Assembly: GCA_900317325.1 (NCBI GenBank) | Contig: ONGE01000013.1 | Coordinates: 28,136-92,135, forward strand | DNA: 64,000 nucleotides | Reading direction: 5' to 3' | Source: an uncultured Prevotellaceae bacterium | GTDB taxonomy: Bacteria; Bacteroidota; Bacteroidia; Bacteroidales; Muribaculaceae | Shown here: positions 1 to 64,000 of the stretch, piece after piece | Numbering within the stretch: position 1 is the stretch's first letter | Layout of the letters: each line of letters opens with the position of its first letter | Position numbers and translations under genes: made by a program | The notes under the pieces: model-generated | Database searches by the model: none | Told to the model about the DNA's origin: nothing | Seen by the model: the letters and a program-made list of their open reading frames with translations, nothing else

Positions 1-1692
1 GTCATCACCACGGTATCGCTGATGGTGCACCTCTACAGTATGGGCTACATGTGTGACCACGACGGCAATGCCGAGAAGGGTTTCCAGCGTTACTACGCTT
101 TCCTGGCGTTGTTCACATTCTCGATGCTGGGCCTGGTGGTTGCCACCAACATTTTCCAGATTTTCGTGTTCTTTGAGATGGTGGGTCTTTCATCCTACCT
201 GCTCATCGGTTTCTATTATTCGACCCCTGCTGCCAATCATGCCAACAAGAAGGCCTTCATTGTCACCCGTCTGGCTGACTTGTTCTTCCTGTTGGGTATC
301 ATGATTCTGAGCTATTACACCAAGACATTCGACTTCGACGCGCTCGTCTTCGGGCCCACGATGTCGGGTAGCTTGGATACGGCCCAGAGCGCCATCAGCA
401 CTGCCGGCGGAGCCACCTTCCTGGGTTGCTCGGTCATGGGTTGGGCGCTGACCTTCATCTTCATCGGCGGTGCCGGTAAGAGTGCGATGTACCCGTTGCA
501 CATCTGGCTGCCCGATGCTATGGAGGGTCCCACTCCCGTATCGGCGTTGATTCACGCTGCGACCATGGTTGTCGCCGGTGTGTTCCTGGTGGCAAGGTTG
601 TTCCCGTTGTATGTCCTCGAGCAGGGTGCGATGAACATCATCCTGGTTGTTGGCGCCTTCACGGCCTTCTATGCCGCCGCCATCGCCTGCACCCAGAGCG
701 ACATCAAGCGTGCGCTGGCCTTCTCGACCATCTCGCAGATCGCCTTCATGATGACCTCGCTGGCCGTGAGCTCCAACAACAACTCGCTCATCGAGATTCA
801 CCACGGTTACGGTCTGGGCTACATGGCGTCGATGTTCCACCTGTTCACCCACGCTATGTTCAAGGCGTTGCTCTTCCTGTGCGCTGGTGCTATCATCCAT
901 GCCGTTCACAGCAACGAGAACGACAAGATGCACGGTCTGCACAAGTTCATGCCCATCACCAGCATCTGCTTCCTCATCGGCTGTCTGGCCATTGCGGGTA
1001 TTCCTCCGTTTGCCGGCTTCTTCAGTAAGGACGAGATTCTCGTCGCTGCCTACGAGCGCGGTCTGGGTTGGGGCCTGTGGATGTCGATGGTGGCTTGCAT
1101 GACCGCCTTCTACATGTTCCGCATCTACTACCTCATCTTCTTCTGGAAGAAACATGAGGTTCACGATCCCCATCACGCTCCCAAGGACCAGCCCTGGACG
1201 ATGACGCTTCCGCTCATCATCCTGGCTGCCATCTCGTGTGTAGCAGGCTTCGTGCCCTTCCACGATCTGGTGACCTGGGACGGCAAGGTGCTGGAAACTG
1301 CCCTTGACATGAAGGTGGCCGGTTCGAGTGTACTCGTCGCACTGGTGGGTATTGCTCTCGCTACCGTCATGTATCGTAAGGAGAACCCGCTGCCTGACCG
1401 TCTCGCCAACGCGATGCACGGCCTGTGGCAAGCCAGCTACAAGCGCTTCTACATGGACGAGCTCTACCAGTTCATCACCCACAAGGTGATCTTCCAGGCC
1501 ATCTGTGTGCCCATCGCATGGTTTGACCGTCACATCATCGACGGCTTCTTCAACCTGCTGGCCGATGCCACCAACTCGCTGTCGTTCGGCATCCGCCGTC
1601 TGCAGTCGGGCAGCATCCAGGCCTATGTGTATGTTTATCTGTTGGGTGCCCTGCTGCTTGCAGCGATCACCATGGTGTGTGTATTGTTCTAA
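1..1692 (+). CDS. nuoL: NADH-quinone oxidoreductase subunit L (5' end outside window)
   Basis: Antiporter-like proton-pumping membrane subunit of respiratory complex I. The reading frame is open from base 1, before the first ATG at base 22, so the gene starts upstream of the window; 563 residues are visible against about 610-650 for the family. Family signatures are clear: FFEMVGLSSYLLIG early on, then GGAGKSAMYPLHIWLPDAMEG followed by PVSALIHAATMVVAGV, which carries the conserved charged and helix-breaking residues of the ND5/NuoL family. Many hydrophobic helices follow, and the C-terminus ends in another one, as expected for the NuoL lateral-helix region. nuoM begins 33 bases after the stop, in the usual L-M-N order. 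Confidence 0.97.
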   Translation, partial: VITTVSLMVHLYSMGYMCDHDGNAEKGFQRYYAFLALFTFSMLGLVVATNIFQIFVFFEMVGLSSYLLIGFYYSTPAANHANKKAFIVTRLADLFFLLGIMILSYYTKTFDFDALVFGPTMSGSLDTAQSAISTAGGATFLGCSVMGWALTFIFIGGAGKSAMYPLHIWLPDAMEGPTPVSALIHAATMVVAGVFLVARLFPLYVLEQGAMNIILVVGAFTAFYAAAIACTQSDIKRALAFSTISQIAFMMTSLAVSSNNNSLIEIHHGYGLGYMASMFHLFTHAMFKALLFLCAGAIIHAVHSNENDKMHGLHKFMPITSICFLIGCLAIAGIPPFAGFFSKDEILVAAYERGLGWGLWMSMVACMTAFYMFRIYYLIFFWKKHEVHDPHHAPKDQPWTMTLPLIILAAISCVAGFVPFHDLVTWDGKVLETALDMKVAGSSVLVALVGIALATVMYRKENPLPDRLANAMHGLWQASYKRFYMDELYQFITHKVIFQAICVPIAWFDRHIIDGFFNLLADATNSLSFGIRRLQSGSIQAYVYVYLLGALLLAAITMVCVLF

Positions 1693-1725
1693 TCAACGGT
1701 CTAACAAAAGGAAAGGATATATCAA

Positions 1726-3258
1726 ATGGAAATTTTCAATAATATACTGATTTACTTTGTGATCGTGCCTCTGTTGACACTTGGAGGCCTGGCCGTGTGC
1801 CGCAACCAGGGCATCAAGGCCATCAGGACCGTTGCTGTGATTGGCGCCAGCGTGCTCATGGTGCTTGCCGCCATGCTGGTCAAGATTTTCCTTGACGCGC
1901 GTGCCGGTGGCGACACCAGTGAGATGATCCTGCGCAGCGATCTGTTGTGGTATGCCCCGTTCAACGTGCATCTGGCGCTCGGCGTCGATGGCGTGAGCGT
2001 GGTGATGATTCTGCTGTCGGCGTTCATCGTGTTCGCCGGTGTGTTCGCCTCGTGGAAGATGAACCCGCTGCCACGGCAGTTCTTCATGTGGTTCTTCCTG
2101 TTGTCCACGGGTGTTTTCGGTTTCTTTATCTCGATCGACCTGTTCACGATGTTCATGTTCTATGAGGTCGCTCTGATTCCCATGTACCTGCTGATTGGCG
2201 TGTGGGGCAGCGGCAACAAGAACTACAGTGCCATGAAGCTGACGCTGATGCTGATGGGTGGCTCTGCCTTCCTGATGCTCGGCTTGATCGGCATCTACTT
2301 CCACTCGGCTCCCGAGGGTCAGGCCCTGACGATGAACATTCTGGACATCGCTCATAACGATGCCATCCCGCACAGTTGGCAATATGTGCTGTTCCCGCTG
2401 ACGTTTGTCGGCTTCGGCGTGCTGGGTGCCATGTTCCCGTTCCACACATGGTCTCCCGACGGTCATGCCTCGGCGCCCACGGCGGTGTCGATGCTCCACG
2501 CCGGTGTGCTGATGAAGCTTGGTGGTTACGGCTGTTTCCGCATCGCCATCTACCTGATGCCGTTTGCTGCCAATGAGCTGGCTTGGATCTTCCTGCTGCT
2601 CACCGGTGCCAGCATCGTCTATGGTGCGTTGAGCGCCTGTGTGCAGACCGACCTCAAGTACATCAACGCCTATTCCAGTGTGAGCCACTGCGGCATGGTG
2701 CTGTTCGCCATCCTCATGTTCAACACCACGGCGATGACCGGTGCTGTGATGCAGATGCTCTCGCACGGTCTGATGACGGCCCTGTTCTTTGCCTTGATCG
2801 GTATGATCTATGGCCGCACCCACACGCGTGACATCCGCGACATGGGTGGTATGATGCACATCATGCCTTACCTGGGTGTGGGCTATGTGATTGCCGGTTT
2901 GGCATCGTTGGGTCTGCCGTTCCTGAGCGGTTTCGCTGCCGAGATGACAATCTTCTTCGGCTCGTTCCAGCACACCGACACCTTCCACCGCGTGCTCACC
3001 ATCATGGCGACCACGTCGATCGTCGTGACTGCGGTTTACATCCTGCGTGTTGTCGCCAAGCTCTTGTTCGGCGAGGTACAGGATGAGCACCACCGCTCGT
3101 TGACCGACGCCACCTGGGAGGAGCGCCTGTCCACTGCAACGCTGATTTTTGCCGTGGCAGCCATCGGTTGCTTCCCCAACTTCTTTATTGACATTATCAA
3201 GGGCAGCTTCTACCCCGTTGTCGAGGCCTTGCAGGCTGCTCTGCCCAATGTGATGTGA
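1726..3258 (+). CDS. nuoM: NADH-quinone oxidoreductase subunit M
   Basis: Second antiporter-like membrane subunit of complex I, 510 residues, normal length for NuoM/ND4. Visible signatures are the FYEVALIPMYLLIG glutamate helix, then FPFHTWSPDGHASAPTAVSMLHAG followed by a lysine-containing helix (VLMKLGGYG). At least 12 hydrophobic segments cover the whole length. The ATG at 1726 is 33 bases after nuoL and is followed immediately by the first membrane helix. nuoN follows after 41 bases, so all three are probably co-transcribed. Confidence 0.97.
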   Translation: MEIFNNILIYFVIVPLLTLGGLAVCRNQGIKAIRTVAVIGASVLMVLAAMLVKIFLDARAGGDTSEMILRSDLLWYAPFNVHLALGVDGVSVVMILLSAFIVFAGVFASWKMNPLPRQFFMWFFLLSTGVFGFFISIDLFTMFMFYEVALIPMYLLIGVWGSGNKNYSAMKLTLMLMGGSAFLMLGLIGIYFHSAPEGQALTMNILDIAHNDAIPHSWQYVLFPLTFVGFGVLGAMFPFHTWSPDGHASAPTAVSMLHAGVLMKLGGYGCFRIAIYLMPFAANELAWIFLLLTGASIVYGALSACVQTDLKYINAYSSVSHCGMVLFAILMFNTTAMTGAVMQMLSHGLMTALFFALIGMIYGRTHTRDIRDMGGMMHIMPYLGVGYVIAGLASLGLPFLSGFAAEMTIFFGSFQHTDTFHRVLTIMATTSIVVTAVYILRVVAKLLFGEVQDEHHRSLTDATWEERLSTATLIFAVAAIGCFPNFFIDIIKGSFYPVVEALQAALPNVM

Positions 3259-3299
3259 TGAAAGTGTTTAACCTGATAATAAAAGCATAAGATAAAGAT

Positions 3300-4778
3300 A
3301 TGAATTTTAATCTTGATTATTCACAAATCTTGTATATGCCGCAGGAAATCGGCCTGTTGGTGGTTTTCTTGCTCGTTTTCTTATACGACACTTTCATGCC
3401 CGAGCGCACTAAGCGTTACACGGCCGTGTTCTCGGTCATCATGATGGCAATCTACACGGTATATTGCTTCTGCATGCCTGTAGTGACCGGCTTTGCCTTT
3501 GGCGAGATGTACGAGACCAATGCTCCCACCTGGGTGATGAAGAACATCCTTAACGTGGGTGTTGTGCTGGTGCTCCTGCAGGCTGTCAAGTGGACCGACA
3601 GCGACTTCGTGAGCGTTCGCCGCGGCGAGTTCTACGAGTTGATCCTGTTGACGCTGCTGGGTATGTTCCTCATGATTTCGTCACGTCACTTCCTGCTGTT
3701 CGTCATCGGTCTCGAGACTGCCTCGCTGCCCATCGCAGCGCTGGCCGCGTTCGAGAAGCGTCACTACGAGTCCCATGAGGCTGCAGCCAAGTACATCTTC
3801 ACTGCTGTCTTCTCGTCGGCGATTTTCCTGTTGGGCATCTCCTTCGTGTATGGCATGAGCGGCACGCTCTACTTCAAGGACATCGCCACGATGCTGCTGG
3901 GCAACCAGTCGGCTCTGCTGATTGCCGCCCTGGCATTCGTCATTGCCGGTGTGGGCTTCAAGCTCTCGCTCGTGCCCTTCCACCAGTGGACTGCCGACGT
4001 TTATCAGGGTTCGCCCACGGCCGTGACCAGCTACCTGTCAGTTATCAGCAAGGGCGCTGCTGCGTTCTCGTTCCTGATTATCCTGGTGCAGGTCTTCGGT
4101 GCAGCCTACAGCCATGTGTGGGAATGGATGCTCTATGCCGTCATCATTCTCACCATCACGCTGGGTAACCTGTTCGCCATCCGTCAGCGCAACCTGAAGC
4201 GCTTCCTGGCCTTCTCGTCGATTTCTCAGGCCGGTTACATCATGCTCGGTGTCATCGCCGTGAACGTGATGGGCATGAGCTCGATGATCTACTATGTGTT
4301 GGTTTACATCTTCAGCAACCTCGCCGCCTTCGGTGTGATTGCCGCTATCGAGCGCCAGACCGGTCGTGTGACCATGGACGATTACAACGGCCTGTTCAAG
4401 ACCAACCCCTGGCTCGCCTTCACGATGATGCTTGCCATGTTCTCGCTGGGTGGTATTCCCCCGTTTGCGGGCTTCTTCAGCAAGTTCTTCATCTTCGTTG
4501 GCGCTTGCCATCAGGGTTCGGTGGCCATCTACGCGCTGGTACTCATCGCGTTGATCAACACGATCATCTCGCTGTACTACTACCTGCTCGTGGTCAAGGC
4601 CATGTTCCTGCGTCAGGACGACTGCGTGATACCCACCATCAAGAGCCACTGGACCGAGCGTCTGGGTCTCATCCTGTGTGTGCTGGGTGTCATCTTCATC
4701 GGTTTGATCAGCTGCATCTACACCTACATCAATGGTTCGGTAGATGCCATCAGCTCGATGTTCGCAATCATCCAGTAA
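3300..4778 (+). CDS. nuoN: NADH-quinone oxidoreductase subunit N
   Basis: Third antiporter-like subunit of complex I, 492 residues. Recognisable by the ETASLPIAALAAF glutamate helix, the region LSLVPFHQWTADVYQGSPTA and a lysine helix (LKRFLAFSSISQAGYIMLG). It is the last gene of the nuo operon in this window. The 367 bases after it hold hairpins and an intrinsic terminator, and the next gene has its own promoter box. Confidence 0.97.
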   Translation: MNFNLDYSQILYMPQEIGLLVVFLLVFLYDTFMPERTKRYTAVFSVIMMAIYTVYCFCMPVVTGFAFGEMYETNAPTWVMKNILNVGVVLVLLQAVKWTDSDFVSVRRGEFYELILLTLLGMFLMISSRHFLLFVIGLETASLPIAALAAFEKRHYESHEAAAKYIFTAVFSSAIFLLGISFVYGMSGTLYFKDIATMLLGNQSALLIAALAFVIAGVGFKLSLVPFHQWTADVYQGSPTAVTSYLSVISKGAAAFSFLIILVQVFGAAYSHVWEWMLYAVIILTITLGNLFAIRQRNLKRFLAFSSISQAGYIMLGVIAVNVMGMSSMIYYVLVYIFSNLAAFGVIAAIERQTGRVTMDDYNGLFKTNPWLAFTMMLAMFSLGGIPPFAGFFSKFFIFVGACHQGSVAIYALVLIALINTIISLYYYLLVVKAMFLRQDDCVIPTIKSHWTERLGLILCVLGVIFIGLISCIYTYINGSVDAISSMFAIIQ

Positions 4779-4847
4779 GCAAGTATCACTGGAGTTTGGT
4801 GTTTAGAGATTGTCGCAAGCGGCATCAGCCCTGATTCTCGCAACGAT

Positions 4848-4884
4848 CTAAACACCCTCTAAACCCTAAACTCTAAACTTTAAG
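4848..4884. repeat. Heptad-period tract related to CTAAACC/CTAAACT
   Basis: The sequence reads as successive near-copies of a seven-base unit (CTCTAAA, CCCTAAA, CTCTAAA, CTTTAAG). Related short tracts on either strand lie at about 9851-9880, 28878-28902, 50221-50232 and 59112-59136, always between genes. This is seen in the sequence; the function is unknown. Confidence 0.55.
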
Positions 4885-4903
4885 TTTGCAGCGCAAACTT
4901 AAA
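4879..4903. repeat. Perfect 11-bp inverted repeat with 3-base loop
   Basis: Arms 4879-4889 (TTTAAGTTTGC) and 4893-4903 (GCAAACTTAAA) are exact reverse complements around AGC. No U-run follows, so it is not a standard terminator. It may stabilise the 3' end of the nuo transcript or be a protein-binding palindrome. Confidence 0.6.
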
Positions 4904-4965
4904 TAGAATACTACTTCTGATATCATTTAGCATAACCAAACAGGAGAAGATTTGTTTCATGTTAG

Positions 4966-5004
4966 GGGAGCGCAGTGGCAGTCCACAGCGCTCCCGCTTT
5001 TTTT
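4966..5004 (+). terminator. Intrinsic terminator of the nuo operon
   Basis: GGGAGCGC at 4966-4973 pairs with GCGCTCCC at 4988-4995, with an inner GTGG/CCAC pairing, followed by GC and eight T residues. Confidence 0.85.
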
Positions 5005-5097
5005 TGGGGGGGGGCATGAGTTTGTGTGATAGACGGGAAAAATAGAAAAATGCTACAAAAAATTAAGGATTATCTTTCGATTATGTTAAAAAATCAC

Positions 5098-5105
5098 TAT
5101 ATTTG
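5098..5105 (+). promoter_or_regulatory. Bacteroidetes -7 promoter box for the 5146 gene
   Basis: TATATTTG fits TAnnTTTG, 48 bases before the ATG. No perfect -33 TTTG lies upstream (TTTC at 5075-5078). Confidence 0.65.
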
Positions 5106-5145
5106 CGACAGAATTATATATTAACCTCATTAAAAATCCGTAATC

Positions 5146-8100
5146 ATGATGAAACGACTACTTTTCAAACTGCTCACTCTTGCGGCGTTCATGGCGGCGT
5201 TGCAAGCGAGTGCCGCGATGTACATCGTGGGTGATGGCCCTTATTTTGGGGACTGGAACCCTAGTGCCGGCGTCCAAATGACCGACAATGGCGACGGAAC
5301 CTACAGTTACAGGACAACGCTCTACAACACGGTGATTTTTGTGTTCGCCGACGGTTTGGTCTCTAATTCCAGTGATTGGGAGACCTTCAGCAACAATTAT
5401 CGCTATTCCCCGACTGACGAAGGCGTTGAGAATGTCTCTTCCAACACGTGGGTAACGACTCAGAAAAATGCCACCGGAGCCTATACTTACAAGGCCAACG
5501 GGACCGAAGTGGTGATTACCTTTGACAAAACCAACAGTCGCTTTAAAATCACCAGTAACTCGCCTTATGCCTTCGAGTCCGATGGTTTCTATTTCAATAT
5601 TTTTTCAGAGGATTGCGTGACCTTGACTCGCAGCGAGTATGGCAACGACTATATCGGTGACGTTGTCATTCCTGCCTATGTTGAGCATGATGGCATCAAC
5701 TACAGGGTGGGACGAATCGGTGAAAATGCTTTTATCTCTTGTCACGATATGACATCGGTGAGCATTCCCCCGACGGTGACAACCATCGAAGAGTCCGCCT
5801 TCTATTACTGCACTTCGTTGACCGAGGTGATCATTCCTGAGGGGGTTCAAGAGATATATGGTTGGAATTTCTATAAAAGCGATAACCTGACAAAGGTTAC
5901 CCTCCCCACCACTTTAACATGGATGGGTAGCGATTGTTTTGGCTCGTGTGTCCAGTTGAACCAGGTGACCTGCAAGGCGACTACACCACCGTCACTAGGG
6001 TCATACTGTTTCAATAATATGTTATCTAAAACGCTCTATGTGCCCGAGGAATCAGTGAACGCCTATCAGGCTGATAGTAAATGGGGCCAGGCTTTCAACA
6101 CCATCACGGCGATGCCCGATCATGACTTCACCTACTGGAATCTCAAGTTTGTCATTACGGGACCCAATACGGTCAAGTGCGTCGGACCGGCGACTACGCC
6201 TTATGGAAAATGGACTATACCCTCGGTGGCCGAGGGTTACAACGTCACCGAGATTGGTCAAGATGCATTCTCTGGGTATTCAACTCTCACTGGAATAGAG
6301 ATTGGCAGCAATGTCGAGACAATCGAGTCGTATGCGTTCTATAACGCGGGATTGACGAGTGTGGACCTGGGCCAAGTCAAGACGATTGGAGATTGTGCCT
6401 TCGGTGACTGCCATAACTTGACATCAGTCACAATCCCCAGCAGCGTGACCTACCTTGGCGAATATGGGTTTGGAGGCTGTGGATTGACGACGGTCAACAT
6501 TCCTGCCACGTTGCTGACTCTTTATGAGAATCCATTCTATAACTGCCGGTCGTTGACTTCGATCAATGTGCAAAGTACTCACCCGAACTACCAATCGGTT
6601 GATGGTGTCTTGTTCAACAAGGACTTGACCGAGCTGATTGCTTATCCTGCAGGCAGGACCAATACAACTTACTACATACCTGAGAGTGTGACCATTGTAG
6701 GAAGGGGTGCTTTCGGGGACAGTAAGTTGCATAGTGTGACATTGCCTTCACGACTGGCAGAGTTGTCCTTTGTGTCCTTCTCCTACAATGAATCGTTGAC
6801 CGACGTCTACTGTCTTGCCAAAACGCCTCCCACTATTACATATGATGCATTCCCCGGTACGATCGAGAATGCGGGCATTACCCTCTACGTGCCTAAGGGT
6901 CGCAAGGATAGCTATCAGGCTGCCAACGGCTGGCAAGACTTCCCCACTATCGAGGAGATGGCTTACGACTTTGCCTCGAGCGGCATCTATTACAACATCA
7001 CGAGCGAGAATACCGTCGAAGTGACCTGCACCAACAGAGACGGAGGCGACTACAGCGGCTCAGTCACCATCCCCGAGACCGTGGACTATGCCGGCAAGAC
7101 CTTTACTGTCACGGCCATCGGTAGGTCGGCATTCAACCAATGCTTCGACTTGACACATGTTGATTTGCCCTCGACATTGACCTACATCGGGGTTTATGCC
7201 TTCTACAACTGCTACAAGTTGGATAATGTGACGATTCCCAAGGGTGTGACCACGCTTGACATCTATGCCTTCTGCTTGTGCTACGGCAGTAATTTCAACG
7301 AGGTGGTCATTCCTGAAAATGTCACCACTGTCAACTACGGTGCATTCTACGGTTGCAGCAACTTGTCAAAGGTTACCATTGGCGGCAGTGTCAATAACAT
7401 GGGCGAAGATGTCTTCAAGAATTGCACATCGCTCACCAAGGTCATCTGCAATGCCAACACGCCACCCACTATTCAGAGCACAACCTTCACCTCCAATCAC
7501 TACAGCAATGTGCAGCTGACGGTGCCTAGGTTGAGTAGGTCGGACTATCAGGCTGCTGACTATTGGAAGAACTTCACGAGCATATTCTCTGCGGCCTACG
7601 ACTTTGAGAAGGACGGCATCTTCTATAACATCACCACCACCAATCCTGCAACGGTTGCGGTGACCTATATGACCACCAATTACAACAGCTACAGCGGTGA
7701 GGTGAACATCCCCGCTACCGTGGAGTACGGCGGTGTGACTTATACCGTCACGACCATCGGCACGCGTGCGTTCCAGCAGAGCAAAGGCATGACCTCGGTA
7801 ACGATGCCCAACACCATCAAGACCATTGGTAGCTATGCCTTCTACTATTGCCAGGGCCTGACCAACGTGATTATCCCCAATTCGGTAGAGACGATTGGCA
7901 GCAACGCTTTCTGGATCTGCGACGCACTTACTCAGGTGGTTATCCCCAATTCAGTACAGACGATCGGCAGCATGGCCTTCCGCAATTGCTCGGCTCTGAA
8001 GCGAATAGTGATTGGCGAGAATGTGACCTCGATAGGCGCGACTTGCTTCCACTTTGATCCCGAGCTCACCGAAATCATCTGCTTGGCGCCGACGCCTCCG

Positions 8101-9834
8101 ACGGTGAGCGTCACGGAGGACTTCTTAGATAACTATAACGCCATTCTGCGAGTTCCCTATGGCTCTCATGATGCCTATCGCGCCGCTTCGCCCTGGAACC
8201 TGCTTGCTGGCATCGTCAGCGAGGATGTCATTGAGCTATCGATTTCAGGAGATGTGAACAATGACGGTGCCATCAACGTGAGCGACGTGACAGCGCTCAT
8301 CAATATCGTGATGAGCAGTGCTGGCAACAGCAGTGTTGCCAGCAGCAACGCAGCCCAGGATGTGAACGGTGACGGCGCTATTAACGTGAGCGACGTGACA
8401 GCACTCATCAATATGCTGATGAGCGGAGGCGAGGGCACAACCATTACTGTGGGAGAGACGCGTATCAACTACCTCATCAACGGAGTGCCCTTCACGATGG
8501 TCAAGGTTAAGGGCGGCACCTTCATGATGGGTTTAGAGGGCGATAATCTGGCCGAGCCAGTCCATCAGGTGACCCTCTCGGACTACTGCATCGGTGAGAC
8601 CGAGGTGACGCAAGCCTTGTGGCAGACTGTCGTGGGCTACAACCCGAGTCACAACAAGAGCAATGAAAATCTGCCCGTCGAAAACATGACTTGGGATGCT
8701 TGCCAGACGTTTACCAATAGATTGAGCCAACTCACCGGCCAGAATTTCCGTCTGCCCACCGAGGCCGAGTGGGAGTTCGCTGCTCGTGGCGGCAACAAGA
8801 GCAAGGGATACACCTACGCCGGCAGCGATAACATCGGCGACGTGGCTTGGTACAGGGACAACTCAGGCAATGTGTCGCATGTGGTCGCTACCAAGGCGCC
8901 CAACGAGCTGGGCCTGTATGACATGAGCGGCAACGTGTTCGAGTGGTGCCAGGATTACTATGGCGCATACCCCGATAGTGCCCTGGTTGATCCTCAAGGT
9001 CCTGCCTCGGGTGAGTATAGGATATGCCGCAGTTCAGCCTATCTCCGTTACAATAACAACAACTGGTTTAAGTGTGGCGGCCGTACTTTTGATTCAGCGA
9101 CTACAGCAGCCGAAGACACGGGCCTTCGCCTGGCCTGCGGTGGCGACGGCGAGGTGTCGGAGAACAACGAAGGACAGCCGGTCGATGACCACCTGTTCGT
9201 GCGCATGGGTGACGTCGACAATCAGGTGACCATCAGCGGTACCGGAGCCACACGCGTGGCTTTCTGGCTCGACGATGACCAGATCTATACCAACGCTGAG
9301 GTCCAGGCACTCCCGCATGAAGCCTACAATGCTAATGGTGACCTTTATCATGAAATCACCTATAGCGGGGTTCAATTTGACCTGTATGTGCCGTCGAATC
9401 TCGAGATCGTCACTAAGAGTGACGGTCTGCCCTCAATCACCCCTGGAGAACGTCTGCCTAGCACTTCATACGTCTTCTGTGGATTCAACGGCGAAACCAA
9501 GTTCATTGAAGGGGTAGAATACAACAGATATAGAGTGTTGATTTACAATATAAGCAGGTACGGTACTCATTTCTCTGGTAACAATGTAGATTATGCCCTG
9601 GCCGGTGCGTTGAAGAAAGACGACGGACCACTCCTGAATATTGATTTCAGGCGGGTTCCCAACGTCGCCACTCCCGACGGTGACCAGCAAATCATTATCG
9701 CCAATACGATATTCGCCATCTCCGAAGTCACCAATGCCGGTTGGTCGCATAACAAGAGTAACTTTGTCTATGGCTCTGGCGGTAATGGTGAGTCTCCACG
9801 CTATCAGAAGTATGTTCGCATCAAGGTGAAGTGA
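5146..9834 (+). CDS. Secreted BspA-type LRR protein with internal dockerin-like repeats and an FGE-like domain
   Basis: 1562-residue surface or secreted protein of unknown ligand. Order: signal peptide (about 1-23, ending LQASA), a starch-binding-like beta module (about 24-145) that closely matches the N-terminus of the amylase at 60154, then BspA-type leucine-rich repeats (about 150-1025). The repeats are arranged in four blocks, each closing with a TPP...VP...Y.A...W cap. Two calcium-loop repeats (GDVNNDGAINVSDV from about 1035, DVNGDGAINVSDV from about 1072) form a dockerin-like unit. A formylglycine-generating-enzyme/SUMF1-like domain (about 1118-1326) follows, with ETEVTQALW, RLPTEAEWEFAARGG and NVFEWCQD. 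The last 230 residues are an unassigned beta-rich region. In the FGE domain the first active-site Cys may be C1294, but the second is not Cys, so catalysis is doubtful. The dockerin-like unit is internal, which is unusual. MM at the start leaves two possible ATGs three bases apart. Confidence 0.85.
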   Translation: MMKRLLFKLLTLAAFMAALQASAAMYIVGDGPYFGDWNPSAGVQMTDNGDGTYSYRTTLYNTVIFVFADGLVSNSSDWETFSNNYRYSPTDEGVENVSSNTWVTTQKNATGAYTYKANGTEVVITFDKTNSRFKITSNSPYAFESDGFYFNIFSEDCVTLTRSEYGNDYIGDVVIPAYVEHDGINYRVGRIGENAFISCHDMTSVSIPPTVTTIEESAFYYCTSLTEVIIPEGVQEIYGWNFYKSDNLTKVTLPTTLTWMGSDCFGSCVQLNQVTCKATTPPSLGSYCFNNMLSKTLYVPEESVNAYQADSKWGQAFNTITAMPDHDFTYWNLKFVITGPNTVKCVGPATTPYGKWTIPSVAEGYNVTEIGQDAFSGYSTLTGIEIGSNVETIESYAFYNAGLTSVDLGQVKTIGDCAFGDCHNLTSVTIPSSVTYLGEYGFGGCGLTTVNIPATLLTLYENPFYNCRSLTSINVQSTHPNYQSVDGVLFNKDLTELIAYPAGRTNTTYYIPESVTIVGRGAFGDSKLHSVTLPSRLAELSFVSFSYNESLTDVYCLAKTPPTITYDAFPGTIENAGITLYVPKGRKDSYQAANGWQDFPTIEEMAYDFASSGIYYNITSENTVEVTCTNRDGGDYSGSVTIPETVDYAGKTFTVTAIGRSAFNQCFDLTHVDLPSTLTYIGVYAFYNCYKLDNVTIPKGVTTLDIYAFCLCYGSNFNEVVIPENVTTVNYGAFYGCSNLSKVTIGGSVNNMGEDVFKNCTSLTKVICNANTPPTIQSTTFTSNHYSNVQLTVPRLSRSDYQAADYWKNFTSIFSAAYDFEKDGIFYNITTTNPATVAVTYMTTNYNSYSGEVNIPATVEYGGVTYTVTTIGTRAFQQSKGMTSVTMPNTIKTIGSYAFYYCQGLTNVIIPNSVETIGSNAFWICDALTQVVIPNSVQTIGSMAFRNCSALKRIVIGENVTSIGATCFHFDPELTEIICLAPTPPTVSVTEDFLDNYNAILRVPYGSHDAYRAASPWNLLAGIVSEDVIELSISGDVNNDGAINVSDVTALINIVMSSAGNSSVASSNAAQDVNGDGAINVSDVTALINMLMSGGEGTTITVGETRINYLINGVPFTMVKVKGGTFMMGLEGDNLAEPVHQVTLSDYCIGETEVTQALWQTVVGYNPSHNKSNENLPVENMTWDACQTFTNRLSQLTGQNFRLPTEAEWEFAARGGNKSKGYTYAGSDNIGDVAWYRDNSGNVSHVVATKAPNELGLYDMSGNVFEWCQDYYGAYPDSALVDPQGPASGEYRICRSSAYLRYNNNNWFKCGGRTFDSATTAAEDTGLRLACGGDGEVSENNEGQPVDDHLFVRMGDVDNQVTISGTGATRVAFWLDDDQIYTNAEVQALPHEAYNANGDLYHEITYSGVQFDLYVPSNLEIVTKSDGLPSITPGERLPSTSYVFCGFNGETKFIEGVEYNRYRVLIYNISRYGTHFSGNNVDYALAGALKKDDGPLLNIDFRRVPNVATPDGDQQIIIANTIFAISEVTNAGWSHNKSNFVYGSGGNGESPRYQKYVRIKVK

Positions 9835-9883
9835 TGCTCGCTTCGCTCGCAGATTAGAGTTTAGAGATTAGTGATTAGAGAGG

Positions 9884-9911
9884 CATCCGCATTCCAAAAG
9901 GAGTGCGGATG
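9884..9911 (+). terminator. 12-bp hairpin, possible terminator of the 5146 gene
   Basis: CATCCGCATTCC pairs with GGAGTGCGGATG around AAAA, with one T-G pair. The following bases are only moderately T-rich, so termination strength is uncertain. Confidence 0.45.
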
Positions 9912-9926
9912 TCTGTTGTCTCACGT

Positions 9927-9973
9927 CAAGGCGAGGCGCTACAAAAACCTTCGCGTCTTAGCGCCTTGGCTTG
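9927..9973. repeat. Imperfect 15-bp inverted repeat around a GCGTCTTAGCGCC core
   Basis: Arms 9927-9941 and 9959-9973 match at 13 of 15 positions as reverse complements, including an exact 8-base AGGCGCTA/TAGCGCCT core. This has the look of a dispersed intergenic palindrome; a genome search is needed to show copies. Confidence 0.5.
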
Positions 9974-10056
9974 GGGCAAGCAGCGCGGATGCAGTCAGAA
10001 TATTCAGATGAATCAGTTGTTTTCTTGACTGATTATAACATTTTTTTGTCGTTATG

Positions 10057-10087
10057 TTGCAAGATTGTGATAAAATCGTTATATTTG
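10057..10087 (+). promoter_or_regulatory. Bacteroidetes promoter of the 10137 gene
   Basis: TATATTTG at 10080-10087 fits TAnnTTTG. TTGC at 10057-10060 lies 19 bases upstream where a -33 element belongs. The box is 57 bases before the ATG. Confidence 0.65.
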
Positions 10088-10136
10088 CGGTGTTATAAAA
10101 AGAAATTGATGATTAACCTAATAAAACTGATTTGTT

Positions 10137-12833
10137 ATGAAAAAGACATTACTTCTCCTGATTGCGGTGATGATGGCATCGCTGGCAGCGCGCGCCGACT
10201 TGCTAATCAATGCCACCACCTTCCCTGACGTGAACTTCCGCTCCTACATGATGAGCGAGTATCCCAGCGGTGTCATCCCTTCGATAGATCTCATCATGCG
10301 CACCGAGCTGAACCTGAGTTACAAACAGATCTCGGATGCTACCGGTATCAAACACTTCCGCAATCTGACTCATCTTGATTTATACAGTAATAATCTGTCA
10401 TCGATTGATGTGAGCGAGAATACCAAGTTGACTTATCTCAACGTGGGTTACAACCATCTGACTACAATCGATGTGACCAACAACAAGGACTTGGAGGAGC
10501 TATATTGTCAGAGCAATCAGTTCACCACGCTCCAGATTACCGATATGCCCCGGCTCAGGACATTCTGGGTGTTCAAGAACCCTTCGTTGACGGGTCTTTA
10601 CTGTTGGCGTAACGTATTGACTAGTCTCGACGTGAGCGATTGCCCTGAGTTAATACAACTCAAGTGTTACAACAATGCCAATTTGAACAAGATCTATGGC
10701 CTGGCCGGTTGCACCAAACTGACGTGGCTGGACTGTGAGGATTGCTCATTCAGCACCTTGCCCGAACTCAGCAGCTTGACTAAACTGGAAACGCTCCTGG
10801 TGGGCAACAACTACTTCACCTCACTGGATGTGTCAGAGCATTATTATCTCAAGTCGCTCTATTCTGCTGGTAACAGCCGCTTGACCGAACTCTACTGCGG
10901 TCAGTGCCGGCTGTCCACTCTCAGAATCACGAACTGTACCGCATTGACCAAGCTGTATTGCTATGGGAATCACTACCTTGAGACGATCACCGGTTTAGCC
11001 ACTTGCACAGCGCTCGAGAATGTATCGTGTTACAGCTGTTCGCTGACCAGCCTTGATGAGCTGCAGAACATGGACAATCTGCAGACCCTCGTCTGCTCGG
11101 CCAACAAACTCGTCACACTCTCGCTCACCGAATTGCCTAACCTGTGTCAGCTCTGGGTTGACGATAATGCGTTGCTCACCAGTCTGGAGTGCAATCGCAA
11201 TGACTTGACCTCGCTCAACGTGACCAACTGTACCGCCTTGACTTCGCTGGATTGTATTTTGAACCACAACCTGCCCGAAATCATGGGTCTGGAAACTTGC
11301 AGCGCCATGACAATGTTGAATTGTATCGATTGTTCCTTGACCGACTTGAGCAGCGTGGCCAATATGCCCAACTTGCAATACCTCTACTGCACCGATAATC
11401 AATTGACCTCACTCGATGTCTCAAGCAACAATCAGCTGGTCTATCTGCATTGCTACAATAATGATTTGACCTCGCTCAACGTGACGGGATGCACAGCATT
11501 GACCAACCTGCAATGCTATGATAACGAAAACCTGCCCGAAATCACGGGTTTGGAAACTTGCACAGCGATGATCTTCCTGGACTGCGAGAATTGTGCGCTC
11601 ACCAGCCTGCCCTTGTCCGGCATGAACAATCTGGTACAGTTGCTTTGCCGTTTCAACCAGTTCGAAACTCTTCAGGTGATCAATAAACCCAATCTGACCG
11701 TTCTGCTGGTCTCGGACAACCCGTTGCTTGAGAATTTAGAATGTTATAGTTGTGCCTTGACCTTATTGGACTTGTCCGATTGCCCATCTCTCTATTATTT
11801 GGATTGTTCTGATAACCAGTTGAGTAGCTTGGATGTCGGCGACGGACCATCTCTCTCTTACCTTGATTGCTCTAATAACCAGCTGAGTAGCTTGGATATC
11901 AGCCAGTGCCCCGAGCTTTATTACCTCTTGTGCAACAGAAATCAGTTGAGTGAGATAGACCTCAGTGGCACTAAAGTGAGCCTGCTCTGGTGCAACAGCA
12001 ACCAATTGACAAGCTTGGACTTGAGCCCTTGTCCCGACAGCTTCTATTCCCTGGATTGCCGCCAGAACCAGATATCCGGAAGCCTGGACTTCGCCAACTT
12101 CCCGGATATGTATCAGCTCTATTGCAGTTATAATGAGATTACCGAGTTGAAAAATGTCGCCAACCATGCCAGCCTAATAGGTATTAATTGCCATGCCAAT
12201 GAATTGACCAGTCTGGACGCCAGCGGCTGCAGCAATCTTGAGGTCATCGCTTGTGCGGGTAACCACCTCAGCGAACTGCGTGCCGATAATTGCCCCTCGT
12301 TATGGTCGTTGCAGATCTATTACAACAAGATAAAAGCACCCGAAATGGGACAGTTGGTCGCTGATCTGCCCACCCGGTCAGCGGATAACATGGGCATCAT
12401 ATATGTACTCGGTAACTATGGCGCATCTTATGAAGAGGCTAACGTCATCACTGTTCCTCAGGTCAACGAGGCTACTGCCAAGTACTGGAATGTTGTGCAC
12501 TATGATAATCAATCAGGATGGCAGCCCTATGCCGGCATTGAATACTTGCCTGGTGACGTGAACAGTGATGGCAACGTGAACATCACCGACGTGACGATGT
12601 TGGTCAACATGTTGGCTACCGGCAATCCCTCGGCCAGTGTGTATCCTGCAGCCGACCTTGACGCTAACGGAGTCATCAACATCACCGATGTGACCATGCT
12701 CATTAATCAGGTGATGCTCAGCACCAAGAAGGTGGCTCATCAGTCACCTGAGAGCAAGGCCAGCCTTATCAAGGGTGGGCTGCTCATCGACGATGAACCT
12801 GTCATCCTGGAGATCAATCCCAACCTCAATTGA
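10137..12833 (+). CDS. Secreted leucine-rich-repeat protein with C-terminal dockerin-like repeats
   Basis: 898 residues. A signal peptide (about 1-20, ending LAARA) is followed by about 700 residues of LRRs of the internalin-like type, with units such as LTSLDVSNCTALTSLDC and CSDNQLSSLDV about 21-23 residues long. The C-terminal part (about 800-865) holds two calcium-loop repeats, GDVNSDGNVNITDVTMLVN and DLDANGVINITDVTMLIN, the same dockerin-like unit as in the neighbouring 5146 protein and the 60154 amylase. A short tail follows. Probably an exported binding or adhesion protein; the ligand cannot be predicted. Within the LRRs, stretches near 11201-11360 and 11462-11621 are near-copies at DNA level, 261 bases (87 codons) apart. 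It has its own promoter and terminator. Confidence 0.85.
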   Translation: MKKTLLLLIAVMMASLAARADLLINATTFPDVNFRSYMMSEYPSGVIPSIDLIMRTELNLSYKQISDATGIKHFRNLTHLDLYSNNLSSIDVSENTKLTYLNVGYNHLTTIDVTNNKDLEELYCQSNQFTTLQITDMPRLRTFWVFKNPSLTGLYCWRNVLTSLDVSDCPELIQLKCYNNANLNKIYGLAGCTKLTWLDCEDCSFSTLPELSSLTKLETLLVGNNYFTSLDVSEHYYLKSLYSAGNSRLTELYCGQCRLSTLRITNCTALTKLYCYGNHYLETITGLATCTALENVSCYSCSLTSLDELQNMDNLQTLVCSANKLVTLSLTELPNLCQLWVDDNALLTSLECNRNDLTSLNVTNCTALTSLDCILNHNLPEIMGLETCSAMTMLNCIDCSLTDLSSVANMPNLQYLYCTDNQLTSLDVSSNNQLVYLHCYNNDLTSLNVTGCTALTNLQCYDNENLPEITGLETCTAMIFLDCENCALTSLPLSGMNNLVQLLCRFNQFETLQVINKPNLTVLLVSDNPLLENLECYSCALTLLDLSDCPSLYYLDCSDNQLSSLDVGDGPSLSYLDCSNNQLSSLDISQCPELYYLLCNRNQLSEIDLSGTKVSLLWCNSNQLTSLDLSPCPDSFYSLDCRQNQISGSLDFANFPDMYQLYCSYNEITELKNVANHASLIGINCHANELTSLDASGCSNLEVIACAGNHLSELRADNCPSLWSLQIYYNKIKAPEMGQLVADLPTRSADNMGIIYVLGNYGASYEEANVITVPQVNEATAKYWNVVHYDNQSGWQPYAGIEYLPGDVNSDGNVNITDVTMLVNMLATGNPSASVYPAADLDANGVINITDVTMLINQVMLSTKKVAHQSPESKASLIKGGLLIDDEPVILEINPNLN
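11201..11621 (+). repeat. Internal DNA-level duplication in the LRR gene
   Basis: Blocks starting at about 11201 and 11462 share long runs such as TTGACCTCGCTCAACGTGAC and AACCTGCCCGAAATCA in the same order, offset by exactly 87 codons. This points to recent in-frame duplication of about four repeats. Confidence 0.6.
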
Positions 12834-12922
12834 CATGGATCGCTCCCGGATCATCGGTTCCGGAATGCCGGTCTTTGTCAGGTTTGCGGCATGTTGATCT
12901 GAATCATTGACACCGGCCGAAT

Positions 12923-12968
12923 AATCAATGCGCCAGAGATGTACTTCTACTGGTGCATTGATTTTTTT
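12923..12968 (+). terminator. Intrinsic terminator after the 10137 gene
   Basis: A 14-bp stem (12923-12936 with 12950-12963, one G-T pair) is followed by a run of T residues to 12968. Confidence 0.8.
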
Positions 12969-13021
12969 AGTGTAAAGCAATAAAAAACGTGACGAAAAGC
13001 TGATGATTATTAAGTTTTTCA

Positions 13022-13029
13022 TATCTTTG
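13022..13029 (+). promoter_or_regulatory. -7 promoter box before the amidase genes
   Basis: TATCTTTG fits TAnnTTTG, 41 bases before the ATG at 13063. No clear -33 element was seen. Confidence 0.6.
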
Positions 13030-13062
13030 CTTGTTAAAACGTAATTTCAACGGCAAAGTGAT

Positions 13063-15003
13063 ATGAAAAGAATCTGTTTGGCAATGACGATGCTGTGTCT
13101 GTGGGCCTTGTGCAGCACGGCCGCCGGTGTGATTCCCGGCAGCGTGAAGACGCTGGTGGACAGTTGCGGCTTTTTCCCTCAACTCAGCCCCGACGGGCAA
13201 TATGTGCTTTATTCGCCCACCGAGGGCACCAGCCTGATGCTCAAGGACCTCTCGACGGGCACGGTGAAAACTGTGGCCAGCGAGGGCTACCCGGGCTTTG
13301 ACGCCATCTGGGGCGGCGACGGTAAGGTGTATTACGTCACCCAGAAGTGCAAGAAAAACTGTCTGGTCTATCGCACGGGCCACTGCTATGACCCTGCTAC
13401 GGGCAAGAGCAGCGTCGTGCTCAAGGCGCAGCACGGCCGCGTGCAACCGCTGCGTGCAGCCCATGGCGTCGTCATCAACGGCGAGCGTCAAGTCTATCGC
13501 AGCGCCAAGCAGGTGGGGGCCTATTGCTACACGCGTGGCGACATGCTCTATCTGGTGGACGAGGGCGGCACGACCCGCTCGTTGCAGCCTGTCAAGAACA
13601 GCAACGGCTACCTGTGGGCTTCGTACTCGCCCGATGGCACCAAGGTCATGTTTGAGGCGGCCTCGCATGGTGTGGTGGTGTGTGACCTCAACGGCAGCAT
13701 CCTTGCCGAGTTGGGCGAGTTCCTGATGCCCTGCTGGTACAACGACGACTATATCGTGGCCATGAGTAATGCCGGCAATGTGCGCACCAACGGGTCGCGC
13801 ATCTGGCTGGTGTCGCTCAACGGCGATGTTTTCAAGCCCTTGACACCTCAAGACGAGCGTGCCGTTCAGCCCATGGTGGCTGGCGATAAGGTCGTGTACA
13901 GTGTCATCTATGACGGCACGGTGAAGCAGTTGGGACTCGATGTGCCTGCCGCCCCCGCGCGTATCGAAGGCACTGGAAAAGGCAAGGCCGTCAAGGTCAA
14001 GAATCCCGTGAGCAAGAAAGATGTGCCGCGTGTGTTCATCAATCCCGGCCACGGCGGCCACGACAGTGACGACCGCCACATTCCCACTTGGGTGGTGGGA
14101 GCACGCGACACGCTGCACTACTACGAGTCCAACTCTAACTTGACCAAGGCTCTTGCGCTGGAGGAGATTCTCACCAACAAGGGCTACGAGACCGCATTGT
14201 CGCGCCGCACCAACAACACCGAGGACGACCTCGATTTGTTCGAGATCGTTTCGCTGGCCGCCAACAGCGGGGCCGACATCTTCTTCTCGATCCACAGCAA
14301 TGCCACGGGCATCGAGAAGCGCATCAACTTCCCCCTGGGGCTCTATCGCGGCTGGGACGGCAAACCCGCTGTAGAGGGCAGCCTCAAGCTCAGTGAGGCA
14401 GTGATGCGTCATGCCGCCAGCAACCAGCTTGCCGTGTGGACCCATGACCAGCGCAGCCGCGGTGACTGGTCATTCTATACCAACTGGGGGTACAAGGTGG
14501 GCCTGGGCGTGCTGCGTTTCAACAAGTTGCCCGGCATGTTGAGCGAGGGTTCGTTCCACGACTACCTGCCCGAGCGCGAGCGCCTGTTCAGCGACAGCTA
14601 CTGCTGGCTGGAGGCTTGGAACCAGTCGCTGGGCATGGACGACTACTTTGGCCGTGAGACCAAGTTCAAGAATGGCGTCATCGCCGGCACGATACGTTGG
14701 AGCGACCGTCAGCGCAACGACGATGACCAGCGCCTCTTCGGTGAGGACCAGCTCAAACCCGTGAACGGAGCCTTGCTGCGCCTGTACACCGGCCGTGGCG
14801 TGATGTCACGCATCTACACGCTCGACATCATGGACAACGGCGTGTTTGTGTTCACCAACCTGCCCAAGGACAAGTACAAGCTGGAACTGTACTACGGCAA
14901 CGAGGACCTGTACGAGACCGTCAAGGTCAAGGTGCGCCCCAACGAGACGTCGTACAAGAACCTGAAACTCAAAACCGACCAGAAGCCGAAGAAAAAGAAG
15001 TGA
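13063..15003 (+). CDS. Beta-propeller / N-acetylmuramoyl-L-alanine amidase fusion
   Basis: Exported zinc amidase that would cut the lactyl-peptide bond of peptidoglycan. 646 residues: signal peptide (about 1-21), a TolB/WD40-like beta-propeller (about 25-305, with LSPDGQYVLY, WGGDGKVYYVTQ and YLWASYSPDGTKV), a basic linker, then an Amidase_3 domain (about 322-530). The zinc and catalytic residues can be assigned as H330 (NPGHGG), E355 (YYESNSN), H411 (SIHSNA) and E495 (LSEGSFHDY). A beta-sandwich tail ends in a lysine-rich stretch. The next two genes encode the same two halves as separate proteins, a propeller (15074) and an amidase (15991). The family is known for cell separation and wall turnover; here the context suggests peptidoglycan salvage. 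Confidence 0.88.
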   Translation: MKRICLAMTMLCLWALCSTAAGVIPGSVKTLVDSCGFFPQLSPDGQYVLYSPTEGTSLMLKDLSTGTVKTVASEGYPGFDAIWGGDGKVYYVTQKCKKNCLVYRTGHCYDPATGKSSVVLKAQHGRVQPLRAAHGVVINGERQVYRSAKQVGAYCYTRGDMLYLVDEGGTTRSLQPVKNSNGYLWASYSPDGTKVMFEAASHGVVVCDLNGSILAELGEFLMPCWYNDDYIVAMSNAGNVRTNGSRIWLVSLNGDVFKPLTPQDERAVQPMVAGDKVVYSVIYDGTVKQLGLDVPAAPARIEGTGKGKAVKVKNPVSKKDVPRVFINPGHGGHDSDDRHIPTWVVGARDTLHYYESNSNLTKALALEEILTNKGYETALSRRTNNTEDDLDLFEIVSLAANSGADIFFSIHSNATGIEKRINFPLGLYRGWDGKPAVEGSLKLSEAVMRHAASNQLAVWTHDQRSRGDWSFYTNWGYKVGLGVLRFNKLPGMLSEGSFHDYLPERERLFSDSYCWLEAWNQSLGMDDYFGRETKFKNGVIAGTIRWSDRQRNDDDQRLFGEDQLKPVNGALLRLYTGRGVMSRIYTLDIMDNGVFVFTNLPKDKYKLELYYGNEDLYETVKVKVRPNETSYKNLKLKTDQKPKKKK

Positions 15004-15073
15004 TTTTTTAGCTTTTAATCTTCATGGTCCTTAATCAAGAAAGAATACTCTTAACTGATAATCTATTATAGTA

Positions 15074-15976
15074 ATGAACAAGAAATCAACTATTGTAACG
15101 GTTCTGCTGGCGGTGGTGATGCTGCTGCCGGCGATGGCTCAGGAGGTGGAGGTGACCTCGCGCCAGCGGCTGCTCGAGGGCGTTGAGGGACCGGCCTTCT
15201 ATCCTGTGCTCAACACCACTGGCGATCGCCTGTTGTTCTCGACCCAGGACGGAGCCTTGAAGTGTTATGATTTTGCCGATGACGTGACCACTGTCGTGAC
15301 CCGCGACTATGTGGCCGGTAACGATGCGTGCTGGGGGGGCGACGGCAAGGTGTATTTCGTTACCCAAGAGACGGGCGACAACCGCCTGATTTACCGCACG
15401 GGCCGTTGCTATGACGTGAGGACTCGTGAGACCGCAACCGTCACCCAGGCGCAGCATGGCGCAGTGCGTGCCGTGCCTGCTACCCGTGGTGGCGCATTGA
15501 GGGCTCCCGGAGGCCAGAATTATGCCTCATCGACCGACATCGGTAGTGCCGCCTGGACCGAGGGCAACCGCGTCCACGTCACCGTGAACGGCGAGGAGCG
15601 CGTCTTCAGCCCTGTGGACTCATGGGCCGGCTACCTGTGGGCCTCGCTCTCGCCCGACGGCAAGCGAGTGGCCTTCTTTGCTGCCGGCAAGGGCATCGTG
15701 GTGATTGACTTGCGCGGCCAGATGCTGGCCATGCTGGGCAACTACGAGATGCCGTGCTGGTACAATAACGACTACCTGGTGGCACAGAACGCCAAGGACG
15801 ACGGCCACCAGTTCACCTCGTCGCAGCTGATGCTGCTCAAGGCCGACGGCACGTGGCAGGCCGAGCTCACCAAGCCCGCCTCGATGTCGATGCAACCCAC
15901 CTGCGGTGGCGGACGCATCGTCTATACCACCATCGACGGCCTGTTGTATGAAATGAGAATCAACATTCACGAATAA
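15074..15976 (+). CDS. Exported TolB-like beta-propeller protein
   Basis: 300 residues with a signal peptide (about 1-22, ending PAMAQ) and a propeller homologous to the N-terminal half of the 13063 protein: NDACWGGDGKVYFVTQE, LIYRTGRCYD, GYLWASLSPDGKRVAFFAAGKGIVV and EMPCWYNNDYLVA match position by position. No amidase domain. The stop is 14 bases before the next ATG, so it is almost certainly co-transcribed with the 15991 amidase and may act with it as a split version of the fused protein. Its ligand is unknown. Confidence 0.8.
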   Translation: MNKKSTIVTVLLAVVMLLPAMAQEVEVTSRQRLLEGVEGPAFYPVLNTTGDRLLFSTQDGALKCYDFADDVTTVVTRDYVAGNDACWGGDGKVYFVTQETGDNRLIYRTGRCYDVRTRETATVTQAQHGAVRAVPATRGGALRAPGGQNYASSTDIGSAAWTEGNRVHVTVNGEERVFSPVDSWAGYLWASLSPDGKRVAFFAAGKGIVVIDLRGQMLAMLGNYEMPCWYNNDYLVAQNAKDDGHQFTSSQLMLLKADGTWQAELTKPASMSMQPTCGGGRIVYTTIDGLLYEMRINIHE

Positions 15977-15990
15977 ACCGTTACAGCGTC

Positions 15991-18396
15991 ATGAAAAAGA
16001 ATATCTTCAAATCGATGATGGCGGCGTTGCTGGCGGTAATGGCCGTGAATGTCGCCACAGCCCAGCAGCCTCATGTGTACATCAATCCGGGTCACGGTGG
16101 CTATGACAGCGATGACCGCAACATGGTCATCTATCCCTTCCACCAGGGCGACAGCGCCGGATCGTGGGAGTCGAAATCCAACCTGCGCAAGGGCTTGGCC
16201 CTGCAGGAAATCCTGCAAAGGAAAGGTTACCAGACCAGCATCTCACGTGTGACCAACACCACGGCCGACGACCTGGCCCTCTCGACCATCGTCGCCCTGT
16301 GTAACCAGAGCGGTGCCGACGTGTTCTATTCCATCCACAGCAACGCCACGGGCTCCAGTGCGGTGAACAACTTCCCGATGGTGTTCTATCGCGGCTACAC
16401 GGGCAGTCCCCAAGTGGCCAACGCCGATGTGCTGGCTGCCGACCTGGAACCCTACCTGTATGCCAGCCAGACCACGGTGTGGACCCATAACTACCAGATC
16501 TGGGGCGACTGGTCGTTCCGTCCCGAATGGGGCACCCAGGGCTACGGCGTGCTTCGCGGCAACCGTGCGGTGGCCAACCTGAGCGAAGGCTCTTTCCACG
16601 ACTACATCCCCGAGGCTTACCGTCTGCTGGGACTCCAGTACTGCTGGATGGAGGGTTGGAATATCTCGCTGGGTGCCGACAAGTACTTTGACCGCTTGGG
16701 CAACTTCAGCCAGGGTGTGATATCGGGCAACGTGCGCGATGACCGCATTAAGCGCCTGCAGGAGAATCCTCAGCCGTTCATCGTCTATGGCGACGACAAC
16801 CTGATGCCCATCCATGGCGCCACCGTGCGTCTGCTGGACGATAATGGTACCGAGGTGCAGCGCACCATGACCGACACGCTGAGGAACGGCATCTACACCT
16901 TCAAGTATGTCAATCCCGGCACCTACACCGTCGAGGTGACCGAGCCGAGCCACTTCACCCAGACCGCTACAGTGACTGTCAACGCCAATGCCTCGACCTA
17001 TCAGAACTTCTACTTGAAGCGCGTGCGCGACACCCCGCCCGTGGTGGTGGACTACAGCCCCGTGTGGCACGAGGACGACCCTGCCGTGAAGTGCAGCACG
17101 CCCATCGTCCTGTCGTTCAACTGGGACATGGACAGCGTGACCACGTGCAGCGCTTTCACGCTCGACCCGCCCGTCGAGGGTAACTTCAAGTGGGAGGATT
17201 CCTACTACCGTCTGGTGTTCACGCCCAAGGATGCCTTTGACGTGAACACGCTCTACACCCTCACGCTCAAGAAGAGCGCCGAGCATGGTGGCGGCACGGC
17301 AATGGACGAGGACTTCACGATGCAGTTCTACACCCAGCCGCGCAACCACTTGAGTGAACTGGCCGTCTTCCCCTACGAGGGCGCTCCCGTCCACTTCAAG
17401 ACGCCCACCGTGGAATTGCGTGTGGACTCGCTGCTCGACACCTATAACCTGTTCCAGAAACTGCGCGTGCTCGACAGCGAGGGCAACGAGTTGGCCTGGA
17501 ACAAACGCAGCATCAAGTACAACAAGAATGGTGATGACTACGGCTTTGTGCGCATCCCCTTGACGCGTGACATCGAGGCCGGCAAGGATTACCACTTCAT
17601 CCTTGACGTGGACATCGCCGACACGGCCGGCATCCACCTGCCTGCCGCGCGCCACATCGTCTTCAAGGGCGTTGACGCCGGTGCCGACAAGCCCGGCATG
17701 GAGGTCGTCGAGGAATTTGAAAATGCTGCTGACTTCTACGCAGGCACAAAGAGCACTGTGTCCGCATCTAACGAGAGGCTATTTGGAAGCAAGTCATTGC
17801 AGGTGGATTATCAATTAGAGTATAGTTGGGAAGGGTATGAGACAAAGATTCAGCCTGCGGGTTCACCTCCTGCAATAGATGTGCCGTATGCTCCAGGAGA
17901 CACCCTTGGTGTCCATGTGTGGGGCGATATGAGTTACAACGATTTGTATGCTGTGATTAGGCTTGAGAACACGGGCGGCGAGCAGTGGTACAAATTGGGC
18001 ACGATTGATTTCCATGGATGGCGCTATCTGAGTGTTCCGTTGAACACGTTGCCTGATGATGAAAGTGTCTTTAGGTTCGACCGCTTTATGGTTATGGAAG
18101 GTGATAAGTCGTTCAGCATGAAAGGCACGATACGCTTTGACAACTTGTTGAGGGCTGAGTGCAGCGGCATCGACGAGGCGTCTATCGCTGGCCTGAAAGT
18201 GAAATGCGAGGGCGACTACATTGTCGCCAGTGCCGACACTTGGATCCAGGGCATGGAACTGCTCGACATCCAGGGCCGCAGCATCAAGGCCACGGGCGGT
18301 AACTGCCTGAACGTTGCCGATGTAGCCACGGGCGTCTATCTCGTCCGTGTCCACATCAACGGTCGCACCGCCACTAGTAAGGTTGTGGTTAAATAA
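15991..18396 (+). CDS. Multidomain N-acetylmuramoyl-L-alanine amidase with T9SS-like tail
   Basis: 801 residues. Signal peptide (about 1-25), Amidase_3 domain (about 28-215) with H35 (NPGHGG), E60 (WESKSN), H116 (SIHSNA) and E199 (LSEGSFHDY). Then a carboxypeptidase-regulatory-like beta-sandwich (about 245-345), an SbsA-type Ig-like domain (about 350-455), further beta regions, a carbohydrate-binding-like domain (about 575-725), and a C-terminal sorting-type domain (LLDIQGRSIKATGG ... VYLVRVHINGRTATSKVVVK). The tail suggests type IX secretion. Bases of about 17716-18160 use AT-rich codons quite unlike the rest of the gene, suggesting that this domain was exchanged by recombination. Confidence 0.87.
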   Translation: MKKNIFKSMMAALLAVMAVNVATAQQPHVYINPGHGGYDSDDRNMVIYPFHQGDSAGSWESKSNLRKGLALQEILQRKGYQTSISRVTNTTADDLALSTIVALCNQSGADVFYSIHSNATGSSAVNNFPMVFYRGYTGSPQVANADVLAADLEPYLYASQTTVWTHNYQIWGDWSFRPEWGTQGYGVLRGNRAVANLSEGSFHDYIPEAYRLLGLQYCWMEGWNISLGADKYFDRLGNFSQGVISGNVRDDRIKRLQENPQPFIVYGDDNLMPIHGATVRLLDDNGTEVQRTMTDTLRNGIYTFKYVNPGTYTVEVTEPSHFTQTATVTVNANASTYQNFYLKRVRDTPPVVVDYSPVWHEDDPAVKCSTPIVLSFNWDMDSVTTCSAFTLDPPVEGNFKWEDSYYRLVFTPKDAFDVNTLYTLTLKKSAEHGGGTAMDEDFTMQFYTQPRNHLSELAVFPYEGAPVHFKTPTVELRVDSLLDTYNLFQKLRVLDSEGNELAWNKRSIKYNKNGDDYGFVRIPLTRDIEAGKDYHFILDVDIADTAGIHLPAARHIVFKGVDAGADKPGMEVVEEFENAADFYAGTKSTVSASNERLFGSKSLQVDYQLEYSWEGYETKIQPAGSPPAIDVPYAPGDTLGVHVWGDMSYNDLYAVIRLENTGGEQWYKLGTIDFHGWRYLSVPLNTLPDDESVFRFDRFMVMEGDKSFSMKGTIRFDNLLRAECSGIDEASIAGLKVKCEGDYIVASADTWIQGMELLDIQGRSIKATGGNCLNVADVATGVYLVRVHINGRTATSKVVVK

Positions 18397-18430
18397 CTTG
18401 TTATCAATGCGATAGCGCTTTTTTACAGTA

Positions 18431-18454
18431 CCTATAGCATCTATAGTGACTATA
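18431..18454. repeat. Dispersed CTATAG-type intergenic repeat, copy 1
   Basis: 24-base sequence that matches 34666-34689 at 22 positions. Both copies lie just after a stop codon. It contains CCTATAG and ATCTATAGTG. Confidence 0.6.
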
Positions 18455-18457
18455 GTG

Positions 18458-18504
18458 AATTAAACAAGAAACTGACATTTTGTCAGTTTCTTGTTTAATT
18501 TTTG
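18458..18504 (+). terminator. Intrinsic terminator after the 15991 amidase
   Basis: Perfect 20-bp stem (18458-18477 with 18481-18500), 3-base loop, followed by T residues. The reverse strand also has a T-run, so it could work both ways. Confidence 0.88.
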
Positions 18505-18657
18505 TGAAAAAACTGACACGGTGGCTGAGGTTTTTAACGGTGGTTAAACATTGGGCCTTTGGCACCGGTTTTGCTGAATAGGAAAGTGCTAGCGGGTCGC
18601 AAGCCCCGCGAGTGATAACAAGAATAATTAAAGACTCATAAAACATAAATAAAAATT

Positions 18658-18664
18658 AGGAGGT
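18658..18664 (+). promoter_or_regulatory. Canonical Shine-Dalgarno before hsp20
   Basis: AGGAGGT ends 7 bases before the ATG at 18672. Hardly any other gene in the window has a recognisable Shine-Dalgarno, so this start is unusual for the genome and suggests strong, stress-linked translation. Confidence 0.75.
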
Positions 18665-18671
18665 AAAAACT

Positions 18672-19124
18672 ATGTATTTTCCTGTAATTCGCAACAACAG
18701 CAACAATTGGTTAGACACCGCATTCAATGACCTGTTTGACATGGATTGGACTCCCCGCCATGTGACCACTGCTCCTGCCGTCAACGTCAAGGAGAGTGAC
18801 AAGGCATTTACTATGGAGGTCGCCGCTCCTGGTCTGAAGAAGGAGTATTGCACCGTGAACATTAACAACGAGGGTAACCTGGTTGTCAAGATCGAACACA
18901 AGGCCGAGCACGAGGACAAGTCCGGCGAGGAAGAGGGCGCTAAGTTCCACTACGTGCGCCGCGAATTCTCCTACTCCAACTACGAGCAGACCTACATCCT
19001 GCCCGACGAGGTAGATAAAGAGGCCATCAGCGCCAAGGTCGAGGACGGCATCCTGTCCATCGAACTGCCCAAGCTCGCTCCCGAGCCCGAGAAAAAGATG
19101 GATCGCACCATCGAGATTGGCTGA
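18672..19124 (+). CDS. Small heat shock protein, Hsp20/alpha-crystallin family
   Basis: Cytoplasmic ATP-independent holdase chaperone, 150 residues, typical length. The alpha-crystallin domain spans about 33-140, with APAVNVKESDKAFTMEVAAPGLKKE, the charged loop HEDKSGEEEGAKFHYVRREF and the closing DGILSIELPK. The C-terminus is short. It has a strong Shine-Dalgarno, a terminator on each side, and no functional link to the wall genes around it. No TAnnTTTG box was seen upstream, so its promoter may be of another type. Confidence 0.95.
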   Translation: MYFPVIRNNSNNWLDTAFNDLFDMDWTPRHVTTAPAVNVKESDKAFTMEVAAPGLKKEYCTVNINNEGNLVVKIEHKAEHEDKSGEEEGAKFHYVRREFSYSNYEQTYILPDEVDKEAISAKVEDGILSIELPKLAPEPEKKMDRTIEIG

Positions 19125-19170
19125 CGCCATACCAATCAACACGATTTCTTTTCATACGCTTGAATAAAAC

Positions 19171-19207
19171 AAAAGGCGCTCGTTGCATATCGCATCGGGC
19201 GCTTTTT
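19171..19207 (+). terminator. Intrinsic terminator after hsp20
   Basis: AAAAG(G)CGCTCG pairs with CGGGCGCTTTT, with one bulged G, and is followed by T residues. Confidence 0.75.
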
Positions 19208-19310
19208 AGTTTTTGCGATTTTTATAGTTAACTAATGTTGCTTTATGTTAATTATTATTGAATTTATGCGATAATCCGGGCGTTTAGGACCTTCGGAATT
19301 GAATTTTGCG

Positions 19311-19318
19311 TAACTTTG
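19311..19318 (+). promoter_or_regulatory. -7 promoter box for the 19388 gene
   Basis: TAACTTTG fits TAnnTTTG and lies 77 bases before the ATG. Confidence 0.6.
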
Positions 19319-19387
19319 TGGTCTGAAAAGTCAGCGTGATGCTGGCTTTAACGATTTATTAACACAAAGGTACATTCGTTAACCCCT

Positions 19388-20251
19388 ATGGCATCGATAA
19401 AAGGTCAAAATATCACCTTGATTGCTGAAAGCAGCACGACGCGCACCGAATGGTCGTTGATAGATGGCGGCGAGGTGCTGGCGCATGCTTTTACTTCGGG
19501 TCTGAACCCGTTTTTCATGACGCGCCGCGAAATCAGCCACAGCATCCGCTTGGAATTGCCGCCAGAGTTCTTCAAGCGTCGCTGGAGTCATGTCTATTTC
19601 TATGGAGCCGGCTGTTCTGGTCCCGAGAAGAACAAGATCATCGAGGGATCGCTGGTCGCTCAGTTCAAGACTCCGGTAACGGTGATGAGCGACTTGCTGG
19701 GTGCAGCGCGCGGTCTGCTGGTGCGTGAGCCGGGTCTGGCGTGTATCCTGGGCACGGGCAGTAACTCGTGCTTCTACGACGGCAACGAGATTGTGAAGAA
19801 TGTGCCCGCCCTGGGTTTCATCTTGGGTGACGAGGGCAGTGGTGCCGCGCTGGGTCGCGTGTTCCTGGGCGATGCCCTCAAGGGGCTGGCGCCGCATGAA
19901 CTCACCGAGGCCTTCTTCGACAAATACAAGGTGACGCGTGCCGAGGTGCTCGACGCCGTCCTGAACAATCCTGCTGCAACGCGCAATCTGCGTGCCTACT
20001 CGTTCTTCCTGAGCGAACATCTGGACAATCCCTATGTCCACGAGACCATCGCCCGTGAGTTCAGACGCTTCTTTGAGCGCAACGTGGCCCAATACGACTA
20101 CAAGAGCTACCCCGTGAGCTTCGTGGGCTCGATCGCCACCACCTACAGCGAGATTCTGCTCGAGGTGGCCAATGCCTTAGGTGCTACAGTGAAGAAAATC
20201 GTCCTCAGCTCGATGCCCGGCCTCGTCGCCTACCACAGCGACCAAGAGTGA
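19388..20251 (+). CDS. BadF-type sugar kinase paralogue with altered phosphate-binding motif
   Basis: 287 residues of the BadF/BadG/BcrA/BcrD ATPase family (ASKHA fold), which includes GlcNAc and MurNAc kinases. It is clearly a paralogue of the 34734 protein: EPGLACILGTGSNSC..DG, LGDEGSGAALG and the FVGSIA region are shared. The first phosphate-binding motif differs. The paralogue reads ADCGSTK, with the Asp expected to be needed for phosphotransfer, whereas this one reads AESSTTR (E14 in place of Asp, no Gly). It may be a weak kinase, or a sensor or regulator of amino-sugar level. It has its own promoter and opens the run of genes leading to the amidase-fold protein at 23216. Confidence 0.8.
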   Translation: MASIKGQNITLIAESSTTRTEWSLIDGGEVLAHAFTSGLNPFFMTRREISHSIRLELPPEFFKRRWSHVYFYGAGCSGPEKNKIIEGSLVAQFKTPVTVMSDLLGAARGLLVREPGLACILGTGSNSCFYDGNEIVKNVPALGFILGDEGSGAALGRVFLGDALKGLAPHELTEAFFDKYKVTRAEVLDAVLNNPAATRNLRAYSFFLSEHLDNPYVHETIAREFRRFFERNVAQYDYKSYPVSFVGSIATTYSEILLEVANALGATVKKIVLSSMPGLVAYHSDQE

Positions 20252-20381
20252 ATTGGCTGTATCCCGCGCCATCATTCGGGAAAGAAATACCAGTTTTTGG
20301 GTGAAATAGAATAATTCTATTGTCGCCCATTAAACCTTTTTAACAAACTCTGGTCAATTATCAAGATGAAACAATATCCAA

Positions 20382-23030
20382 ATGATGAAGCATAAGATAT
20401 TGCACTTGATAATCATGGCGATGGCCATTGTGGTGAATGCTAGAGCCCAGGATGTTCAAGCCATTGCTGAGCGTCTTGACCTTCAACGCTATGAATTCCC
20501 ACAGGAAAAGATTCATGTGATGACCGACCGCGGGGCTTACCTTGCCGGTGACACCCTCAGGCTCAGGGCCTGGGTGGTGGATGCGGCGACGCATCATCCG
20601 GTGTCGGCAAGCAAATTTGTATATGTAGAGTTGCTGTCGCCGACCGACTCGCTTTGTGCCCGCGTGAAAATCCATCAGGACGATGACGGCGTCTTCCAGA
20701 GCTATCTGCCGATACCCGATGATCTGCCCGAGGGCCGTTACCAGCTGACAGTCTACACCCTGTTCATGCAGAATGCCGGCATCGACTACTTCTGCCGCCA
20801 GCCGATTGAGATAACGGGACTGATGTCGTTGAAACGGCGCATCATCGCCCAGTGTGTGCGTTTTGACGACGAGGTGGACGTGAGGCTGCGCTACATGGAC
20901 TTGTCTGGTGAGCCTTGCCCGTTCGATGGCTTCTATTATATGAACCGATATGGATATATGAAATCCCAGGGCGGCGGCAACGGTGAGGCGCATTTCACCC
21001 TCAAGGGTCAGGAAGCCCGTGATGCCGTGGTGCTCGTTGAGATTGACGGCTATGCCAAGTATATCCCGCTGCCCCCAAGCCGCAAGGTAGAGGTGGGTTT
21101 CTATCCCGAGGGCGGCTATCTGGTGCCCGGTGTAGAGAATGCGGTGGCCTTCAAGATGCATGACCCGGGCAACCTCACGGATAAAGCCTCGGGCGAACTG
21201 GTGGACGAACAAGGCCTGGTCATCGCGCCGCTACGCGTGGAGCACGACGGCATGGGTGTGGTGAGGTTCACGCCGCGCGCCGATGGACGCTACACGGCAC
21301 GGTGGCGCGACAATTTTGATGTATTCACCACCTTTGACTTGCCCCAGGTTCGGTCCGATGCCACGGTAGTACAGGTGCGACGCGACGACGACGGGTTGGT
21401 GATACTGCAGGCCGCCGGTTCCCATGCCGCAGGTGCAGTGCTGGTGGTGCAGCAGCGAGGCTGTCTGGTCACGGCATCTCAGGATGCCATCTCCATGGAT
21501 GATGACGAATTCTCACCTGGTGTGGTGCAAGCATTGCTGCTGGACGAAAACGGACGCTGCCTGAGCGAACGCCTGTTCTTCGCTGGGCATGAAACGCTGT
21601 CGGCAGCCCGTGTCGAGACGGCACGCCCCGAATATGGCAACCGCGAGGCTGTCCAGGTGAGTGTGGACCTGAGTGAGCTGGCTGCTGCAGCCGATGGCGA
21701 CAACTGTGCTGTGACGGTCGTTGATGACCATGCTGCAGTGGTGGGCGAGGGTGACATCTGGTCCAATCTGCTGCTGCAGAGCGACCTGCGCGGCAGCATC
21801 CACAATCCGGGTTATTACTTTGAACAGGGCGACAGTGTGGATGCCCGTGAGCGTGGCCGTCACCTGGATATGCTCATGCTCACCCAGGGCTGGCGCCGCT
21901 ACGACATCCCTCGCGTGCTCAAGGGCCTCGTCGCCGAGCCGCAATACCCCCTTGAGGTCTCGCAGGTAGTTGCCGGGCGCGTCCTGAGCGAATTTCGCAA
22001 GAAGCCGCTTGCCAATGCCGAGGTGGGCTTGATTATCCCCAAAATGGAATATGCCAATGTGGCCACGACCGACTCGCTGGGCCGTTTCTCCATCCCGGTG
22101 CCCCTGGTGCCCGATGGCGTGGATTGCGTGGTCATCGCCATGAATGACAAGGGCAAAAAGCAGACTAATCTGGAACTGACCGAGGAACAATACCCCGACA
22201 CCTATTACCTGATTGACGCCGGTGCGTCAAACGGGGTGACGGCCGATGTGCAGGAAGAGCAGGCCTGGCGCTTGATCAACGAGGATGACTGGCGCCACAT
22301 CATGCTCGACGAACTGGTGGTGTCGGCGGCTCGTCGTCTGCGCAAACCCACGGTCGAGTCAAACCGTTATTTGACGGCCGATGACATTTCCCGATTGGGC
22401 ATCACCTCGGTCGATGGAGCTTTGCGGGCGATAGGGGTGACCAACTTTGATAAGGTCAGTATTACCATCGACGGTGAACCGCTCAGTGACCTTTATTTCA
22501 CCGATACCGAGACTTTCAAACAGGCGTTGACCTTGTCGACGGCAATAACCGATTGGAAAAATGATAAGCTCAAGCGCGTCTCGTACGCGCCATTTGCAAC
22601 GGGCTCCGACTATGATTTGTCTGATGTCTCCATTGCCGATGGGTTTATCAGCATGCAGAATGTCGACTATATCGATTTCTCTCACGGTCGTCGAGGCAAA
22701 ATCAATGTGAACTTCAGCAGGAAACCTAACTCTGGCAAAGTATGGAAGGAACCCAGCAGATATGTCAAGATTGCCCACCCGATGGGGGCGCAGCGGCCTG
22801 TGGAGTTTTACTCGCCCCGCTACGATCAGGGGGACTGCGGCATTGATCCCGGGAACGACCAGCGTCGGGTGCTCTACTGGAATCCCGATGTGAAAGTGGG
22901 CGAGGACGGCAAGGCTCGCTTCGATTTCTACAGCAGCGATGCCCGCAGCACCACCTACACCATCCTGGTCGAGGGCGTAACCGCCGACGGTGAACTCATC
23001 CGCGGTACACAGCGCGTCACTAAGCATTAG
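20382..23030 (+). CDS. Exported MG2/alpha-2-macroglobulin-like protein with plug-type domain
   Basis: 882 residues with a signal peptide (about 1-22, ending NARAQ). An N-terminal MG2-like domain (YEFPQEKIHVMTDRGAYLAGDTLRLRAWVVDA, about 37-135) is followed by further macroglobulin-like beta-sandwiches, a carboxypeptidase-regulatory-like domain (about 528-600, VAGRVLSEFRKKPLANAEV) and a TonB-receptor plug-like segment (about 640-760). A last sandwich contains GKARFDFYSSDARSTTYTILVEG. No beta-barrel is present, so it is not a full TonB-dependent receptor. Proteins of this kind are common in Bacteroidales and their function is unknown. A role at the outer membrane with the neighbouring wall enzymes is a guess from position. 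Confidence 0.7.
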   Translation: MMKHKILHLIIMAMAIVVNARAQDVQAIAERLDLQRYEFPQEKIHVMTDRGAYLAGDTLRLRAWVVDAATHHPVSASKFVYVELLSPTDSLCARVKIHQDDDGVFQSYLPIPDDLPEGRYQLTVYTLFMQNAGIDYFCRQPIEITGLMSLKRRIIAQCVRFDDEVDVRLRYMDLSGEPCPFDGFYYMNRYGYMKSQGGGNGEAHFTLKGQEARDAVVLVEIDGYAKYIPLPPSRKVEVGFYPEGGYLVPGVENAVAFKMHDPGNLTDKASGELVDEQGLVIAPLRVEHDGMGVVRFTPRADGRYTARWRDNFDVFTTFDLPQVRSDATVVQVRRDDDGLVILQAAGSHAAGAVLVVQQRGCLVTASQDAISMDDDEFSPGVVQALLLDENGRCLSERLFFAGHETLSAARVETARPEYGNREAVQVSVDLSELAAAADGDNCAVTVVDDHAAVVGEGDIWSNLLLQSDLRGSIHNPGYYFEQGDSVDARERGRHLDMLMLTQGWRRYDIPRVLKGLVAEPQYPLEVSQVVAGRVLSEFRKKPLANAEVGLIIPKMEYANVATTDSLGRFSIPVPLVPDGVDCVVIAMNDKGKKQTNLELTEEQYPDTYYLIDAGASNGVTADVQEEQAWRLINEDDWRHIMLDELVVSAARRLRKPTVESNRYLTADDISRLGITSVDGALRAIGVTNFDKVSITIDGEPLSDLYFTDTETFKQALTLSTAITDWKNDKLKRVSYAPFATGSDYDLSDVSIADGFISMQNVDYIDFSHGRRGKINVNFSRKPNSGKVWKEPSRYVKIAHPMGAQRPVEFYSPRYDQGDCGIDPGNDQRRVLYWNPDVKVGEDGKARFDFYSSDARSTTYTILVEGVTADGELIRGTQRVTKH

Positions 23031-23147
23031 TCTGGACTCTTGGCTGCAAATGTGCCCGTGAGTTTAGCGGATGTGTTGGTATTTTCCTTAAAAAATGTAG
23101 TTAATTCATAAAAAATGTTGTAAAACGGGGCTCTGAGTGGCCTCGGT

Positions 23148-23178
23148 TTTGGTTTTTCGTTTGGTTTGAGTAATTTTG
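23148..23178 (+). promoter_or_regulatory. Complete Bacteroidetes promoter of the 23216 gene
   Basis: TTTG at 23148-23151, 19-base spacer, TAATTTTG at 23171-23178, 45 bases before the ATG. Confidence 0.75.
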
Positions 23179-23215
23179 TTGCATTAGAAAAAGCCAAAAA
23201 ACTAAACTAGACGAT

Positions 23216-26200
23216 ATGAAAAAATCGATTCAAGTATTGCTGAGCCTTGCCGCATGTGCATCAATGGCCTTGCCGATGCATGCCCAAGACCAGGCTCAGG
23301 TCCAGATGTTCACTCAGGAGCAGCTGGACGCCGTGCAGCGTGTAGTGGCCAGCAAACTGCCCGAGCACATGGGTGTGGGCGAGCTGAAGGTGCGTTCGGT
23401 GACATTCGAGAACGACACCGTCAAGGTGGACGTGAGTGAGAACTTCGGTGACGTGCCGTTCACCCAGGCCGGGGTAGAGCAGATGCGTGGCGAGATACGC
23501 CAAGCGCTGGGTGCCGAGTACGACGACAGTCCGGTGCTTGTTACCATTGTGGGCAACGACATCAACAAGTACTTCGCCGACTATGAGCCGGCCTATAAGC
23601 GCAGTCATGCCCCCTTCATCAGCGAGCTGGATGCCAACCGCCACTACAAGCACGGCCTTGACGGCAACATCGTGGCGATGTGGCCCAGCCACGGCTGGTA
23701 CTTCGAGCCCAAACTCAACCGCTGGGAGTGGCAGCGTGCCCGCCTGATGCAGACCGTCGAGGACATGTACACCCACAGTTATATATTGCCCTTCCTCATC
23801 CCCATGCTCGAGAATGCGGGTGCCTATGTGTGGAACGCGCGTGAGCGCGACACCCACAACTACGGAGCCGTGGTCGATAACGACGGGGAAATGGCCTTCA
23901 CGAACTACAGCGAGCACAACGGCAAGCAGAAGTGGCAGGACGGCACCGAGCCGGGCTTCGGTTACCTGCATGCCGAGTACAAGGACTTTGAGAATCCCTT
24001 CACCGAGGGCACTTACCGCATGGTCAAGGCCGAAAAAGACAAGAAGCATGTCTCGACCGCCACGTGGGACGCCGAGTTGCCCTACGGTGGTGACTATGCC
24101 GTCTATATCTCCTATAAATCACTGCCCAACAGTGCCCGCGACGTGACCTATACGGTCAACAGCCTGAGCGGCACACGCCAGTTCCGCGTGGATCAGACCA
24201 TGGCAGGCGGTGTGTGGGTATATCTGGGCACCTTCCCGCTGGCCCAGGGAATGAATAAGGCCGTTGTCGAGGTGTCTAATCTGAGCGAGGACAAGAACGC
24301 CGTAATCACCGCCGATGCCATCAGTGTGGGTGGCGGTAAGGGCAATATCGTGCGCCGCGTGGCATTGCCCACCGAGGAAAACTTGGCTATCGTCGCCGAG
24401 CAGAAGGCCAATGGTGAGAACAATGAGGCTTGTCTGGGCAAGCCTGGCCTGCAGTATAACTATATCGGCAGCGGTAACCATCCCTGGTACCACCTGGGCT
24501 CGCGCTACTATCTGCAGTGGGCCGGCTTCCCCGACAGCGTGTATTCCACCTCACACGGCATCAACGACTATACCGACGACTACCGCAGTCGCGGCGAGTG
24601 GGTCAACTATCTGGCCGGTGGCAGCGACGTGCTGCCCGACCGTGGAGGCCTGCGGGTGCCGGTGGATTTGTCATTCTGCCTTCACACCGATGCCGGTGCT
24701 ACGCTCGACGATGAGATCGTGGGCACCCTGCTGATCTACTGCACCCGCGCCAACGGAAAGCAGTTCGGCAAATATGCCAACGGCACTCCGCGAGAACTCT
24801 CGCGCCGCTTCGCCAATCTGCTCTCGACCGAAATCGTCAAGGACATCCGTGCCAAGTGGGAGCCCAACTGGACGCGTCGCGGCATGTGGGACAAGAGTTA
24901 TTACGAGGCCCGTGTGCCCGAGGTGCCCGCCGTGCTCATGGAGCTGCTGTCGCACCAGAACTTCGCCGACATGAAATACGGTCTCGACCCGATGTTCCGC
25001 TTCGACGTGAGCCGAGCCATCTACAAGGGCATGTTGAAATTTATCGCCCAGCGCGACCACCGCAGTTACGTCATCCAGCCGTTGCCTGTCAACACCTTTG
25101 CCATCACCAAGATTGCCAAGGGACAATACCTGCTCACGTGGAATCCCACGCATGACGACCTGAGTGAGGGCGCCGATGCCACGAGCTATATCGTGTGTGA
25201 GCGCATAGGGCTGGATGGTGGCTTCAAGGAAATTGCCACCGTCAAAGGACCGCAGTACAGCGTGCGCATCAGCGACAACAAGATGCACTCTTATCGCATC
25301 ATCGCCATGAACGATGGTGGCCGCAGTTTCCCCAGCGAGACGTTGAGCCTGGGCGAGACGGCTGGCAGTAAGGGCGACGTGCTGGTAGTCAATGGCTTCA
25401 CCCGCGTGAGCGGCCCTGACTGGTTTGAGGACAGCACGCTGGCGGGCTTTAACGATAACAAGGACCACGGTGTGCCCTATATCCAGCAGATCAACTACCT
25501 GGGCTCGCAATATGAGTTCCGCCGCAGCCTCGAGTGGAAGGATGACGACGCACCTGGTTTCGGCGCCAGCCGCAGCGACTATGAGACCATGAATATCGCG
25601 GGTAACTCCTTTGATTACCCTGCCGTGCATGGCGAGGCATTGATGAATGCCGGCTACTCCTTCGTGTCCTGCAGCCAGCAGGCGCTGGAGAACAACTATA
25701 ACACCGAGGGCTACTATCTGATGGACCTCATCCTGGGCAAGCAGAAGGAAATCAAGACCGGAAGCGGACTGAAGCCCACACGCTTTAAAATCTACACCCA
25801 GGGCCTGATGAACGCCCTGCGTGCCTTTACCGGAAAGGGTGGCAGCGTGATGATGACAGGCTCCTTTGTGGGCAGTGACCTGTGGGACAATGCTGCAGGC
25901 AACAACGACGACGCGGGCAAGGCCTTTGTCAAGCAGGTGCTCGGCTTTGAGGGCTTGAACGGGCGCGCATCGCTCGATGGCACCATCTACACTGTCGATA
26001 GCCCCGACCGTGGCCTGTCCAGTGACGGAGCATGGAGTTTTGTCAATAAGTTGAACGACTTGCAGTATGCCGTCGAGTCGCCCGATGCCATCCGTGCCAG
26101 CGACAGCCGCGGTTTCACCTGGATGCGCTATGGCGAGAACGGCCTGCCCGCCGCCATCGCTAGTGAACGTGGCGGTTACCGCACCGTGGTCATGGGATTC

Positions 26201-26275
26201 CCGCTCGAGGCAGTGACCACCACTCAGGAGCGCACTAGCCTGATGTCCCGCATCATGGAGTACCTGCGCCAATAA
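23216..26275 (+). CDS. Exported amidase-fold protein with golvesin/xanthan-lyase-type domain
   Basis: 1019 residues. Signal peptide (about 1-23), an N-terminal domain of about 120 residues, then a divergent Amidase_3-like fold split by an insertion. A plausible metal and catalytic set is H159 (WPSHGWYF), E171 (RWEWQRAR), H490 (FCLHTDAG) and E576 (VLMELLSHQNF). The insertion (about 255-395) resembles the golvesin C-terminal domain (TATWDAELPYGGDYAVYISY, GGVWVYLGTFPLAQG). A fibronectin-like domain (about 620-715) and a C-terminal flavodoxin/glutamine-amidotransferase-like region follow. Such proteins are often labelled xanthan lyase; the sequence instead supports a wall amidase or related hydrolase. 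Its position inside the recycling locus agrees. Confidence 0.75.
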   Translation: MKKSIQVLLSLAACASMALPMHAQDQAQVQMFTQEQLDAVQRVVASKLPEHMGVGELKVRSVTFENDTVKVDVSENFGDVPFTQAGVEQMRGEIRQALGAEYDDSPVLVTIVGNDINKYFADYEPAYKRSHAPFISELDANRHYKHGLDGNIVAMWPSHGWYFEPKLNRWEWQRARLMQTVEDMYTHSYILPFLIPMLENAGAYVWNARERDTHNYGAVVDNDGEMAFTNYSEHNGKQKWQDGTEPGFGYLHAEYKDFENPFTEGTYRMVKAEKDKKHVSTATWDAELPYGGDYAVYISYKSLPNSARDVTYTVNSLSGTRQFRVDQTMAGGVWVYLGTFPLAQGMNKAVVEVSNLSEDKNAVITADAISVGGGKGNIVRRVALPTEENLAIVAEQKANGENNEACLGKPGLQYNYIGSGNHPWYHLGSRYYLQWAGFPDSVYSTSHGINDYTDDYRSRGEWVNYLAGGSDVLPDRGGLRVPVDLSFCLHTDAGATLDDEIVGTLLIYCTRANGKQFGKYANGTPRELSRRFANLLSTEIVKDIRAKWEPNWTRRGMWDKSYYEARVPEVPAVLMELLSHQNFADMKYGLDPMFRFDVSRAIYKGMLKFIAQRDHRSYVIQPLPVNTFAITKIAKGQYLLTWNPTHDDLSEGADATSYIVCERIGLDGGFKEIATVKGPQYSVRISDNKMHSYRIIAMNDGGRSFPSETLSLGETAGSKGDVLVVNGFTRVSGPDWFEDSTLAGFNDNKDHGVPYIQQINYLGSQYEFRRSLEWKDDDAPGFGASRSDYETMNIAGNSFDYPAVHGEALMNAGYSFVSCSQQALENNYNTEGYYLMDLILGKQKEIKTGSGLKPTRFKIYTQGLMNALRAFTGKGGSVMMTGSFVGSDLWDNAAGNNDDAGKAFVKQVLGFEGLNGRASLDGTIYTVDSPDRGLSSDGAWSFVNKLNDLQYAVESPDAIRASDSRGFTWMRYGENGLPAAIASERGGYRTVVMGFPLEAVTTTQERTSLMSRIMEYLRQ

Positions 26276-26355
26276 TCACTCCTAAAGTCCTTAATGACGT
26301 TAAGGCCCCTGAACAAGAAACAACCTATAACAATCATAATAAAGAAAAAGAAATC

Positions 26356-27840
26356 ATGGGAAGAATTAATTGCTTTATTCCGTTTGTGAGCCCCGAACAG
26401 GCTGCACAGACCATCGAGCACCTCAAGGAGCAGGAGCTGGTGAACAAGATCTATCTGCTTGCCACTGTGGACAAACCCAAACCTGTCGAGGGTTGCGAAA
26501 TGGTGCCCGTCAACGTGCTCTTCTCGAGCGCCACAATGCGCGAGATCGCTCAGCGCGCCGATGCCGACTATGTGCTGCTCTACACCAAGTATGACACCCT
26601 GAAGATGGGTCCGTTCTCGCTGGAGCGCTTCACCAAGTTGGGCGACGACACCCAGTCGGGCATGCTCTATGCCGACCACTACAATGTGACCGAGAAAGGT
26701 GCCGACAAAGCCCCGGTCATTGACTACCAGATGGGTAGCCTCAGGGACGACTTCGACTTCGGCTCGGTGATGTTCTTCTGCAGCAAGTGCTTCAAGAAGG
26801 CCGTTGAGGCGATGAAGGCCAACTATGAGTTTGCCGGCCTGTATGACCTGCGCCTCAAGTTGTCACAGTTTGCCGCCATCACCCACATCAACGAGTTCCT
26901 GTACAGCGATGTGGAACTGGATACCCGCAAGAGCGGCGAGAAAATCTTCGACTACGTTGACCCGCGTAATCGCGGCCGCCAGATCGAGATGGAGAAGGCC
27001 TGCACCGAGCACCTCAAGGAAATCGGGGGCTATCTGTCGCCCACGCGCGAGGAGAACGGCGAGAGTGTGCCCAACTTCCGTCACATTGAGTTCGATAAAG
27101 GCGACTTCGAGGTCGAGGCCACGGTGATGATTCCCGTGCGCAACCGCATTCGCACCATTCGCGATGCCATCGACTCGGTGCTCAAGCAGGAGTGCAACTT
27201 CAAGTTCAACCTGATGGTGGTGGACAATTTCTCCACCGACGGCACCCGCGAGGCTATCGCCGAATACAAAGATCCGCGCCTGATCCACATCATTGCCGAT
27301 TTCTATGACATGGGTATCGGCGGTTACTGGAACCTGGCTGCCCACCGCAAGAACGTCGGCAAGTTCATCGTGCAGCTCGACAGCGACGACATGTACAAGG
27401 ACGAGCACACCCTGCAGACGATGGTGGACGCTTTCTACGAGCAGAATGTGGCTATGGTGGTAGGTACCTATCAGATGACCGACATCCACCTCAATCCCAT
27501 CCCCCCCGGTATCATCGACCACAGGGAGTGGACTCCCAGCAACGGCCGCAACAATGCCCTGCGCATCAACGGTCTGGGCGCTCCGCGTGCCTTCTACACG
27601 CCCGTGCTGCGTGAGGTGAAGTTGCCCAACACGAGTTATGGCGAGGACTATGCCTTAGGTCTGAACATCTCGCGCTTCTACCAGATTGGTCGCGTCTATG
27701 ACCCCGTGTACCTGTGCCGCCGTTGGGATGACAACAGCGATGCGTCGCTCGATGTCGAGAAGATGAACCGCAACAACCTGTACAAGGACCGCATCCGCAC
27801 CTGGGAACTCCAGGCCCGCATCGCCCTGAATAAGAAGTGA
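26356..27840 (+). CDS. Cytoplasmic glycosyltransferase with two GT-A-like domains
   Basis: 494 residues, no signal peptide or membrane helix. The C-terminal half (about 255-430) is a family-2 glycosyltransferase domain: ATVMIPVRNRIRTIRDAIDSVL, LMVVDNFSTDGT and the metal/nucleotide-binding VQLDSDDMYKDE. The N-terminal half (about 1-230) looks like a second, degenerate GT-A domain (INCFIPFVSPEQAAQTIEHL, DADYVLLYTKYDTL, SGMLYADHYN). The sugar donor and acceptor cannot be told. It begins 80 bases after the amidase-fold gene, and the DUF4922 gene starts 50 bases after its stop. Its place among muropeptide genes suggests that it acts on a wall-derived sugar or lipid carrier, but this is inference. 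Confidence 0.78.
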   Translation: MGRINCFIPFVSPEQAAQTIEHLKEQELVNKIYLLATVDKPKPVEGCEMVPVNVLFSSATMREIAQRADADYVLLYTKYDTLKMGPFSLERFTKLGDDTQSGMLYADHYNVTEKGADKAPVIDYQMGSLRDDFDFGSVMFFCSKCFKKAVEAMKANYEFAGLYDLRLKLSQFAAITHINEFLYSDVELDTRKSGEKIFDYVDPRNRGRQIEMEKACTEHLKEIGGYLSPTREENGESVPNFRHIEFDKGDFEVEATVMIPVRNRIRTIRDAIDSVLKQECNFKFNLMVVDNFSTDGTREAIAEYKDPRLIHIIADFYDMGIGGYWNLAAHRKNVGKFIVQLDSDDMYKDEHTLQTMVDAFYEQNVAMVVGTYQMTDIHLNPIPPGIIDHREWTPSNGRNNALRINGLGAPRAFYTPVLREVKLPNTSYGEDYALGLNISRFYQIGRVYDPVYLCRRWDDNSDASLDVEKMNRNNLYKDRIRTWELQARIALNKK

Positions 27841-27890
27841 TTATCTAGATACTCTAGAGATTCTGGATTATCTGGAACTAAATAATAGCA

Positions 27891-28850
27891 ATGGACTACA
27901 GCAGGGTAATTGACCGACTCATTGCCAGGCAACTGCGTGACTGGGACTTGGCCGGCGCCAACTATGCGGCGCTGGCGGGTACCGTGACGCGCACGCTGCA
28001 ACTGGGTGAGGCATCCGTTACATTGCAATTCAATCCCGAGCGGCGGCGCTCATCGACTGCCGCCCTCGACAAGCATTCGCTGGCGCGTCGCCAGTGCTTC
28101 CTGTGCCGGGAGAACCAACCCGCCAAGCAGAAGGCCGTGCTGTGGGGTGACCATTACAAGATTCAGGTCAATCCTTATCCCATCTTCAAGCGCCACCTCA
28201 CGATTGCCGACCTGCACCATGAGCCGCAGCGCATTGCTGACAGGGTAGGGGATATGTTGTCACTGGCCAAGACCCTGCCCGAATTTGTGGTCTTCTACAA
28301 CGGGCCGCAGTGCGGTGCTTCGGCCCCCGACCACGCCCACTTCCAGGCGGGCGCCAAGGGCGAGATGCCGTTGCCCGACGAGGTGGCCCATGCCACGACC
28401 CATCTGATGGCCGACGGTGATGAGGGTTTCATCGGTTACGTGGATTCGTTGGGACGCAGCCTTTTCACTATCGAGACTACGACCCAACGCACAGCCGTGC
28501 GCTATGCCCTGCGTCTGCTTGACCAACTCCCCGTCCCCGAGGGCGCCGACGAGCCGATGATCAATGCCTTGTGCTGGTGGAACAGGACCAATCGTCTGTG
28601 GAACTTGGTCATTTTTCCGCGACGCAAGCACCGTCCTGCCTGCTACGGCGAGGGAGAGGGCCGTTTGTTGCTCAGCCCCGGAGCTGTCGATATGGGTGGC
28701 TTGTGGGCCGTTCCCGAGCGCCAGGACTTTGATGCCCTCACGCCCGAGATCATCCGTGCCCTCTACAACGAGTTGTGCATGAGCCGTCAGGAACTGCTTC
28801 CTGTCATCAACAACTATAACCAGCATTGGGAAGACCTGCAACCGTTTTAG
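27891..28850 (+). CDS. DUF4922 protein, HIT/GalT-like nucleotidyl phosphorylase
   Basis: 319 residues, no export signal. It carries a C69-FL-C72 pair like the zinc site of galactose-1-phosphate uridylyltransferases and an H148-A-H150-F-Q152 motif matching the HxHxQ signature of GalT, Ap4A phosphorylase and GDP-L-galactose phosphorylase, with H150 the likely nucleophile. The segment YKIQVNPYPIFKRHLTIADLHHEPQ fits the substrate-binding strand of that superfamily. The reaction would be transfer or phosphorolysis of a nucleotide-linked substrate. The substrate is unknown; the neighbours (glycosyltransferase before, SpoIID-like after, 73-base gap) make a sugar nucleotide likely. Confidence 0.72.
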   Translation: MDYSRVIDRLIARQLRDWDLAGANYAALAGTVTRTLQLGEASVTLQFNPERRRSSTAALDKHSLARRQCFLCRENQPAKQKAVLWGDHYKIQVNPYPIFKRHLTIADLHHEPQRIADRVGDMLSLAKTLPEFVVFYNGPQCGASAPDHAHFQAGAKGEMPLPDEVAHATTHLMADGDEGFIGYVDSLGRSLFTIETTTQRTAVRYALRLLDQLPVPEGADEPMINALCWWNRTNRLWNLVIFPRRKHRPACYGEGEGRLLLSPGAVDMGGLWAVPERQDFDALTPEIIRALYNELCMSRQELLPVINNYNQHWEDLQPF

Positions 28851-28923
28851 TCCAATTACGCATTTTTCGCAATTGGAAGTTTAGAGCTTAGGGTTTAGAA
28901 TTTTTAAGAAAGAAATTATCAAT

Positions 28924-30258
28924 ATGGACGAGAAACAAATACCGCAAGTGAGGGTGGGCATCATGAACGAGCCTGAGATTGACTTTGTGCTCAATGGTGA
29001 CTACCGCGTGAATGGCATTACCTGCAGCGGCGCTCACTCGGCTCGCTGTGTCGATGGACAGGTGGAGTGGGGTGGCAACCGCTACAGTGAGCTGTTCTTT
29101 GAGCCTGTTGATGCCGAGAAAGCCTCTTTCACGTTGAAGGCAGTGACCATCGGCGTGAGTTTCCACTGGAAACGTCAGGAGGACCAGACCTTTAAGGGCG
29201 CCTTGCACCTTATCGTCGAGGACGGCAAACTGACACCCGTCAATGTGTTGAGCGTCGAGGATTACCTGCTGAGCGTCATCTCCAGCGAGATGAGCGCCCA
29301 TGCTTCGCTCGAACTCTTGAAGGCCCATGCCGTCATCTCGCGCAGTTGGCTGTTGGCACAGATCCATACCGAGGAGACCGTCAAGCCGGTCGATCGCGAC
29401 CCTGACGCTCCCGGTGAGATGATGGATACCCCCGAGGAGCAGGTCAAGTGGTGGGACCGCGACGACCACGTGAACTTTGACGTGTGTGCCGACGACCACT
29501 GCCAGCGCTACCAGGGCATCACCCGCGCCACGACCCAGAAAGTGGAGCAGGCCATCCATGCCACTTGGGGCCAGGTGCTGATGCACGGCGGTGCGCTGTG
29601 CGACGCCCGTTTCTCCAAATCCTGCGGCGGTGTGATGGAGGAGTTCGAAAACTGCTGGGAACCGCATCATCACGATTACCTGGAGGCGCGCCGTGACGGC
29701 GAGAACGAGGAGGATTTCCCCGATCTGACCCGTGAGGACAACGCTGCCGAGTGGATCCTGTCGGCTCCCAGTGCCTTCTGCAACACCACCGACCCCGAGA
29801 TCCTGTCCCAAGTCCTCAACGACTATGACCAGGAGACCAAGGACTTCTACCGCTGGAAGGTGGAATACACCCAAGACGAGCTTGCCGCGCTCATCAAGGA
29901 GCGCACGGGCATCGACTACGGCCGCATCCGCGACCTGCAGCCCGTGGCGCGCGGCACCAGCGGCCGTCTGTACCGCATGCGCATCGTCGGCGAGAAGTGT
30001 GAGCGCATCATCGGCAAGGAACTCACTATCCGCTATGCCCTGTCACCCTCGTGCTTGTACAGTTCGGCCTTTGTCGTCGAGAAGCACGACAAGGACGAGG
30101 AAGGCTATCCCGCCAAGTTCGTCCTGCGTGGCGCAGGGTGGGGCCATGGCGTTGGCCTGTGCCAGATCGGTGCTGCTGTCATGGGCGCCAAGGGTTACGA
30201 CTACAAGCAGATCCTGCTGCACTACTTCGTGGGCGCCAGCATCGAGAAACGCTACTAA
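28924..30258 (+). CDS. SpoIID/LytB-type lytic transglycosylase without export signal
   Basis: 444 residues. The SpoIID core is clear: VEDYLLSVISSEMSAHASLELLKAHAVISRSWLL contains the conserved catalytic Glu (E122), FSKSCGGVMEEFENCWE resembles the SGG/Cys region, and GAGWGHGVGLCQIGA (H408 region) is the family's C-terminal signature. The SpoIID family cuts glycan strands stripped of peptides. SpoIID itself is membrane-anchored and acts outside the cytoplasm, yet this protein starts MDEKQIPQVRVGIM with no signal peptide, lipobox or helix. It would therefore stay in the cytoplasm unless exported by an unknown route. ampG begins 48 bases later, which suggests work on imported glycan fragments. Confidence 0.82.
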   Translation: MDEKQIPQVRVGIMNEPEIDFVLNGDYRVNGITCSGAHSARCVDGQVEWGGNRYSELFFEPVDAEKASFTLKAVTIGVSFHWKRQEDQTFKGALHLIVEDGKLTPVNVLSVEDYLLSVISSEMSAHASLELLKAHAVISRSWLLAQIHTEETVKPVDRDPDAPGEMMDTPEEQVKWWDRDDHVNFDVCADDHCQRYQGITRATTQKVEQAIHATWGQVLMHGGALCDARFSKSCGGVMEEFENCWEPHHHDYLEARRDGENEEDFPDLTREDNAAEWILSAPSAFCNTTDPEILSQVLNDYDQETKDFYRWKVEYTQDELAALIKERTGIDYGRIRDLQPVARGTSGRLYRMRIVGEKCERIIGKELTIRYALSPSCLYSSAFVVEKHDKDEEGYPAKFVLRGAGWGHGVGLCQIGAAVMGAKGYDYKQILLHYFVGASIEKRY

Positions 30259-30306
30259 CAACCCTAAAGACCTATAGAATAATAACAATTAACAAGATAT
30301 AAAGAT

Positions 30307-31650
30307 ATGAAAGAAAGTCCGGTTCAAGAGGCGAAGAAACGCTCGCCATGGTTGTGGATTCCGACGCTCTATTTTGCCGAGGGTATCCCTTACTTCGTCG
30401 TGAACAACATTTCGGTGCTGATGCTTGCCAAGATGGGTGTTCCTAACGGACAGATGGCGCTCTTCACCAGTTTGCTCTACCTGCCGTGGACCATCAAGCC
30501 CTTCTGGAGCCCGTTTGTTGACATTATCCGCACCAAGCGGTGGTGGACCATCTCGATGCAGGTGCTCATGAGCATCGCGTTTATCCTGCTCACGCTGACG
30601 ATGCCCAAACCCGACGCGGCAACCATCGCATCGGGGCAGACGCCCATCAGCATGTTCACCATTACGCTCATCTTGTTCGTGATCACAGCCTTTGCCAGCG
30701 CAACACATGACATCGCTGCCGACGGCTTCTACATGCTGGCATTGCGCCAGAACGAGCAGGCCGCCTTTGTGGGCATCCGCAGCACGTTCTACCGTCTATC
30801 GTCAATCTTCGGCCAGGGTGTTCTGGTCGCCATCGCTGGTGCCATCGAGCTGAAGAATGGCAATATTCCCATGTCATGGACAATCACGATGGCTGTTGCC
30901 GCAGTGCTGTTCAGTGTCGTCACACTGTATCACACTTTTGCCATCCCACGGGTGAAAAGCGATGCCTCAACCCTCAAGGATGAGAAGCCCACGGTGGGTG
31001 CAATCTTCAAGGAGTTTGGCCGCACTTTTCTGACATATTTCACCAAGCCTTATGTCTGGCTGGCCATTGTCTTCATGCTGCTCTATCGCTTGCCCGAGGC
31101 TTTCCTGATCAAGATGTGTACCCCCTTCCTGGTCGCCAGCAAGGATGTCGGCGGACTGGGGCTCTCAACGGCCGAGGTGGGCATCGTCTATGGCACTATC
31201 GGTGTGCTGGCGCTGACCATCGGTGGTATCCTGGGTGGCTTGTTTGCCGCTAAGGTGGGCTTGAAGAAGTCCTTGTGGTGGATGGCGGCCTGCATGACGT
31301 TGCCTTGCGCCACGTTCGTCTACCTGGCTGTCGGACAACCGACTAACCTTGTTGCCATCTCGGTTGCCATTGCTATCGAGCAATTCGGTTACGGTTTCGG
31401 CTTCACGGCTTACATGTTGTACATGATGTACTTCAGCGAGGGTGAGTTCAAGACGTCGCATTATGCCATCTGCACCGCCTTCATGGCCTTGAGTATGATG
31501 ATTCCGGGCATGTTTGCTGGCTATATCCAGGAAGCCATTGGCTACGCCAACTTCTTCTGGATGGTTATGGTCTGCTGCATCGCCACCCTGGTTGTGACCT
31601 ACATGGTCGATCGCCGCATCGACCCCAACTACGGCAAAAAGAACGACTAA
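30307..31650 (+). CDS. ampG: AmpG-like muropeptide permease (MFS)
   Basis: 447-residue inner-membrane transporter of the major facilitator superfamily, with about 12 helices. The start PWLWIPTLYFAEGIPYFVVNNISVLMLAKMGVPN and the segment SATHDIAADGFYMLAL are typical of AmpG-type permeases of Bacteroidales. Known AmpG proteins import anhydromuropeptides from the periplasm. It sits between the SpoIID-like gene and namZ, consistent with peptidoglycan salvage. Exact substrate (disaccharide, anhydro form, with or without peptide) cannot be read from the sequence. Confidence 0.85.
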   Translation: MKESPVQEAKKRSPWLWIPTLYFAEGIPYFVVNNISVLMLAKMGVPNGQMALFTSLLYLPWTIKPFWSPFVDIIRTKRWWTISMQVLMSIAFILLTLTMPKPDAATIASGQTPISMFTITLILFVITAFASATHDIAADGFYMLALRQNEQAAFVGIRSTFYRLSSIFGQGVLVAIAGAIELKNGNIPMSWTITMAVAAVLFSVVTLYHTFAIPRVKSDASTLKDEKPTVGAIFKEFGRTFLTYFTKPYVWLAIVFMLLYRLPEAFLIKMCTPFLVASKDVGGLGLSTAEVGIVYGTIGVLALTIGGILGGLFAAKVGLKKSLWWMAACMTLPCATFVYLAVGQPTNLVAISVAIAIEQFGYGFGFTAYMLYMMYFSEGEFKTSHYAICTAFMALSMMIPGMFAGYIQEAIGYANFFWMVMVCCIATLVVTYMVDRRIDPNYGKKND

Positions 31651-31664
31651 CCCATATTTTTTAA

Positions 31665-31691
31665 CTACGAATTTTTCTGATATTTCTGATT
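31665..31691. repeat. Left inverted-repeat flank of the GxxExxY cassette
   Basis: 27 bases whose reverse complement matches 32104-32130 at 23 positions. The repeat lies just after ampG and ends 5 bases before the GxxExxY start codon. Confidence 0.7.
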
Positions 31692-31696
31692 TTGAT

Positions 31697-32098
31697 ATGG
31701 AAAGGTTCTTATATGAAAAAGAGTCATATGCAATCAGGGGATGCTTGATGAGCGTTTTCAATGAACTGGGTTCGGGTTTTCTTGAGAAAGTATATCAAGA
31801 AGCCCTTGAAAGAGAGTTTATTGAAAACGAAATTCCCTATGAGCGAGAAGCTCCACTCAGAATCATGTATAAAGGTCTTCCACTTCGGCAGGAATATTTT
31901 GCGGATTTCATCTGCTATGACAAAATTATCGTAGAATTAAAGGCCGTTACTGAATTAACAGAAGTGCATTCAGCACAAGTTTTTAATTATCTGAAGGCTA
32001 CGGGTTTTGATTTAGCTATTCTCGTGAATTTTGGAGAGAAGCAATTAAAGATTGAACGTCTTTTCAATTTCATGAAGAAAAGACAGATTCAACAATGA
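31697..32098 (+). CDS. GxxExxY protein (PD-(D/E)XK nuclease-like)
   Basis: 133 residues, small soluble protein. The name-giving motif is present as G27-FL-E30-KV-Y33. D70 (YFADFICYD) with E80-L-K82 (IIVELKAV) fits the D...ExK active site of the PD-(D/E)XK nuclease fold. The biological role of the family is not established. The gene is AT-rich compared with ampG and namZ, is bracketed by inverted repeats, and breaks an otherwise logical wall-recycling gene order. It therefore looks like an inserted unit rather than a member of the pathway. Confidence 0.82.
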   Translation: MERFLYEKESYAIRGCLMSVFNELGSGFLEKVYQEALEREFIENEIPYEREAPLRIMYKGLPLRQEYFADFICYDKIIVELKAVTELTEVHSAQVFNYLKATGFDLAILVNFGEKQLKIERLFNFMKKRQIQQ

Positions 32099-32103
32099 TT
32101 AAT

Positions 32104-32130
32104 AATCAGAAAAATCAGATTAATCCGTAG
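32104..32130. repeat. Right inverted-repeat flank of the GxxExxY cassette
   Basis: Reverse-complement partner of 31665-31691 (23 of 27 positions). It starts 5 bases after the stop codon of the GxxExxY gene; together the flanks bound a unit of 466 bases. Confidence 0.7.
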
Positions 32131-32150
32131 TTTAATAAATAATCAGTTGT

Positions 32151-33497
32151 ATGAAGAAGATATTGTTTATAGTAGCGTGTGTGATAGTGGCGGTGACGGC
32201 AGGTGCTGTTGTCAAGCCGGGTGTTGAAGTGCTGCGTGACGGCGGTTTCGCCCAACTGCAGGGCAAGCGCGTGGGACTGGTGACCAATCCCAGCGGCATC
32301 GACAACAACCTCAAGAGCACCGTCGACATCCTCAACGAGGCGCCCGGCGTGAAGCTCGTGGCGCTGTTCGGTCCTGAGCACGGCGTGCGCGGCAATGCCC
32401 ATGCGGGAGACGCCGTGGGCGATGCTGTGGATCCGCTGACGGGCATCAAGATGTATTCGCTGTTCGGCAAGACACATGAGCCGACGGCCGAGATGCTCAA
32501 GGACATTGATGTCCTGGTCTATGACATCCAGGACGTGGGTTGCCGCAGTTACACCTTCTATGCCACGATGGGCGTGTGCATGGAGGCATGTGCCAAGTAC
32601 GACACCGAGTTCATGGTACTTGACCGTCCCAATCCGCTGGGAGGCAACAAGGTTGAGGGTAACCTCGTCGAGGACGGCTACTTCTCCTTTGTGAGCAAGT
32701 ATTCCATCCCCTATATCTACGGTCTCACACCCGGCGAACTGGCCAAGTTCCTCAACGGGGAGGGCATCATCGCCGAGCGTTCCAAAACAGGCCATGGCTG
32801 CAAACTCACCGTCATCCCCATGGAAGGCTGGAACCGTGACATGAAGTTCCGCGACACGGGTATGCCTTGGGTAGCCCCCTCGCCTCAGATTCCCACGCCC
32901 GAGAGTGCCTTCTTCTACCCCGTATCGGGTATTCTGGGCGAGTTGTACATCTTCAACACCGGCATCGGCTACACGCTCCCGTTCCAGACCTTTGCTGCAT
33001 CATGGATCAATGCCGACTCGCTGGCGATGCGCATGAATGCGCTCAACCTGCCGGGCATGAAATTCCGTCCCATCAACTACAAACCGTTCTTCGCCCTGAG
33101 CGTGGCAGTGGACAAGTCGCTGCAGGAAGTGCACGGCGTGCAGACCTACATTACCGACCTTGATGCTGCCGACCTATGCCTGACGCAGTTCTATTTCCTT
33201 CAGGTCATCCACGAGATGTATCCTGATGTGGAACTGTTTGAACAGAACCCCAAGCGCTATGCCATGTTTGATAAGGTGTGCGGCAGCAAGGAAATCCGCG
33301 AGCGCTTCATCAAGCGCTACAAGGTAGCCGATATCGCCGACTATTGGAACAAGGATGCCGCCGACTTCGTCAAGCGCTGCCACAAGTATTACATCTACAA
33401 GCCCGCTTTGAAGGATAAGATGCGCATCAATACACTTCCCGCAAAAAAGAAAATGGGACAAATGAAAGGTTCTGTCGTCTCAAAAGATAAAGATTGA
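32151..33497 (+). CDS. namZ: Exo-beta-N-acetylmuramidase NamZ (DUF1343, GH171)
   Basis: 448 residues with a signal peptide (about 1-19). The DUF1343 family is recognised by GLVTNPSGID, LFGPEHGVRG, VYDIQDVGCRSYTFY, VLDRPNPLGG and IPYIYGLTPGELAKF, which run in the family order. NamZ enzymes release MurNAc from the non-reducing end of peptidoglycan fragments. That fits the three genes directly downstream, which would import, phosphorylate and cleave MurNAc. The stop is 5 bases before the next start. The C-terminus is basic (LPAKKKMGQMKG...), a little longer than needed. Confidence 0.88.
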   Translation: MKKILFIVACVIVAVTAGAVVKPGVEVLRDGGFAQLQGKRVGLVTNPSGIDNNLKSTVDILNEAPGVKLVALFGPEHGVRGNAHAGDAVGDAVDPLTGIKMYSLFGKTHEPTAEMLKDIDVLVYDIQDVGCRSYTFYATMGVCMEACAKYDTEFMVLDRPNPLGGNKVEGNLVEDGYFSFVSKYSIPYIYGLTPGELAKFLNGEGIIAERSKTGHGCKLTVIPMEGWNRDMKFRDTGMPWVAPSPQIPTPESAFFYPVSGILGELYIFNTGIGYTLPFQTFAASWINADSLAMRMNALNLPGMKFRPINYKPFFALSVAVDKSLQEVHGVQTYITDLDAADLCLTQFYFLQVIHEMYPDVELFEQNPKRYAMFDKVCGSKEIRERFIKRYKVADIADYWNKDAADFVKRCHKYYIYKPALKDKMRINTLPAKKKMGQMKGSVVSKDKD

Positions 33498-33502
33498 GAA
33501 TT

Positions 33503-34663
33503 ATGGGTAAAGAGAATAAACGATTACTGTCGCTCGACATCCTGCGAGGTATCACCATCGCGGGAATGCTGCTGGTGAATAATCCGGGCACGTGGAGTTA
33601 CATCTATAAGCCTCTGGAGCATGCCGACTGGATTGGCTTGTCGCCGACCGACCTGGTGTTCCCGTTCTTTGTCTTCTGCATGGGAGTGTCGATGGCTTTC
33701 TCGCTGAAGAAGTTCAATTACAAGATGTCGGGCCCGCTGATGTGGAAGATCCTGCGTCGTGCAGTCATTCTGTTCCTCATCGGTTGGGTGGTGCAGTGGT
33801 TCGGGCACTTGGTGCGTGGCCTGTGCAAGGGTGACCCCTTCAGCGAGGCGGTGAACAACCTGGAAACGTTGCGTTACCTGGGTGTGTTCCAGCGCTTGGC
33901 GCTGACCTATTTATTCGGGTCGCTGTGTGTTGTGCTGTTCAAGCGCAAGTTCATCCCGTGGCTGGTGGGCATCATCCTGGTGGTCTATGCCCTGATATTG
34001 GGCTTCGGCCACGGCTATGACTTCTCGCTCGAGAACATCATCGCCCAAATCGACAACAGCGTGCTGGGCACCAACCACATGTATCACGAGTGGGCCTATG
34101 GCGAGCAGCTCTCGTTCGACCCCGAGGGCATCTTGAGCACCTTGCCGTGCATTGCCCACGTGCTCATCGGCTATCTGGTGGGTCGCATGATCCTCAGTGT
34201 TCACAACAACAGCGAACGCGTGACCACGATGCTGCTGTGGGGCGTGATGCTGGTGCTGGGCGGCTGGTTGCTGCAATACGGCATCCCCTGCGGCAAGAAG
34301 ATGTGGTCATCGACGTTTGTGATGATCACCTGCGGCATGGCAATGTGCATCCAGGCGTTGCTAATCCACTTTGTTGATATCAAGGGACATAAGGGCGCTT
34401 GGACTCGTTTCTTCGAGTCGTTCGGTGTGAACCCGCTGGCGCTGTACGTTATCGGCACTGTGCTGGCCATCTTGTTCGGTGCCATCCCTGTGGGTCACGA
34501 TGCCGATGGCGGCAATATCTCCATCCACAGTGCAGTTTACAACTTCTTCACGACCTTCTGCAACGAGTACACGGCCTCGGCACTGTATGCCATCTGCTTT
34601 GTGCTGCTCAACTGGGTTATCGGCCACGTGCTTTACAGGAAGAAGATTTATATTAAGATATAG
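33503..34663 (+). CDS. DUF5009 multi-pass membrane protein, probable MurNAc transporter (MurT-like) or acetyltransferase
   Basis: 386 residues with about 10-11 membrane helices. The start KENKRLLSLDILRGITIAGMLLVNNPG and the phrase SPTDLVFPFFVFCMGVSMAFSL mark the HGSNAT/NagX family (DUF5009). Relatives are annotated as transmembrane glucosamine N-acetyltransferases. The gene order membrane protein - kinase - MurQ equals the murT-murK-murQ arrangement described for MurNAc use in Tannerella forsythia, so MurNAc uptake is the favoured role here; whether MurT is of this family I could not check. I chose the ATG at 33503 over the TTG at 33494, which overlaps the namZ stop. Confidence 0.72.
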   Translation: MGKENKRLLSLDILRGITIAGMLLVNNPGTWSYIYKPLEHADWIGLSPTDLVFPFFVFCMGVSMAFSLKKFNYKMSGPLMWKILRRAVILFLIGWVVQWFGHLVRGLCKGDPFSEAVNNLETLRYLGVFQRLALTYLFGSLCVVLFKRKFIPWLVGIILVVYALILGFGHGYDFSLENIIAQIDNSVLGTNHMYHEWAYGEQLSFDPEGILSTLPCIAHVLIGYLVGRMILSVHNNSERVTTMLLWGVMLVLGGWLLQYGIPCGKKMWSSTFVMITCGMAMCIQALLIHFVDIKGHKGAWTRFFESFGVNPLALYVIGTVLAILFGAIPVGHDADGGNISIHSAVYNFFTTFCNEYTASALYAICFVLLNWVIGHVLYRKKIYIKI

Positions 34664-34665
34664 TT

Positions 34666-34689
34666 CCTATAGTATCTATAGTGCCTATA
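34666..34689. repeat. Dispersed CTATAG-type intergenic repeat, copy 2
   Basis: Matches 18431-18454 at 22 of 24 positions and lies directly after the DUF5009 stop codon. Confidence 0.6.
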
Positions 34690-34733
34690 TTTACTGTAGT
34701 TGAGATGATTAATAATTTAAAAACCAATATATT

Positions 34734-35585
34734 ATGATGATTCTTATTGCTGACTGCGGCTCCACCAAGATCAACTGGACGCTGCTTAACGGAAAAGAGA
34801 AGGTGGCGCAGATCTTCACCACTGGCATGAATGCCCTGCTGCTCACCGAGGAGGAAATGAAGGAGCAGATCAAGCATGAGCTGATGCCCCACTTGACCAA
34901 CTACAAGGTTGACGAGATCCACTACTATGGCGCTGGCATCATCTCGGACGAGATCAAGCAGCAGGTGGTGAACGCCCTGCGTGCCAACTTGCCCAGTGCG
35001 GGCAAGGTGGAGGTGGCTAGCGACTTGCTGGCTGCCGCGCGTGCCGTGTGCGGTCGTGAGCCCGGTATCGCCTGTATCATGGGCACAGGCAGCAACTCGT
35101 GCTACTACGACGGCGAGAAGGTGGTGATGAACGTGTCGCCGCTGGGCTACATCCTGGGTGACGAGGGCAGTGGTGCCGTGCTGGGCAAACTGCTCGTGGG
35201 CGATGTGCTCAAGAAACAGCTGCCCGAGTACCTGTGTGAGAAGTTCATGAAGGAGTATAACCTGGACTACACGACCATTATCACGTCGGTGTATCGCAAG
35301 CCTGCCGCCAACCGCTTCCTGGCTCAGTTCGCTCCCTTCCTGGAACACAACATCGACGAGCCGGCCATCCACAACATTGTGCTGAAGTCGTTCACCGACT
35401 TCTTTACCCGCAATGTGGCCAGTTACCCCGGTTACAAGGAATTGCCGTGCAACTTCGTGGGGTCGATCGCGTTCTTCGAGAAGAAGGTGCTTCAGGAGGC
35501 TGCCGACGCCCTGGGCATCACCATCGGCACCATCATCAAGGACCCGATGGAGGGCTTGGTGAAGTACCACTCGACCGAGGCGTGA
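34734..35585 (+). CDS. murK: N-acetylmuramic acid (or GlcNAc) kinase, BadF type
   Basis: 283-residue cytoplasmic ASKHA kinase. The phosphate-1 motif ILIADCGSTKINW with D7 is intact, and CIMGTGSNSCYYDG and LGDEGSGAVLGK supply the nucleotide and sugar sites. Placement between the DUF5009 membrane protein and murQ makes MurNAc the likely substrate, giving MurNAc-6-phosphate for the etherase. GlcNAc kinase activity is the alternative, since the family covers both. It is a paralogue of the 19388 protein, whose first motif is altered. Confidence 0.82.
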   Translation: MMILIADCGSTKINWTLLNGKEKVAQIFTTGMNALLLTEEEMKEQIKHELMPHLTNYKVDEIHYYGAGIISDEIKQQVVNALRANLPSAGKVEVASDLLAAARAVCGREPGIACIMGTGSNSCYYDGEKVVMNVSPLGYILGDEGSGAVLGKLLVGDVLKKQLPEYLCEKFMKEYNLDYTTIITSVYRKPAANRFLAQFAPFLEHNIDEPAIHNIVLKSFTDFFTRNVASYPGYKELPCNFVGSIAFFEKKVLQEAADALGITIGTIIKDPMEGLVKYHSTEA

Positions 35586-35675
35586 GCGGGACGCTTGGCC
35601 CATCCGAGGCGTTGCCTCAAAAAAATATCATGCCGATAGGCATGGCTGATGTTGAATATAAAAACAGAATTGATT

Positions 35676-36491
35676 ATGGCTTTTGTGAAAATCAGCGAAC
35701 AAGAGTCGCTATATGATAACCTGGAGAAGAAATCGGTGCATGAACTGCTTACCGAGATGAACCAGGAGGACCATAAGGTGGCCGATGCGGTGCAAAAGGC
35801 GATTCCGCAAATCGAGAAGCTTGTCAAGGGCATTGTCGAGCGTATGAAAAAGGGCGGCCGCATCTTCTACATGGGTGCGGGCACCAGCGGGCGCCTGGGC
35901 GTGCTTGATGCCAGTGAGATACCGCCCACCTTCGGCATGTCGCCGGGGTGGATCATCGGAATCATCGCCGGTGGCGACACGGCCCTGCGCAATGCTGTCG
36001 AGAATGCCGAGGACGATACCACCCAGGGTTGGAAAGACTTGCAGGAGTACAAGGTGACACCGCTCGACACGGTCATCGGCATCGCGGCCTCGGGGACAAC
36101 GCCCTATGTCATCGGCGCCCTGCGCGACGCACGTGCCAATGGTTGCCTGACCGCCGCCATCACCAGCAATCCTGACGCTCCGGTGAGCGAGGCGGCCGAG
36201 ATTCCCATCGAGATGATTGTGGGTCCGGAGTATGTCACCGGCAGCTCACGCATGAAGAGTGGAACGGGTCAGAAACTCATCTGTAACATGATCTCGACTA
36301 GCGTGATGATTCAGATGGGCCGCGTCAAGGGTAACAAGATGGTGAACATGCAGCTCACCAACCAGAAGCTTGTGGACCGTGGCACCCGCTGGCTTGTCGA
36401 GGAACTGAAACTGCCCTACGACGAGGCAAAGCGCCTGTTGCTGCTTCACGGCTCGGTCAAGAGAGCTATCGATGCTTATCGCGGCGAGTAA
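35676..36491 (+). CDS. murQ: N-acetylmuramic acid 6-phosphate etherase
   Basis: 271-residue cytoplasmic lyase that splits MurNAc-6-phosphate into GlcNAc-6-phosphate and D-lactate. The SIS-domain signature GRIFYMGAGTSGRLGVLDASE and the MurQ motif GPEYVTGSSRMKSGTGQK are both present. I start at the ATG at 35676 (MAFVKISEQ), which matches family N-termini; an in-frame ATG at 35649 would add nine residues. The protein is a little shorter than the 298-residue E. coli enzyme, as its C-terminus ends soon after the KRLLLLHGSVKRAIDAY helix. It directly follows the kinase. Confidence 0.93.
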   Translation: MAFVKISEQESLYDNLEKKSVHELLTEMNQEDHKVADAVQKAIPQIEKLVKGIVERMKKGGRIFYMGAGTSGRLGVLDASEIPPTFGMSPGWIIGIIAGGDTALRNAVENAEDDTTQGWKDLQEYKVTPLDTVIGIAASGTTPYVIGALRDARANGCLTAAITSNPDAPVSEAAEIPIEMIVGPEYVTGSSRMKSGTGQKLICNMISTSVMIQMGRVKGNKMVNMQLTNQKLVDRGTRWLVEELKLPYDEAKRLLLLHGSVKRAIDAYRGE

Positions 36492-36538
36492 ATTTCATGC
36501 ATGGTGCGAGGCTATCGCACCGCAGTAAACCAATAATA

Positions 36539-37192
36539 ATGAAGAAGATAGCATTAATGGCGGTGGTGGCGCTGATGTGCCTCACCGCCGCGGCTCAGGC
36601 CAACCAGGACCCGTATTATGCCCGTCGTGCGACCCTGTTCGACGAGTTGCCCATCGGCAAGAAGGACATCGTCATGCTGGGCAACAGCCTCACCGACGGC
36701 TGCGAGTTCAACGAGTTGCTGAATAACCGCCACATCAAGAACCGCGGCATCGTGGGCGATATCGTCCAGGGCCTGATTGACCGCATCGATCCCATCATCA
36801 AGGGACAGCCCAAGAAGTTGTTCATCATGAGCGGCGTGAACGACATCTCGCACGACGTGAGTGCCGACAGCATTGCCCGCGTGACCGAGCGCCTCATCGT
36901 CATGGTCAAGCAAGGCAGCCCCCGCACCAAAATCTACCTGCAGAGTTTGCTGCCCTTCAACAACGACGTGCGAGAGTGGAAATTGCTCAAGGGACGTGAC
37001 CACGTCGTCGTCGAGGCCAACATCCTGCTAGAGCAAGTCGCCCGACGTCAAGGTGTCACATGGATCAACCTTTACCCGTTGTTCGTCGACGACCAGGGCC
37101 GCCTGCGCGCCGACCTTACCAACGACGGCCTTCACCTCATGGGCAAAGGCTACCTCATCTGGCGCGACGCCATCAAGCCCTACGTCAAATAG
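36539..37192 (+). CDS. Exported SGNH/GDSL hydrolase
   Basis: 217 residues with a signal peptide (about 1-20). SGNH blocks are visible: VMLGNSLTDGCEF (nucleophile Ser), NRGIVGD (Gly), MSGVNDIS (Asn) and TNDGLHLMGKGY (Asp/His). It is an esterase or acylesterase of the periplasm or outside. In this locus an attractive role is removing O-acetyl groups from MurNAc so that amidases and NamZ can work, but the substrate is not shown by the sequence. I start at the ATG 36539, because an upstream in-frame ATG at 36497 would place 14 polar residues before the signal peptide. It is the last gene before a strong terminator. Confidence 0.82.
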   Translation: MKKIALMAVVALMCLTAAAQANQDPYYARRATLFDELPIGKKDIVMLGNSLTDGCEFNELLNNRHIKNRGIVGDIVQGLIDRIDPIIKGQPKKLFIMSGVNDISHDVSADSIARVTERLIVMVKQGSPRTKIYLQSLLPFNNDVREWKLLKGRDHVVVEANILLEQVARRQGVTWINLYPLFVDDQGRLRADLTNDGLHLMGKGYLIWRDAIKPYVK

Positions 37193-37257
37193 CGCCCGCT
37201 CCTGTTTCGACATGTGATGGGAATGGTGGCTCTGCCGCCATCATCATGATTTATAGT

Positions 37258-37285
37258 GCCACGGTTGTGCCGTGGCCTTTTTTTT
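37258..37285 (+). terminator. Intrinsic terminator ending the recycling locus
   Basis: GCCACGG pairs with CCGTGGC around TTGTG, followed by C and eight T residues. Confidence 0.88.
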
Positions 37286-37305
37286 GTGCCAATTATCGTG
37301 ATAAA

Positions 37306-37337
37306 TTTGCACACATCGCTAAAAAGAGCTAATTTTG
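37306..37337 (+). promoter_or_regulatory. Bacteroidetes promoter of the polysaccharide cluster
   Basis: TTTG at 37306-37309, 20-base spacer, TAATTTTG at 37330-37337. The first gene starts about 195 bases downstream. Confidence 0.7.
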
Positions 37338-37531
37338 CCGTTTAATGTGGCAGCCAAAGCCGCCGAGAAACAACTTTGCGACTGGCCGCGCCACAAGACA
37401 TACAACAGGTAACTCGCTGATAATGACGACTGAGATAGTGTCTCCAGCCTTACCCGCTCTTCACATGCTCACCGCAGCTCACAAGCCACGGTGACCCTTG
37501 TTGTATACTTGCCCTAAAAACCGATAAACCT

Positions 37532-39157
37532 TTGCCTGAAAACCATATCTCCAATAATGACACTGTAAAGAGTGCTTCTGTCTCTAATGAGCCTGAAGTA
37601 TCACAGAGTGCCATCGAAACTACGCAAAAGGAACAGGAGGATGCAGGAGGAACGCGGCGCATTGCTAAGAATGCGCTGATGCTCTACATCCGAATGTTCA
37701 TCACAATGATTGTAGGGCTCTACACCTCACGTGTAGTGCTTCATACGCTCGGCGTAGAGGACTACGGTACCTATGGCGTAGTGGGAGGTGTGGTGGCCAT
37801 GATGGGTTTTCTGAATGCCGCGATGGGCGGTGCCACGAGCCGTTTCTTGACATTTGAACTGGGGCGAGGAGACAAGAAGCGGCTAGCCGATACATTTTCC
37901 AGCGCACTCATCGTTCACGTAGGTATTGCCCTGGTTGTCCTGGTCTTGGCCGAGACGATTGGTCTGTGGTTCATGACCCACAAGCTTGTCATTCCCGAAG
38001 GGCGCATGACCGCTGCTCATTGGGTTTATCAGCTGAGTATCGTGAGTGCCATGCTGGGCATCACACAGACCCCTTATAATGCCAGCATCATCGCACATGA
38101 GAAGATGGGTGTGTATGCCTATGTCGAGATTCTCAATGTCACTCTCAAGCTGCTGATCGTCTATCTGTTAACCATTGGGAACTTCGATAAACTCATTCTT
38201 TATGCAATTCTGGTGTTTGCAGTGAGTGTCATCATCATCATGGTGTACCGCATCTACTGCATCCGCCATTTCGAGGAAACCCATTTCCGTTGGGTGTGGG
38301 ACAAATCAATATTAAAGCCGCTGCTATCTTTCTCGGGTTGGAATCTGTATGGAAACATGGGAGGCCTTTTCCAGCAACAGGGTACCAACTTTGTGATCAA
38401 CTTTTTCTTTGGGGTTGCTATGAATGCCGCAGTCAGTATCGGTTTGACGATTGCTAACACGGTAAATCAATTTGCCTCCAATGTGATGCTCGCTTTTCGC
38501 CCTCAGATCATCAAGAAGTATTCAGTTGGTGATAAACAGGGGATGAGTGACCTGACGATACTGGCTATCAAGATCATCATGTTCATCTATTGCTTGGTAG
38601 CGGTGCCGGTTTTTGTTGAAGTGCATAATCTGTTGGAAATCTGGTTGGTTGATGTTCCCGATCATTCTGCGGTGTTGTGCCGCTTGTTCTTGATCAGTAT
38701 CTTTTTTGAAACAATCAGGTATCTGCTGATTATTGATATCCATGCATCTGGTAATGTGAAACTGGTGAGTTTCATTGCTGGATCAGTATTCATCTTGATA
38801 CCGTTTGTCACATACTTTTTCTTCTACCTCGGCTTGAGTGTCGAAGCTGCATTTGTCATTCTCATTGTTGCCAATGTGATCTTGTGCACGGCCAATGTCG
38901 GGTTAGTTCGTCATTACTGTGGAGTGAATGTCTTTCCCTATGTAGGTGCGATACTCAGGGTGATAGTGACAAGTGCTTTAGCACTGTTGGTGTGCATGTA
39001 TATCAAGACCTGGATTCCACCGTTGTATATTCACATGATAACCAATACCGTTATCGCGCTCACAGTAGTGGTTTCAAGTTACTTTGTCTTGTGTTTTAAT
39101 GCTCACCAGCGACAGTACGCGATTGATTTTGTAAAAACAAAACTACATCTGAAATGA
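37532..39157 (+). CDS. Polysaccharide flippase (Wzx/MATE-like membrane protein)
   Basis: 541 residues with about 12-14 membrane helices; exports lipid-linked repeat units across the inner membrane. The N-terminal RRIAKNALMLYIRMFITMIVGLYTSRVVLHTLGVEDYGTYGVVGGVVAM is characteristic of Bacteroidales O-unit flippases. The start is uncertain. A TTG at 37532 gives a 40-residue polar N-terminus, while the first in-frame ATG (37679) lies inside the first conserved segment and would remove part of it. I keep the TTG. The stop overlaps the start of the next gene by 4 bases. Confidence 0.85.
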   Translation: MPENHISNNDTVKSASVSNEPEVSQSAIETTQKEQEDAGGTRRIAKNALMLYIRMFITMIVGLYTSRVVLHTLGVEDYGTYGVVGGVVAMMGFLNAAMGGATSRFLTFELGRGDKKRLADTFSSALIVHVGIALVVLVLAETIGLWFMTHKLVIPEGRMTAAHWVYQLSIVSAMLGITQTPYNASIIAHEKMGVYAYVEILNVTLKLLIVYLLTIGNFDKLILYAILVFAVSVIIIMVYRIYCIRHFEETHFRWVWDKSILKPLLSFSGWNLYGNMGGLFQQQGTNFVINFFFGVAMNAAVSIGLTIANTVNQFASNVMLAFRPQIIKKYSVGDKQGMSDLTILAIKIIMFIYCLVAVPVFVEVHNLLEIWLVDVPDHSAVLCRLFLISIFFETIRYLLIIDIHASGNVKLVSFIAGSVFILIPFVTYFFFYLGLSVEAAFVILIVANVILCTANVGLVRHYCGVNVFPYVGAILRVIVTSALALLVCMYIKTWIPPLYIHMITNTVIALTVVVSSYFVLCFNAHQRQYAIDFVKTKLHLK

Positions 39158-40128
39158 AGAATATACTTATCCTGGATACATCAGTTGCATCTGATAATAA
39201 AGGAGATGACATCATTATGGAGTGTGTTCATAAAGAATTAGAACCGCTCTTGAGGGCTTGCTATGAGTTGACATTACCTACTCAAGTTTCTCCTTTTCAT
39301 TGGTATCAGGTGTGGCGCAATTCTTCACGCCTCCAGTACTTCTCGAATTGCGAACTGAAATTCATAGGCGGGTCCAATATCTTGTGTAAGAATCTGTTGA
39401 CCCACTATCCCCAGTGGAATATCAATTGGTTTAATTGTAGGCCCCTGATGGGTTGTGTCGGGGTAGGCGTTGGTGCCGGTGCTGGCGAGAAGATCAATTG
39501 GTACACGCGCAAGATGTATCAACGTGTGCTCAGTCATGACTATTATCACAGCGTGAGGGATGAGCGCACCAAGGCTTTTGTTGAGAGCCTGGGTCTCAAG
39601 GCTATCAACACGGGCTGTGTGACGATGTGGATGCTTACGCCTGATTTCTGTAAAACCATTCCGTCAACAAAGTCTGAGCGGGTGGTGTTTACCTTGACGC
39701 GCCGAGCTGGTCATGACAAGGATTATCAGATGTTGATTGACACGTTGAACAAGAATTATGCCGAGGTGACCTTCTGGCCCCAAGGTATGGGCGATTTCAA
39801 TTATTTTCAGCAATTTAAGAATATTGAGGGAATCAGGGTGCTGCAGGCCAGCAAGGAAGCCTATGATGAATACTTGACCAACAACGACACCGATTATGTG
39901 GGTTCTCGCCTGCATGGTGGCGTGTATGCGATGCGCCATGGTCGCCGTGCCATCATCATAGCCATTGATGAGCGAGCCCGTGAAATCAATGCCTCGAATC
40001 ATCTGAATTGTCTGGAAATGAAGGATATGGCTCAATTGTCGGATTACATCAATTCAACCTTTGAGACAAAGGTGGAGATGGATTACAAGGCAATCAATAA
40101 ATGGAAAAAACAATTCTTGTCATTTTAA
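39154..40128 (+). CDS. Polysaccharide pyruvyltransferase family protein
   Basis: 324 residues, soluble. MKNILILDTSVASDNKGDDIIMECVHKEL and the C-terminal region with DTDYVGSRLHGGVYAMRHGRRAIIIAIDERAREIN fit the PS_pyruv_trans fold (GT-B-like). Members add pyruvate ketals to polysaccharide sugars or act as related transferases. It starts inside the flippase stop (ATGA overlap), so the two are translationally coupled. Confidence 0.8.
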   Translation: MKNILILDTSVASDNKGDDIIMECVHKELEPLLRACYELTLPTQVSPFHWYQVWRNSSRLQYFSNCELKFIGGSNILCKNLLTHYPQWNINWFNCRPLMGCVGVGVGAGAGEKINWYTRKMYQRVLSHDYYHSVRDERTKAFVESLGLKAINTGCVTMWMLTPDFCKTIPSTKSERVVFTLTRRAGHDKDYQMLIDTLNKNYAEVTFWPQGMGDFNYFQQFKNIEGIRVLQASKEAYDEYLTNNDTDYVGSRLHGGVYAMRHGRRAIIIAIDERAREINASNHLNCLEMKDMAQLSDYINSTFETKVEMDYKAINKWKKQFLSF

Positions 40129-40141
40129 CGAGAATAAGTTT

Positions 40142-41374
40142 ATGGAGAAGATTATTCTACACAAGATTGTAGTTGATGGTCATCTTATTGAATACCATTA
40201 TTCTGTTACTGATGGTCTTAAGCGCTTCTTTCAGACAGACAAGATGTTCTTGGAATATGAACAAGATATGTCATCTGTGCCAATTTCCATTCTAACGATA
40301 CCATTTGTCTCATGCATGGCTGGATTGATGTGGCTGAGCAATTGCGCAGTTTACGTTGACGAGATAGACAGGACTTTTTATGATGCTCTCAAGCAAATTA
40401 AAAGCGCTTTTCAGGAATTACATTATGATACCCCCTTGAAGGGAGTACTGATACCGTCTATATTCCGACATAATGTGATAGCTGAGTCGCAGAATTGTTT
40501 GTTGCTATTTGGCGGTGGTGTGGATTGCCATTGTTCATACTTAAGAAATAAGGACATAATTAGCGATGTCTGCAATATCAATGGATGGTTGAATACCCCT
40601 GAGTCGATGGATAAGGTTGATCAGTCAGACAAGAGGATTACAGAGGGTTTTGCCAAAAGTATGAGCATTAACTCATCACATGTGCGCTCAAATTTTGCTT
40701 CTCAGTTCAGACTTGCTTCGTTTAATGAGTCGTTTGATGTAAGTTATTGGTATGAGTTCTTACATTCAATGGCGTTTATTGCAATCTCGATACCTCTTTG
40801 TTGTGTAAAAAACCTTTCCAGGATAATAATAGCGAGTTCATTTACTAAAGGCAGAACTATTGCGCGGTGTTCTTCATATATCACAACTGATAGTGAGTTC
40901 AGGTTTGCTGCAAGTGGTTCGGTTGTTCATGATGGTTTTGAACTAAGCCGACAAGATAAAGTGAGGTTCTTGGTAGAGTACCAGAGGTTATCGGGAAAGC
41001 CATATCCGATACAGGTTTGCTCATTTAATGACAATAATTGTGGTGGGTGCGAGAAGTGTTTCAGAACTATTATAGCGATTGTGGCTGAAGGTGGAATTCC
41101 ATCAGATTTTGGTTTCAGAATCCCCGGTGGTTTATTGAACCATTGGAAAAAAGTGGTATACAATAATGTGGGTTTATGGGGAGTAGAAAAAGAAAAATAT
41201 TACTATAATCAAAGCCGTCAACGGATGCGGGAGAATTACGGCATCATTCAGGACAAGGAATTTGTGGACTGGTTCTTGAGTTTTGATTTTGACAAAGCTC
41301 ACCGCCAGGGCCTCAGGCGCTATTATCGCCAGAATTTCTTCTCGATACTCAAACGAAAACTAAAATTGGGATAA
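40142..41374 (+). CDS. Unassigned cluster protein with a degenerate PP-loop-like motif
   Basis: 410 residues, AT-rich gene. LLLFGGGVDCHCSYL (G124-GGVD-C129) looks like the SGGxDS pyrophosphate loop of N-type ATP pyrophosphatases (QueC, asparagine synthetase), with Cys in place of the final Ser. Near residue 300, FNDNNCGGCEKCFRT resembles the QueC-type cysteine cluster that binds zinc. The function is not recognised. The motifs suggest adenylation of a carboxyl or amide formation on a sugar or lipid precursor. I start at the ATG 40142, because a longer in-frame start at 40061 would overlap the preceding gene. Confidence 0.62.
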   Translation: MEKIILHKIVVDGHLIEYHYSVTDGLKRFFQTDKMFLEYEQDMSSVPISILTIPFVSCMAGLMWLSNCAVYVDEIDRTFYDALKQIKSAFQELHYDTPLKGVLIPSIFRHNVIAESQNCLLLFGGGVDCHCSYLRNKDIISDVCNINGWLNTPESMDKVDQSDKRITEGFAKSMSINSSHVRSNFASQFRLASFNESFDVSYWYEFLHSMAFIAISIPLCCVKNLSRIIIASSFTKGRTIARCSSYITTDSEFRFAASGSVVHDGFELSRQDKVRFLVEYQRLSGKPYPIQVCSFNDNNCGGCEKCFRTIIAIVAEGGIPSDFGFRIPGGLLNHWKKVVYNNVGLWGVEKEKYYYNQSRQRMRENYGIIQDKEFVDWFLSFDFDKAHRQGLRRYYRQNFFSILKRKLKLG

Positions 41375-41431
41375 AACACCTATTCATTGAATTGGTGATT
41401 ACTTGGCTCTTTTGTTTTTACTGTTAATCGT

Positions 41432-42340
41432 ATGAAATTCAGAGAACTGTTTTATAGTGATTATTATAACATTGCTTTCCGCAATAAAAAGGAAGACAAA
41501 GCCAATTCTGACAGAGAGTGGACTGTTGTGAAATCATCAAATCATGAGTGGTTTGCTGATCCATTTTTATTTCAATGGGGTGGCAAGCAATTTATTTTTG
41601 CTGAGAGAATGAACGTTTGGCAGACTAATGGCACTCTTGCTTATTGTGAAGTCTTAGATGATGGTACAACTTCACCTTTTAAAGAAGTACTGACAGAACC
41701 GTTTCACTTGTCATATCCCAATGTGTTTGAATATTCCGGAAGCGTCTATATGATTCCGGAAACAGGCCATAACAAAGATATAAGATTATACAAAGCAGTT
41801 CAGTTTCCAGATAAATGGACTCTTGTGAAAAGTTTTTGGACAGGAGCTAATTTTGTGGACACATCTTTTGTTAGTGGTTTTCATGATGGAATTGTATATC
41901 TTTGTAGCTATGATTGGGGTCATAAAAGTTCACATTTCTATAAGTTTGATTTAAAAGATTTGTCACTATCCGAACTGCCGAATAATCCAAATATGCAGAA
42001 TGAGCGGAGCGGTGGTAATTTCTTTGAAGAAAGAGCAGCAAGACTTCGAGTTTTACAGGATTGCTCTCAAACCTATGGAGCCAAAATAATTATAAACAGA
42101 ATAGAATGTGATGATTTTGAGGCTGGAAAAGCTTCCGACACCTTCGATTTTGAGATTCTTCCACAGAACTTAAGGCTTAATTCAAAAGGTATGAAGCCAA
42201 AATGTTGTCATACGTATAATCAAATTGTTTCTCTTGAAGTTGTGGATTTTCTGGCTGAAAGATTCGTCTGGTTCCAGCCGTTTTTAATACTGAGAAGGAA
42301 AATCCGCTCTGCATATAATAAAGTGCTTAGATTGTTCTAA
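41432..42340 (+). CDS. Glucosamine inositolphosphorylceramide transferase-like beta-propeller protein
   Basis: 302 residues, soluble, AT-rich gene. HEWFADPFLFQWGGKQFIFAERMNVW, FHLSYPNVFEYSGSVYMIPETGHN and FVDTSFVSGFHDGIVYLCSYDW are the repeated blades of a GH43-like five-bladed propeller. In this form it is found at the N-terminus of plant GINT1-type transferases and as free-standing proteins in bacterial polysaccharide clusters. It probably binds or transfers a sugar; no catalytic set can be named. Confidence 0.7.
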   Translation: MKFRELFYSDYYNIAFRNKKEDKANSDREWTVVKSSNHEWFADPFLFQWGGKQFIFAERMNVWQTNGTLAYCEVLDDGTTSPFKEVLTEPFHLSYPNVFEYSGSVYMIPETGHNKDIRLYKAVQFPDKWTLVKSFWTGANFVDTSFVSGFHDGIVYLCSYDWGHKSSHFYKFDLKDLSLSELPNNPNMQNERSGGNFFEERAARLRVLQDCSQTYGAKIIINRIECDDFEAGKASDTFDFEILPQNLRLNSKGMKPKCCHTYNQIVSLEVVDFLAERFVWFQPFLILRRKIRSAYNKVLRLF

Positions 42341-42392
42341 TTATTCTTTGTCATCATAGTATTTGAATGATTAAGATTCAGTTGATTTTTAG

Positions 42393-43601
42393 ATGAACAA
42401 GCCGAGAATTTTTATCAATATGCATTATATGGAGGTGGGCGGAGCCGAGAGGGCTTTGCTGGGCTTGTTAAATGCACTCGATACAGACCGCGTGGATGTG
42501 GATTTATTCATTAATCAACACACAGGAGAGTTCATGCAGATGATACCTGACAAGGTGAACCTTTTGCCTGAAATCCGTAGCTATAATGCTATAGAGCGTC
42601 CGATGAAGCAGATTCTTTTAGAGGGTCAATTGGGAATCTTTTATGCTCGTTTGAAGGCTCGTAGTCAACATGCCAAATACAGCAAATCTTTGCCCGGTCC
42701 TGAAAAGAGTATTGATTGCAGTGCCTTTCAATATGTCGCAGATGCTGTACAACCTTTCCTGCCGTCGCTTGAAAGACTGGGTGAGTATGATTTGGCTATC
42801 AGTTTTATCACTCCACACAACATAGTCCTTAGCAAGGTGAAGTCAAAGAAAAAAATTGCTTGGATTCATACCGACTATTCAGCTATACACGTGAATGTCG
42901 ATAAAGAGTTGCCTATATGGGACGGTTATGACTATATCGCGTCAATTTCACCGGATTGCAAACGCTCGTTTCTTAAGCTCTTTCCGTCTTTAGAGAGAAA
43001 GATTATTGACATTGAGAATATTTTGTCACCCGAATTTGTTAGGCAACAGGCAGAATTGTTTGATGTTAGTGATGAGATGACGTCAGATGGGTTAAAACTG
43101 CTTTCTGTTGGACGGTATACCCAGGCAAAGAATTATGAAAATGTACCAGATATCGCGAGAAGAATCGTTAATGCGGGTTATTCGGATTTGCGCTGGTATA
43201 TCATCGGCTTCGGTGGCTTGGAATCTTTAATCCGACAAAAGATTGCTGAAGCAGGAATGGAGAATCACGTGATTCTCTTGGGTAAGAAAGATAATCCTTA
43301 TCCCTATATTAAGGCTTGTGATATTTATGTCCAACCGAGTCGCTATGAGGGTAAGAGCGTGACTGTTCGAGAGGCGCAGATTCTTTATAAACCCGTAATA
43401 GTGACCAATTATTCAACAGCAGGTAGTCAGATTCAAGACGGTATTGATGGTGTCATTGTGCCCTTAGATAATGAAGCTTGTGCCAATGGAATCATCAATG
43501 TGGTTGAAAATAAGGAACTGCTGAATTCCATATCAGCTTGGCTTTCCACCCACGATTATGGTAATGAAAGCGAAGTGGAGAAAATATATAATTTATTTTA
43601 G
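42393..43601 (+). CDS. Glycosyltransferase family 4
   Basis: 402 residues, GT-B fold. The N-terminal MEVGGAERALLGLLNAL is the GG-AE motif of family 4. The C-terminal part has SVGRYTQAKNYENVPDIA and IKACDIYVQPSRYEGKSVTVREAQILYKPVIVTNY, with the E-x7-E type donor site. It would transfer a sugar from a nucleotide donor to the growing repeat unit on the cytoplasmic side. The next gene starts 19 bases later. Confidence 0.88.
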   Translation: MNKPRIFINMHYMEVGGAERALLGLLNALDTDRVDVDLFINQHTGEFMQMIPDKVNLLPEIRSYNAIERPMKQILLEGQLGIFYARLKARSQHAKYSKSLPGPEKSIDCSAFQYVADAVQPFLPSLERLGEYDLAISFITPHNIVLSKVKSKKKIAWIHTDYSAIHVNVDKELPIWDGYDYIASISPDCKRSFLKLFPSLERKIIDIENILSPEFVRQQAELFDVSDEMTSDGLKLLSVGRYTQAKNYENVPDIARRIVNAGYSDLRWYIIGFGGLESLIRQKIAEAGMENHVILLGKKDNPYPYIKACDIYVQPSRYEGKSVTVREAQILYKPVIVTNYSTAGSQIQDGIDGVIVPLDNEACANGIINVVENKELLNSISAWLSTHDYGNESEVEKIYNLF

Positions 43602-43620
43602 GTAAAATGGTTGAGGCATT

Positions 43621-44388
43621 ATGATACCAAAGGTAATACATTATTGTTGGTTTGGGCGTAATCCATTGCCTAAGAGTGCTGTGAAGTGTATTGATAGCTG
43701 GCGCAAGCTAATGCCCGACTATGAGATCAAGGAATGGAACGAGGATAACTTTGATGTCAACATGATTCCATATACCGCTGAGGCTTACAGCGTGGGGAAA
43801 TATGCATTTGTCAGTGACTTTGCGCGGTTTTGGATTTTGTATAATTATGGAGGTGTGTACTTTGACACTGATGTTGAGGTGATAAAGTCAATTGATGATA
43901 TTGTCGAAAAGGGAGCTTTTATGGGGGTTGAGGTGATGTGTGAGGTAGTTCCAACAGATCTCATCGGTTATCCAATGGTTGCTCCTGGCTTAGGCATTGG
44001 TACTCCTGCTGGCACTGAGTTCTATAAGAAATTATTAGACTATTATTCCGGCCTTCATTTCTTGCGTGAAGATGGTAGCATCATGGGTGGAACTGTGGTG
44101 GCTCACACGACAAGATTACTGGTTAAAGAAGGTTTGCAGAAGCGTGCCGACATGCAGCAAGTTTCTGGTATCTGGATTTATCCAGAGGATTATTTTAACC
44201 CGTTTGATGACCTTACTGGTCGGTTGAACAAGACGGAGCGGACATATACTATCCATTGGTATTCAAGGTCATGGCAGAGAAAACAAAGTGCTTTTAGGCT
44301 GTGGCTTTCACGTATGTCTCACAGAGTGTTTGGCCTAGCGTTGTTCAAGTTAAAAAAGAAACTAAACCTAATCAGTTGGCGCATGTAG
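43621..44388 (+). CDS. Glycosyltransferase family 32 (DXD type)
   Basis: 255 residues. MIPKVIHYCWFGRNPLP, IKEWNEDNFDVN, FVSDFARFWILYNYGGVYFDTDVEV (DTD metal site) and the final IHWYSRSWQ are the conserved blocks of this capsule/O-antigen transferase family. It is the last gene of the polysaccharide cluster and is followed at once by a GC-rich terminator. No polymerase, chain-length regulator or initiating transferase is present in this window, so the cluster depends on genes elsewhere. Confidence 0.9.
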   Translation: MIPKVIHYCWFGRNPLPKSAVKCIDSWRKLMPDYEIKEWNEDNFDVNMIPYTAEAYSVGKYAFVSDFARFWILYNYGGVYFDTDVEVIKSIDDIVEKGAFMGVEVMCEVVPTDLIGYPMVAPGLGIGTPAGTEFYKKLLDYYSGLHFLREDGSIMGGTVVAHTTRLLVKEGLQKRADMQQVSGIWIYPEDYFNPFDDLTGRLNKTERTYTIHWYSRSWQRKQSAFRLWLSRMSHRVFGLALFKLKKKLNLISWRM

Positions 44389-44408
44389 GCGTTCGATATG
44401 AGATATAG

Positions 44409-44446
44409 CAGCGGGCCGGTTCTGATTTGAGCCGGCCCGCTGTTTC
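44409..44446 (+). terminator. Terminator of the polysaccharide cluster
   Basis: 11-bp perfect GC-rich stem (44409-44419 with 44432-44442), then TTTC. Confidence 0.82.
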
Positions 44447-44541
44447 AAGTATTACTTGAGGTTTGATCATCGGGTTTTTGTTTTGAAGAAAACTGATTTG
44501 AATTGTTAAGTGTTTGGTTTTCAAATAGTTGTAAATTTATT

Positions 44542-44584
44542 AGGTCAAAAAAACATAAATTTGAGGTCAAAAAAACGCAAATTG
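44542..44584. repeat. Two adjacent A-rich direct repeats
   Basis: Copies at 44542-44563 and 44564-44584 both begin AGGTCAAAAAAAC and end in AAATT(T)G. Confidence 0.65.
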
Positions 44585-44746
44585 TCCTAATTGTTTTAGG
44601 CGATTTTCCAAATGTGGTAAAGGGTAAGGCAGTAATTTTGTGCTGTCAAGAAAGACCCTCGACAATTAAACCGTTACTTGGAAACTATACCTCCAAAAAG
44701 GATGATGATGTCAAGAACGTTAACTGCGTCCTTGACATCGTTTTTT
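44570..44746 (+). ncRNA. Candidate small RNA ending in an intrinsic terminator
   Basis: A -7-like box (44556-44563) is followed about 140 bases later by a 13-bp stem with one mismatch (44707-44719 with 44727-44739) and a T6 run. No gene lies between. The 5' end is estimated from the box and is not known. It could also be a leftover of a lost gene. Confidence 0.3.
44707..44746 (+). terminator. Intrinsic terminator with no obvious gene upstream
   Basis: GATGTCAAGAACG pairs with CGTCCTTGACATC (one A-C mismatch), followed by G and six T residues. Confidence 0.75.
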
Positions 44747-44876
44747 CTTGCCGTGGGGTATAGTGTGAAAAAATGTTGGCGCGACGAGTTTTTTTGGCTC
44801 GGGCGGTGTTTATTTTGTGGGTTTTATTGTAATTTAGCGGGTTAAAAGACAGCCATGTGGCTGATTGATAAAGACA

Positions 44877-45770
44877 ATGAGACGTATACTGTTATTATTC
44901 AGTGCATTGATGTTGACTAGTGTTGTTGCTGTGGCACAGGATCAGCTTGCCGAGCAGCAGCCTGGCACTTTGTTCGCTTATCCTATGGCTCCTGACACGT
45001 GTTCCACGCTGGAGAGCCGCTGCAATTACATCATCACGCACTTCTGGGACAACTACGACATCAGCAGGCCCATCACTGACATGCCCGCGTTCGAGAGGAC
45101 TTTCCGCGACTTTGTGGACTTCTTCCGCTACGGTCACCGCAATGTGGTGCTGGGGACTGTCCGCGACCTGGTGAACAAGGCGCAGTCCAATACTGGCAAT
45201 CTGCAGAAACTGGGCGAGGTGGCCGAGCGCGCGCTGTACGGCTCCGAGGCCGAGTATTGGAGCGATGAGGTCTATGTGGCCTTTGCCAAGTCGCTTGCTT
45301 CTTGCAAACAGCTGCCGCGTGACGTGCGTGACCATTATGCCGAACAATTGGCGCGCATCAATACTGTTCAAGTGGGCTCAGTGCTTGATTTTGAATATGT
45401 TGACCTTGACGGACTGAAGCATCGCTTGAGCGAGAAGAGCGACACGGCTCTTGTTCTCTTGTTCCTGGACGACAGTACCGACAGCATGATCGGGCGCCTG
45501 CGCCTGAGCACCGATGTGGCCCTGAATGGCCTGTTGAATGGAGGTAATATGCAACTGGTGTGCCTGAGTGTGAACAAGTACAGTGCCGAATGGGCGAAAG
45601 CCGCTGCAGGCTTTGCCGACAATTGGATCATCGGATGCGGGGAGAACTTGGCGCGCGACCTTGACCTGCGTGCTTTCCCGTGCTGCTATTTCCTTGACGA
45701 TAAGCACACTATCCTCAGCAAGAGTCTGTCGGTCGAGGGTTTGATGCAAGCGGTCAATCCCAATTTCTGA
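44877..45770 (+). CDS. Exported thioredoxin-like DUF5106 protein
   Basis: 297 residues with a signal peptide (about 1-21, ending VAVAQ). An N-terminal helical DUF5106-like domain (about 40-155, CNYIITHFWDNYDISRPITDMPAFERTFRDFVDFF) is followed by a thioredoxin-like domain (about 158-297, VGSVLDFEYVDLDGLKHRLSE, LVLLFLDDSTD, LDLRAFPCCYFLD). The usual CxxC is absent from its expected place, where the sequence reads DDSTDSM, so redox activity is doubtful. I take the ATG at 44877 rather than the in-frame TTG at 44865. Confidence 0.75.
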   Translation: MRRILLLFSALMLTSVVAVAQDQLAEQQPGTLFAYPMAPDTCSTLESRCNYIITHFWDNYDISRPITDMPAFERTFRDFVDFFRYGHRNVVLGTVRDLVNKAQSNTGNLQKLGEVAERALYGSEAEYWSDEVYVAFAKSLASCKQLPRDVRDHYAEQLARINTVQVGSVLDFEYVDLDGLKHRLSEKSDTALVLLFLDDSTDSMIGRLRLSTDVALNGLLNGGNMQLVCLSVNKYSAEWAKAAAGFADNWIIGCGENLARDLDLRAFPCCYFLDDKHTILSKSLSVEGLMQAVNPNF

Positions 45771-45860
45771 TTGCCCTCGTCGGCGTTAGTCGGTTGGACG
45801 TCAACGGTTAAGTCGAGCCATAATAAAGTAAAGATTTAGAACAATTCAAACGATAATGAT

Positions 45861-46346
45861 ATGACTGGCTTTTTCAAGAATCTGTTCCTGTATAGCGCGG
45901 GCCATACCTATGGTAACCTGTCGCGCTTGTTCCTGCGCTTGTTCACGGGCATCATGTTTCTGCAACTGTGCATTCGCCAGATGCTGAATTTTGACCAGAT
46001 TGTGCCCACGTTCAATGGCTTGATGGGACTCTCTCCCGAAGCCTCCATGACCGTGCTCGTTGTCATCGAGCTGTTGTGCGCCGTGTGCATCATGCTGGGT
46101 CTGTTGACAAGGTTGGCGGTGCTGTTCCCGCTGGGACTGATGCTGATAGCCGAGCGTGTCTTCATGTCGTCCCAGTCTGCTGTGACCGATCAGTTGTTCA
46201 ACTTTGCGCCGGGTTATCCCGTGATGTTCATCGGCATCTTTGTGTATTTCCTGCTGGCGGGCCCCGGAAAGATTTCGCTGGACTACATCATCGCCGCTCA
46301 TTTCACCGAGAATGCCACCGACGAGAAAGTCCTGGACAACGCTTGA
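45861..46346 (+). CDS. DoxX-like small membrane protein
   Basis: 161 residues with four hydrophobic helices. LSRLFLRLFTGIMFLQLCIRQ, VIELLCAVCIMLGLLTRLAVLFPLGLMLIAE and the final FLLAGPGKISLDYII fit the DoxX/DoxD family of inner-membrane proteins, whose roles are poorly defined (some link to thiosulfate or redox stress). It begins 90 bases after the DUF5106 gene and ends 45 bases before mnmA; co-transcription is likely. Confidence 0.78.
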   Translation: MTGFFKNLFLYSAGHTYGNLSRLFLRLFTGIMFLQLCIRQMLNFDQIVPTFNGLMGLSPEASMTVLVVIELLCAVCIMLGLLTRLAVLFPLGLMLIAERVFMSSQSAVTDQLFNFAPGYPVMFIGIFVYFLLAGPGKISLDYIIAAHFTENATDEKVLDNA

Positions 46347-46391
46347 CCGTGTGTTATTCAATAATTGACAGACGTTTAGGTTGAAAAGAAA

Positions 46392-47456
46392 TTGAGCATC
46401 GCAGTACTCATATCAGGTGGCGTTGACAGCGCCGTGGTGGTTCACCAGCTCAAGGAGCAGGGCGAGGAACTGCACCTGTTCTACATACGCATCGGCATGG
46501 ACAATGACGAGGGCGATTGCAGCGCCGAGGAGGACATCGAGATGTGCACCCTCATCGCTCACCGCTACGGCTTGCCGCTCGAGGTGGTGTCGTTGCACGA
46601 GGAGTACTGGGATCACGTGATGGAGTATGCCCTGCGCACCGTCAAGGCCGGCCTCACGCCCAACCCCGACATGATGTGCAACCGCATGATCAAGTTCGGC
46701 TTCTTTGAGCAACGTTGGGGCAAAGACTTTGACATGACGGCGACGGGCCATTATGCCACAACCCGTGTCATCGACGGCGTGAAATACCTGGCCACGGCAG
46801 TCGATCCCGTCAAGGACCAGACCGATTTCCTGGCACAGATCACCTACGAGCAATTGTGCCATGTCATGTTCCCCATAGGCAACATGCCCAAGGAGGAGGT
46901 GCGCCGCATCGCCGAGGAGGTGCGCTTGCCCAATGCTCATCGCCGTGACAGCCAAGGTATCTGCTTCCTGGGCCAGATTGACTATAACGACTTCATCCGA
47001 CGCCACCTGGGCGAGCGTCCCGGCCCCATCATCGAGCTGGAGACAGGGCGCAAGCTGGGCGAGCACCGCGGCTACTGGTTCCACACCATCGGGCAACGCA
47101 AGGGCTTGGGCCTGAGCGGCGGCCCGTGGTATGTCGTGCGCAAGAACGTCGATGACAACGTCATCTACGTCTCGAACGGCTACGGCACGGCCAAGCAGTA
47201 CGGTCGCACGCTCAACCTTGACGAGATGCACTTCATCTCGGGCAACCCGTGGGAGGGTGTCGACGGCCCCGTTGACATCATGTTCAAGAACCGCCACACT
47301 CCTCACATCATGCGCGGCAAGTTCACCCGTACCGGCGAACGCCAGTGGGTCATCGAGAGCGAGGAGGACGTGCAGGGCATCGCACCGGGCCAGTTTGCCG
47401 TAGTCTATGACGCGCAGGGCCAGTTGTGCTATGGCAGCGGCATCATTACCGCATGA
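46392..47456 (+). CDS. mnmA: tRNA-specific 2-thiouridylase
   Basis: 354-residue cytoplasmic enzyme that adds sulfur to U34 of Lys, Glu and Gln tRNAs using ATP. The PP-loop SGGVDSA lies at residues 8-14. The two catalytic cysteines are C96 (NPDMMCNRMIKFG) and C191 (DSQGICFLG). GHYATT and HTIGQRKGLGL confirm the family. The start must be the TTG at 46392: an in-frame stop (TAG, 46377-46379) lies just upstream, no other usual start codon comes between, and the first ATG falls after the PP-loop. Confidence 0.95.
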   Translation: MSIAVLISGGVDSAVVVHQLKEQGEELHLFYIRIGMDNDEGDCSAEEDIEMCTLIAHRYGLPLEVVSLHEEYWDHVMEYALRTVKAGLTPNPDMMCNRMIKFGFFEQRWGKDFDMTATGHYATTRVIDGVKYLATAVDPVKDQTDFLAQITYEQLCHVMFPIGNMPKEEVRRIAEEVRLPNAHRRDSQGICFLGQIDYNDFIRRHLGERPGPIIELETGRKLGEHRGYWFHTIGQRKGLGLSGGPWYVVRKNVDDNVIYVSNGYGTAKQYGRTLNLDEMHFISGNPWEGVDGPVDIMFKNRHTPHIMRGKFTRTGERQWVIESEEDVQGIAPGQFAVVYDAQGQLCYGSGIITA

Positions 47457-47517
47457 AACAATACCGATGTCATCAAGAGAACCATTCTGTTGATGGCACA
47501 TTGAGATAAAGATATAA

Positions 47518-48114
47518 ATGGAGAATGAGAAATTGATAGAACTCAAGGTGCTGGGCATCACACGCAGTGAGGTGCAGCCTGGGGCTTATGCATTGCTGCT
47601 GGAGAATGCCGACAGTACGCCCGACGTCGCTCGCCGCATCCCCATCGTGGTGGGCGCAGCCGAGGCCCAGTCCATCGCCGTCCATCTGGAGCAGGTGATG
47701 CCGTCTCGCCCGTTGACCCACGACCTGTTCGTGAGCATGTTCCATGCCTTCAAGATAGAGCTGCAGCGTGTCACCATCTACAGTTTCAAGAACGGCGTTT
47801 TTGCCGCGATGATGCACGTGAGCAATGGTGATGTGGAACTGGATATCGATGCCCGCACGAGCGATGCCATCTCCATCGCGCTGCGCACCGGGGCACCCAT
47901 CTACACTACCGACGAGGTGATGGAGCACACGAGCTACGAGTGGCGTCGCGACGGCGAGTACAAGCCGCAGAAGCCCGTGCGTCTCGAGGACTTGCCTGTT
48001 GAGAAACTGGAGCGCCGTCTGCAACGATATGTTGACCGGGAGGAATATGAAAAAGCTGCCCGTGTCCAAAAAATCATCGAGCAGAAAACTAATCCCGGCT
48101 CGGGTGAGGCTTAA
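47518..48114 (+). CDS. Bifunctional nuclease family protein with UVR motif
   Basis: 198 residues. The DUF151/BFN domain (about 8-135) shows RIPIVVGAAEAQSIAVHLE, RPLTHDLFVSMFHAF and DARTSDAISIALRTGAPIY. A UvrB/UvrC-type helical hairpin follows (about 160-190, VEKLERRLQRYVDREEYEKAARVQKII). Members are linked to nuclease activity and stress responses; the exact role in Bacteroidota is not settled. It follows mnmA after 61 bases. Confidence 0.87.
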   Translation: MENEKLIELKVLGITRSEVQPGAYALLLENADSTPDVARRIPIVVGAAEAQSIAVHLEQVMPSRPLTHDLFVSMFHAFKIELQRVTIYSFKNGVFAAMMHVSNGDVELDIDARTSDAISIALRTGAPIYTTDEVMEHTSYEWRRDGEYKPQKPVRLEDLPVEKLERRLQRYVDREEYEKAARVQKIIEQKTNPGSGEA

Positions 48115-48128
48115 TGCAGCATTTTTAG

Positions 48129-48136
48129 TACCTTTG
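48129..48136 (+). promoter_or_regulatory. -7 promoter box for the nucleoside transporter
   Basis: TACCTTTG fits TAnnTTTG, 45 bases before the chosen ATG. It also argues against the TTG at 48141 as start codon, since that would lie too close to the promoter. Confidence 0.65.
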
Positions 48137-48173
48137 TAAGTTGAATATATTCATTAAAAAATACGTATTTCTT

Positions 48174-49499
48174 ATGAAAAATCTGAAGTTGAGACTCATT
48201 GTGATGAATTTCCTGGAGTTCGCCGTGTGGGGTGCCTATCTTACCTGCATGGGCAACTACCTGGGACGAGCCGGCATGGGCAGCGAAATCTCGTGGTTCT
48301 ATGCCATCCAGGGCATCGTGTCGATTTTCATGCCCACCCTGATGGGTATTGTGGCCGACAAGTACATTCAGCCGCAGCGTTTGCTGGGCATCTGTCACCT
48401 GATAGCAGGTATGGCGATGATTGCGCTGGCCTATATGGGAATGACCAACCCCATGCCCAATAAGGTGGCCTTCATTACCATCTATACGCTCAGCGTCGCC
48501 TTCTACATGCCCACCTTGGCCTTGTCCAACACGGTGGCGTTCACCATCCTCAAGGACAACGGCATGGATACCGAGAAGGATTTCCCGCCCATCCGCGTGT
48601 TCGGTACCATCGGTTTCATCGCCACGATGTGGTTTGTCAACTGTGCTGTGCTGGATAACGGCAGCTTCGGCTTCACGCTGGGCGAGAACGACAACAAGTT
48701 CCAGTACACCTTCATGCAGTTCATGGTATCTGGCCTGCTGAGCATCGTGCTGTTCCTGTACTGCATGACCTTGCCCGCCTGCAGGCTGGTGAAGAAGGAG
48801 TCTCAGTCGCTGGCCGAGCAGCTGGGCCTGAGTGCCTTCAAGCTGTTCAAGACCAAGAAGATGGCCATGTTCTTCATCTTCTCGGCTATGCTGGGCATGT
48901 CGCTTCAGGTGACCAACGGCTTTGCTACGCCTTACCTGACTCACTTCAAGAGTGATCCCACGATGGCCGACACCTTCGGCGCCAACAATGCCACGATGCT
49001 CGTGTCGCTCTCGCAGATCGCCGAGGCCCTGTGCATCCTGCTGATCCCGTTCTTCCTCAAGCGTTACGGCATCAAGATTGTAATGTTGATTGCCATGTTC
49101 GCCTGGGTATTGAGGTTCGGCTTCTTCGGTGCCGGTAATCCTGCCTTCCCCGGTGTCATCCTGATTGTGCTGTCGTGTCTGGTCTATGGTGTCGCTTTTG
49201 ACTTCTTCAACGTCTCGGGCGGTATCTTTGTGGACAAGGAATGCGAGCCCAATGTCAAGGCTTCGGCTCAGGGCTTGTTCATGCTGATGACCAACGGCTT
49301 GGGCGCCACCATCGGTACGCTGGCCGCCGGTGCCATTGTCAACAGCCTGTGCCACTGGACCGAGGACGGCTTCCTCGTGGGCAATACTCCGACGAGCTGG
49401 AGCACGGCATGGTACATCTTCGCCACGTTTGCCCTGGTGGTAGCCGTGTCGTTCATGTTCCTGTTCAAGTACAAGCACGTGAGAGAGGACCAGAAGTAA
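48174..49499 (+). CDS. Nucleoside:H+ symporter (NupG-type MFS)
   Basis: 441 residues, 12 predicted helices. MNFLEFAVWGAYLTCMGNYLGRAGMG, IVADKYIQPQRLLGICHLIAG and IRVFGTIGFIATMWFVN are typical of the NupG/XapB nucleoside permease family of Bacteroidales. It would import nucleosides across the inner membrane with protons. I start at the ATG 48174, 45 bases after the promoter box. rsmE begins 6 bases after its stop. Confidence 0.87.
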   Translation: MKNLKLRLIVMNFLEFAVWGAYLTCMGNYLGRAGMGSEISWFYAIQGIVSIFMPTLMGIVADKYIQPQRLLGICHLIAGMAMIALAYMGMTNPMPNKVAFITIYTLSVAFYMPTLALSNTVAFTILKDNGMDTEKDFPPIRVFGTIGFIATMWFVNCAVLDNGSFGFTLGENDNKFQYTFMQFMVSGLLSIVLFLYCMTLPACRLVKKESQSLAEQLGLSAFKLFKTKKMAMFFIFSAMLGMSLQVTNGFATPYLTHFKSDPTMADTFGANNATMLVSLSQIAEALCILLIPFFLKRYGIKIVMLIAMFAWVLRFGFFGAGNPAFPGVILIVLSCLVYGVAFDFFNVSGGIFVDKECEPNVKASAQGLFMLMTNGLGATIGTLAAGAIVNSLCHWTEDGFLVGNTPTSWSTAWYIFATFALVVAVSFMFLFKYKHVREDQK

Positions 49500-49505
49500 A
49501 GAACT

Positions 49506-50228
49506 ATGCACCGTTTCTATTGTCCTGACATAGCCGACACGTTGACGCTGGGCGAGGAAGATTCCAAGCACTGCGTGAAGGTGTTGCGCATGACTGGGGG
49601 CGATCTCATCGAGATCGTTGACGGGAACGGTAATCTGTATACCTGCCGCATCACGATGGCGCACCCCAAGCGGTGCGCCGTCGAGGTGGTGGAGCGAGTG
49701 GAACAGCTTCCGCATTGGGGATGCCGCATTGTGTTGGGCATCGCGCCCACCAAGCATCTCGACCGCATGGAGTGGCTTGCCGAGAAATGTGTTGAGATGG
49801 GTGTGGACCGTATCGTGCCACTGCGCTGCCACAACAGCGAGCGCACGGTGCTGAAGACCGATCGCCTGAAGAAAATCATGGTGTCGGCCATGAAACAGTC
49901 CCTCAAGGCCACCTTGCCGCAGCTCGACGAACTGACGCCTGTCGAACAGCTGATGAAAGAGCCGTTCGACGGTGTGCGCTGCATTGCCTATTGTGACGAG
50001 CAACTGCCGCGTGAGCAGCGCCAGACGCTGGCCAGCGCCTACAAGCCAGGCTGTGACGTGATGGTGCTCATCGGCCCCGAGGGAGACTTCAGCCCCGAGG
50101 AGGTGCAGGTGGCCTGCGAATCAGGATTTGCTCCCGTAACGCTGGGCGATAGCCGCCTGCGCACCGAGACCGCCGGCATGATGGCCGTGGCGTTTATTCA
50201 CGCTTTGAATTCAAAGCGCGAAGTTTAG
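49506..50228 (+). CDS. rsmE: 16S rRNA (uracil-1498-N3) methyltransferase
   Basis: 240 residues. An N-terminal PUA-like domain (HRFYCPDIADTLTLGEEDSKHCVKVLRM) is followed by a SPOUT knot with LIGPEGDFSPEEV and VTLGDSRLRTETAGMMAVAF, the S-adenosylmethionine-binding signature of RsmE. It methylates U1498 in helix 44 of the small subunit. It sits 6 bases after the transporter stop. Confidence 0.95.
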   Translation: MHRFYCPDIADTLTLGEEDSKHCVKVLRMTGGDLIEIVDGNGNLYTCRITMAHPKRCAVEVVERVEQLPHWGCRIVLGIAPTKHLDRMEWLAEKCVEMGVDRIVPLRCHNSERTVLKTDRLKKIMVSAMKQSLKATLPQLDELTPVEQLMKEPFDGVRCIAYCDEQLPREQRQTLASAYKPGCDVMVLIGPEGDFSPEEVQVACESGFAPVTLGDSRLRTETAGMMAVAFIHALNSKREV

Positions 50229-50300
50229 AGTTAACAGACAAACACGCTGACAGCTATAGGTTGATAGCCGATAGCTGACACTTAAAAGCTTAAAAACTAT

Positions 50301-51113
50301 ATGTTGAACAAATTGCTGTCGTCGCCCAACTTTTTTCTGCTCGCCGGTCCCTGTGTGATCGAGGGCGAGGAGATGGCGATGGATATTGCCGAGAAGGCGC
50401 TCAAGATCACCCAGTCGCTGGGCATCCCCTATGTGTTCAAGGGCAGTTACCGCAAGGCCAACCGCTCACGCATCGACTCGTTTACCGGCATCGGTGACGA
50501 GAAGGCGCTGAAAATCCTGCGCAAAGTGGGCGAGACCTTCAAAATTCCCGTGGTGACCGATATTCACGAGCCCGTCGAGGCCGATATCGCTGCCGAGTAT
50601 GTCGATGTGCTGCAGATTCCCGCCTTCCTGTGCCGCCAGACCGAATTGTTGGTCGCTGCGGCCCACACGGGACGTCTGGTGAACATCAAGAAAGGTCAGT
50701 TCCTGGCGCCCGAGTCGATGCGTTTTGCCGTGCAAAAGGTGGTTGACGCTGGCAACGACCAGGTGACTATCACCGAGCGTGGCACCACCTTCGGTTATCA
50801 AGACCTGGTGGTGGATTTCCGTGGTGTGCCCGTGATGCAGGCTTTTGCGCCTGTCATCGTGGACGTCACCCACAGTCTGCAGCAGCCCAATCAGGGTGGG
50901 GGAGTGACCGGAGGCCGTCCCGAGCTCATCGAGACGATGGCCCGCGCTGCCATTGCTGCTGGAGCCGACGGACTGTTCCTCGAGACTCACCAAGACCCGT
51001 CGGTGGCCAAGAGCGACGGCGCCAACATGCTGCGCCTTGACCTGCTGGAAGGCCTGCTGACACGCCTTTCCCGTCTCAAAGCCACCATCAACGAAATTGA
51101 TAACAAACTGTAA
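50301..51113 (+). CDS. kdsA: 3-deoxy-8-phosphooctulonate synthase, metal-dependent type
   Basis: 270-residue cytoplasmic enzyme that joins arabinose-5-phosphate and phosphoenolpyruvate to make Kdo-8-phosphate for lipid A core synthesis. Motifs: FLLAGPCVIEGEEM, FKGSYRKANRSRIDSFTG, NIKKGQFLAPESM, GVTGGRPELIETMARAA and LFLETHQDP. C18 in AGPC is the metal-ligand Cys of the metal-dependent class; the metal-independent E. coli form has Asn there. TPR and tamL genes follow, making an envelope-biogenesis group. Confidence 0.96.
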   Translation: MLNKLLSSPNFFLLAGPCVIEGEEMAMDIAEKALKITQSLGIPYVFKGSYRKANRSRIDSFTGIGDEKALKILRKVGETFKIPVVTDIHEPVEADIAAEYVDVLQIPAFLCRQTELLVAAAHTGRLVNIKKGQFLAPESMRFAVQKVVDAGNDQVTITERGTTFGYQDLVVDFRGVPVMQAFAPVIVDVTHSLQQPNQGGGVTGGRPELIETMARAAIAAGADGLFLETHQDPSVAKSDGANMLRLDLLEGLLTRLSRLKATINEIDNKL

Positions 51114-51137
51114 TACAAACTAGAAGATATCTGCGAT

Positions 51138-52736
51138 ATGAACACCAAGAAGTTATTCCTGCTGCTCGTGATTGCTGTCACCGCGTTTACTGCTGTGTGC
51201 CAGAGCAATGATGTCGTGTTCAGGGACAAGATGACCAGTGCCGTGATGAAGGTCTATGATGAACATCTGGCACAGAATCCCAACGATTACAACATCCTGT
51301 TCGCCCGTGCTCACCAGAATTTCTATAACGGTGACTACACTGCCGCCCTGGCCGATGTGAATCAGGCGCTCATGCTCACGCCCAAGACCGACAAGGACCT
51401 TAGGTTTGACGAGTATATCTTGCGTGCCCGCATCAGCGATGCCCGCCGTGACTACACGAGCGAGCTGGCTGACCTGCGTCTGGCTCAGGAACTGCAGCCC
51501 AAATCGCTGCCTTGCACCGACCTCATCGCCAAGGCCAACCTCAAGGTCGGTGACCTCGCCGCCGCCGAGAAAGCCTTCAAGACCATCCTGCGCGCCGAGT
51601 CGATGAACTACGACGCGATGTATGGCCTGGCCCAGGTGGAGCAGGGACGCGGCAACGACAAGAATGCCATTGCCCAGGTGAGCAAGGCTGTGGAGTTGTT
51701 CCGTGCCGAGCCACAGGTGTATGTGAACCGAGCAGATATCTTTAAGCGTCAAGGCAACATCGAGGCTGCCGTTCAAGATCTGCTGATGGGTATGGCCGTG
51801 GGCAACGGCGGCAATGCTGCACAACGTCTGTTTGACTTGAGCGACACCCATTACGATGCCGTGATGCGTTCTCTTGACGATATCGCCAATCGCAGCACCG
51901 AGGGCGGTGGACTGTTCCGCTATCTGCGCGCCAACATCGCTCTGGACCATTGCCGCTATGCTCAGGCCCTGAGCGACTTGAACCGAATCGTGAACCAGAA
52001 CTTGTATAACAGCCCCGAGGTGTATAACAACATGGCCAAGTGCTTGCTCGAGTTGGGCCGCTACGACGAGGCTGTGGCTAAAGCCGACAAAGCCATCTCC
52101 ATCGATCCTACGCAACCCGAATTCTATCTGGTGAAGTCCCAGGCCGAATACAATGTGGGCGAGGGTGGCAACCATGAGGCCGCCATGGAATGGCTGAACC
52201 GTTGTTCGCTCATGGCTCCCCAATATGTTCCCATGTTGCTGGCCAAGGCCGCCTTGTTTGCCCGTCAAGGCAATGACAACGAGGCCCTGGGTTACCTTAA
52301 CGCTGCCCTGGCCAACGAGTCGGGTAACGCCGAGGCCCTGCTGTCGCGCGCCCTCGTTCTCAAGCGATTGGGCTATGACCGGCTGGCAGTCACCAACCTG
52401 AACACGATGCTGCTGTTGAGCGACGATATCTATGACTTGAAAGGCTTTGCCTACAACGAGTTGGGCCGCGACAACGAGGCTTTCGCTTGGCTGAATCAGA
52501 TCACCTCGACCCCGATGCCGGGCGGCGAGAATTACTACTATGCTGCGCTTTTCATGGCTCAGCGCGGAGACAATTTCAAGGCTAAAGAATATCTCGAGAA
52601 AGCGATTGAACTGGGTTACGGTAGTCGTCACAACCTGCTGCGCGACGACCTGTTCCCCATCACGCTCAAGGCGTTGCGTGCCGAGCCGGGCTATGACCTG
52701 ATTGTAGACAAGGCCCAGCGCAACTTCGTGGAGTGA
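51138..52736 (+). CDS. Exported tetratricopeptide-repeat protein
   Basis: 532 residues with a signal peptide (about 1-21). At least ten TPR-like helical pairs cover the chain (for example YNILFARAHQNFYNGDYTAALADVNQALML, NMAKCLLELGRYDEAVAKADKAISIDP, FMAQRGDNFKAKEYLEKAIELGY). Such proteins serve as scaffolds. Position between kdsA and tamL, with gaps of 24 and 35 bases, suggests a part in outer-membrane assembly, but the partner is unknown. Confidence 0.82.
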   Translation: MNTKKLFLLLVIAVTAFTAVCQSNDVVFRDKMTSAVMKVYDEHLAQNPNDYNILFARAHQNFYNGDYTAALADVNQALMLTPKTDKDLRFDEYILRARISDARRDYTSELADLRLAQELQPKSLPCTDLIAKANLKVGDLAAAEKAFKTILRAESMNYDAMYGLAQVEQGRGNDKNAIAQVSKAVELFRAEPQVYVNRADIFKRQGNIEAAVQDLLMGMAVGNGGNAAQRLFDLSDTHYDAVMRSLDDIANRSTEGGGLFRYLRANIALDHCRYAQALSDLNRIVNQNLYNSPEVYNNMAKCLLELGRYDEAVAKADKAISIDPTQPEFYLVKSQAEYNVGEGGNHEAAMEWLNRCSLMAPQYVPMLLAKAALFARQGNDNEALGYLNAALANESGNAEALLSRALVLKRLGYDRLAVTNLNTMLLLSDDIYDLKGFAYNELGRDNEAFAWLNQITSTPMPGGENYYYAALFMAQRGDNFKAKEYLEKAIELGYGSRHNLLRDDLFPITLKALRAEPGYDLIVDKAQRNFVE

Positions 52737-52771
52737 TGCATCCTTTCAAGGGTTAGGAATTATTGCTGGAG

Positions 52772-55111
52772 ATGAAACGTCTGGTCGACAGGATATGGAC
52801 AGGCCTTGCCATGGCACTTGTGGTCATGGCATTGCTCACGTCATGCCGCTCGACCAAGCATGTGCCTCAGGGCCAGTTGCTGCTCGACAAGGTCAACATC
52901 AACATCGCCGACCCCCGTGACGACGTGAAGTCGTCTCAACTTGCCAACTATTTGCGCCAGAACGCCAATCACCGCGTATTGGGCGGCCTGAAGCTGCAGT
53001 TGGCGTTTTATAACATGTCTGGTCGTGACTCGACCAAGTGGTTCAACAGGTGGATTCAGCGCGTGGGAACCCCGCCTGTCATCTACGACAGCACATTGAC
53101 TGCGGCCAGTGCCGAGCAGCTGCGCACGGCGCTCATCAACTGCGGCTACATGAACAACCAGGTGGGTTACCGTGTCAAGACCGATTCGGTGAAACGCAAG
53201 GCCAAGGTGGACTTTGACATCACGCTGGGTGAGCCCTATTTCATCCGTTCGATAGCCTACGACATTCCTGATGACGCCCTGGAAGAGCTCATCCTGGCCG
53301 ACACGAGCAACTTTACCGTGCACACGGGCGACTTGCTGAACTTCAACCGCCTGAACGAGTGGCGGCAGCAGATTACCGAGGACTTGCGCAATCACGGTTA
53401 TTACGCGTTCAACAAGGAGTACATCACCTTCATGGCCGACACGGCGGCTGATTCTAAGGCGGTTGACTTGACCCTCAGCACCCGTGACCCCTATCGCAAC
53501 GACCACATGCCCTACTACACCGAGCACGAGCCGTTCTATGTTCGTCAGGTAGTGTTTGTGACCAACTACGACCCTGTCGATATGCATGACGGCTATTATG
53601 GTGTCGACACGGTCACGCTGAAAAGCGGCGCACAGGTGTATGAAGACCCTGAACACTATATCCGTCTTGACCTGCTCGACGAGTGTAACCATATCGAGCC
53701 CGGGGTACTGTACAGTGCCGATGCCGTGAGCCGCACCTATCGTGCATTGGGACGCCTGAATGTCCTCAAACAGATCAACATTGACGTGCGCCCGGTGGGC
53801 GAGGTTGACGGTGTGCTCATGGTCGATGCCTTTGTCCTCCTGCAACCCGACAAGACGCAGACCGTGTCGGTCTCGCTCGAGGGTACCAACAGGGAGGGCG
53901 ACCTGGGATTCGGTGTGGGATTGGACTATGAGCACCGCAACATCTTCAAGGGTGCCGAGGTCTTTCATGCCAAGGCGAGGGTATCCTATGAGAGCATTTC
54001 GGGCAACGTGAGTGGCCTGATCAACAACAACTACAGCGAGTACAGCACCGAACTGGGCATCACTTTCCCAAAGTTCATGGCCCCCTTGCTCAAGAGTTCT
54101 TTCAAGCGCAAGATACAGGCATCGACGATTTTCAGCGTTAACTTCGACTATCAGGCGCGCCCCGAATTCACCCGCGTGATTGCCGGTGGCGGTTGGCGTT
54201 ACCAGTGGAGTGAACCAAGCCGCCGCATGGCCCACACACTCACGCTGGTTGACCTGAGCTTCATCAGTGTGCCCAAAAAGAGTGAAGAGTTCAAGAAACG
54301 CATCATTAATCCGTTACTGTCCTACAGCTACGAGGACCACTTGATCATGAGGATGGGCTACAACTTCTACCGCACCAACAAGGCCGTGATGAATGTGCAG
54401 CAGATGGGTTTGTTCCAGCGTGACGTGTTCACCATTCGCGCCTCGGTCGAGACCGCCGGCAACCTGCTCTACGGACTGTCTCGCCTCACTCGTCAAAAGA
54501 CTGATGAGAACGGGGCCTACAAGGCACTGGGTATCCGTTACTCGCAGTATGTCAAGGCCGAAGCCGACTATGCCTTTACCCATTACTTCGACCGCCGCCA
54601 GAGCATCGCTTTCCACGTGGGTGCAGGCATCGCCATCCCCTATGGCAACGGCGACGAGTTGCCGTTTGAGAAGCGCTTCTACAGCGGTGGCGCTAACAGC
54701 GTGCGCGGTTGGGGTGTGCGCACCCTGGGACCTGGCAGCTTCGACAGCAACAACAGCCTCGAGAACTTCATTTTCCAGTGCGGTGACATACGCTTCGACG
54801 TCAATCTGGAGTACAGGGCCAAGCTCTTCTGGGTTGTTGAGCTGGGCTTGTTCCTGGATGCCGGTAACATCTGGACCATCAAGGACTATGATCTCCAAAA
54901 AGGAGGCGTATTCAAGTTCAACAAGTTCTATGAACAGATTGCGGCGGCCTATGGTGCCGGTATCCGCCTGGACTTCAAGTATTTCCTCGTGCGTGTGGAT
55001 ATGGGTATGAAAGCCCATAATCCTGCCAGCGGCCAGGAACATTGGCCCCTGTTCCATCCGCAATTCAAGCGCGACAGCGAGTTCCACTTCTCGGTGGGCT
55101 ACCCGTTCTGA
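52772..55111 (+). CDS. tamL: Translocation and assembly module lipoprotein TamL (BamA/TamA family)
   Basis: 779-residue outer-membrane beta-barrel protein. A lipoprotein signal peptide ends in LLTSC with C25 as the lipidated residue. POTRA-like domains fill about 30-360 (VDFDITLGEPYFIRSIAYDI, FYVRQVVFVTNYDP). The Omp85 barrel follows, with FYSGGANSVRGWGVRTLGPG as the L6-loop region (RGW variant) and a terminal FSVGYPF ending in Phe as the barrel signal. TamL with TamB is thought to insert proteins or lipids into the outer membrane; no tamB is in this window. I use the ATG 52772 rather than the TTG 9 bases earlier. Confidence 0.88.
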   Translation: MKRLVDRIWTGLAMALVVMALLTSCRSTKHVPQGQLLLDKVNINIADPRDDVKSSQLANYLRQNANHRVLGGLKLQLAFYNMSGRDSTKWFNRWIQRVGTPPVIYDSTLTAASAEQLRTALINCGYMNNQVGYRVKTDSVKRKAKVDFDITLGEPYFIRSIAYDIPDDALEELILADTSNFTVHTGDLLNFNRLNEWRQQITEDLRNHGYYAFNKEYITFMADTAADSKAVDLTLSTRDPYRNDHMPYYTEHEPFYVRQVVFVTNYDPVDMHDGYYGVDTVTLKSGAQVYEDPEHYIRLDLLDECNHIEPGVLYSADAVSRTYRALGRLNVLKQINIDVRPVGEVDGVLMVDAFVLLQPDKTQTVSVSLEGTNREGDLGFGVGLDYEHRNIFKGAEVFHAKARVSYESISGNVSGLINNNYSEYSTELGITFPKFMAPLLKSSFKRKIQASTIFSVNFDYQARPEFTRVIAGGGWRYQWSEPSRRMAHTLTLVDLSFISVPKKSEEFKKRIINPLLSYSYEDHLIMRMGYNFYRTNKAVMNVQQMGLFQRDVFTIRASVETAGNLLYGLSRLTRQKTDENGAYKALGIRYSQYVKAEADYAFTHYFDRRQSIAFHVGAGIAIPYGNGDELPFEKRFYSGGANSVRGWGVRTLGPGSFDSNNSLENFIFQCGDIRFDVNLEYRAKLFWVVELGLFLDAGNIWTIKDYDLQKGGVFKFNKFYEQIAAAYGAGIRLDFKYFLVRVDMGMKAHNPASGQEHWPLFHPQFKRDSEFHFSVGYPF

Positions 55112-55295
55112 TAACTGTCAACATCGAGAAAAGTCCACTTGAGGGAAAAATAAAGAGGTTGGTTTTCCATCCTTTTCCTCTTGATGTGTCGGCTGATGAA
55201 AGTCAATTTTGGCCATGATTCCTTTATTTTCATAGTATTTTTAGTTTTTCTCTTATTTTTTGTGTGCTTTTGTGTGTTTTCTCTAATAATTTTAA

Positions 55296-55303
55296 TACAT
55301 TTG
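55296..55303 (+). promoter_or_regulatory. -7 promoter box for the 55347 gene
   Basis: TACATTTG fits TAnnTTTG, 51 bases before the ATG. TTTG at 55269-55272 lies upstream with a slightly long spacer. Confidence 0.65.
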
Positions 55304-55346
55304 CAGCATAATTCCACTTTTGTTTAACTTTTTAATTTTATTCTTT

Positions 55347-57203
55347 ATGAAAAAATTATCTTTAATTTTGTTACTGGCTGTACTCGCTCTGCCGATGATG
55401 GGCCAGAAGACCGCGGTTTCTAAGGCTGTGGCTTTGGATCGTAACAGCGTTCCCGCGTTGAAGACCATGCCGATGAAGGCTTTCGACATGAACATGCATC
55501 CCCGTGCTAACATGCTCAGAGCTGAGCAGGTGCTCTACTCATGGGACTTTGAAACCGATGATCAGCTCAATGACTGGATGATCTATGATTCTGATGGCGA
55601 TGGCTACAACTGGGGTGTTTATGTGTATGATGATGTCTATGACTACATGAACTATGCTAACAGCGGCGTTACGGCACTGGTATCGTCCAGCTACATTAGT
55701 GGTGAGGGTGCTCTCACACCCGACAACTATCTGATTTCGCCCACTGTTAACCTGAACGGTACTTTGTCGTTCTGGACCAGGAACTACAGCAGCACTTTCC
55801 CCGACATAATTGCTGTTTACGTTTGTGTAGGCGAGTTTGATGTTGATAACCTCGATGCTCTCGTGAAGGTATCGGACGACATTCAGCCTGGTACCACCTA
55901 TCAGGAAGTAACTGTTGACCTGAGCCAGTTTGCTGGTCAGGAGGGTTGCTTCGTTATCCGTCACTACAACTGCTATGATGAGTTCCGCATCTACGTTGAC
56001 GACTTCACCATCACTGGTCCTGCCGTTGAGGTGCCCACCAACGTAACCGTTAATCCCGCTGCTGCCACTGCCGAGGTGGCATGGGAGGATGCCAACAACA
56101 GCGCTTGGAACCTGCGCTACAGGGAGGTTCCTGAGGGTCTGGAGAATAACCTGCTTTGGGACTTCGAGGAGCCCCTCGTAGATGAGGACTACTCTCTGAC
56201 CGGTGGCTGGACCAGCATCGACGCCGATGGTGACGGTTTCGAGTGGTACCACTTGAATGGTGTTAGCGGTCTGCATGCACATAGTGGTCTGGGTCACGTG
56301 ACCTCGGCTAGCTACCAAGGTGCAGCCCTCAACCCCGACAACTGGCTGGTATCTCCCATGGTGAAGCTCGATGGCAAGCTCTCGTTCTGGGCTTGTGGCC
56401 AGGATCCCAACTATGCTGCTGAGGTATTCGCTGTTTATGTATCGACCGACATGGCTAACTGGCAGCCCATCAGCGAGGATATCACCGCTACCGGTGAGAT
56501 GACCGAGTACACCTTCGACCTGACTGAGTACGCTGGTGTTGATGGTTATGTTGCTATCCGTCACTACAATTGCTATGACATGTTCCGTCTGAACGTCGAT
56601 GACATCGCTATCACCTACGTTGAGCCCACCGAGTGGATTGTTGTTGAGAATGTTTCTAATCCTTACACTATCGAAGGCTTGAATCCTGAGACCAACTATG
56701 AGGTTGAGGTACAGGCTATCGGTGAGGATGGCGTTAGCGATTGGACTCCTGTTGTTACCTTCACCACGCTCGCTTCTGGTGAGGAGCCCACCGAGAGGAC
56801 CGCTGCTCCTACCTATAACGGCTACACCACCGATGGTATCCACGCTTACTTCGTTGAGATCATTCCCACCGAGCCCAGCACCATCTACTATCGTGTTCAG
56901 TACCCCGATGGCACTTGGACCGAGTGGGCTGAGTATGAGGAGATCCTGAGCTTCTCTGGCAATGGTCAGTATCGCGTTGAGGCTTATGCCATTGCTCCCG
57001 ACAAGCTGCCGAGCTATGAGATCGCTTATGAGTTCTCTGTAAGCCCGCTGACCGGTTTGAACGAGGTTGCCAGTGGCAAGACTGTAAGCAATGTACGCTA
57101 CTTCAATGCTGCCGGCCAGGAGATGAGCGAGGCCAATGGCCTGACCATCATGGTTGTTACCTACACCGACGGCACCACCAACGCTGTTAAGGTTGTGAAG
57201 TAA
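55347..57203 (+). CDS. Secreted choice-of-anchor J / fibronectin type III protein with T9SS-like tail
   Basis: 618 residues. Signal peptide (about 1-20, ending MMGQ). Two cleaved-adhesin/choice-of-anchor J domains (about 60-225 and 265-425) share the pattern YSWDFETDDQLNDWMIYDSDGDGYNW, ALTPDNYLISPTVNL and FVIRHYNCYDEFRIYVDD. A fibronectin type III domain spans about 425-485 (YTIEGLNPETNYEVEVQAIGEDGVSDWTP), then a beta region and a C-terminal sorting-type domain (SNVRYFNAAGQEM ... NAVKVVK). Probably exported to the cell surface by type IX secretion; ligand unknown. The last 40 residues nearly match the minus-strand gene at 63660. I start at the ATG 55347, since the earlier in-frame ATG at 55320 would put nine residues before the signal peptide. 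Confidence 0.82.
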   Translation: MKKLSLILLLAVLALPMMGQKTAVSKAVALDRNSVPALKTMPMKAFDMNMHPRANMLRAEQVLYSWDFETDDQLNDWMIYDSDGDGYNWGVYVYDDVYDYMNYANSGVTALVSSSYISGEGALTPDNYLISPTVNLNGTLSFWTRNYSSTFPDIIAVYVCVGEFDVDNLDALVKVSDDIQPGTTYQEVTVDLSQFAGQEGCFVIRHYNCYDEFRIYVDDFTITGPAVEVPTNVTVNPAAATAEVAWEDANNSAWNLRYREVPEGLENNLLWDFEEPLVDEDYSLTGGWTSIDADGDGFEWYHLNGVSGLHAHSGLGHVTSASYQGAALNPDNWLVSPMVKLDGKLSFWACGQDPNYAAEVFAVYVSTDMANWQPISEDITATGEMTEYTFDLTEYAGVDGYVAIRHYNCYDMFRLNVDDIAITYVEPTEWIVVENVSNPYTIEGLNPETNYEVEVQAIGEDGVSDWTPVVTFTTLASGEEPTERTAAPTYNGYTTDGIHAYFVEIIPTEPSTIYYRVQYPDGTWTEWAEYEEILSFSGNGQYRVEAYAIAPDKLPSYEIAYEFSVSPLTGLNEVASGKTVSNVRYFNAAGQEMSEANGLTIMVVTYTDGTTNAVKVVK

Positions 57204-57213
57204 TTCAGCAAGC

Positions 57214-57232
57214 AATCAGCTATTAGCTGATT
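57214..57232. repeat. 19-base near-perfect palindrome
   Basis: AATCAGCTA and TAGCTGATT are exact reverse complements around a single T. Related AGCTGATAGC-type sequences lie at 50251-50277 and 63641-63656, each in intergenic DNA. Confidence 0.55.
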
Positions 57233-57239
57233 TCCGATA

Positions 57240-57275
57240 AAAGAGGAGACGCAAAGCCTTGCGTCTCCTCTTTGT
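57240..57275 (+). terminator. Intrinsic terminator after the 55347 gene
   Basis: Perfect 15-bp stem (57240-57254 with 57259-57273) around AGCC. The stem core GAGACGCAA/TTGCGTCTC is the same as in the terminator at 63594-63631. Confidence 0.85.
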
Positions 57276-57414
57276 TGCATTACATCTCAGCTTGTATGAG
57301 CGCCCTCACGTTTTAATGATAATCCATGTTTGATTTCTCGCGCGTAGCGCGATCATTAATTGTTCGACGCTGTTGCGGTGGCCATGGCGCACGGCATTGC
57401 CACAATGACCAGGG

Positions 57415-59100
57415 TCATGCGACGGCAAAGATGATGATCAACTCGGCGATGAGGACGCGCATGAACATCGTCAAAGGATAGACGGTGGCATAGGCCACAG
57501 CGGGTGCATCGTTGCCGGCAGTGTTGTTGGCATAGCCCAGGGCGGGCGGATCGGTCGTCGCACCGGCCACAAGGCCCATGATGGTGCAGTAATTAAGGTG
57601 CAATTTGCCGCGTGCTACGATAACGGCAATGATAAGCGGGATGATAGTGATGAGGAAGCCGTAGAGGACCCACAAGGCTCCGTTGGCGCTCAGGATTGTC
57701 GAAACAAACTTGCCGCCGGCGGCAAGACCCACCGAGGCAAGGAAGAGGCACAGACCCAGTTCGCGCAGCATGAGGCTGGCGGCAGTGCTGGTATAGGTAA
57801 CCAGACGGGCCTTGTGGCCGTAACGCCCGATGAGGATGGCGACGACGAGAGGACCACCCGCGAGACCCAGTTTCATGGGAACCGACATGCCAGGCAGCAT
57901 GAAGGGGATAGAGCCCACGATGATACCCAGGAAGATGCCGATGAACATGGTGAACAGGTTGGGGTGCTCCAGACGCTTGTAGGAGTCGCCCATGCGCTTG
58001 CCCAGACGGTCCACATCCTCCTCGCGTCCCACGACGGTGAGGCGGTCGCCCACCTGCAGCGACAGGTTGGGGCTGGCCAGCAGTTCCACGCCGGCGCGAT
58101 AGATGCGGGTGATATTGACTTTGTAGCCCTCGTGCAAGCGAATGGAGCCGATTTTGCGGCCATTGAGCTCGTTGTTGGTGATGACGATGCGCTTGCTCAC
58201 GATGCCCTTAGGCGAGGTCTCGAGCTGCCAGTTGAAATCCACGTGAGGCCCGATGATGGCGTCGAAGATGTCCTGATCGTGGGCGCTCATGACGATGCGC
58301 AACACGTCGTCCTGATGGATGCAGGTCTCGCCCTGAGGTATCTCGACGGTGCCGTCGGTACGCTTCATGCGCGAGATGGTGAAATTGCGGTCGATGATGG
58401 TGTGGAGGCGCGTCACGGGAATATCATAGATGAGCTTGTTGGTCACCTGATAGGTGACAACGTGGGGCTTGAGCTGGCTGTCCTCCTTCTCACGCTCGAT
58501 GTCGTCAATCTCCTTATCGACATTGATGCGGAAGAAGGCTTTCAAGAGCACCATCGACAAGATGATGCCGATGACACCGAGAGGGTAGGCAGCAGCATAA
58601 CCCAGCGACATCGACTCGTTGAGGTCGTTGGCGTGCTCTCCAACAGTCTCGATGAGTGCCTGTTGTGCGGCACCCAGTCCGGGTGTGTTGGTCACGGCGC
58701 CGCTCATCACACCCACCAGGTCGGTGACCGAGATGTTGCCGGCGATGAAGTAGATGGCAAAGGCTACCACGACATTGAGTGCCACGATGAGCATGGCAAT
58801 GCCGTTGAGCTGGATACCCTCGTGCTTGAACGACGAGAAGAAGCTCGGACCCACCTGCAGACCGATGGAGAAGATGAACAGGATAAGGCCGAATTCCTGG
58901 ATGAACTTGAGAGTGGCACCATCGACGGTCACACCCAAGTGGCCCGCGAGAATACCGCAAAACAAAACGAAGGTGGCTCCCAGCGAGATACCGAAAAACT
59001 TGACCTTGCCCAGGACAACGCCTATCGCGATGACGATGGCATAGATGAGCAGTGTGTGGGCCACACTGTTGCCAATCCATAATTCAGTGAACCAGTTCAT
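57415..59100 (-). CDS. AspT/YidE-type transporter with two TrkA-C domains
   Basis: 561-residue inner-membrane protein. Five or six helices at the N-terminus (GVVLGKVKFFGISLGATFVLFCGILAGHLG, GLILFIFSIGLQVGPSFFSSF), a cytoplasmic region with two RCK/TrkA-C domains (about 205-375), then five or six C-terminal helices with GLVAGATTDPPALGYAN. The repeats GLQVGPSF and GAVTNTPGLGAAQ are typical of the aspartate:alanine exchanger family. Substrate unknown. It follows the phosphatase gene by 32 bases on the same strand. Confidence 0.88.
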   Translation of the reverse strand: MNWFTELWIGNSVAHTLLIYAIVIAIGVVLGKVKFFGISLGATFVLFCGILAGHLGVTVDGATLKFIQEFGLILFIFSIGLQVGPSFFSSFKHEGIQLNGIAMLIVALNVVVAFAIYFIAGNISVTDLVGVMSGAVTNTPGLGAAQQALIETVGEHANDLNESMSLGYAAAYPLGVIGIILSMVLLKAFFRINVDKEIDDIEREKEDSQLKPHVVTYQVTNKLIYDIPVTRLHTIIDRNFTISRMKRTDGTVEIPQGETCIHQDDVLRIVMSAHDQDIFDAIIGPHVDFNWQLETSPKGIVSKRIVITNNELNGRKIGSIRLHEGYKVNITRIYRAGVELLASPNLSLQVGDRLTVVGREEDVDRLGKRMGDSYKRLEHPNLFTMFIGIFLGIIVGSIPFMLPGMSVPMKLGLAGGPLVVAILIGRYGHKARLVTYTSTAASLMLRELGLCLFLASVGLAAGGKFVSTILSANGALWVLYGFLITIIPLIIAVIVARGKLHLNYCTIMGLVAGATTDPPALGYANNTAGNDAPAVAYATVYPLTMFMRVLIAELIIIFAVA

Positions 59101-59132
59101 GATATCGTTATTTAGTTTTTAGACTTTAGACG

Positions 59133-59801
59133 TTAGGAGATTGTAATGCCGTTCTCGACGATTTCGAGAATATCGGTGGGATTATTCACGATCGCATTGG
59201 CATGGTACTCGACGAGCTCTTTCTTGCTGCGGAAGCCCCAAGTCACGCCCACCGAGTCGATGCAGGCGCGGCGAGCAGTCTCCATGTCCACGCCGCTGTC
59301 ACCCACGTAGAGGCAGTCGGCCTTGGGCACGCCAGCCTGAGCAAGAATCTTGAACACCACACTGGGGTCGGGCTTGACATTGACGCCCTCGCGGTGCCCC
59401 TCGACGGCGACGAAGTTGATGTCGGGGAAGAAGTGCGGGATGATCTTGTCAACCGCTTTCTGGTACTTGTTGCTGGCGACTGCCATGGTCACGCCCAGGT
59501 CGCGCAGGTCCTGCAGCAGCTCGGGCATGCCGTTGTAGTGCTTGGTGAAGTCGGTGCAGTGCACGTCGTAGTACTCGAGGAAGTCTCCGAGCACGCGATC
59601 CACGGTCTCGTCGTCACGTGCGTCCTCGGGCAGCACTCGGGTCATCAAGCGCCGCACGCCATTACCCACAAAGTAAGGGTAACTGGCCATGCTGTGAGTG
59701 GCATAGCCGTTGCGCTCCAGCGCATAGTTGGCGGCTTGCCCAAGGTCCTCGATAGTGTTGAGCAGCGTGCCGTCCAGGTCAAAAATCACCAGCTTTTTCA
59801 T
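59133..59801 (-). CDS. gph: HAD hydrolase, phosphoglycolate phosphatase-like
   Basis: 222 residues. HAD motif I FDLDGTLLNT (D8, D10), motif II VASNK, motif III lysine in NVKPDPSVV, and motif IV CLYVGDSGVDME are all in place, with an alpha-helical cap of the Gph type. It would remove phosphate from a small phosphometabolite such as 2-phosphoglycolate; family members overlap in specificity. I start at the ATG whose complement is 59799-59801 (MKKLVIFDLDGT). An upstream in-frame ATG would add 32 residues and cross the promoter box. Confidence 0.87.
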   Translation of the reverse strand: MKKLVIFDLDGTLLNTIEDLGQAANYALERNGYATHSMASYPYFVGNGVRRLMTRVLPEDARDDETVDRVLGDFLEYYDVHCTDFTKHYNGMPELLQDLRDLGVTMAVASNKYQKAVDKIIPHFFPDINFVAVEGHREGVNVKPDPSVVFKILAQAGVPKADCLYVGDSGVDMETARRACIDSVGVTWGFRSKKELVEYHANAIVNNPTDILEIVENGITIS

Positions 59802-59820
59802 CTTGTCTTCTATTTTGCTG

Positions 59821-59828
59821 CAAATGTA
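59821..59828 (-). promoter_or_regulatory. -7 promoter box for the phosphatase/transporter operon
   Basis: CAAATGTA on the plus strand reads TACATTTG on the minus strand, about 20 bases before the ATG, giving a very short leader. Confidence 0.6.
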
Positions 59829-60062
59829 CTGCTTTTTTAGCGTTTTCGAGACTTTATCGGCCAAGAAGTCTCCGTTGGGCCGAAAAATTACTCCCAAGGA
59901 GAGAACAAATGTCGCCTGGAACCCGCTGCTTGCCGCTGGAATTGCTTGGGTGTTTCTGCATGCTCTCTATAGCGGATTGTGAGCGGCTGGCGTGCAATCG
60001 TTTGCGTTGATTTTTATAAGGTGATTGACAATGTAGTGATGCCGTGAAAGGTTAATAATGAG

Positions 60063-60070
60063 TAATTTTG
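60063..60070 (+). promoter_or_regulatory. -7 promoter box for the amylase gene
   Basis: TAATTTTG fits TAnnTTTG, 91 bases before the ATG. Confidence 0.55.
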
Positions 60071-60153
60071 GGGAAAATATACGATTGGCGCCCTGCTAGG
60101 CGTGTTGCCATCTGAATAACCAACAATTCTCAATAATTCAAAATTAACTCATT

Positions 60154-63100
60154 ATGAAAAAGACCTTTACTTTCATTCTGTCGCTTGTGGTGTCGTTGAT
60201 GGCGCTGCAAGCCAGTGCCGCGATGTATATCGTGGGCGATGGGCCCTTCGGCGGCTGGAACCCCGCTGGCGGCGTCACGATGACCGGTAAGGCCGACGGC
60301 ACTTACAGCTACACGGCCACCATCAGCGGCAAGGTGTACTTTGTGTTCGCCGATCAACGGTCATCGTCATCCGATGACTGGGACACGTTCAACAACAACT
60401 ACCGCTATGGCCCCAATGGCGGAGACCAAGCGGTTGCCACCAACGGCATTTGGATTTCAACCCAGAAGAGTGCCGCTGGCGCTTACTACTTTACGGGCAA
60501 TGGCTCGCAGTATGTTTTCACCTTCGACACGATCAACAAGCGTTTCTGGGTCTCTGGTGATGGCGGCGCACTCAATCCCGTCACCGGTCATCTCTTCATC
60601 CTGGGTGAGGCCCAGGGTAACAGTTGGGATGCCAGCGTGGGTGTCGAGATGAATACCACCGACGGCAACGTGTTCACCAGCCAGGTGACCTTCAACGGCG
60701 AGTGGGCCGAGGAGGACGCCAACGTGAGCTATTTCTCGTTCACGACCAAGCTCGGCCAGAACAGTGACGACTGGGATGAGATCATGCCTTACCGTCTCAC
60801 TCCGGTGAGCGACGGTAACTTCTGGGTGACTTCGGCGACGTTGGGACAGACGATTCCGCTGAATCAGTTGGGCGAGAACGTGGATGTGGCTTTCCGCATC
60901 CCCGCCGGCACCTACACGATCACTGTCAACGTGAGCAGCCGCACTTGTGTCATCACGCGTGACAGCGGCGGCGGTCCCGTTGCCGGCAAGGGTTGGCCTG
61001 CCATGTATGGCGGTGTGATGTTGCAGGGCTTCTACTGGGACAGCTTCAAGGCCACGCGCTGGGATTCCTTCACCGAACAGGCTCAGGACCTGTGCCAGTA
61101 TTTTGATGTCGTGTGGGTTCCCAACTCGGGTAGCGTTGACGCCAGCGGCACAGCCCAGAGCATGGGCTACATGCCTGTCTATTGGCTGAAACACAACTCG
61201 TGCTTCGGCACCGAGAATCAGTTGCGTGACATGATCTCGACATTCCATAACCACAACACCAGCGTGATTATGGACATGGTCATCAACCACAAGAGCGGCA
61301 AGAGCGGATGGGTGGACTTTGCCGACGAGACCGTTACGGGTCCCGTGACCGGCGAGGAGTACAGCATGACGTGGTCGCTCGCCGACATCTGCCGCAACGA
61401 TGAGTGTTCCGGTGCAGGCTATAGCCCCACCGGAGCCTATGACGAGGGCGAGAACTTTGACGGCAGCCGTGACCTGGACCATACCAGCGCCAACGTGCAG
61501 AAGAACGTCAAGACCTACCAGAAGTACGTGATCGAGGAACTGGGCTATGACGGTTTCCGTTACGACATGTGCAAGGGTTATGCCGGCTACTACGTGGGCC
61601 TTTACAACAAGGCCTGTGAGCCCACTTTCTCGGTGGGTGAGTATTGGGACGGCAATGCCGAGACCCTGCGCTGGTGGCTCAACGAGACCAAGCAGGACGA
61701 CCGCATCCAGACGGCCGTGTTCGACTTCGCGTTGAAGTACCCGATGCAGAGCGCCTTTGCTGCCGGTAACTGGAGCGCCTTGAACGACAAGGGCCTCGCT
61801 GCCGATCCTAACTATCAGCGCTACTCGGTGACCTTCGTCGATAACCACGACACGGGCCAAAACACCAACTACGACTGCTTGAAGACCAACATCATGCCGG
61901 CCAATGCCTTCATCCTGGCCATGCCCGGCACGCCGTGCATCTTCTACAAGCACTATATCGCCTATACCGACGAGATCAACAACTGCATCAAGGCACGCCG
62001 TGCCGCAGGTGTCCACAACCAGAGCGCCATCCTCACCCAGCAGGAGAGCAGCGGCGGCTACATTCTGGAGACCCAGGGCACGCGTGGCAACCTGTATGTG
62101 CAGGTGGGTGGTGCCGTGTTCAACGGTGCGCCCAGCGGCTACACCCTGGTGCAGGGAGGCAACGGCTACAACATGTATATCTCTAACGGCATCGACTGGC
62201 AGCACGTGGGCAAGGATGGCAGCATCCTGGGTTATCCCGTGGTGAACAAGCCTGCCGGCAACTATGTGGGCAGCGTGACCCTCAGCGTGGCTCCCAGTAA
62301 GAGCAATACGGTGCTCGTCTATACCACCGATGGCAGCGAGCCCACCACCGCCAGCGCGACCATCACGGCCTCGACCAGCTTGACCTTCAACGAGAACACC
62401 ACCCTCAAGGTGGGTGTGCTCAACGGCGACCAGGTCGAGAACGTGGAGCACTACATCTATACCATCACCAATACCCCGACCACGGGTATCAACGTGTATA
62501 TCAAGAGCTCGATGAGCAATGCCCACATCTGGGCTTGGACCGACGAGGGCAGCCTGACGGGCGCCACTTGGCCCGGCAAGGCCATCAGCAGCCTGGACAA
62601 GGTGACGGTGAACGACATCGAGTGGTACTGCCTGCATGCCGACGCCGATGAGCTGTCGCTCATCTTCAACAACGGCCAGAGCGGTTTCGAGAACCAGACG
62701 TCGGACATCACCGTGACGCGTGACGCCTTCTTCATCTATCCCAACAGCGACATGACCGGCTTGAACTATACCGCTGCCGACACCTATCTCGATGTGACCG
62801 AGAAGTATGCCGGCGCCGGTGCCTCGAGTTACGAGAAGGTGTATGTGCTGGGTAACATCAACGCCGCTAGTTGGTCTCCCAGCAACGGCTACGAGATGAC
62901 GACCACCAATGGCGAGAAATACACCGCTACCATCGACTTTGTGGATCCCTATGGCGGCTACAGCTACTTCAGCTTCACGACGGCCCTGGGCAATAGCTGG
63001 GACGAGATTGCAGCCTACCGCTTCGGCGCTACCAGCAACAACTTCCTGATCAACGAGGCACGCTTGGGCACCAACCTGACGGTAGTGCCTGGCCAGAACC

Positions 63101-63375
63101 CGTTCAGGATTCCCGTGGGCAAGTACAACCTGACGCTGTACTTGAGCCAGGGCATCCTCGTGGTCGAGAAGTGGACCGAGCCCGTTGTGTCGCGTGGCGA
63201 CGTGAACGCCGACGGTGTTGTCAACGTGAGCGATGTGACTCTTCTCATCAATGCCGTGTTGAAGACCGATGTGACCGGTATCAATGTGATGAATGCCGAT
63301 TGTGACAACAACGGCTCACTGACGATTACCGACGTGACCCTCCTCATCAATTACGTATTGACTGAAGCCTGGTAA
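60154..63375 (+). CDS. Secreted multimodular GH13 alpha-amylase
   Basis: 1073 residues; cleaves alpha-1,4 bonds of starch outside the cytoplasm. Signal peptide (about 1-22). Two N-terminal SusE/F-like starch-binding modules (about 23-135 and 148-270); the first closely matches the 5146 protein. GH13 barrel (about 280-640) with DMVINH (H379), nucleophile D471 (GFRYDMCKGY), acid/base E496 (FSVGEYWD) and D566 (FVDNHDTG). A chitobiase-C-like domain (YTTDGSEPTTAS, about 690-765), a CBM26-like starch-binding module (about 780-866), a third SusE/F-like module (about 896-1007) and two dockerin-like loops (GDVNADGVVNVSDVTLLIN and a second copy) follow. No susC/susD or regulator is next to it, so it stands alone rather than in a typical utilisation locus. 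Confidence 0.92.
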   Translation: MKKTFTFILSLVVSLMALQASAAMYIVGDGPFGGWNPAGGVTMTGKADGTYSYTATISGKVYFVFADQRSSSSDDWDTFNNNYRYGPNGGDQAVATNGIWISTQKSAAGAYYFTGNGSQYVFTFDTINKRFWVSGDGGALNPVTGHLFILGEAQGNSWDASVGVEMNTTDGNVFTSQVTFNGEWAEEDANVSYFSFTTKLGQNSDDWDEIMPYRLTPVSDGNFWVTSATLGQTIPLNQLGENVDVAFRIPAGTYTITVNVSSRTCVITRDSGGGPVAGKGWPAMYGGVMLQGFYWDSFKATRWDSFTEQAQDLCQYFDVVWVPNSGSVDASGTAQSMGYMPVYWLKHNSCFGTENQLRDMISTFHNHNTSVIMDMVINHKSGKSGWVDFADETVTGPVTGEEYSMTWSLADICRNDECSGAGYSPTGAYDEGENFDGSRDLDHTSANVQKNVKTYQKYVIEELGYDGFRYDMCKGYAGYYVGLYNKACEPTFSVGEYWDGNAETLRWWLNETKQDDRIQTAVFDFALKYPMQSAFAAGNWSALNDKGLAADPNYQRYSVTFVDNHDTGQNTNYDCLKTNIMPANAFILAMPGTPCIFYKHYIAYTDEINNCIKARRAAGVHNQSAILTQQESSGGYILETQGTRGNLYVQVGGAVFNGAPSGYTLVQGGNGYNMYISNGIDWQHVGKDGSILGYPVVNKPAGNYVGSVTLSVAPSKSNTVLVYTTDGSEPTTASATITASTSLTFNENTTLKVGVLNGDQVENVEHYIYTITNTPTTGINVYIKSSMSNAHIWAWTDEGSLTGATWPGKAISSLDKVTVNDIEWYCLHADADELSLIFNNGQSGFENQTSDITVTRDAFFIYPNSDMTGLNYTAADTYLDVTEKYAGAGASSYEKVYVLGNINAASWSPSNGYEMTTTNGEKYTATIDFVDPYGGYSYFSFTTALGNSWDEIAAYRFGATSNNFLINEARLGTNLTVVPGQNPFRIPVGKYNLTLYLSQGILVVEKWTEPVVSRGDVNADGVVNVSDVTLLINAVLKTDVTGINVMNADCDNNGSLTITDVTLLINYVLTEAW

Positions 63376-63404
63376 TACAGTAATAATTCAAGTAATTACA
63401 GTGT

Positions 63405-63434
63405 GCGGGTGAGCCACAAGGCTCACCCGCTTTA
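63405..63434 (+). terminator. Intrinsic terminator after the amylase gene
   Basis: Perfect 11-bp stem GCGGGTGAGCC/GGCTCACCCGC around ACAA, followed by TTTATT. Confidence 0.85.
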
Positions 63435-63440
63435 TTATTC

Positions 63441-63548
63441 CTGTGGAGAAGTGTGATCTGTCCCTTTCAGCCATCTGATTGCAGCTGTGGGCTATGCCGA
63501 CCCTGAGCAGTCGCATGCTCGGCTGTGCATGATATGTTTTCTCCACAG
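63441..63548. repeat. Structured region closed by a 10-bp inverted repeat
   Basis: CTGTGGAGAA (63441-63450) and TTCTCCACAG (63539-63548) are exact reverse complements 88 bases apart. Inside, GAGCA/TGCTC (63505-63509, 63516-63520) and GCCGA/TCGGC (63496-63500, 63519-63523) can pair, as alternatives. Could be a structured RNA on either strand; no known family is recognised. Confidence 0.4.
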
Positions 63549-63593
63549 CAAATATCGACAGAGGCCCTATCGGCCCAACTGCACACTATAGCA

Positions 63594-63631
63594 AAAAAAT
63601 TGAGACGCAAAATCTTGCGTCTCAATTTTTT
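63594..63631. terminator. Bidirectional intrinsic terminator
   Basis: Perfect 17-bp stem (63594-63610 with 63615-63631) with A and T runs at both ends, so it can end the minus-strand gene at 63660 and any read-through from the amylase side. It shares the GAGACGCAA/TTGCGTCTC core with 57240-57275. Confidence 0.85.
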
Positions 63632-63659
63632 AGTTGTCAATTAGCTGATAGCTAACAGT

Positions 63660-64000
63660 TTACTTGATAACCTTAGTGGCAATGGTGGTGCCGTCGGTGT
63701 AGGTAATGATCATGATGGTCAGACCATTAGCCTCCTGCATCTCCTGACCGGCAGCGTTGAAGTAGCGTACGCCAGCAACGGTCTTGCTACCCATGAGCTC
63801 ATCAAGCTCGGTGTAGGTACCGCGAGAGATCTGCATGTACATCTTGCCGGTCTCGGGATCGATAACGATACCGATTACATAGTTGCGGCCAACAGGAATG
63901 TTCCACATGTTCTCGTTCTCGTTCAGCGGGTTCTGGTTAGCATCGCCGTAAACGGGAATCATGTTCTCCTCGAGTGCACCGTAGCGAACACCGTCAACCA
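63660..64000 (-). CDS. C-terminal end of a secreted protein with sorting-type tail (5' end outside window)
   Basis: 113 complete codons are visible before the stop; the frame stays open to base 64000, so the gene begins beyond the window. The fragment reads VDGVRYGALEENMIPVYGD, then IPVGRNYVIGIVIDPETGKMYMQ, and ends with VAGVRYFNAAGQEMQEANG ... ATKVIK. That tail matches the 55347 protein almost residue for residue and is of the T9SS/Por-secretion type. Function of the missing part is unknown. Confidence 0.8.
   Translation of the reverse strand, partial: VDGVRYGALEENMIPVYGDANQNPLNENENMWNIPVGRNYVIGIVIDPETGKMYMQISRGTYTELDELMGSKTVAGVRYFNAAGQEMQEANGLTIMIITYTDGTTIATKVIK

Follow-up and report, generated by a model that had tools for sequence, protein, structure and literature searches.

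A glycosyltransferase, a DUF4922 protein and a signal-less SpoIID form a linked gene set that may process AmpG-imported muramyl disaccharides in Bacteroidales

The window, a 64,000-nucleotide stretch of contig ONGE01000013.1 from an uncultured Prevotellaceae bacterium, contains the genes listed in Table 1. Three consecutive genes without export signals, encoding a tandem glycosyltransferase (GT), a DUF4922 protein and a SpoIID-like protein (the trio), had been singled out in the original prediction, and this observation was confirmed. The surrounding order, amidase, GT, DUF4922, SpoIID, AmpG, NamZ, MurT, MurK, MurQ, is that of the Tannerella forsythia muropeptide/MurNAc operon Tanf_08345-08385, where the first gene is labeled 'xanthan lyase'/amidase and NamZ is ybbC; it was found in the window, with one PDDEXK_3 gene, extra relative to T. 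forsythia, inserted between AmpG and NamZ, and in locus L143, the ATCC 43037 copy of the operon. According to the available parts of the papers that describe this operon (PMC5388701, PMC7670621), the trio is annotated there as gtf, gtf, lytB. The locus had been put forward as the leading candidate for an undescribed system; this holds for the function of the trio, on which nothing was found in the partial texts of the library searched, while the operon itself was already known. Relative to the available parts of the T. forsythia papers, the behavior of the trio as a set, its fusions, its tendency to exclude AnmK and the signal-less SpoIID are reported here.

Table 1. Coordinates of the trio and neighboring genes in the window
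Feature	Coordinates	Strand	Details
Second amino-sugar kinase	19388..20251	+	Upstream of cluster, as K1058 in T. forsythia
Golvesin_C and weak Amidase_3 protein	23216..26275	+	Signal-like N-terminus; 'xanthan lyase' in T. forsythia
Tandem GT-A protein, GT2 type, 494 aa	26356..27840	+	N-terminal GT-A-like domain ~1-240; C-terminal DSDD 342-345, GED 429-431, RRW 455-457
DUF4922 protein, 319 aa	27891..28850	+	Ap4A phosphorylase-like fold; C69/C72, H148, H150, Q152
SpoIID, long-form, signal-less, 444 aa	28924..30258	+	Glu122, H182/C188/DHCQ motif, GWGHGVG
AmpG-family MFS transporter (muropeptide permease homologue)	30307..31650	+	
NamZ exo-beta-N-acetylmuramidase homologue	32151..33497	+	Signal-like N-terminus
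NagX/MurT-like membrane protein	33494..34663	+	Operon position of T. forsythia MurT
Amino-sugar kinase	34734..35585	+	Position of T. forsythia MurK
MurQ, MurNAc-6-phosphate etherase	35649..36491	+	TIGR00274 308.5 bits, cut-off 302

Family assignments were made against profile cut-offs. The GT belongs to GT2 (PF00535, 67 bits, cut-off 23.3), and its acidic active-site residues D344, D345, E430 and D431 were invariant in 71/71 sequences. The best solved match of its C-terminal domain was chondroitin polymerase; the K4 enzyme (2z86/2z87) also has two tandem GT-A domains, but the trio GT arranges them differently, and the mapped window homologues included no capsule genes. The DUF4922 protein has the Ap4A phosphorylase/GalT superfamily fold, with about 15% identity to Ap4A phosphorylase Apa2 (4i5t) and ADP-glucose phosphorylase (2h39). 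It fell below the Ap4A phosphorylase cut-off (PF19327, 20.3 bits versus 23.1), a model matched by 64 of 79 relatives at E 0.01 (best 5.4e-9). The HxHxQ motif (H148, H150, Q152), said earlier to be kept, was present in 79/79 relatives, and nothing in the Apa2 alignment corresponds to the CxxC. The AmpG homologue scored 178.1 bits against TIGR00901 (cut-off 350, passed by none of 149 genomes), and the NagX-like protein scored 120.6 bits against NF046061, below the cut-off of 480, its position fitting MurT.

The SpoIID-like protein exceeded the cut-offs of the SpoIID/LytB families (PF08486, 82.5 bits, cut-off 23; TIGR02669, 163.9 bits, cut-off 83.3) and scored 106.4 bits against TIGR02870, the equivalog model for stage II sporulation protein D, below its cut-off of 234.75; the SpoIID profile matched structure 4rwr at 1.6e-25. 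As predicted, the catalytic apparatus is intact: the predicted catalytic E122 was invariant in 50/50 sequences, as were G407, H408 and G409 of the GHGVG motif, with V410 kept in 47/50. The catalytic Glu, the Cys/His motif and GHGVG are common to SpoIID lytic transglycosylases (4rwr, 5i1t, 5txu), whereas the trio SpoIID lacks a signal or membrane anchor and co-occurs and is fused with nucleotide-handling folds. Known SpoIIDs are extracytoplasmic. No N-terminal export signal or anchor was found in the window protein or in 107 ORFs from relatives (97 by count, 10 by eye), in agreement with the original prediction, and no trio SpoIID examined looks exported. Among short-form relatives, 13/13 sequences, hand-picked from 54 short-form genomes, had an export signal or anchor by hydropathy and eye. 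Trimmed to the domain, pI was 5.24 (4.79-5.93, n = 50) in trio SpoIIDs versus 8.09 (5.17-9.55, n = 13) in exported ones, of which 9/13 exceeded 8 and 4/13 were below 7, so acidity helps without separating the groups. The long form spans 327-414 nt, short-form spans do not exceed 276 nt, and 36 of the 37 long-form genomes carry the trio, the exception being G292 (93% complete); plain variation was therefore rejected as an account of the long form. A short-form match is additionally present in five trio genomes, that of G226 being a 512 aa frame.

Co-occurrence and linkage, proposed earlier as checks, were examined across genomes. The three genes form a near-obligate set (36 trio genomes among 149), and in six genomes from several lineages GT, DUF4922 and SpoIID are fused in one chain. 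At least one pair lies within 5 kb in 32/36 genomes, and all three in 22/36. An AmpG homologue was found in 36/36 trio genomes, including the four with no trio gene within 5 kb of another, and a trio gene lies no more than 5 kb away from it in at least 30/36 (a lower bound, one AmpG place being scored per genome). The association of trio with AmpG (Fisher 2e-23, whole sample, ignoring descent) held after tree correction (Pagel, rpoB tree). Recurrent neighbors were AmpG, NamZ, MurT/NagX, a kinase, MurQ and a D-lactate-dehydrogenase-like gene, the last of which favors breakdown over building. Gene maps covered homologues of 14 window proteins; other neighbors were clustered in 80 named loci, partly overlapping the genome sample, with five representatives named by Pfam, so that a recurring export gene might have escaped. 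Neither the window nor the locus of T. forsythia contains the D-lactate-dehydrogenase-like gene. Four Prevotella loci have a fused trio and AmpG, with NamZ, MurK and MurQ not in the stretch fetched.

Trio and AnmK tend to exclude each other (Fisher 4e-15, whole sample, ignoring descent), with both present in four genomes and neither in 19/149. As 27/36 trio genomes fall in a single 32-tip clade with no AnmK, much of this anticorrelation may be one event. AmpG versus AnmK was not significant (Pagel, p 0.17). The Pagel tests used our own code on a single gene tree (rpoB), and single events can inflate such tests; the tree held 137/149 genomes, six having no rpoB match and six being removed (five fragmentary, one with an internal stop), and three partial sequences were retained. 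The window shares an AmpG homologue and MurQ with E. coli-type recycling (AmpG, NagZ, AmpD, AnmK, MurQ), but no AnmK match was found in its genome, where the NagZ-like GH3 proteins carry signal-like N-termini and fall short of the NagZ cut-off. All 17 GH3 places in 16 genomes had signal-like N-termini. NagZ absence was rejected as a mark of the trio: NF003740 exceeded its cut-off in 0/20 hand-picked genomes (12 with trio, 8 without), and in 3/14 control genomes.

The earlier suggestion of a cytoplasmic unit for imported glycan is thus supported in part, by co-occurrence, the fusions, AmpG in 36/36 and the lack of a leader; neither result named in advance as counting against it, an exported SpoIID-like protein or unlinked genes in related genomes, was obtained. 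On balance, we consider it somewhat probable that the trio is one cytoplasmic module processing the AmpG-imported, peptide-free disaccharides GlcNAc-MurNAc and GlcNAc-anhydroMurNAc, through which MurNAc reaches MurK/MurQ without AnmK. The Golvesin_C/Amidase_3 protein is proposed as the source of peptide-free glycan. Available portions of PMC7670621 report that the T. forsythia AmpG homologue restored muropeptide uptake in E. coli, that the AmpG substrates found were disaccharides, and that AnmK was not predicted, the authors leaving the anhMurNAc strategy to be explored. As the likeliest of three steps, SpoIID would act on the muramyl unit, opening or making the 1,6-anhydro ring, with lytic-transglycosylase chemistry putatively run as hydration of GlcNAc-anhMurNAc. 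Second in likelihood, the GT2 domain may swap GlcNAc to UDP (GlcNAc-MurNAc + UDP -> UDP-GlcNAc + MurNAc). Least likely, DUF4922 may be an NDP-sugar phosphorylase (UDP-GlcNAc + phosphate -> GlcNAc-1-phosphate + UDP). The disaccharide would on net be phosphorolysed to GlcNAc-1-P and MurNAc, the latter then being handled by the kinase MurK and the etherase MurQ, both encoded in this operon. Running a GT in reverse is uphill unless pulled, and the full three-site phosphorolysis machine, in which reverse SpoIID, reverse GT2 and DUF4922 replace NagZ and AnmK and keep the bond energy as GlcNAc-1-phosphate, is advanced tentatively and is rather unlikely. Counting against the cytoplasmic module are the uphill reverse GT reaction, an AnmK anticorrelation that may largely be one event, the genomes with both or neither of trio and AnmK, the nonspecific absence of a cytoplasmic NagZ, the missing D-lactate-dehydrogenase-like gene, the lower density of T. 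forsythia on anhydro fragments (OD ~0.8) than on reducing ones (~1.3; available text of PMC7670621) and the four Prevotella loci, where the product may go elsewhere.

GTs normally run forward, and the trio might instead build: the GT would extend AmpG-imported muramyl disaccharides with sugars taken from UDP-sugars, DUF4922 supply or trim the nucleotide sugar and SpoIID edit, yielding a cytoplasmic glycan or signal molecule. The DSDD, GED and RRW motifs and the chondroitin polymerase match fit this reading, which we nonetheless find doubtful, as the recurrent neighbors are a breakdown set. It is less likely still that SpoIID works forward only, cutting longer imported peptide-free chains to GlcNAc-anhMurNAc for another enzyme to consume, with GT and DUF4922 handling the GlcNAc end. 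The invariant catalytic Glu, the genomes with neither AnmK nor trio and a Chlamydia SpoIID homologue that cleaves glycan strands (available text of PMC6635528) are consistent with such cutting, but additional anhMurNAc without AnmK would be a dead end, and the disaccharides reported as T. forsythia AmpG substrates hold no internal MurNAc-GlcNAc bond (PMC7670621, in part). Surface glycosylation (S-layer or O-glycan) with a merely positional AmpG link, recalling the glycosylation-related label given to the T. forsythia operon in earlier work (cited in the available part of PMC5388701), is very improbable, since the AmpG association survives tree correction and AmpG is kept where trio genes lie more than 5 kb apart. 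Although known SpoIIDs are extracytoplasmic, export without a classical signal for periplasmic action is the least credible reading, given the fusions to two nucleotide-handling folds, the leaderless ORFs and, with the overlap noted above, the acidic domains.

As a cytoplasmic module, the trio could fill a missing step in Bacteroidales peptidoglycan recycling, and a gene set tied to AmpG and tending to replace AnmK provides testable candidates for the T. forsythia anhMurNAc question. If the reading is true, this would be, to our knowledge, the first cytoplasmic SpoIID and the first bacterial DUF4922 protein with an assigned function. The fused trio polypeptide occurs in some gut bacteria, and how much anhydro-muropeptide is kept or released by gut Bacteroidales may bear on host sensing.

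The trio in the window, a tandem GT-A glycosyltransferase (GT), a DUF4922 protein and a SpoIID-family protein, has the coordinates, gaps and motifs assigned to it by the original prediction. On the + strand, ampG is followed by genes for NamZ, a NagX/MurT-like protein, an amino-sugar kinase and MurQ, while a second kinase and a Golvesin/Amidase_3 protein are encoded 5′ of the trio. The MG2-domain protein is also present in the close relatives L087 and L088.

Coordinates of the trio and associated genes in the window and in L111, one of the named loci
Stretch	Feature	Coordinates	Strand	Remark
Window	MG2-domain protein, 882 aa	20382-23030		between upstream kinase and amidase
Window	tandem GT-A glycosyltransferase	26356-27840	+	
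Window	DUF4922 protein	27891-28850	+	
Window	SpoIID-family protein	28924-30258	+	
Window	AmpG homologue	30307-31650	+	directly after trio
Window	PDDEXK_3 (GxxExxY-type)	31697-32098		between ampG and namZ
L111	sodium:solute symporter	1959-3419		upstream of trio
L111	metallophosphatase/beta-propeller protein	6524-8377		upstream of trio
L111	FAD/Fe-S 2-hydroxyacid dehydrogenase	14886-17750		

Gene order in the window matches T. forsythia ATCC 43037 (locus L143), except that the T. forsythia operon as described has no PDDEXK_3 gene at this position. There, Tanf_08345 to Tanf_08385 form a single transcript under GppX, and the trio is annotated as gtf, gtf and lytB (PMC5388701). T. forsythia AmpG imports both GlcNAc-MurNAc and GlcNAc-anhMurNAc, and its main substrates are disaccharides free of peptide; no AnmK ortholog was predicted, and the anhMurNAc strategy remains to be explored according to the authors (PMC7670621). 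MurK phosphorylates MurNAc and, marginally, GlcNAc, anhMurNAc being among the sugars tested, and MurQ releases D-lactate (PMC5790795). The sections of these three papers drawn on here assign no function to the trio. The trio had been put forward as the best candidate for an undescribed system; the observation is sound, and "undescribed" fits the role of the trio but not the operon, which is a known one.

GT, DUF4922 and SpoIID form one unit. Among 149 Bacteroidales genomes, DUF4922 exceeded its cut-off in 36; the GT profile scored >500 bits in these 36, with one more distant match (G208, 217.7 bits), and long-form SpoIID was found in the same 36 and in G292. In the class sample, DUF4922 occurred in 6/198 genomes, each of which belongs to the same order as the window and also has SpoIID. 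All three genes lay within 5 kb in 22/36 trio genomes, at least one pair did so in 32/36, and AmpG was ≤5 kb from a trio gene in at least 30/36. The named loci are the best 80 of 571 relatives; within their fetched stretches, GT was present in 75, SpoIID in 68 and AmpG in 70; SpoIID was elsewhere in all 12 cases where the stretch had none, and GT in 4 of 5, not being found for L098, at a contig end. Two tandem GT copies precede DUF4922 in five loci (L093, L094, L102, L042, L043). Trio members also turned up in MAGs assigned to Ignavibacteriae, Bacteroidetes and Clostridium (L158, L165, L159, L149), which may reflect wider spread, transfer or mislabelled bins.

A single GT-DUF4922-SpoIID ORF, roughly 1000-1310 aa long, was present in six genomes (G170, G321, truncated by the contig end, L152, L156, L157, L166), GT-DUF4922 fusions in G334, G330, G032 and G139, and DUF4922-SpoIID fusions in G205, G222, G306 and L162. 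In G032, a second GT adjoins SpoIID on a different contig from the fusion. The Prevotella loci L152, L156, L157 and L166 keep AmpG with the fused trio; NamZ, MurK and MurQ homologues were not found in their fetched stretches, and the product there may feed another route.

A cytoplasmic location is likely for the trio SpoIID. Of 107 such ORFs, 97 had their first domain strand located by pattern, none with a leader of 11-residue hydropathy ≥2.0; the remaining 10 were read by eye and had no leader either. Thirteen short-form (exported) Bacteroidales SpoIIDs had a signal-like segment ahead of the same strand (hydropathy ≥2.0 in 12, 1.73 in the last). In the fusions of all three proteins, the SpoIID domain shares its chain with two nucleotide-handling folds. 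Mean domain pI was 5.24 for the trio (n = 50) versus 8.09 for the short form (n = 13, four of them <7).

AmpG-family matches, counted at E 1e-10 with none over the curated cut-off, occurred in 36/36 trio genomes versus 14/113 others, and AnmK in 4/36 versus 94/113. By parsimony, the trio changed state 12 times across the 137 genomes of an rpoB tree (Pagel tests: AmpG, p 8e-9; AnmK, p 0.006). In one 32-tip clade, 27 genomes carry the trio and none has AnmK; elsewhere on the tree, AmpG was found in 9/9 trio versus 11/96 other genomes and AnmK in 4/9 versus 85/96. The link to AmpG is strong; the exclusion of AnmK rests on few independent events. In the 149-genome sample, 83 of 98 AnmK-bearing genomes had no AmpG match. 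NagZ-like GH3 proteins (L167-L183), mostly about 1000 aa with signal-like N-termini, occur with and without the trio, and the window's genome also encodes one of 371 aa (L167).

When the ORFs left unassigned in the 80 named loci were clustered, a further partner emerged: one family, in 37 loci and directly between NamZ and MurT in 30. It is an FAD/Fe-S 2-hydroxyacid dehydrogenase, and the solved structures closest to it are those of LctD, glycolate oxidase and D-lactate dehydrogenase. As it passed no NCBIfam equivalog cut-off, D-lactate dehydrogenase is a tentative label, and the protein is a candidate oxidiser of MurQ-derived D-lactate. The gene is absent from the window and from T. forsythia L143. 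Upstream of the trio, the metallophosphatase/beta-propeller protein recurs in 18/80 loci and the symporter in 16/80.

Since MurQ yields D-lactate, the dehydrogenase gene fits a breakdown pathway. The alternative, a forward-acting GT through which the trio builds a product, is unlikely. For breakdown, GlcNAc-(anh)MurNAc free of peptide is indicated as the substrate, and MurNAc as one product, both by the accompanying genes (amidase, AmpG, MurK, MurQ and D-lactate enzyme) and by what AmpG has been shown to import. Sporulation SpoIID acts on peptide-stripped glycan, which a peptide-free substrate fits. GlcNAc-anhMurNAc would sit on the product side of SpoIID as a lytic transglycosylase, so that addition of water by SpoIID would turn it into GlcNAc-MurNAc, with no need for AnmK. 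GT2 and the phosphorylase-like DUF4922 protein could then transfer GlcNAc to UDP and onward to phosphate. What the data show is the set itself, with its location and partners, and the reaction steps proposed for it are inferred. We class the trio as a variant of peptidoglycan recycling.
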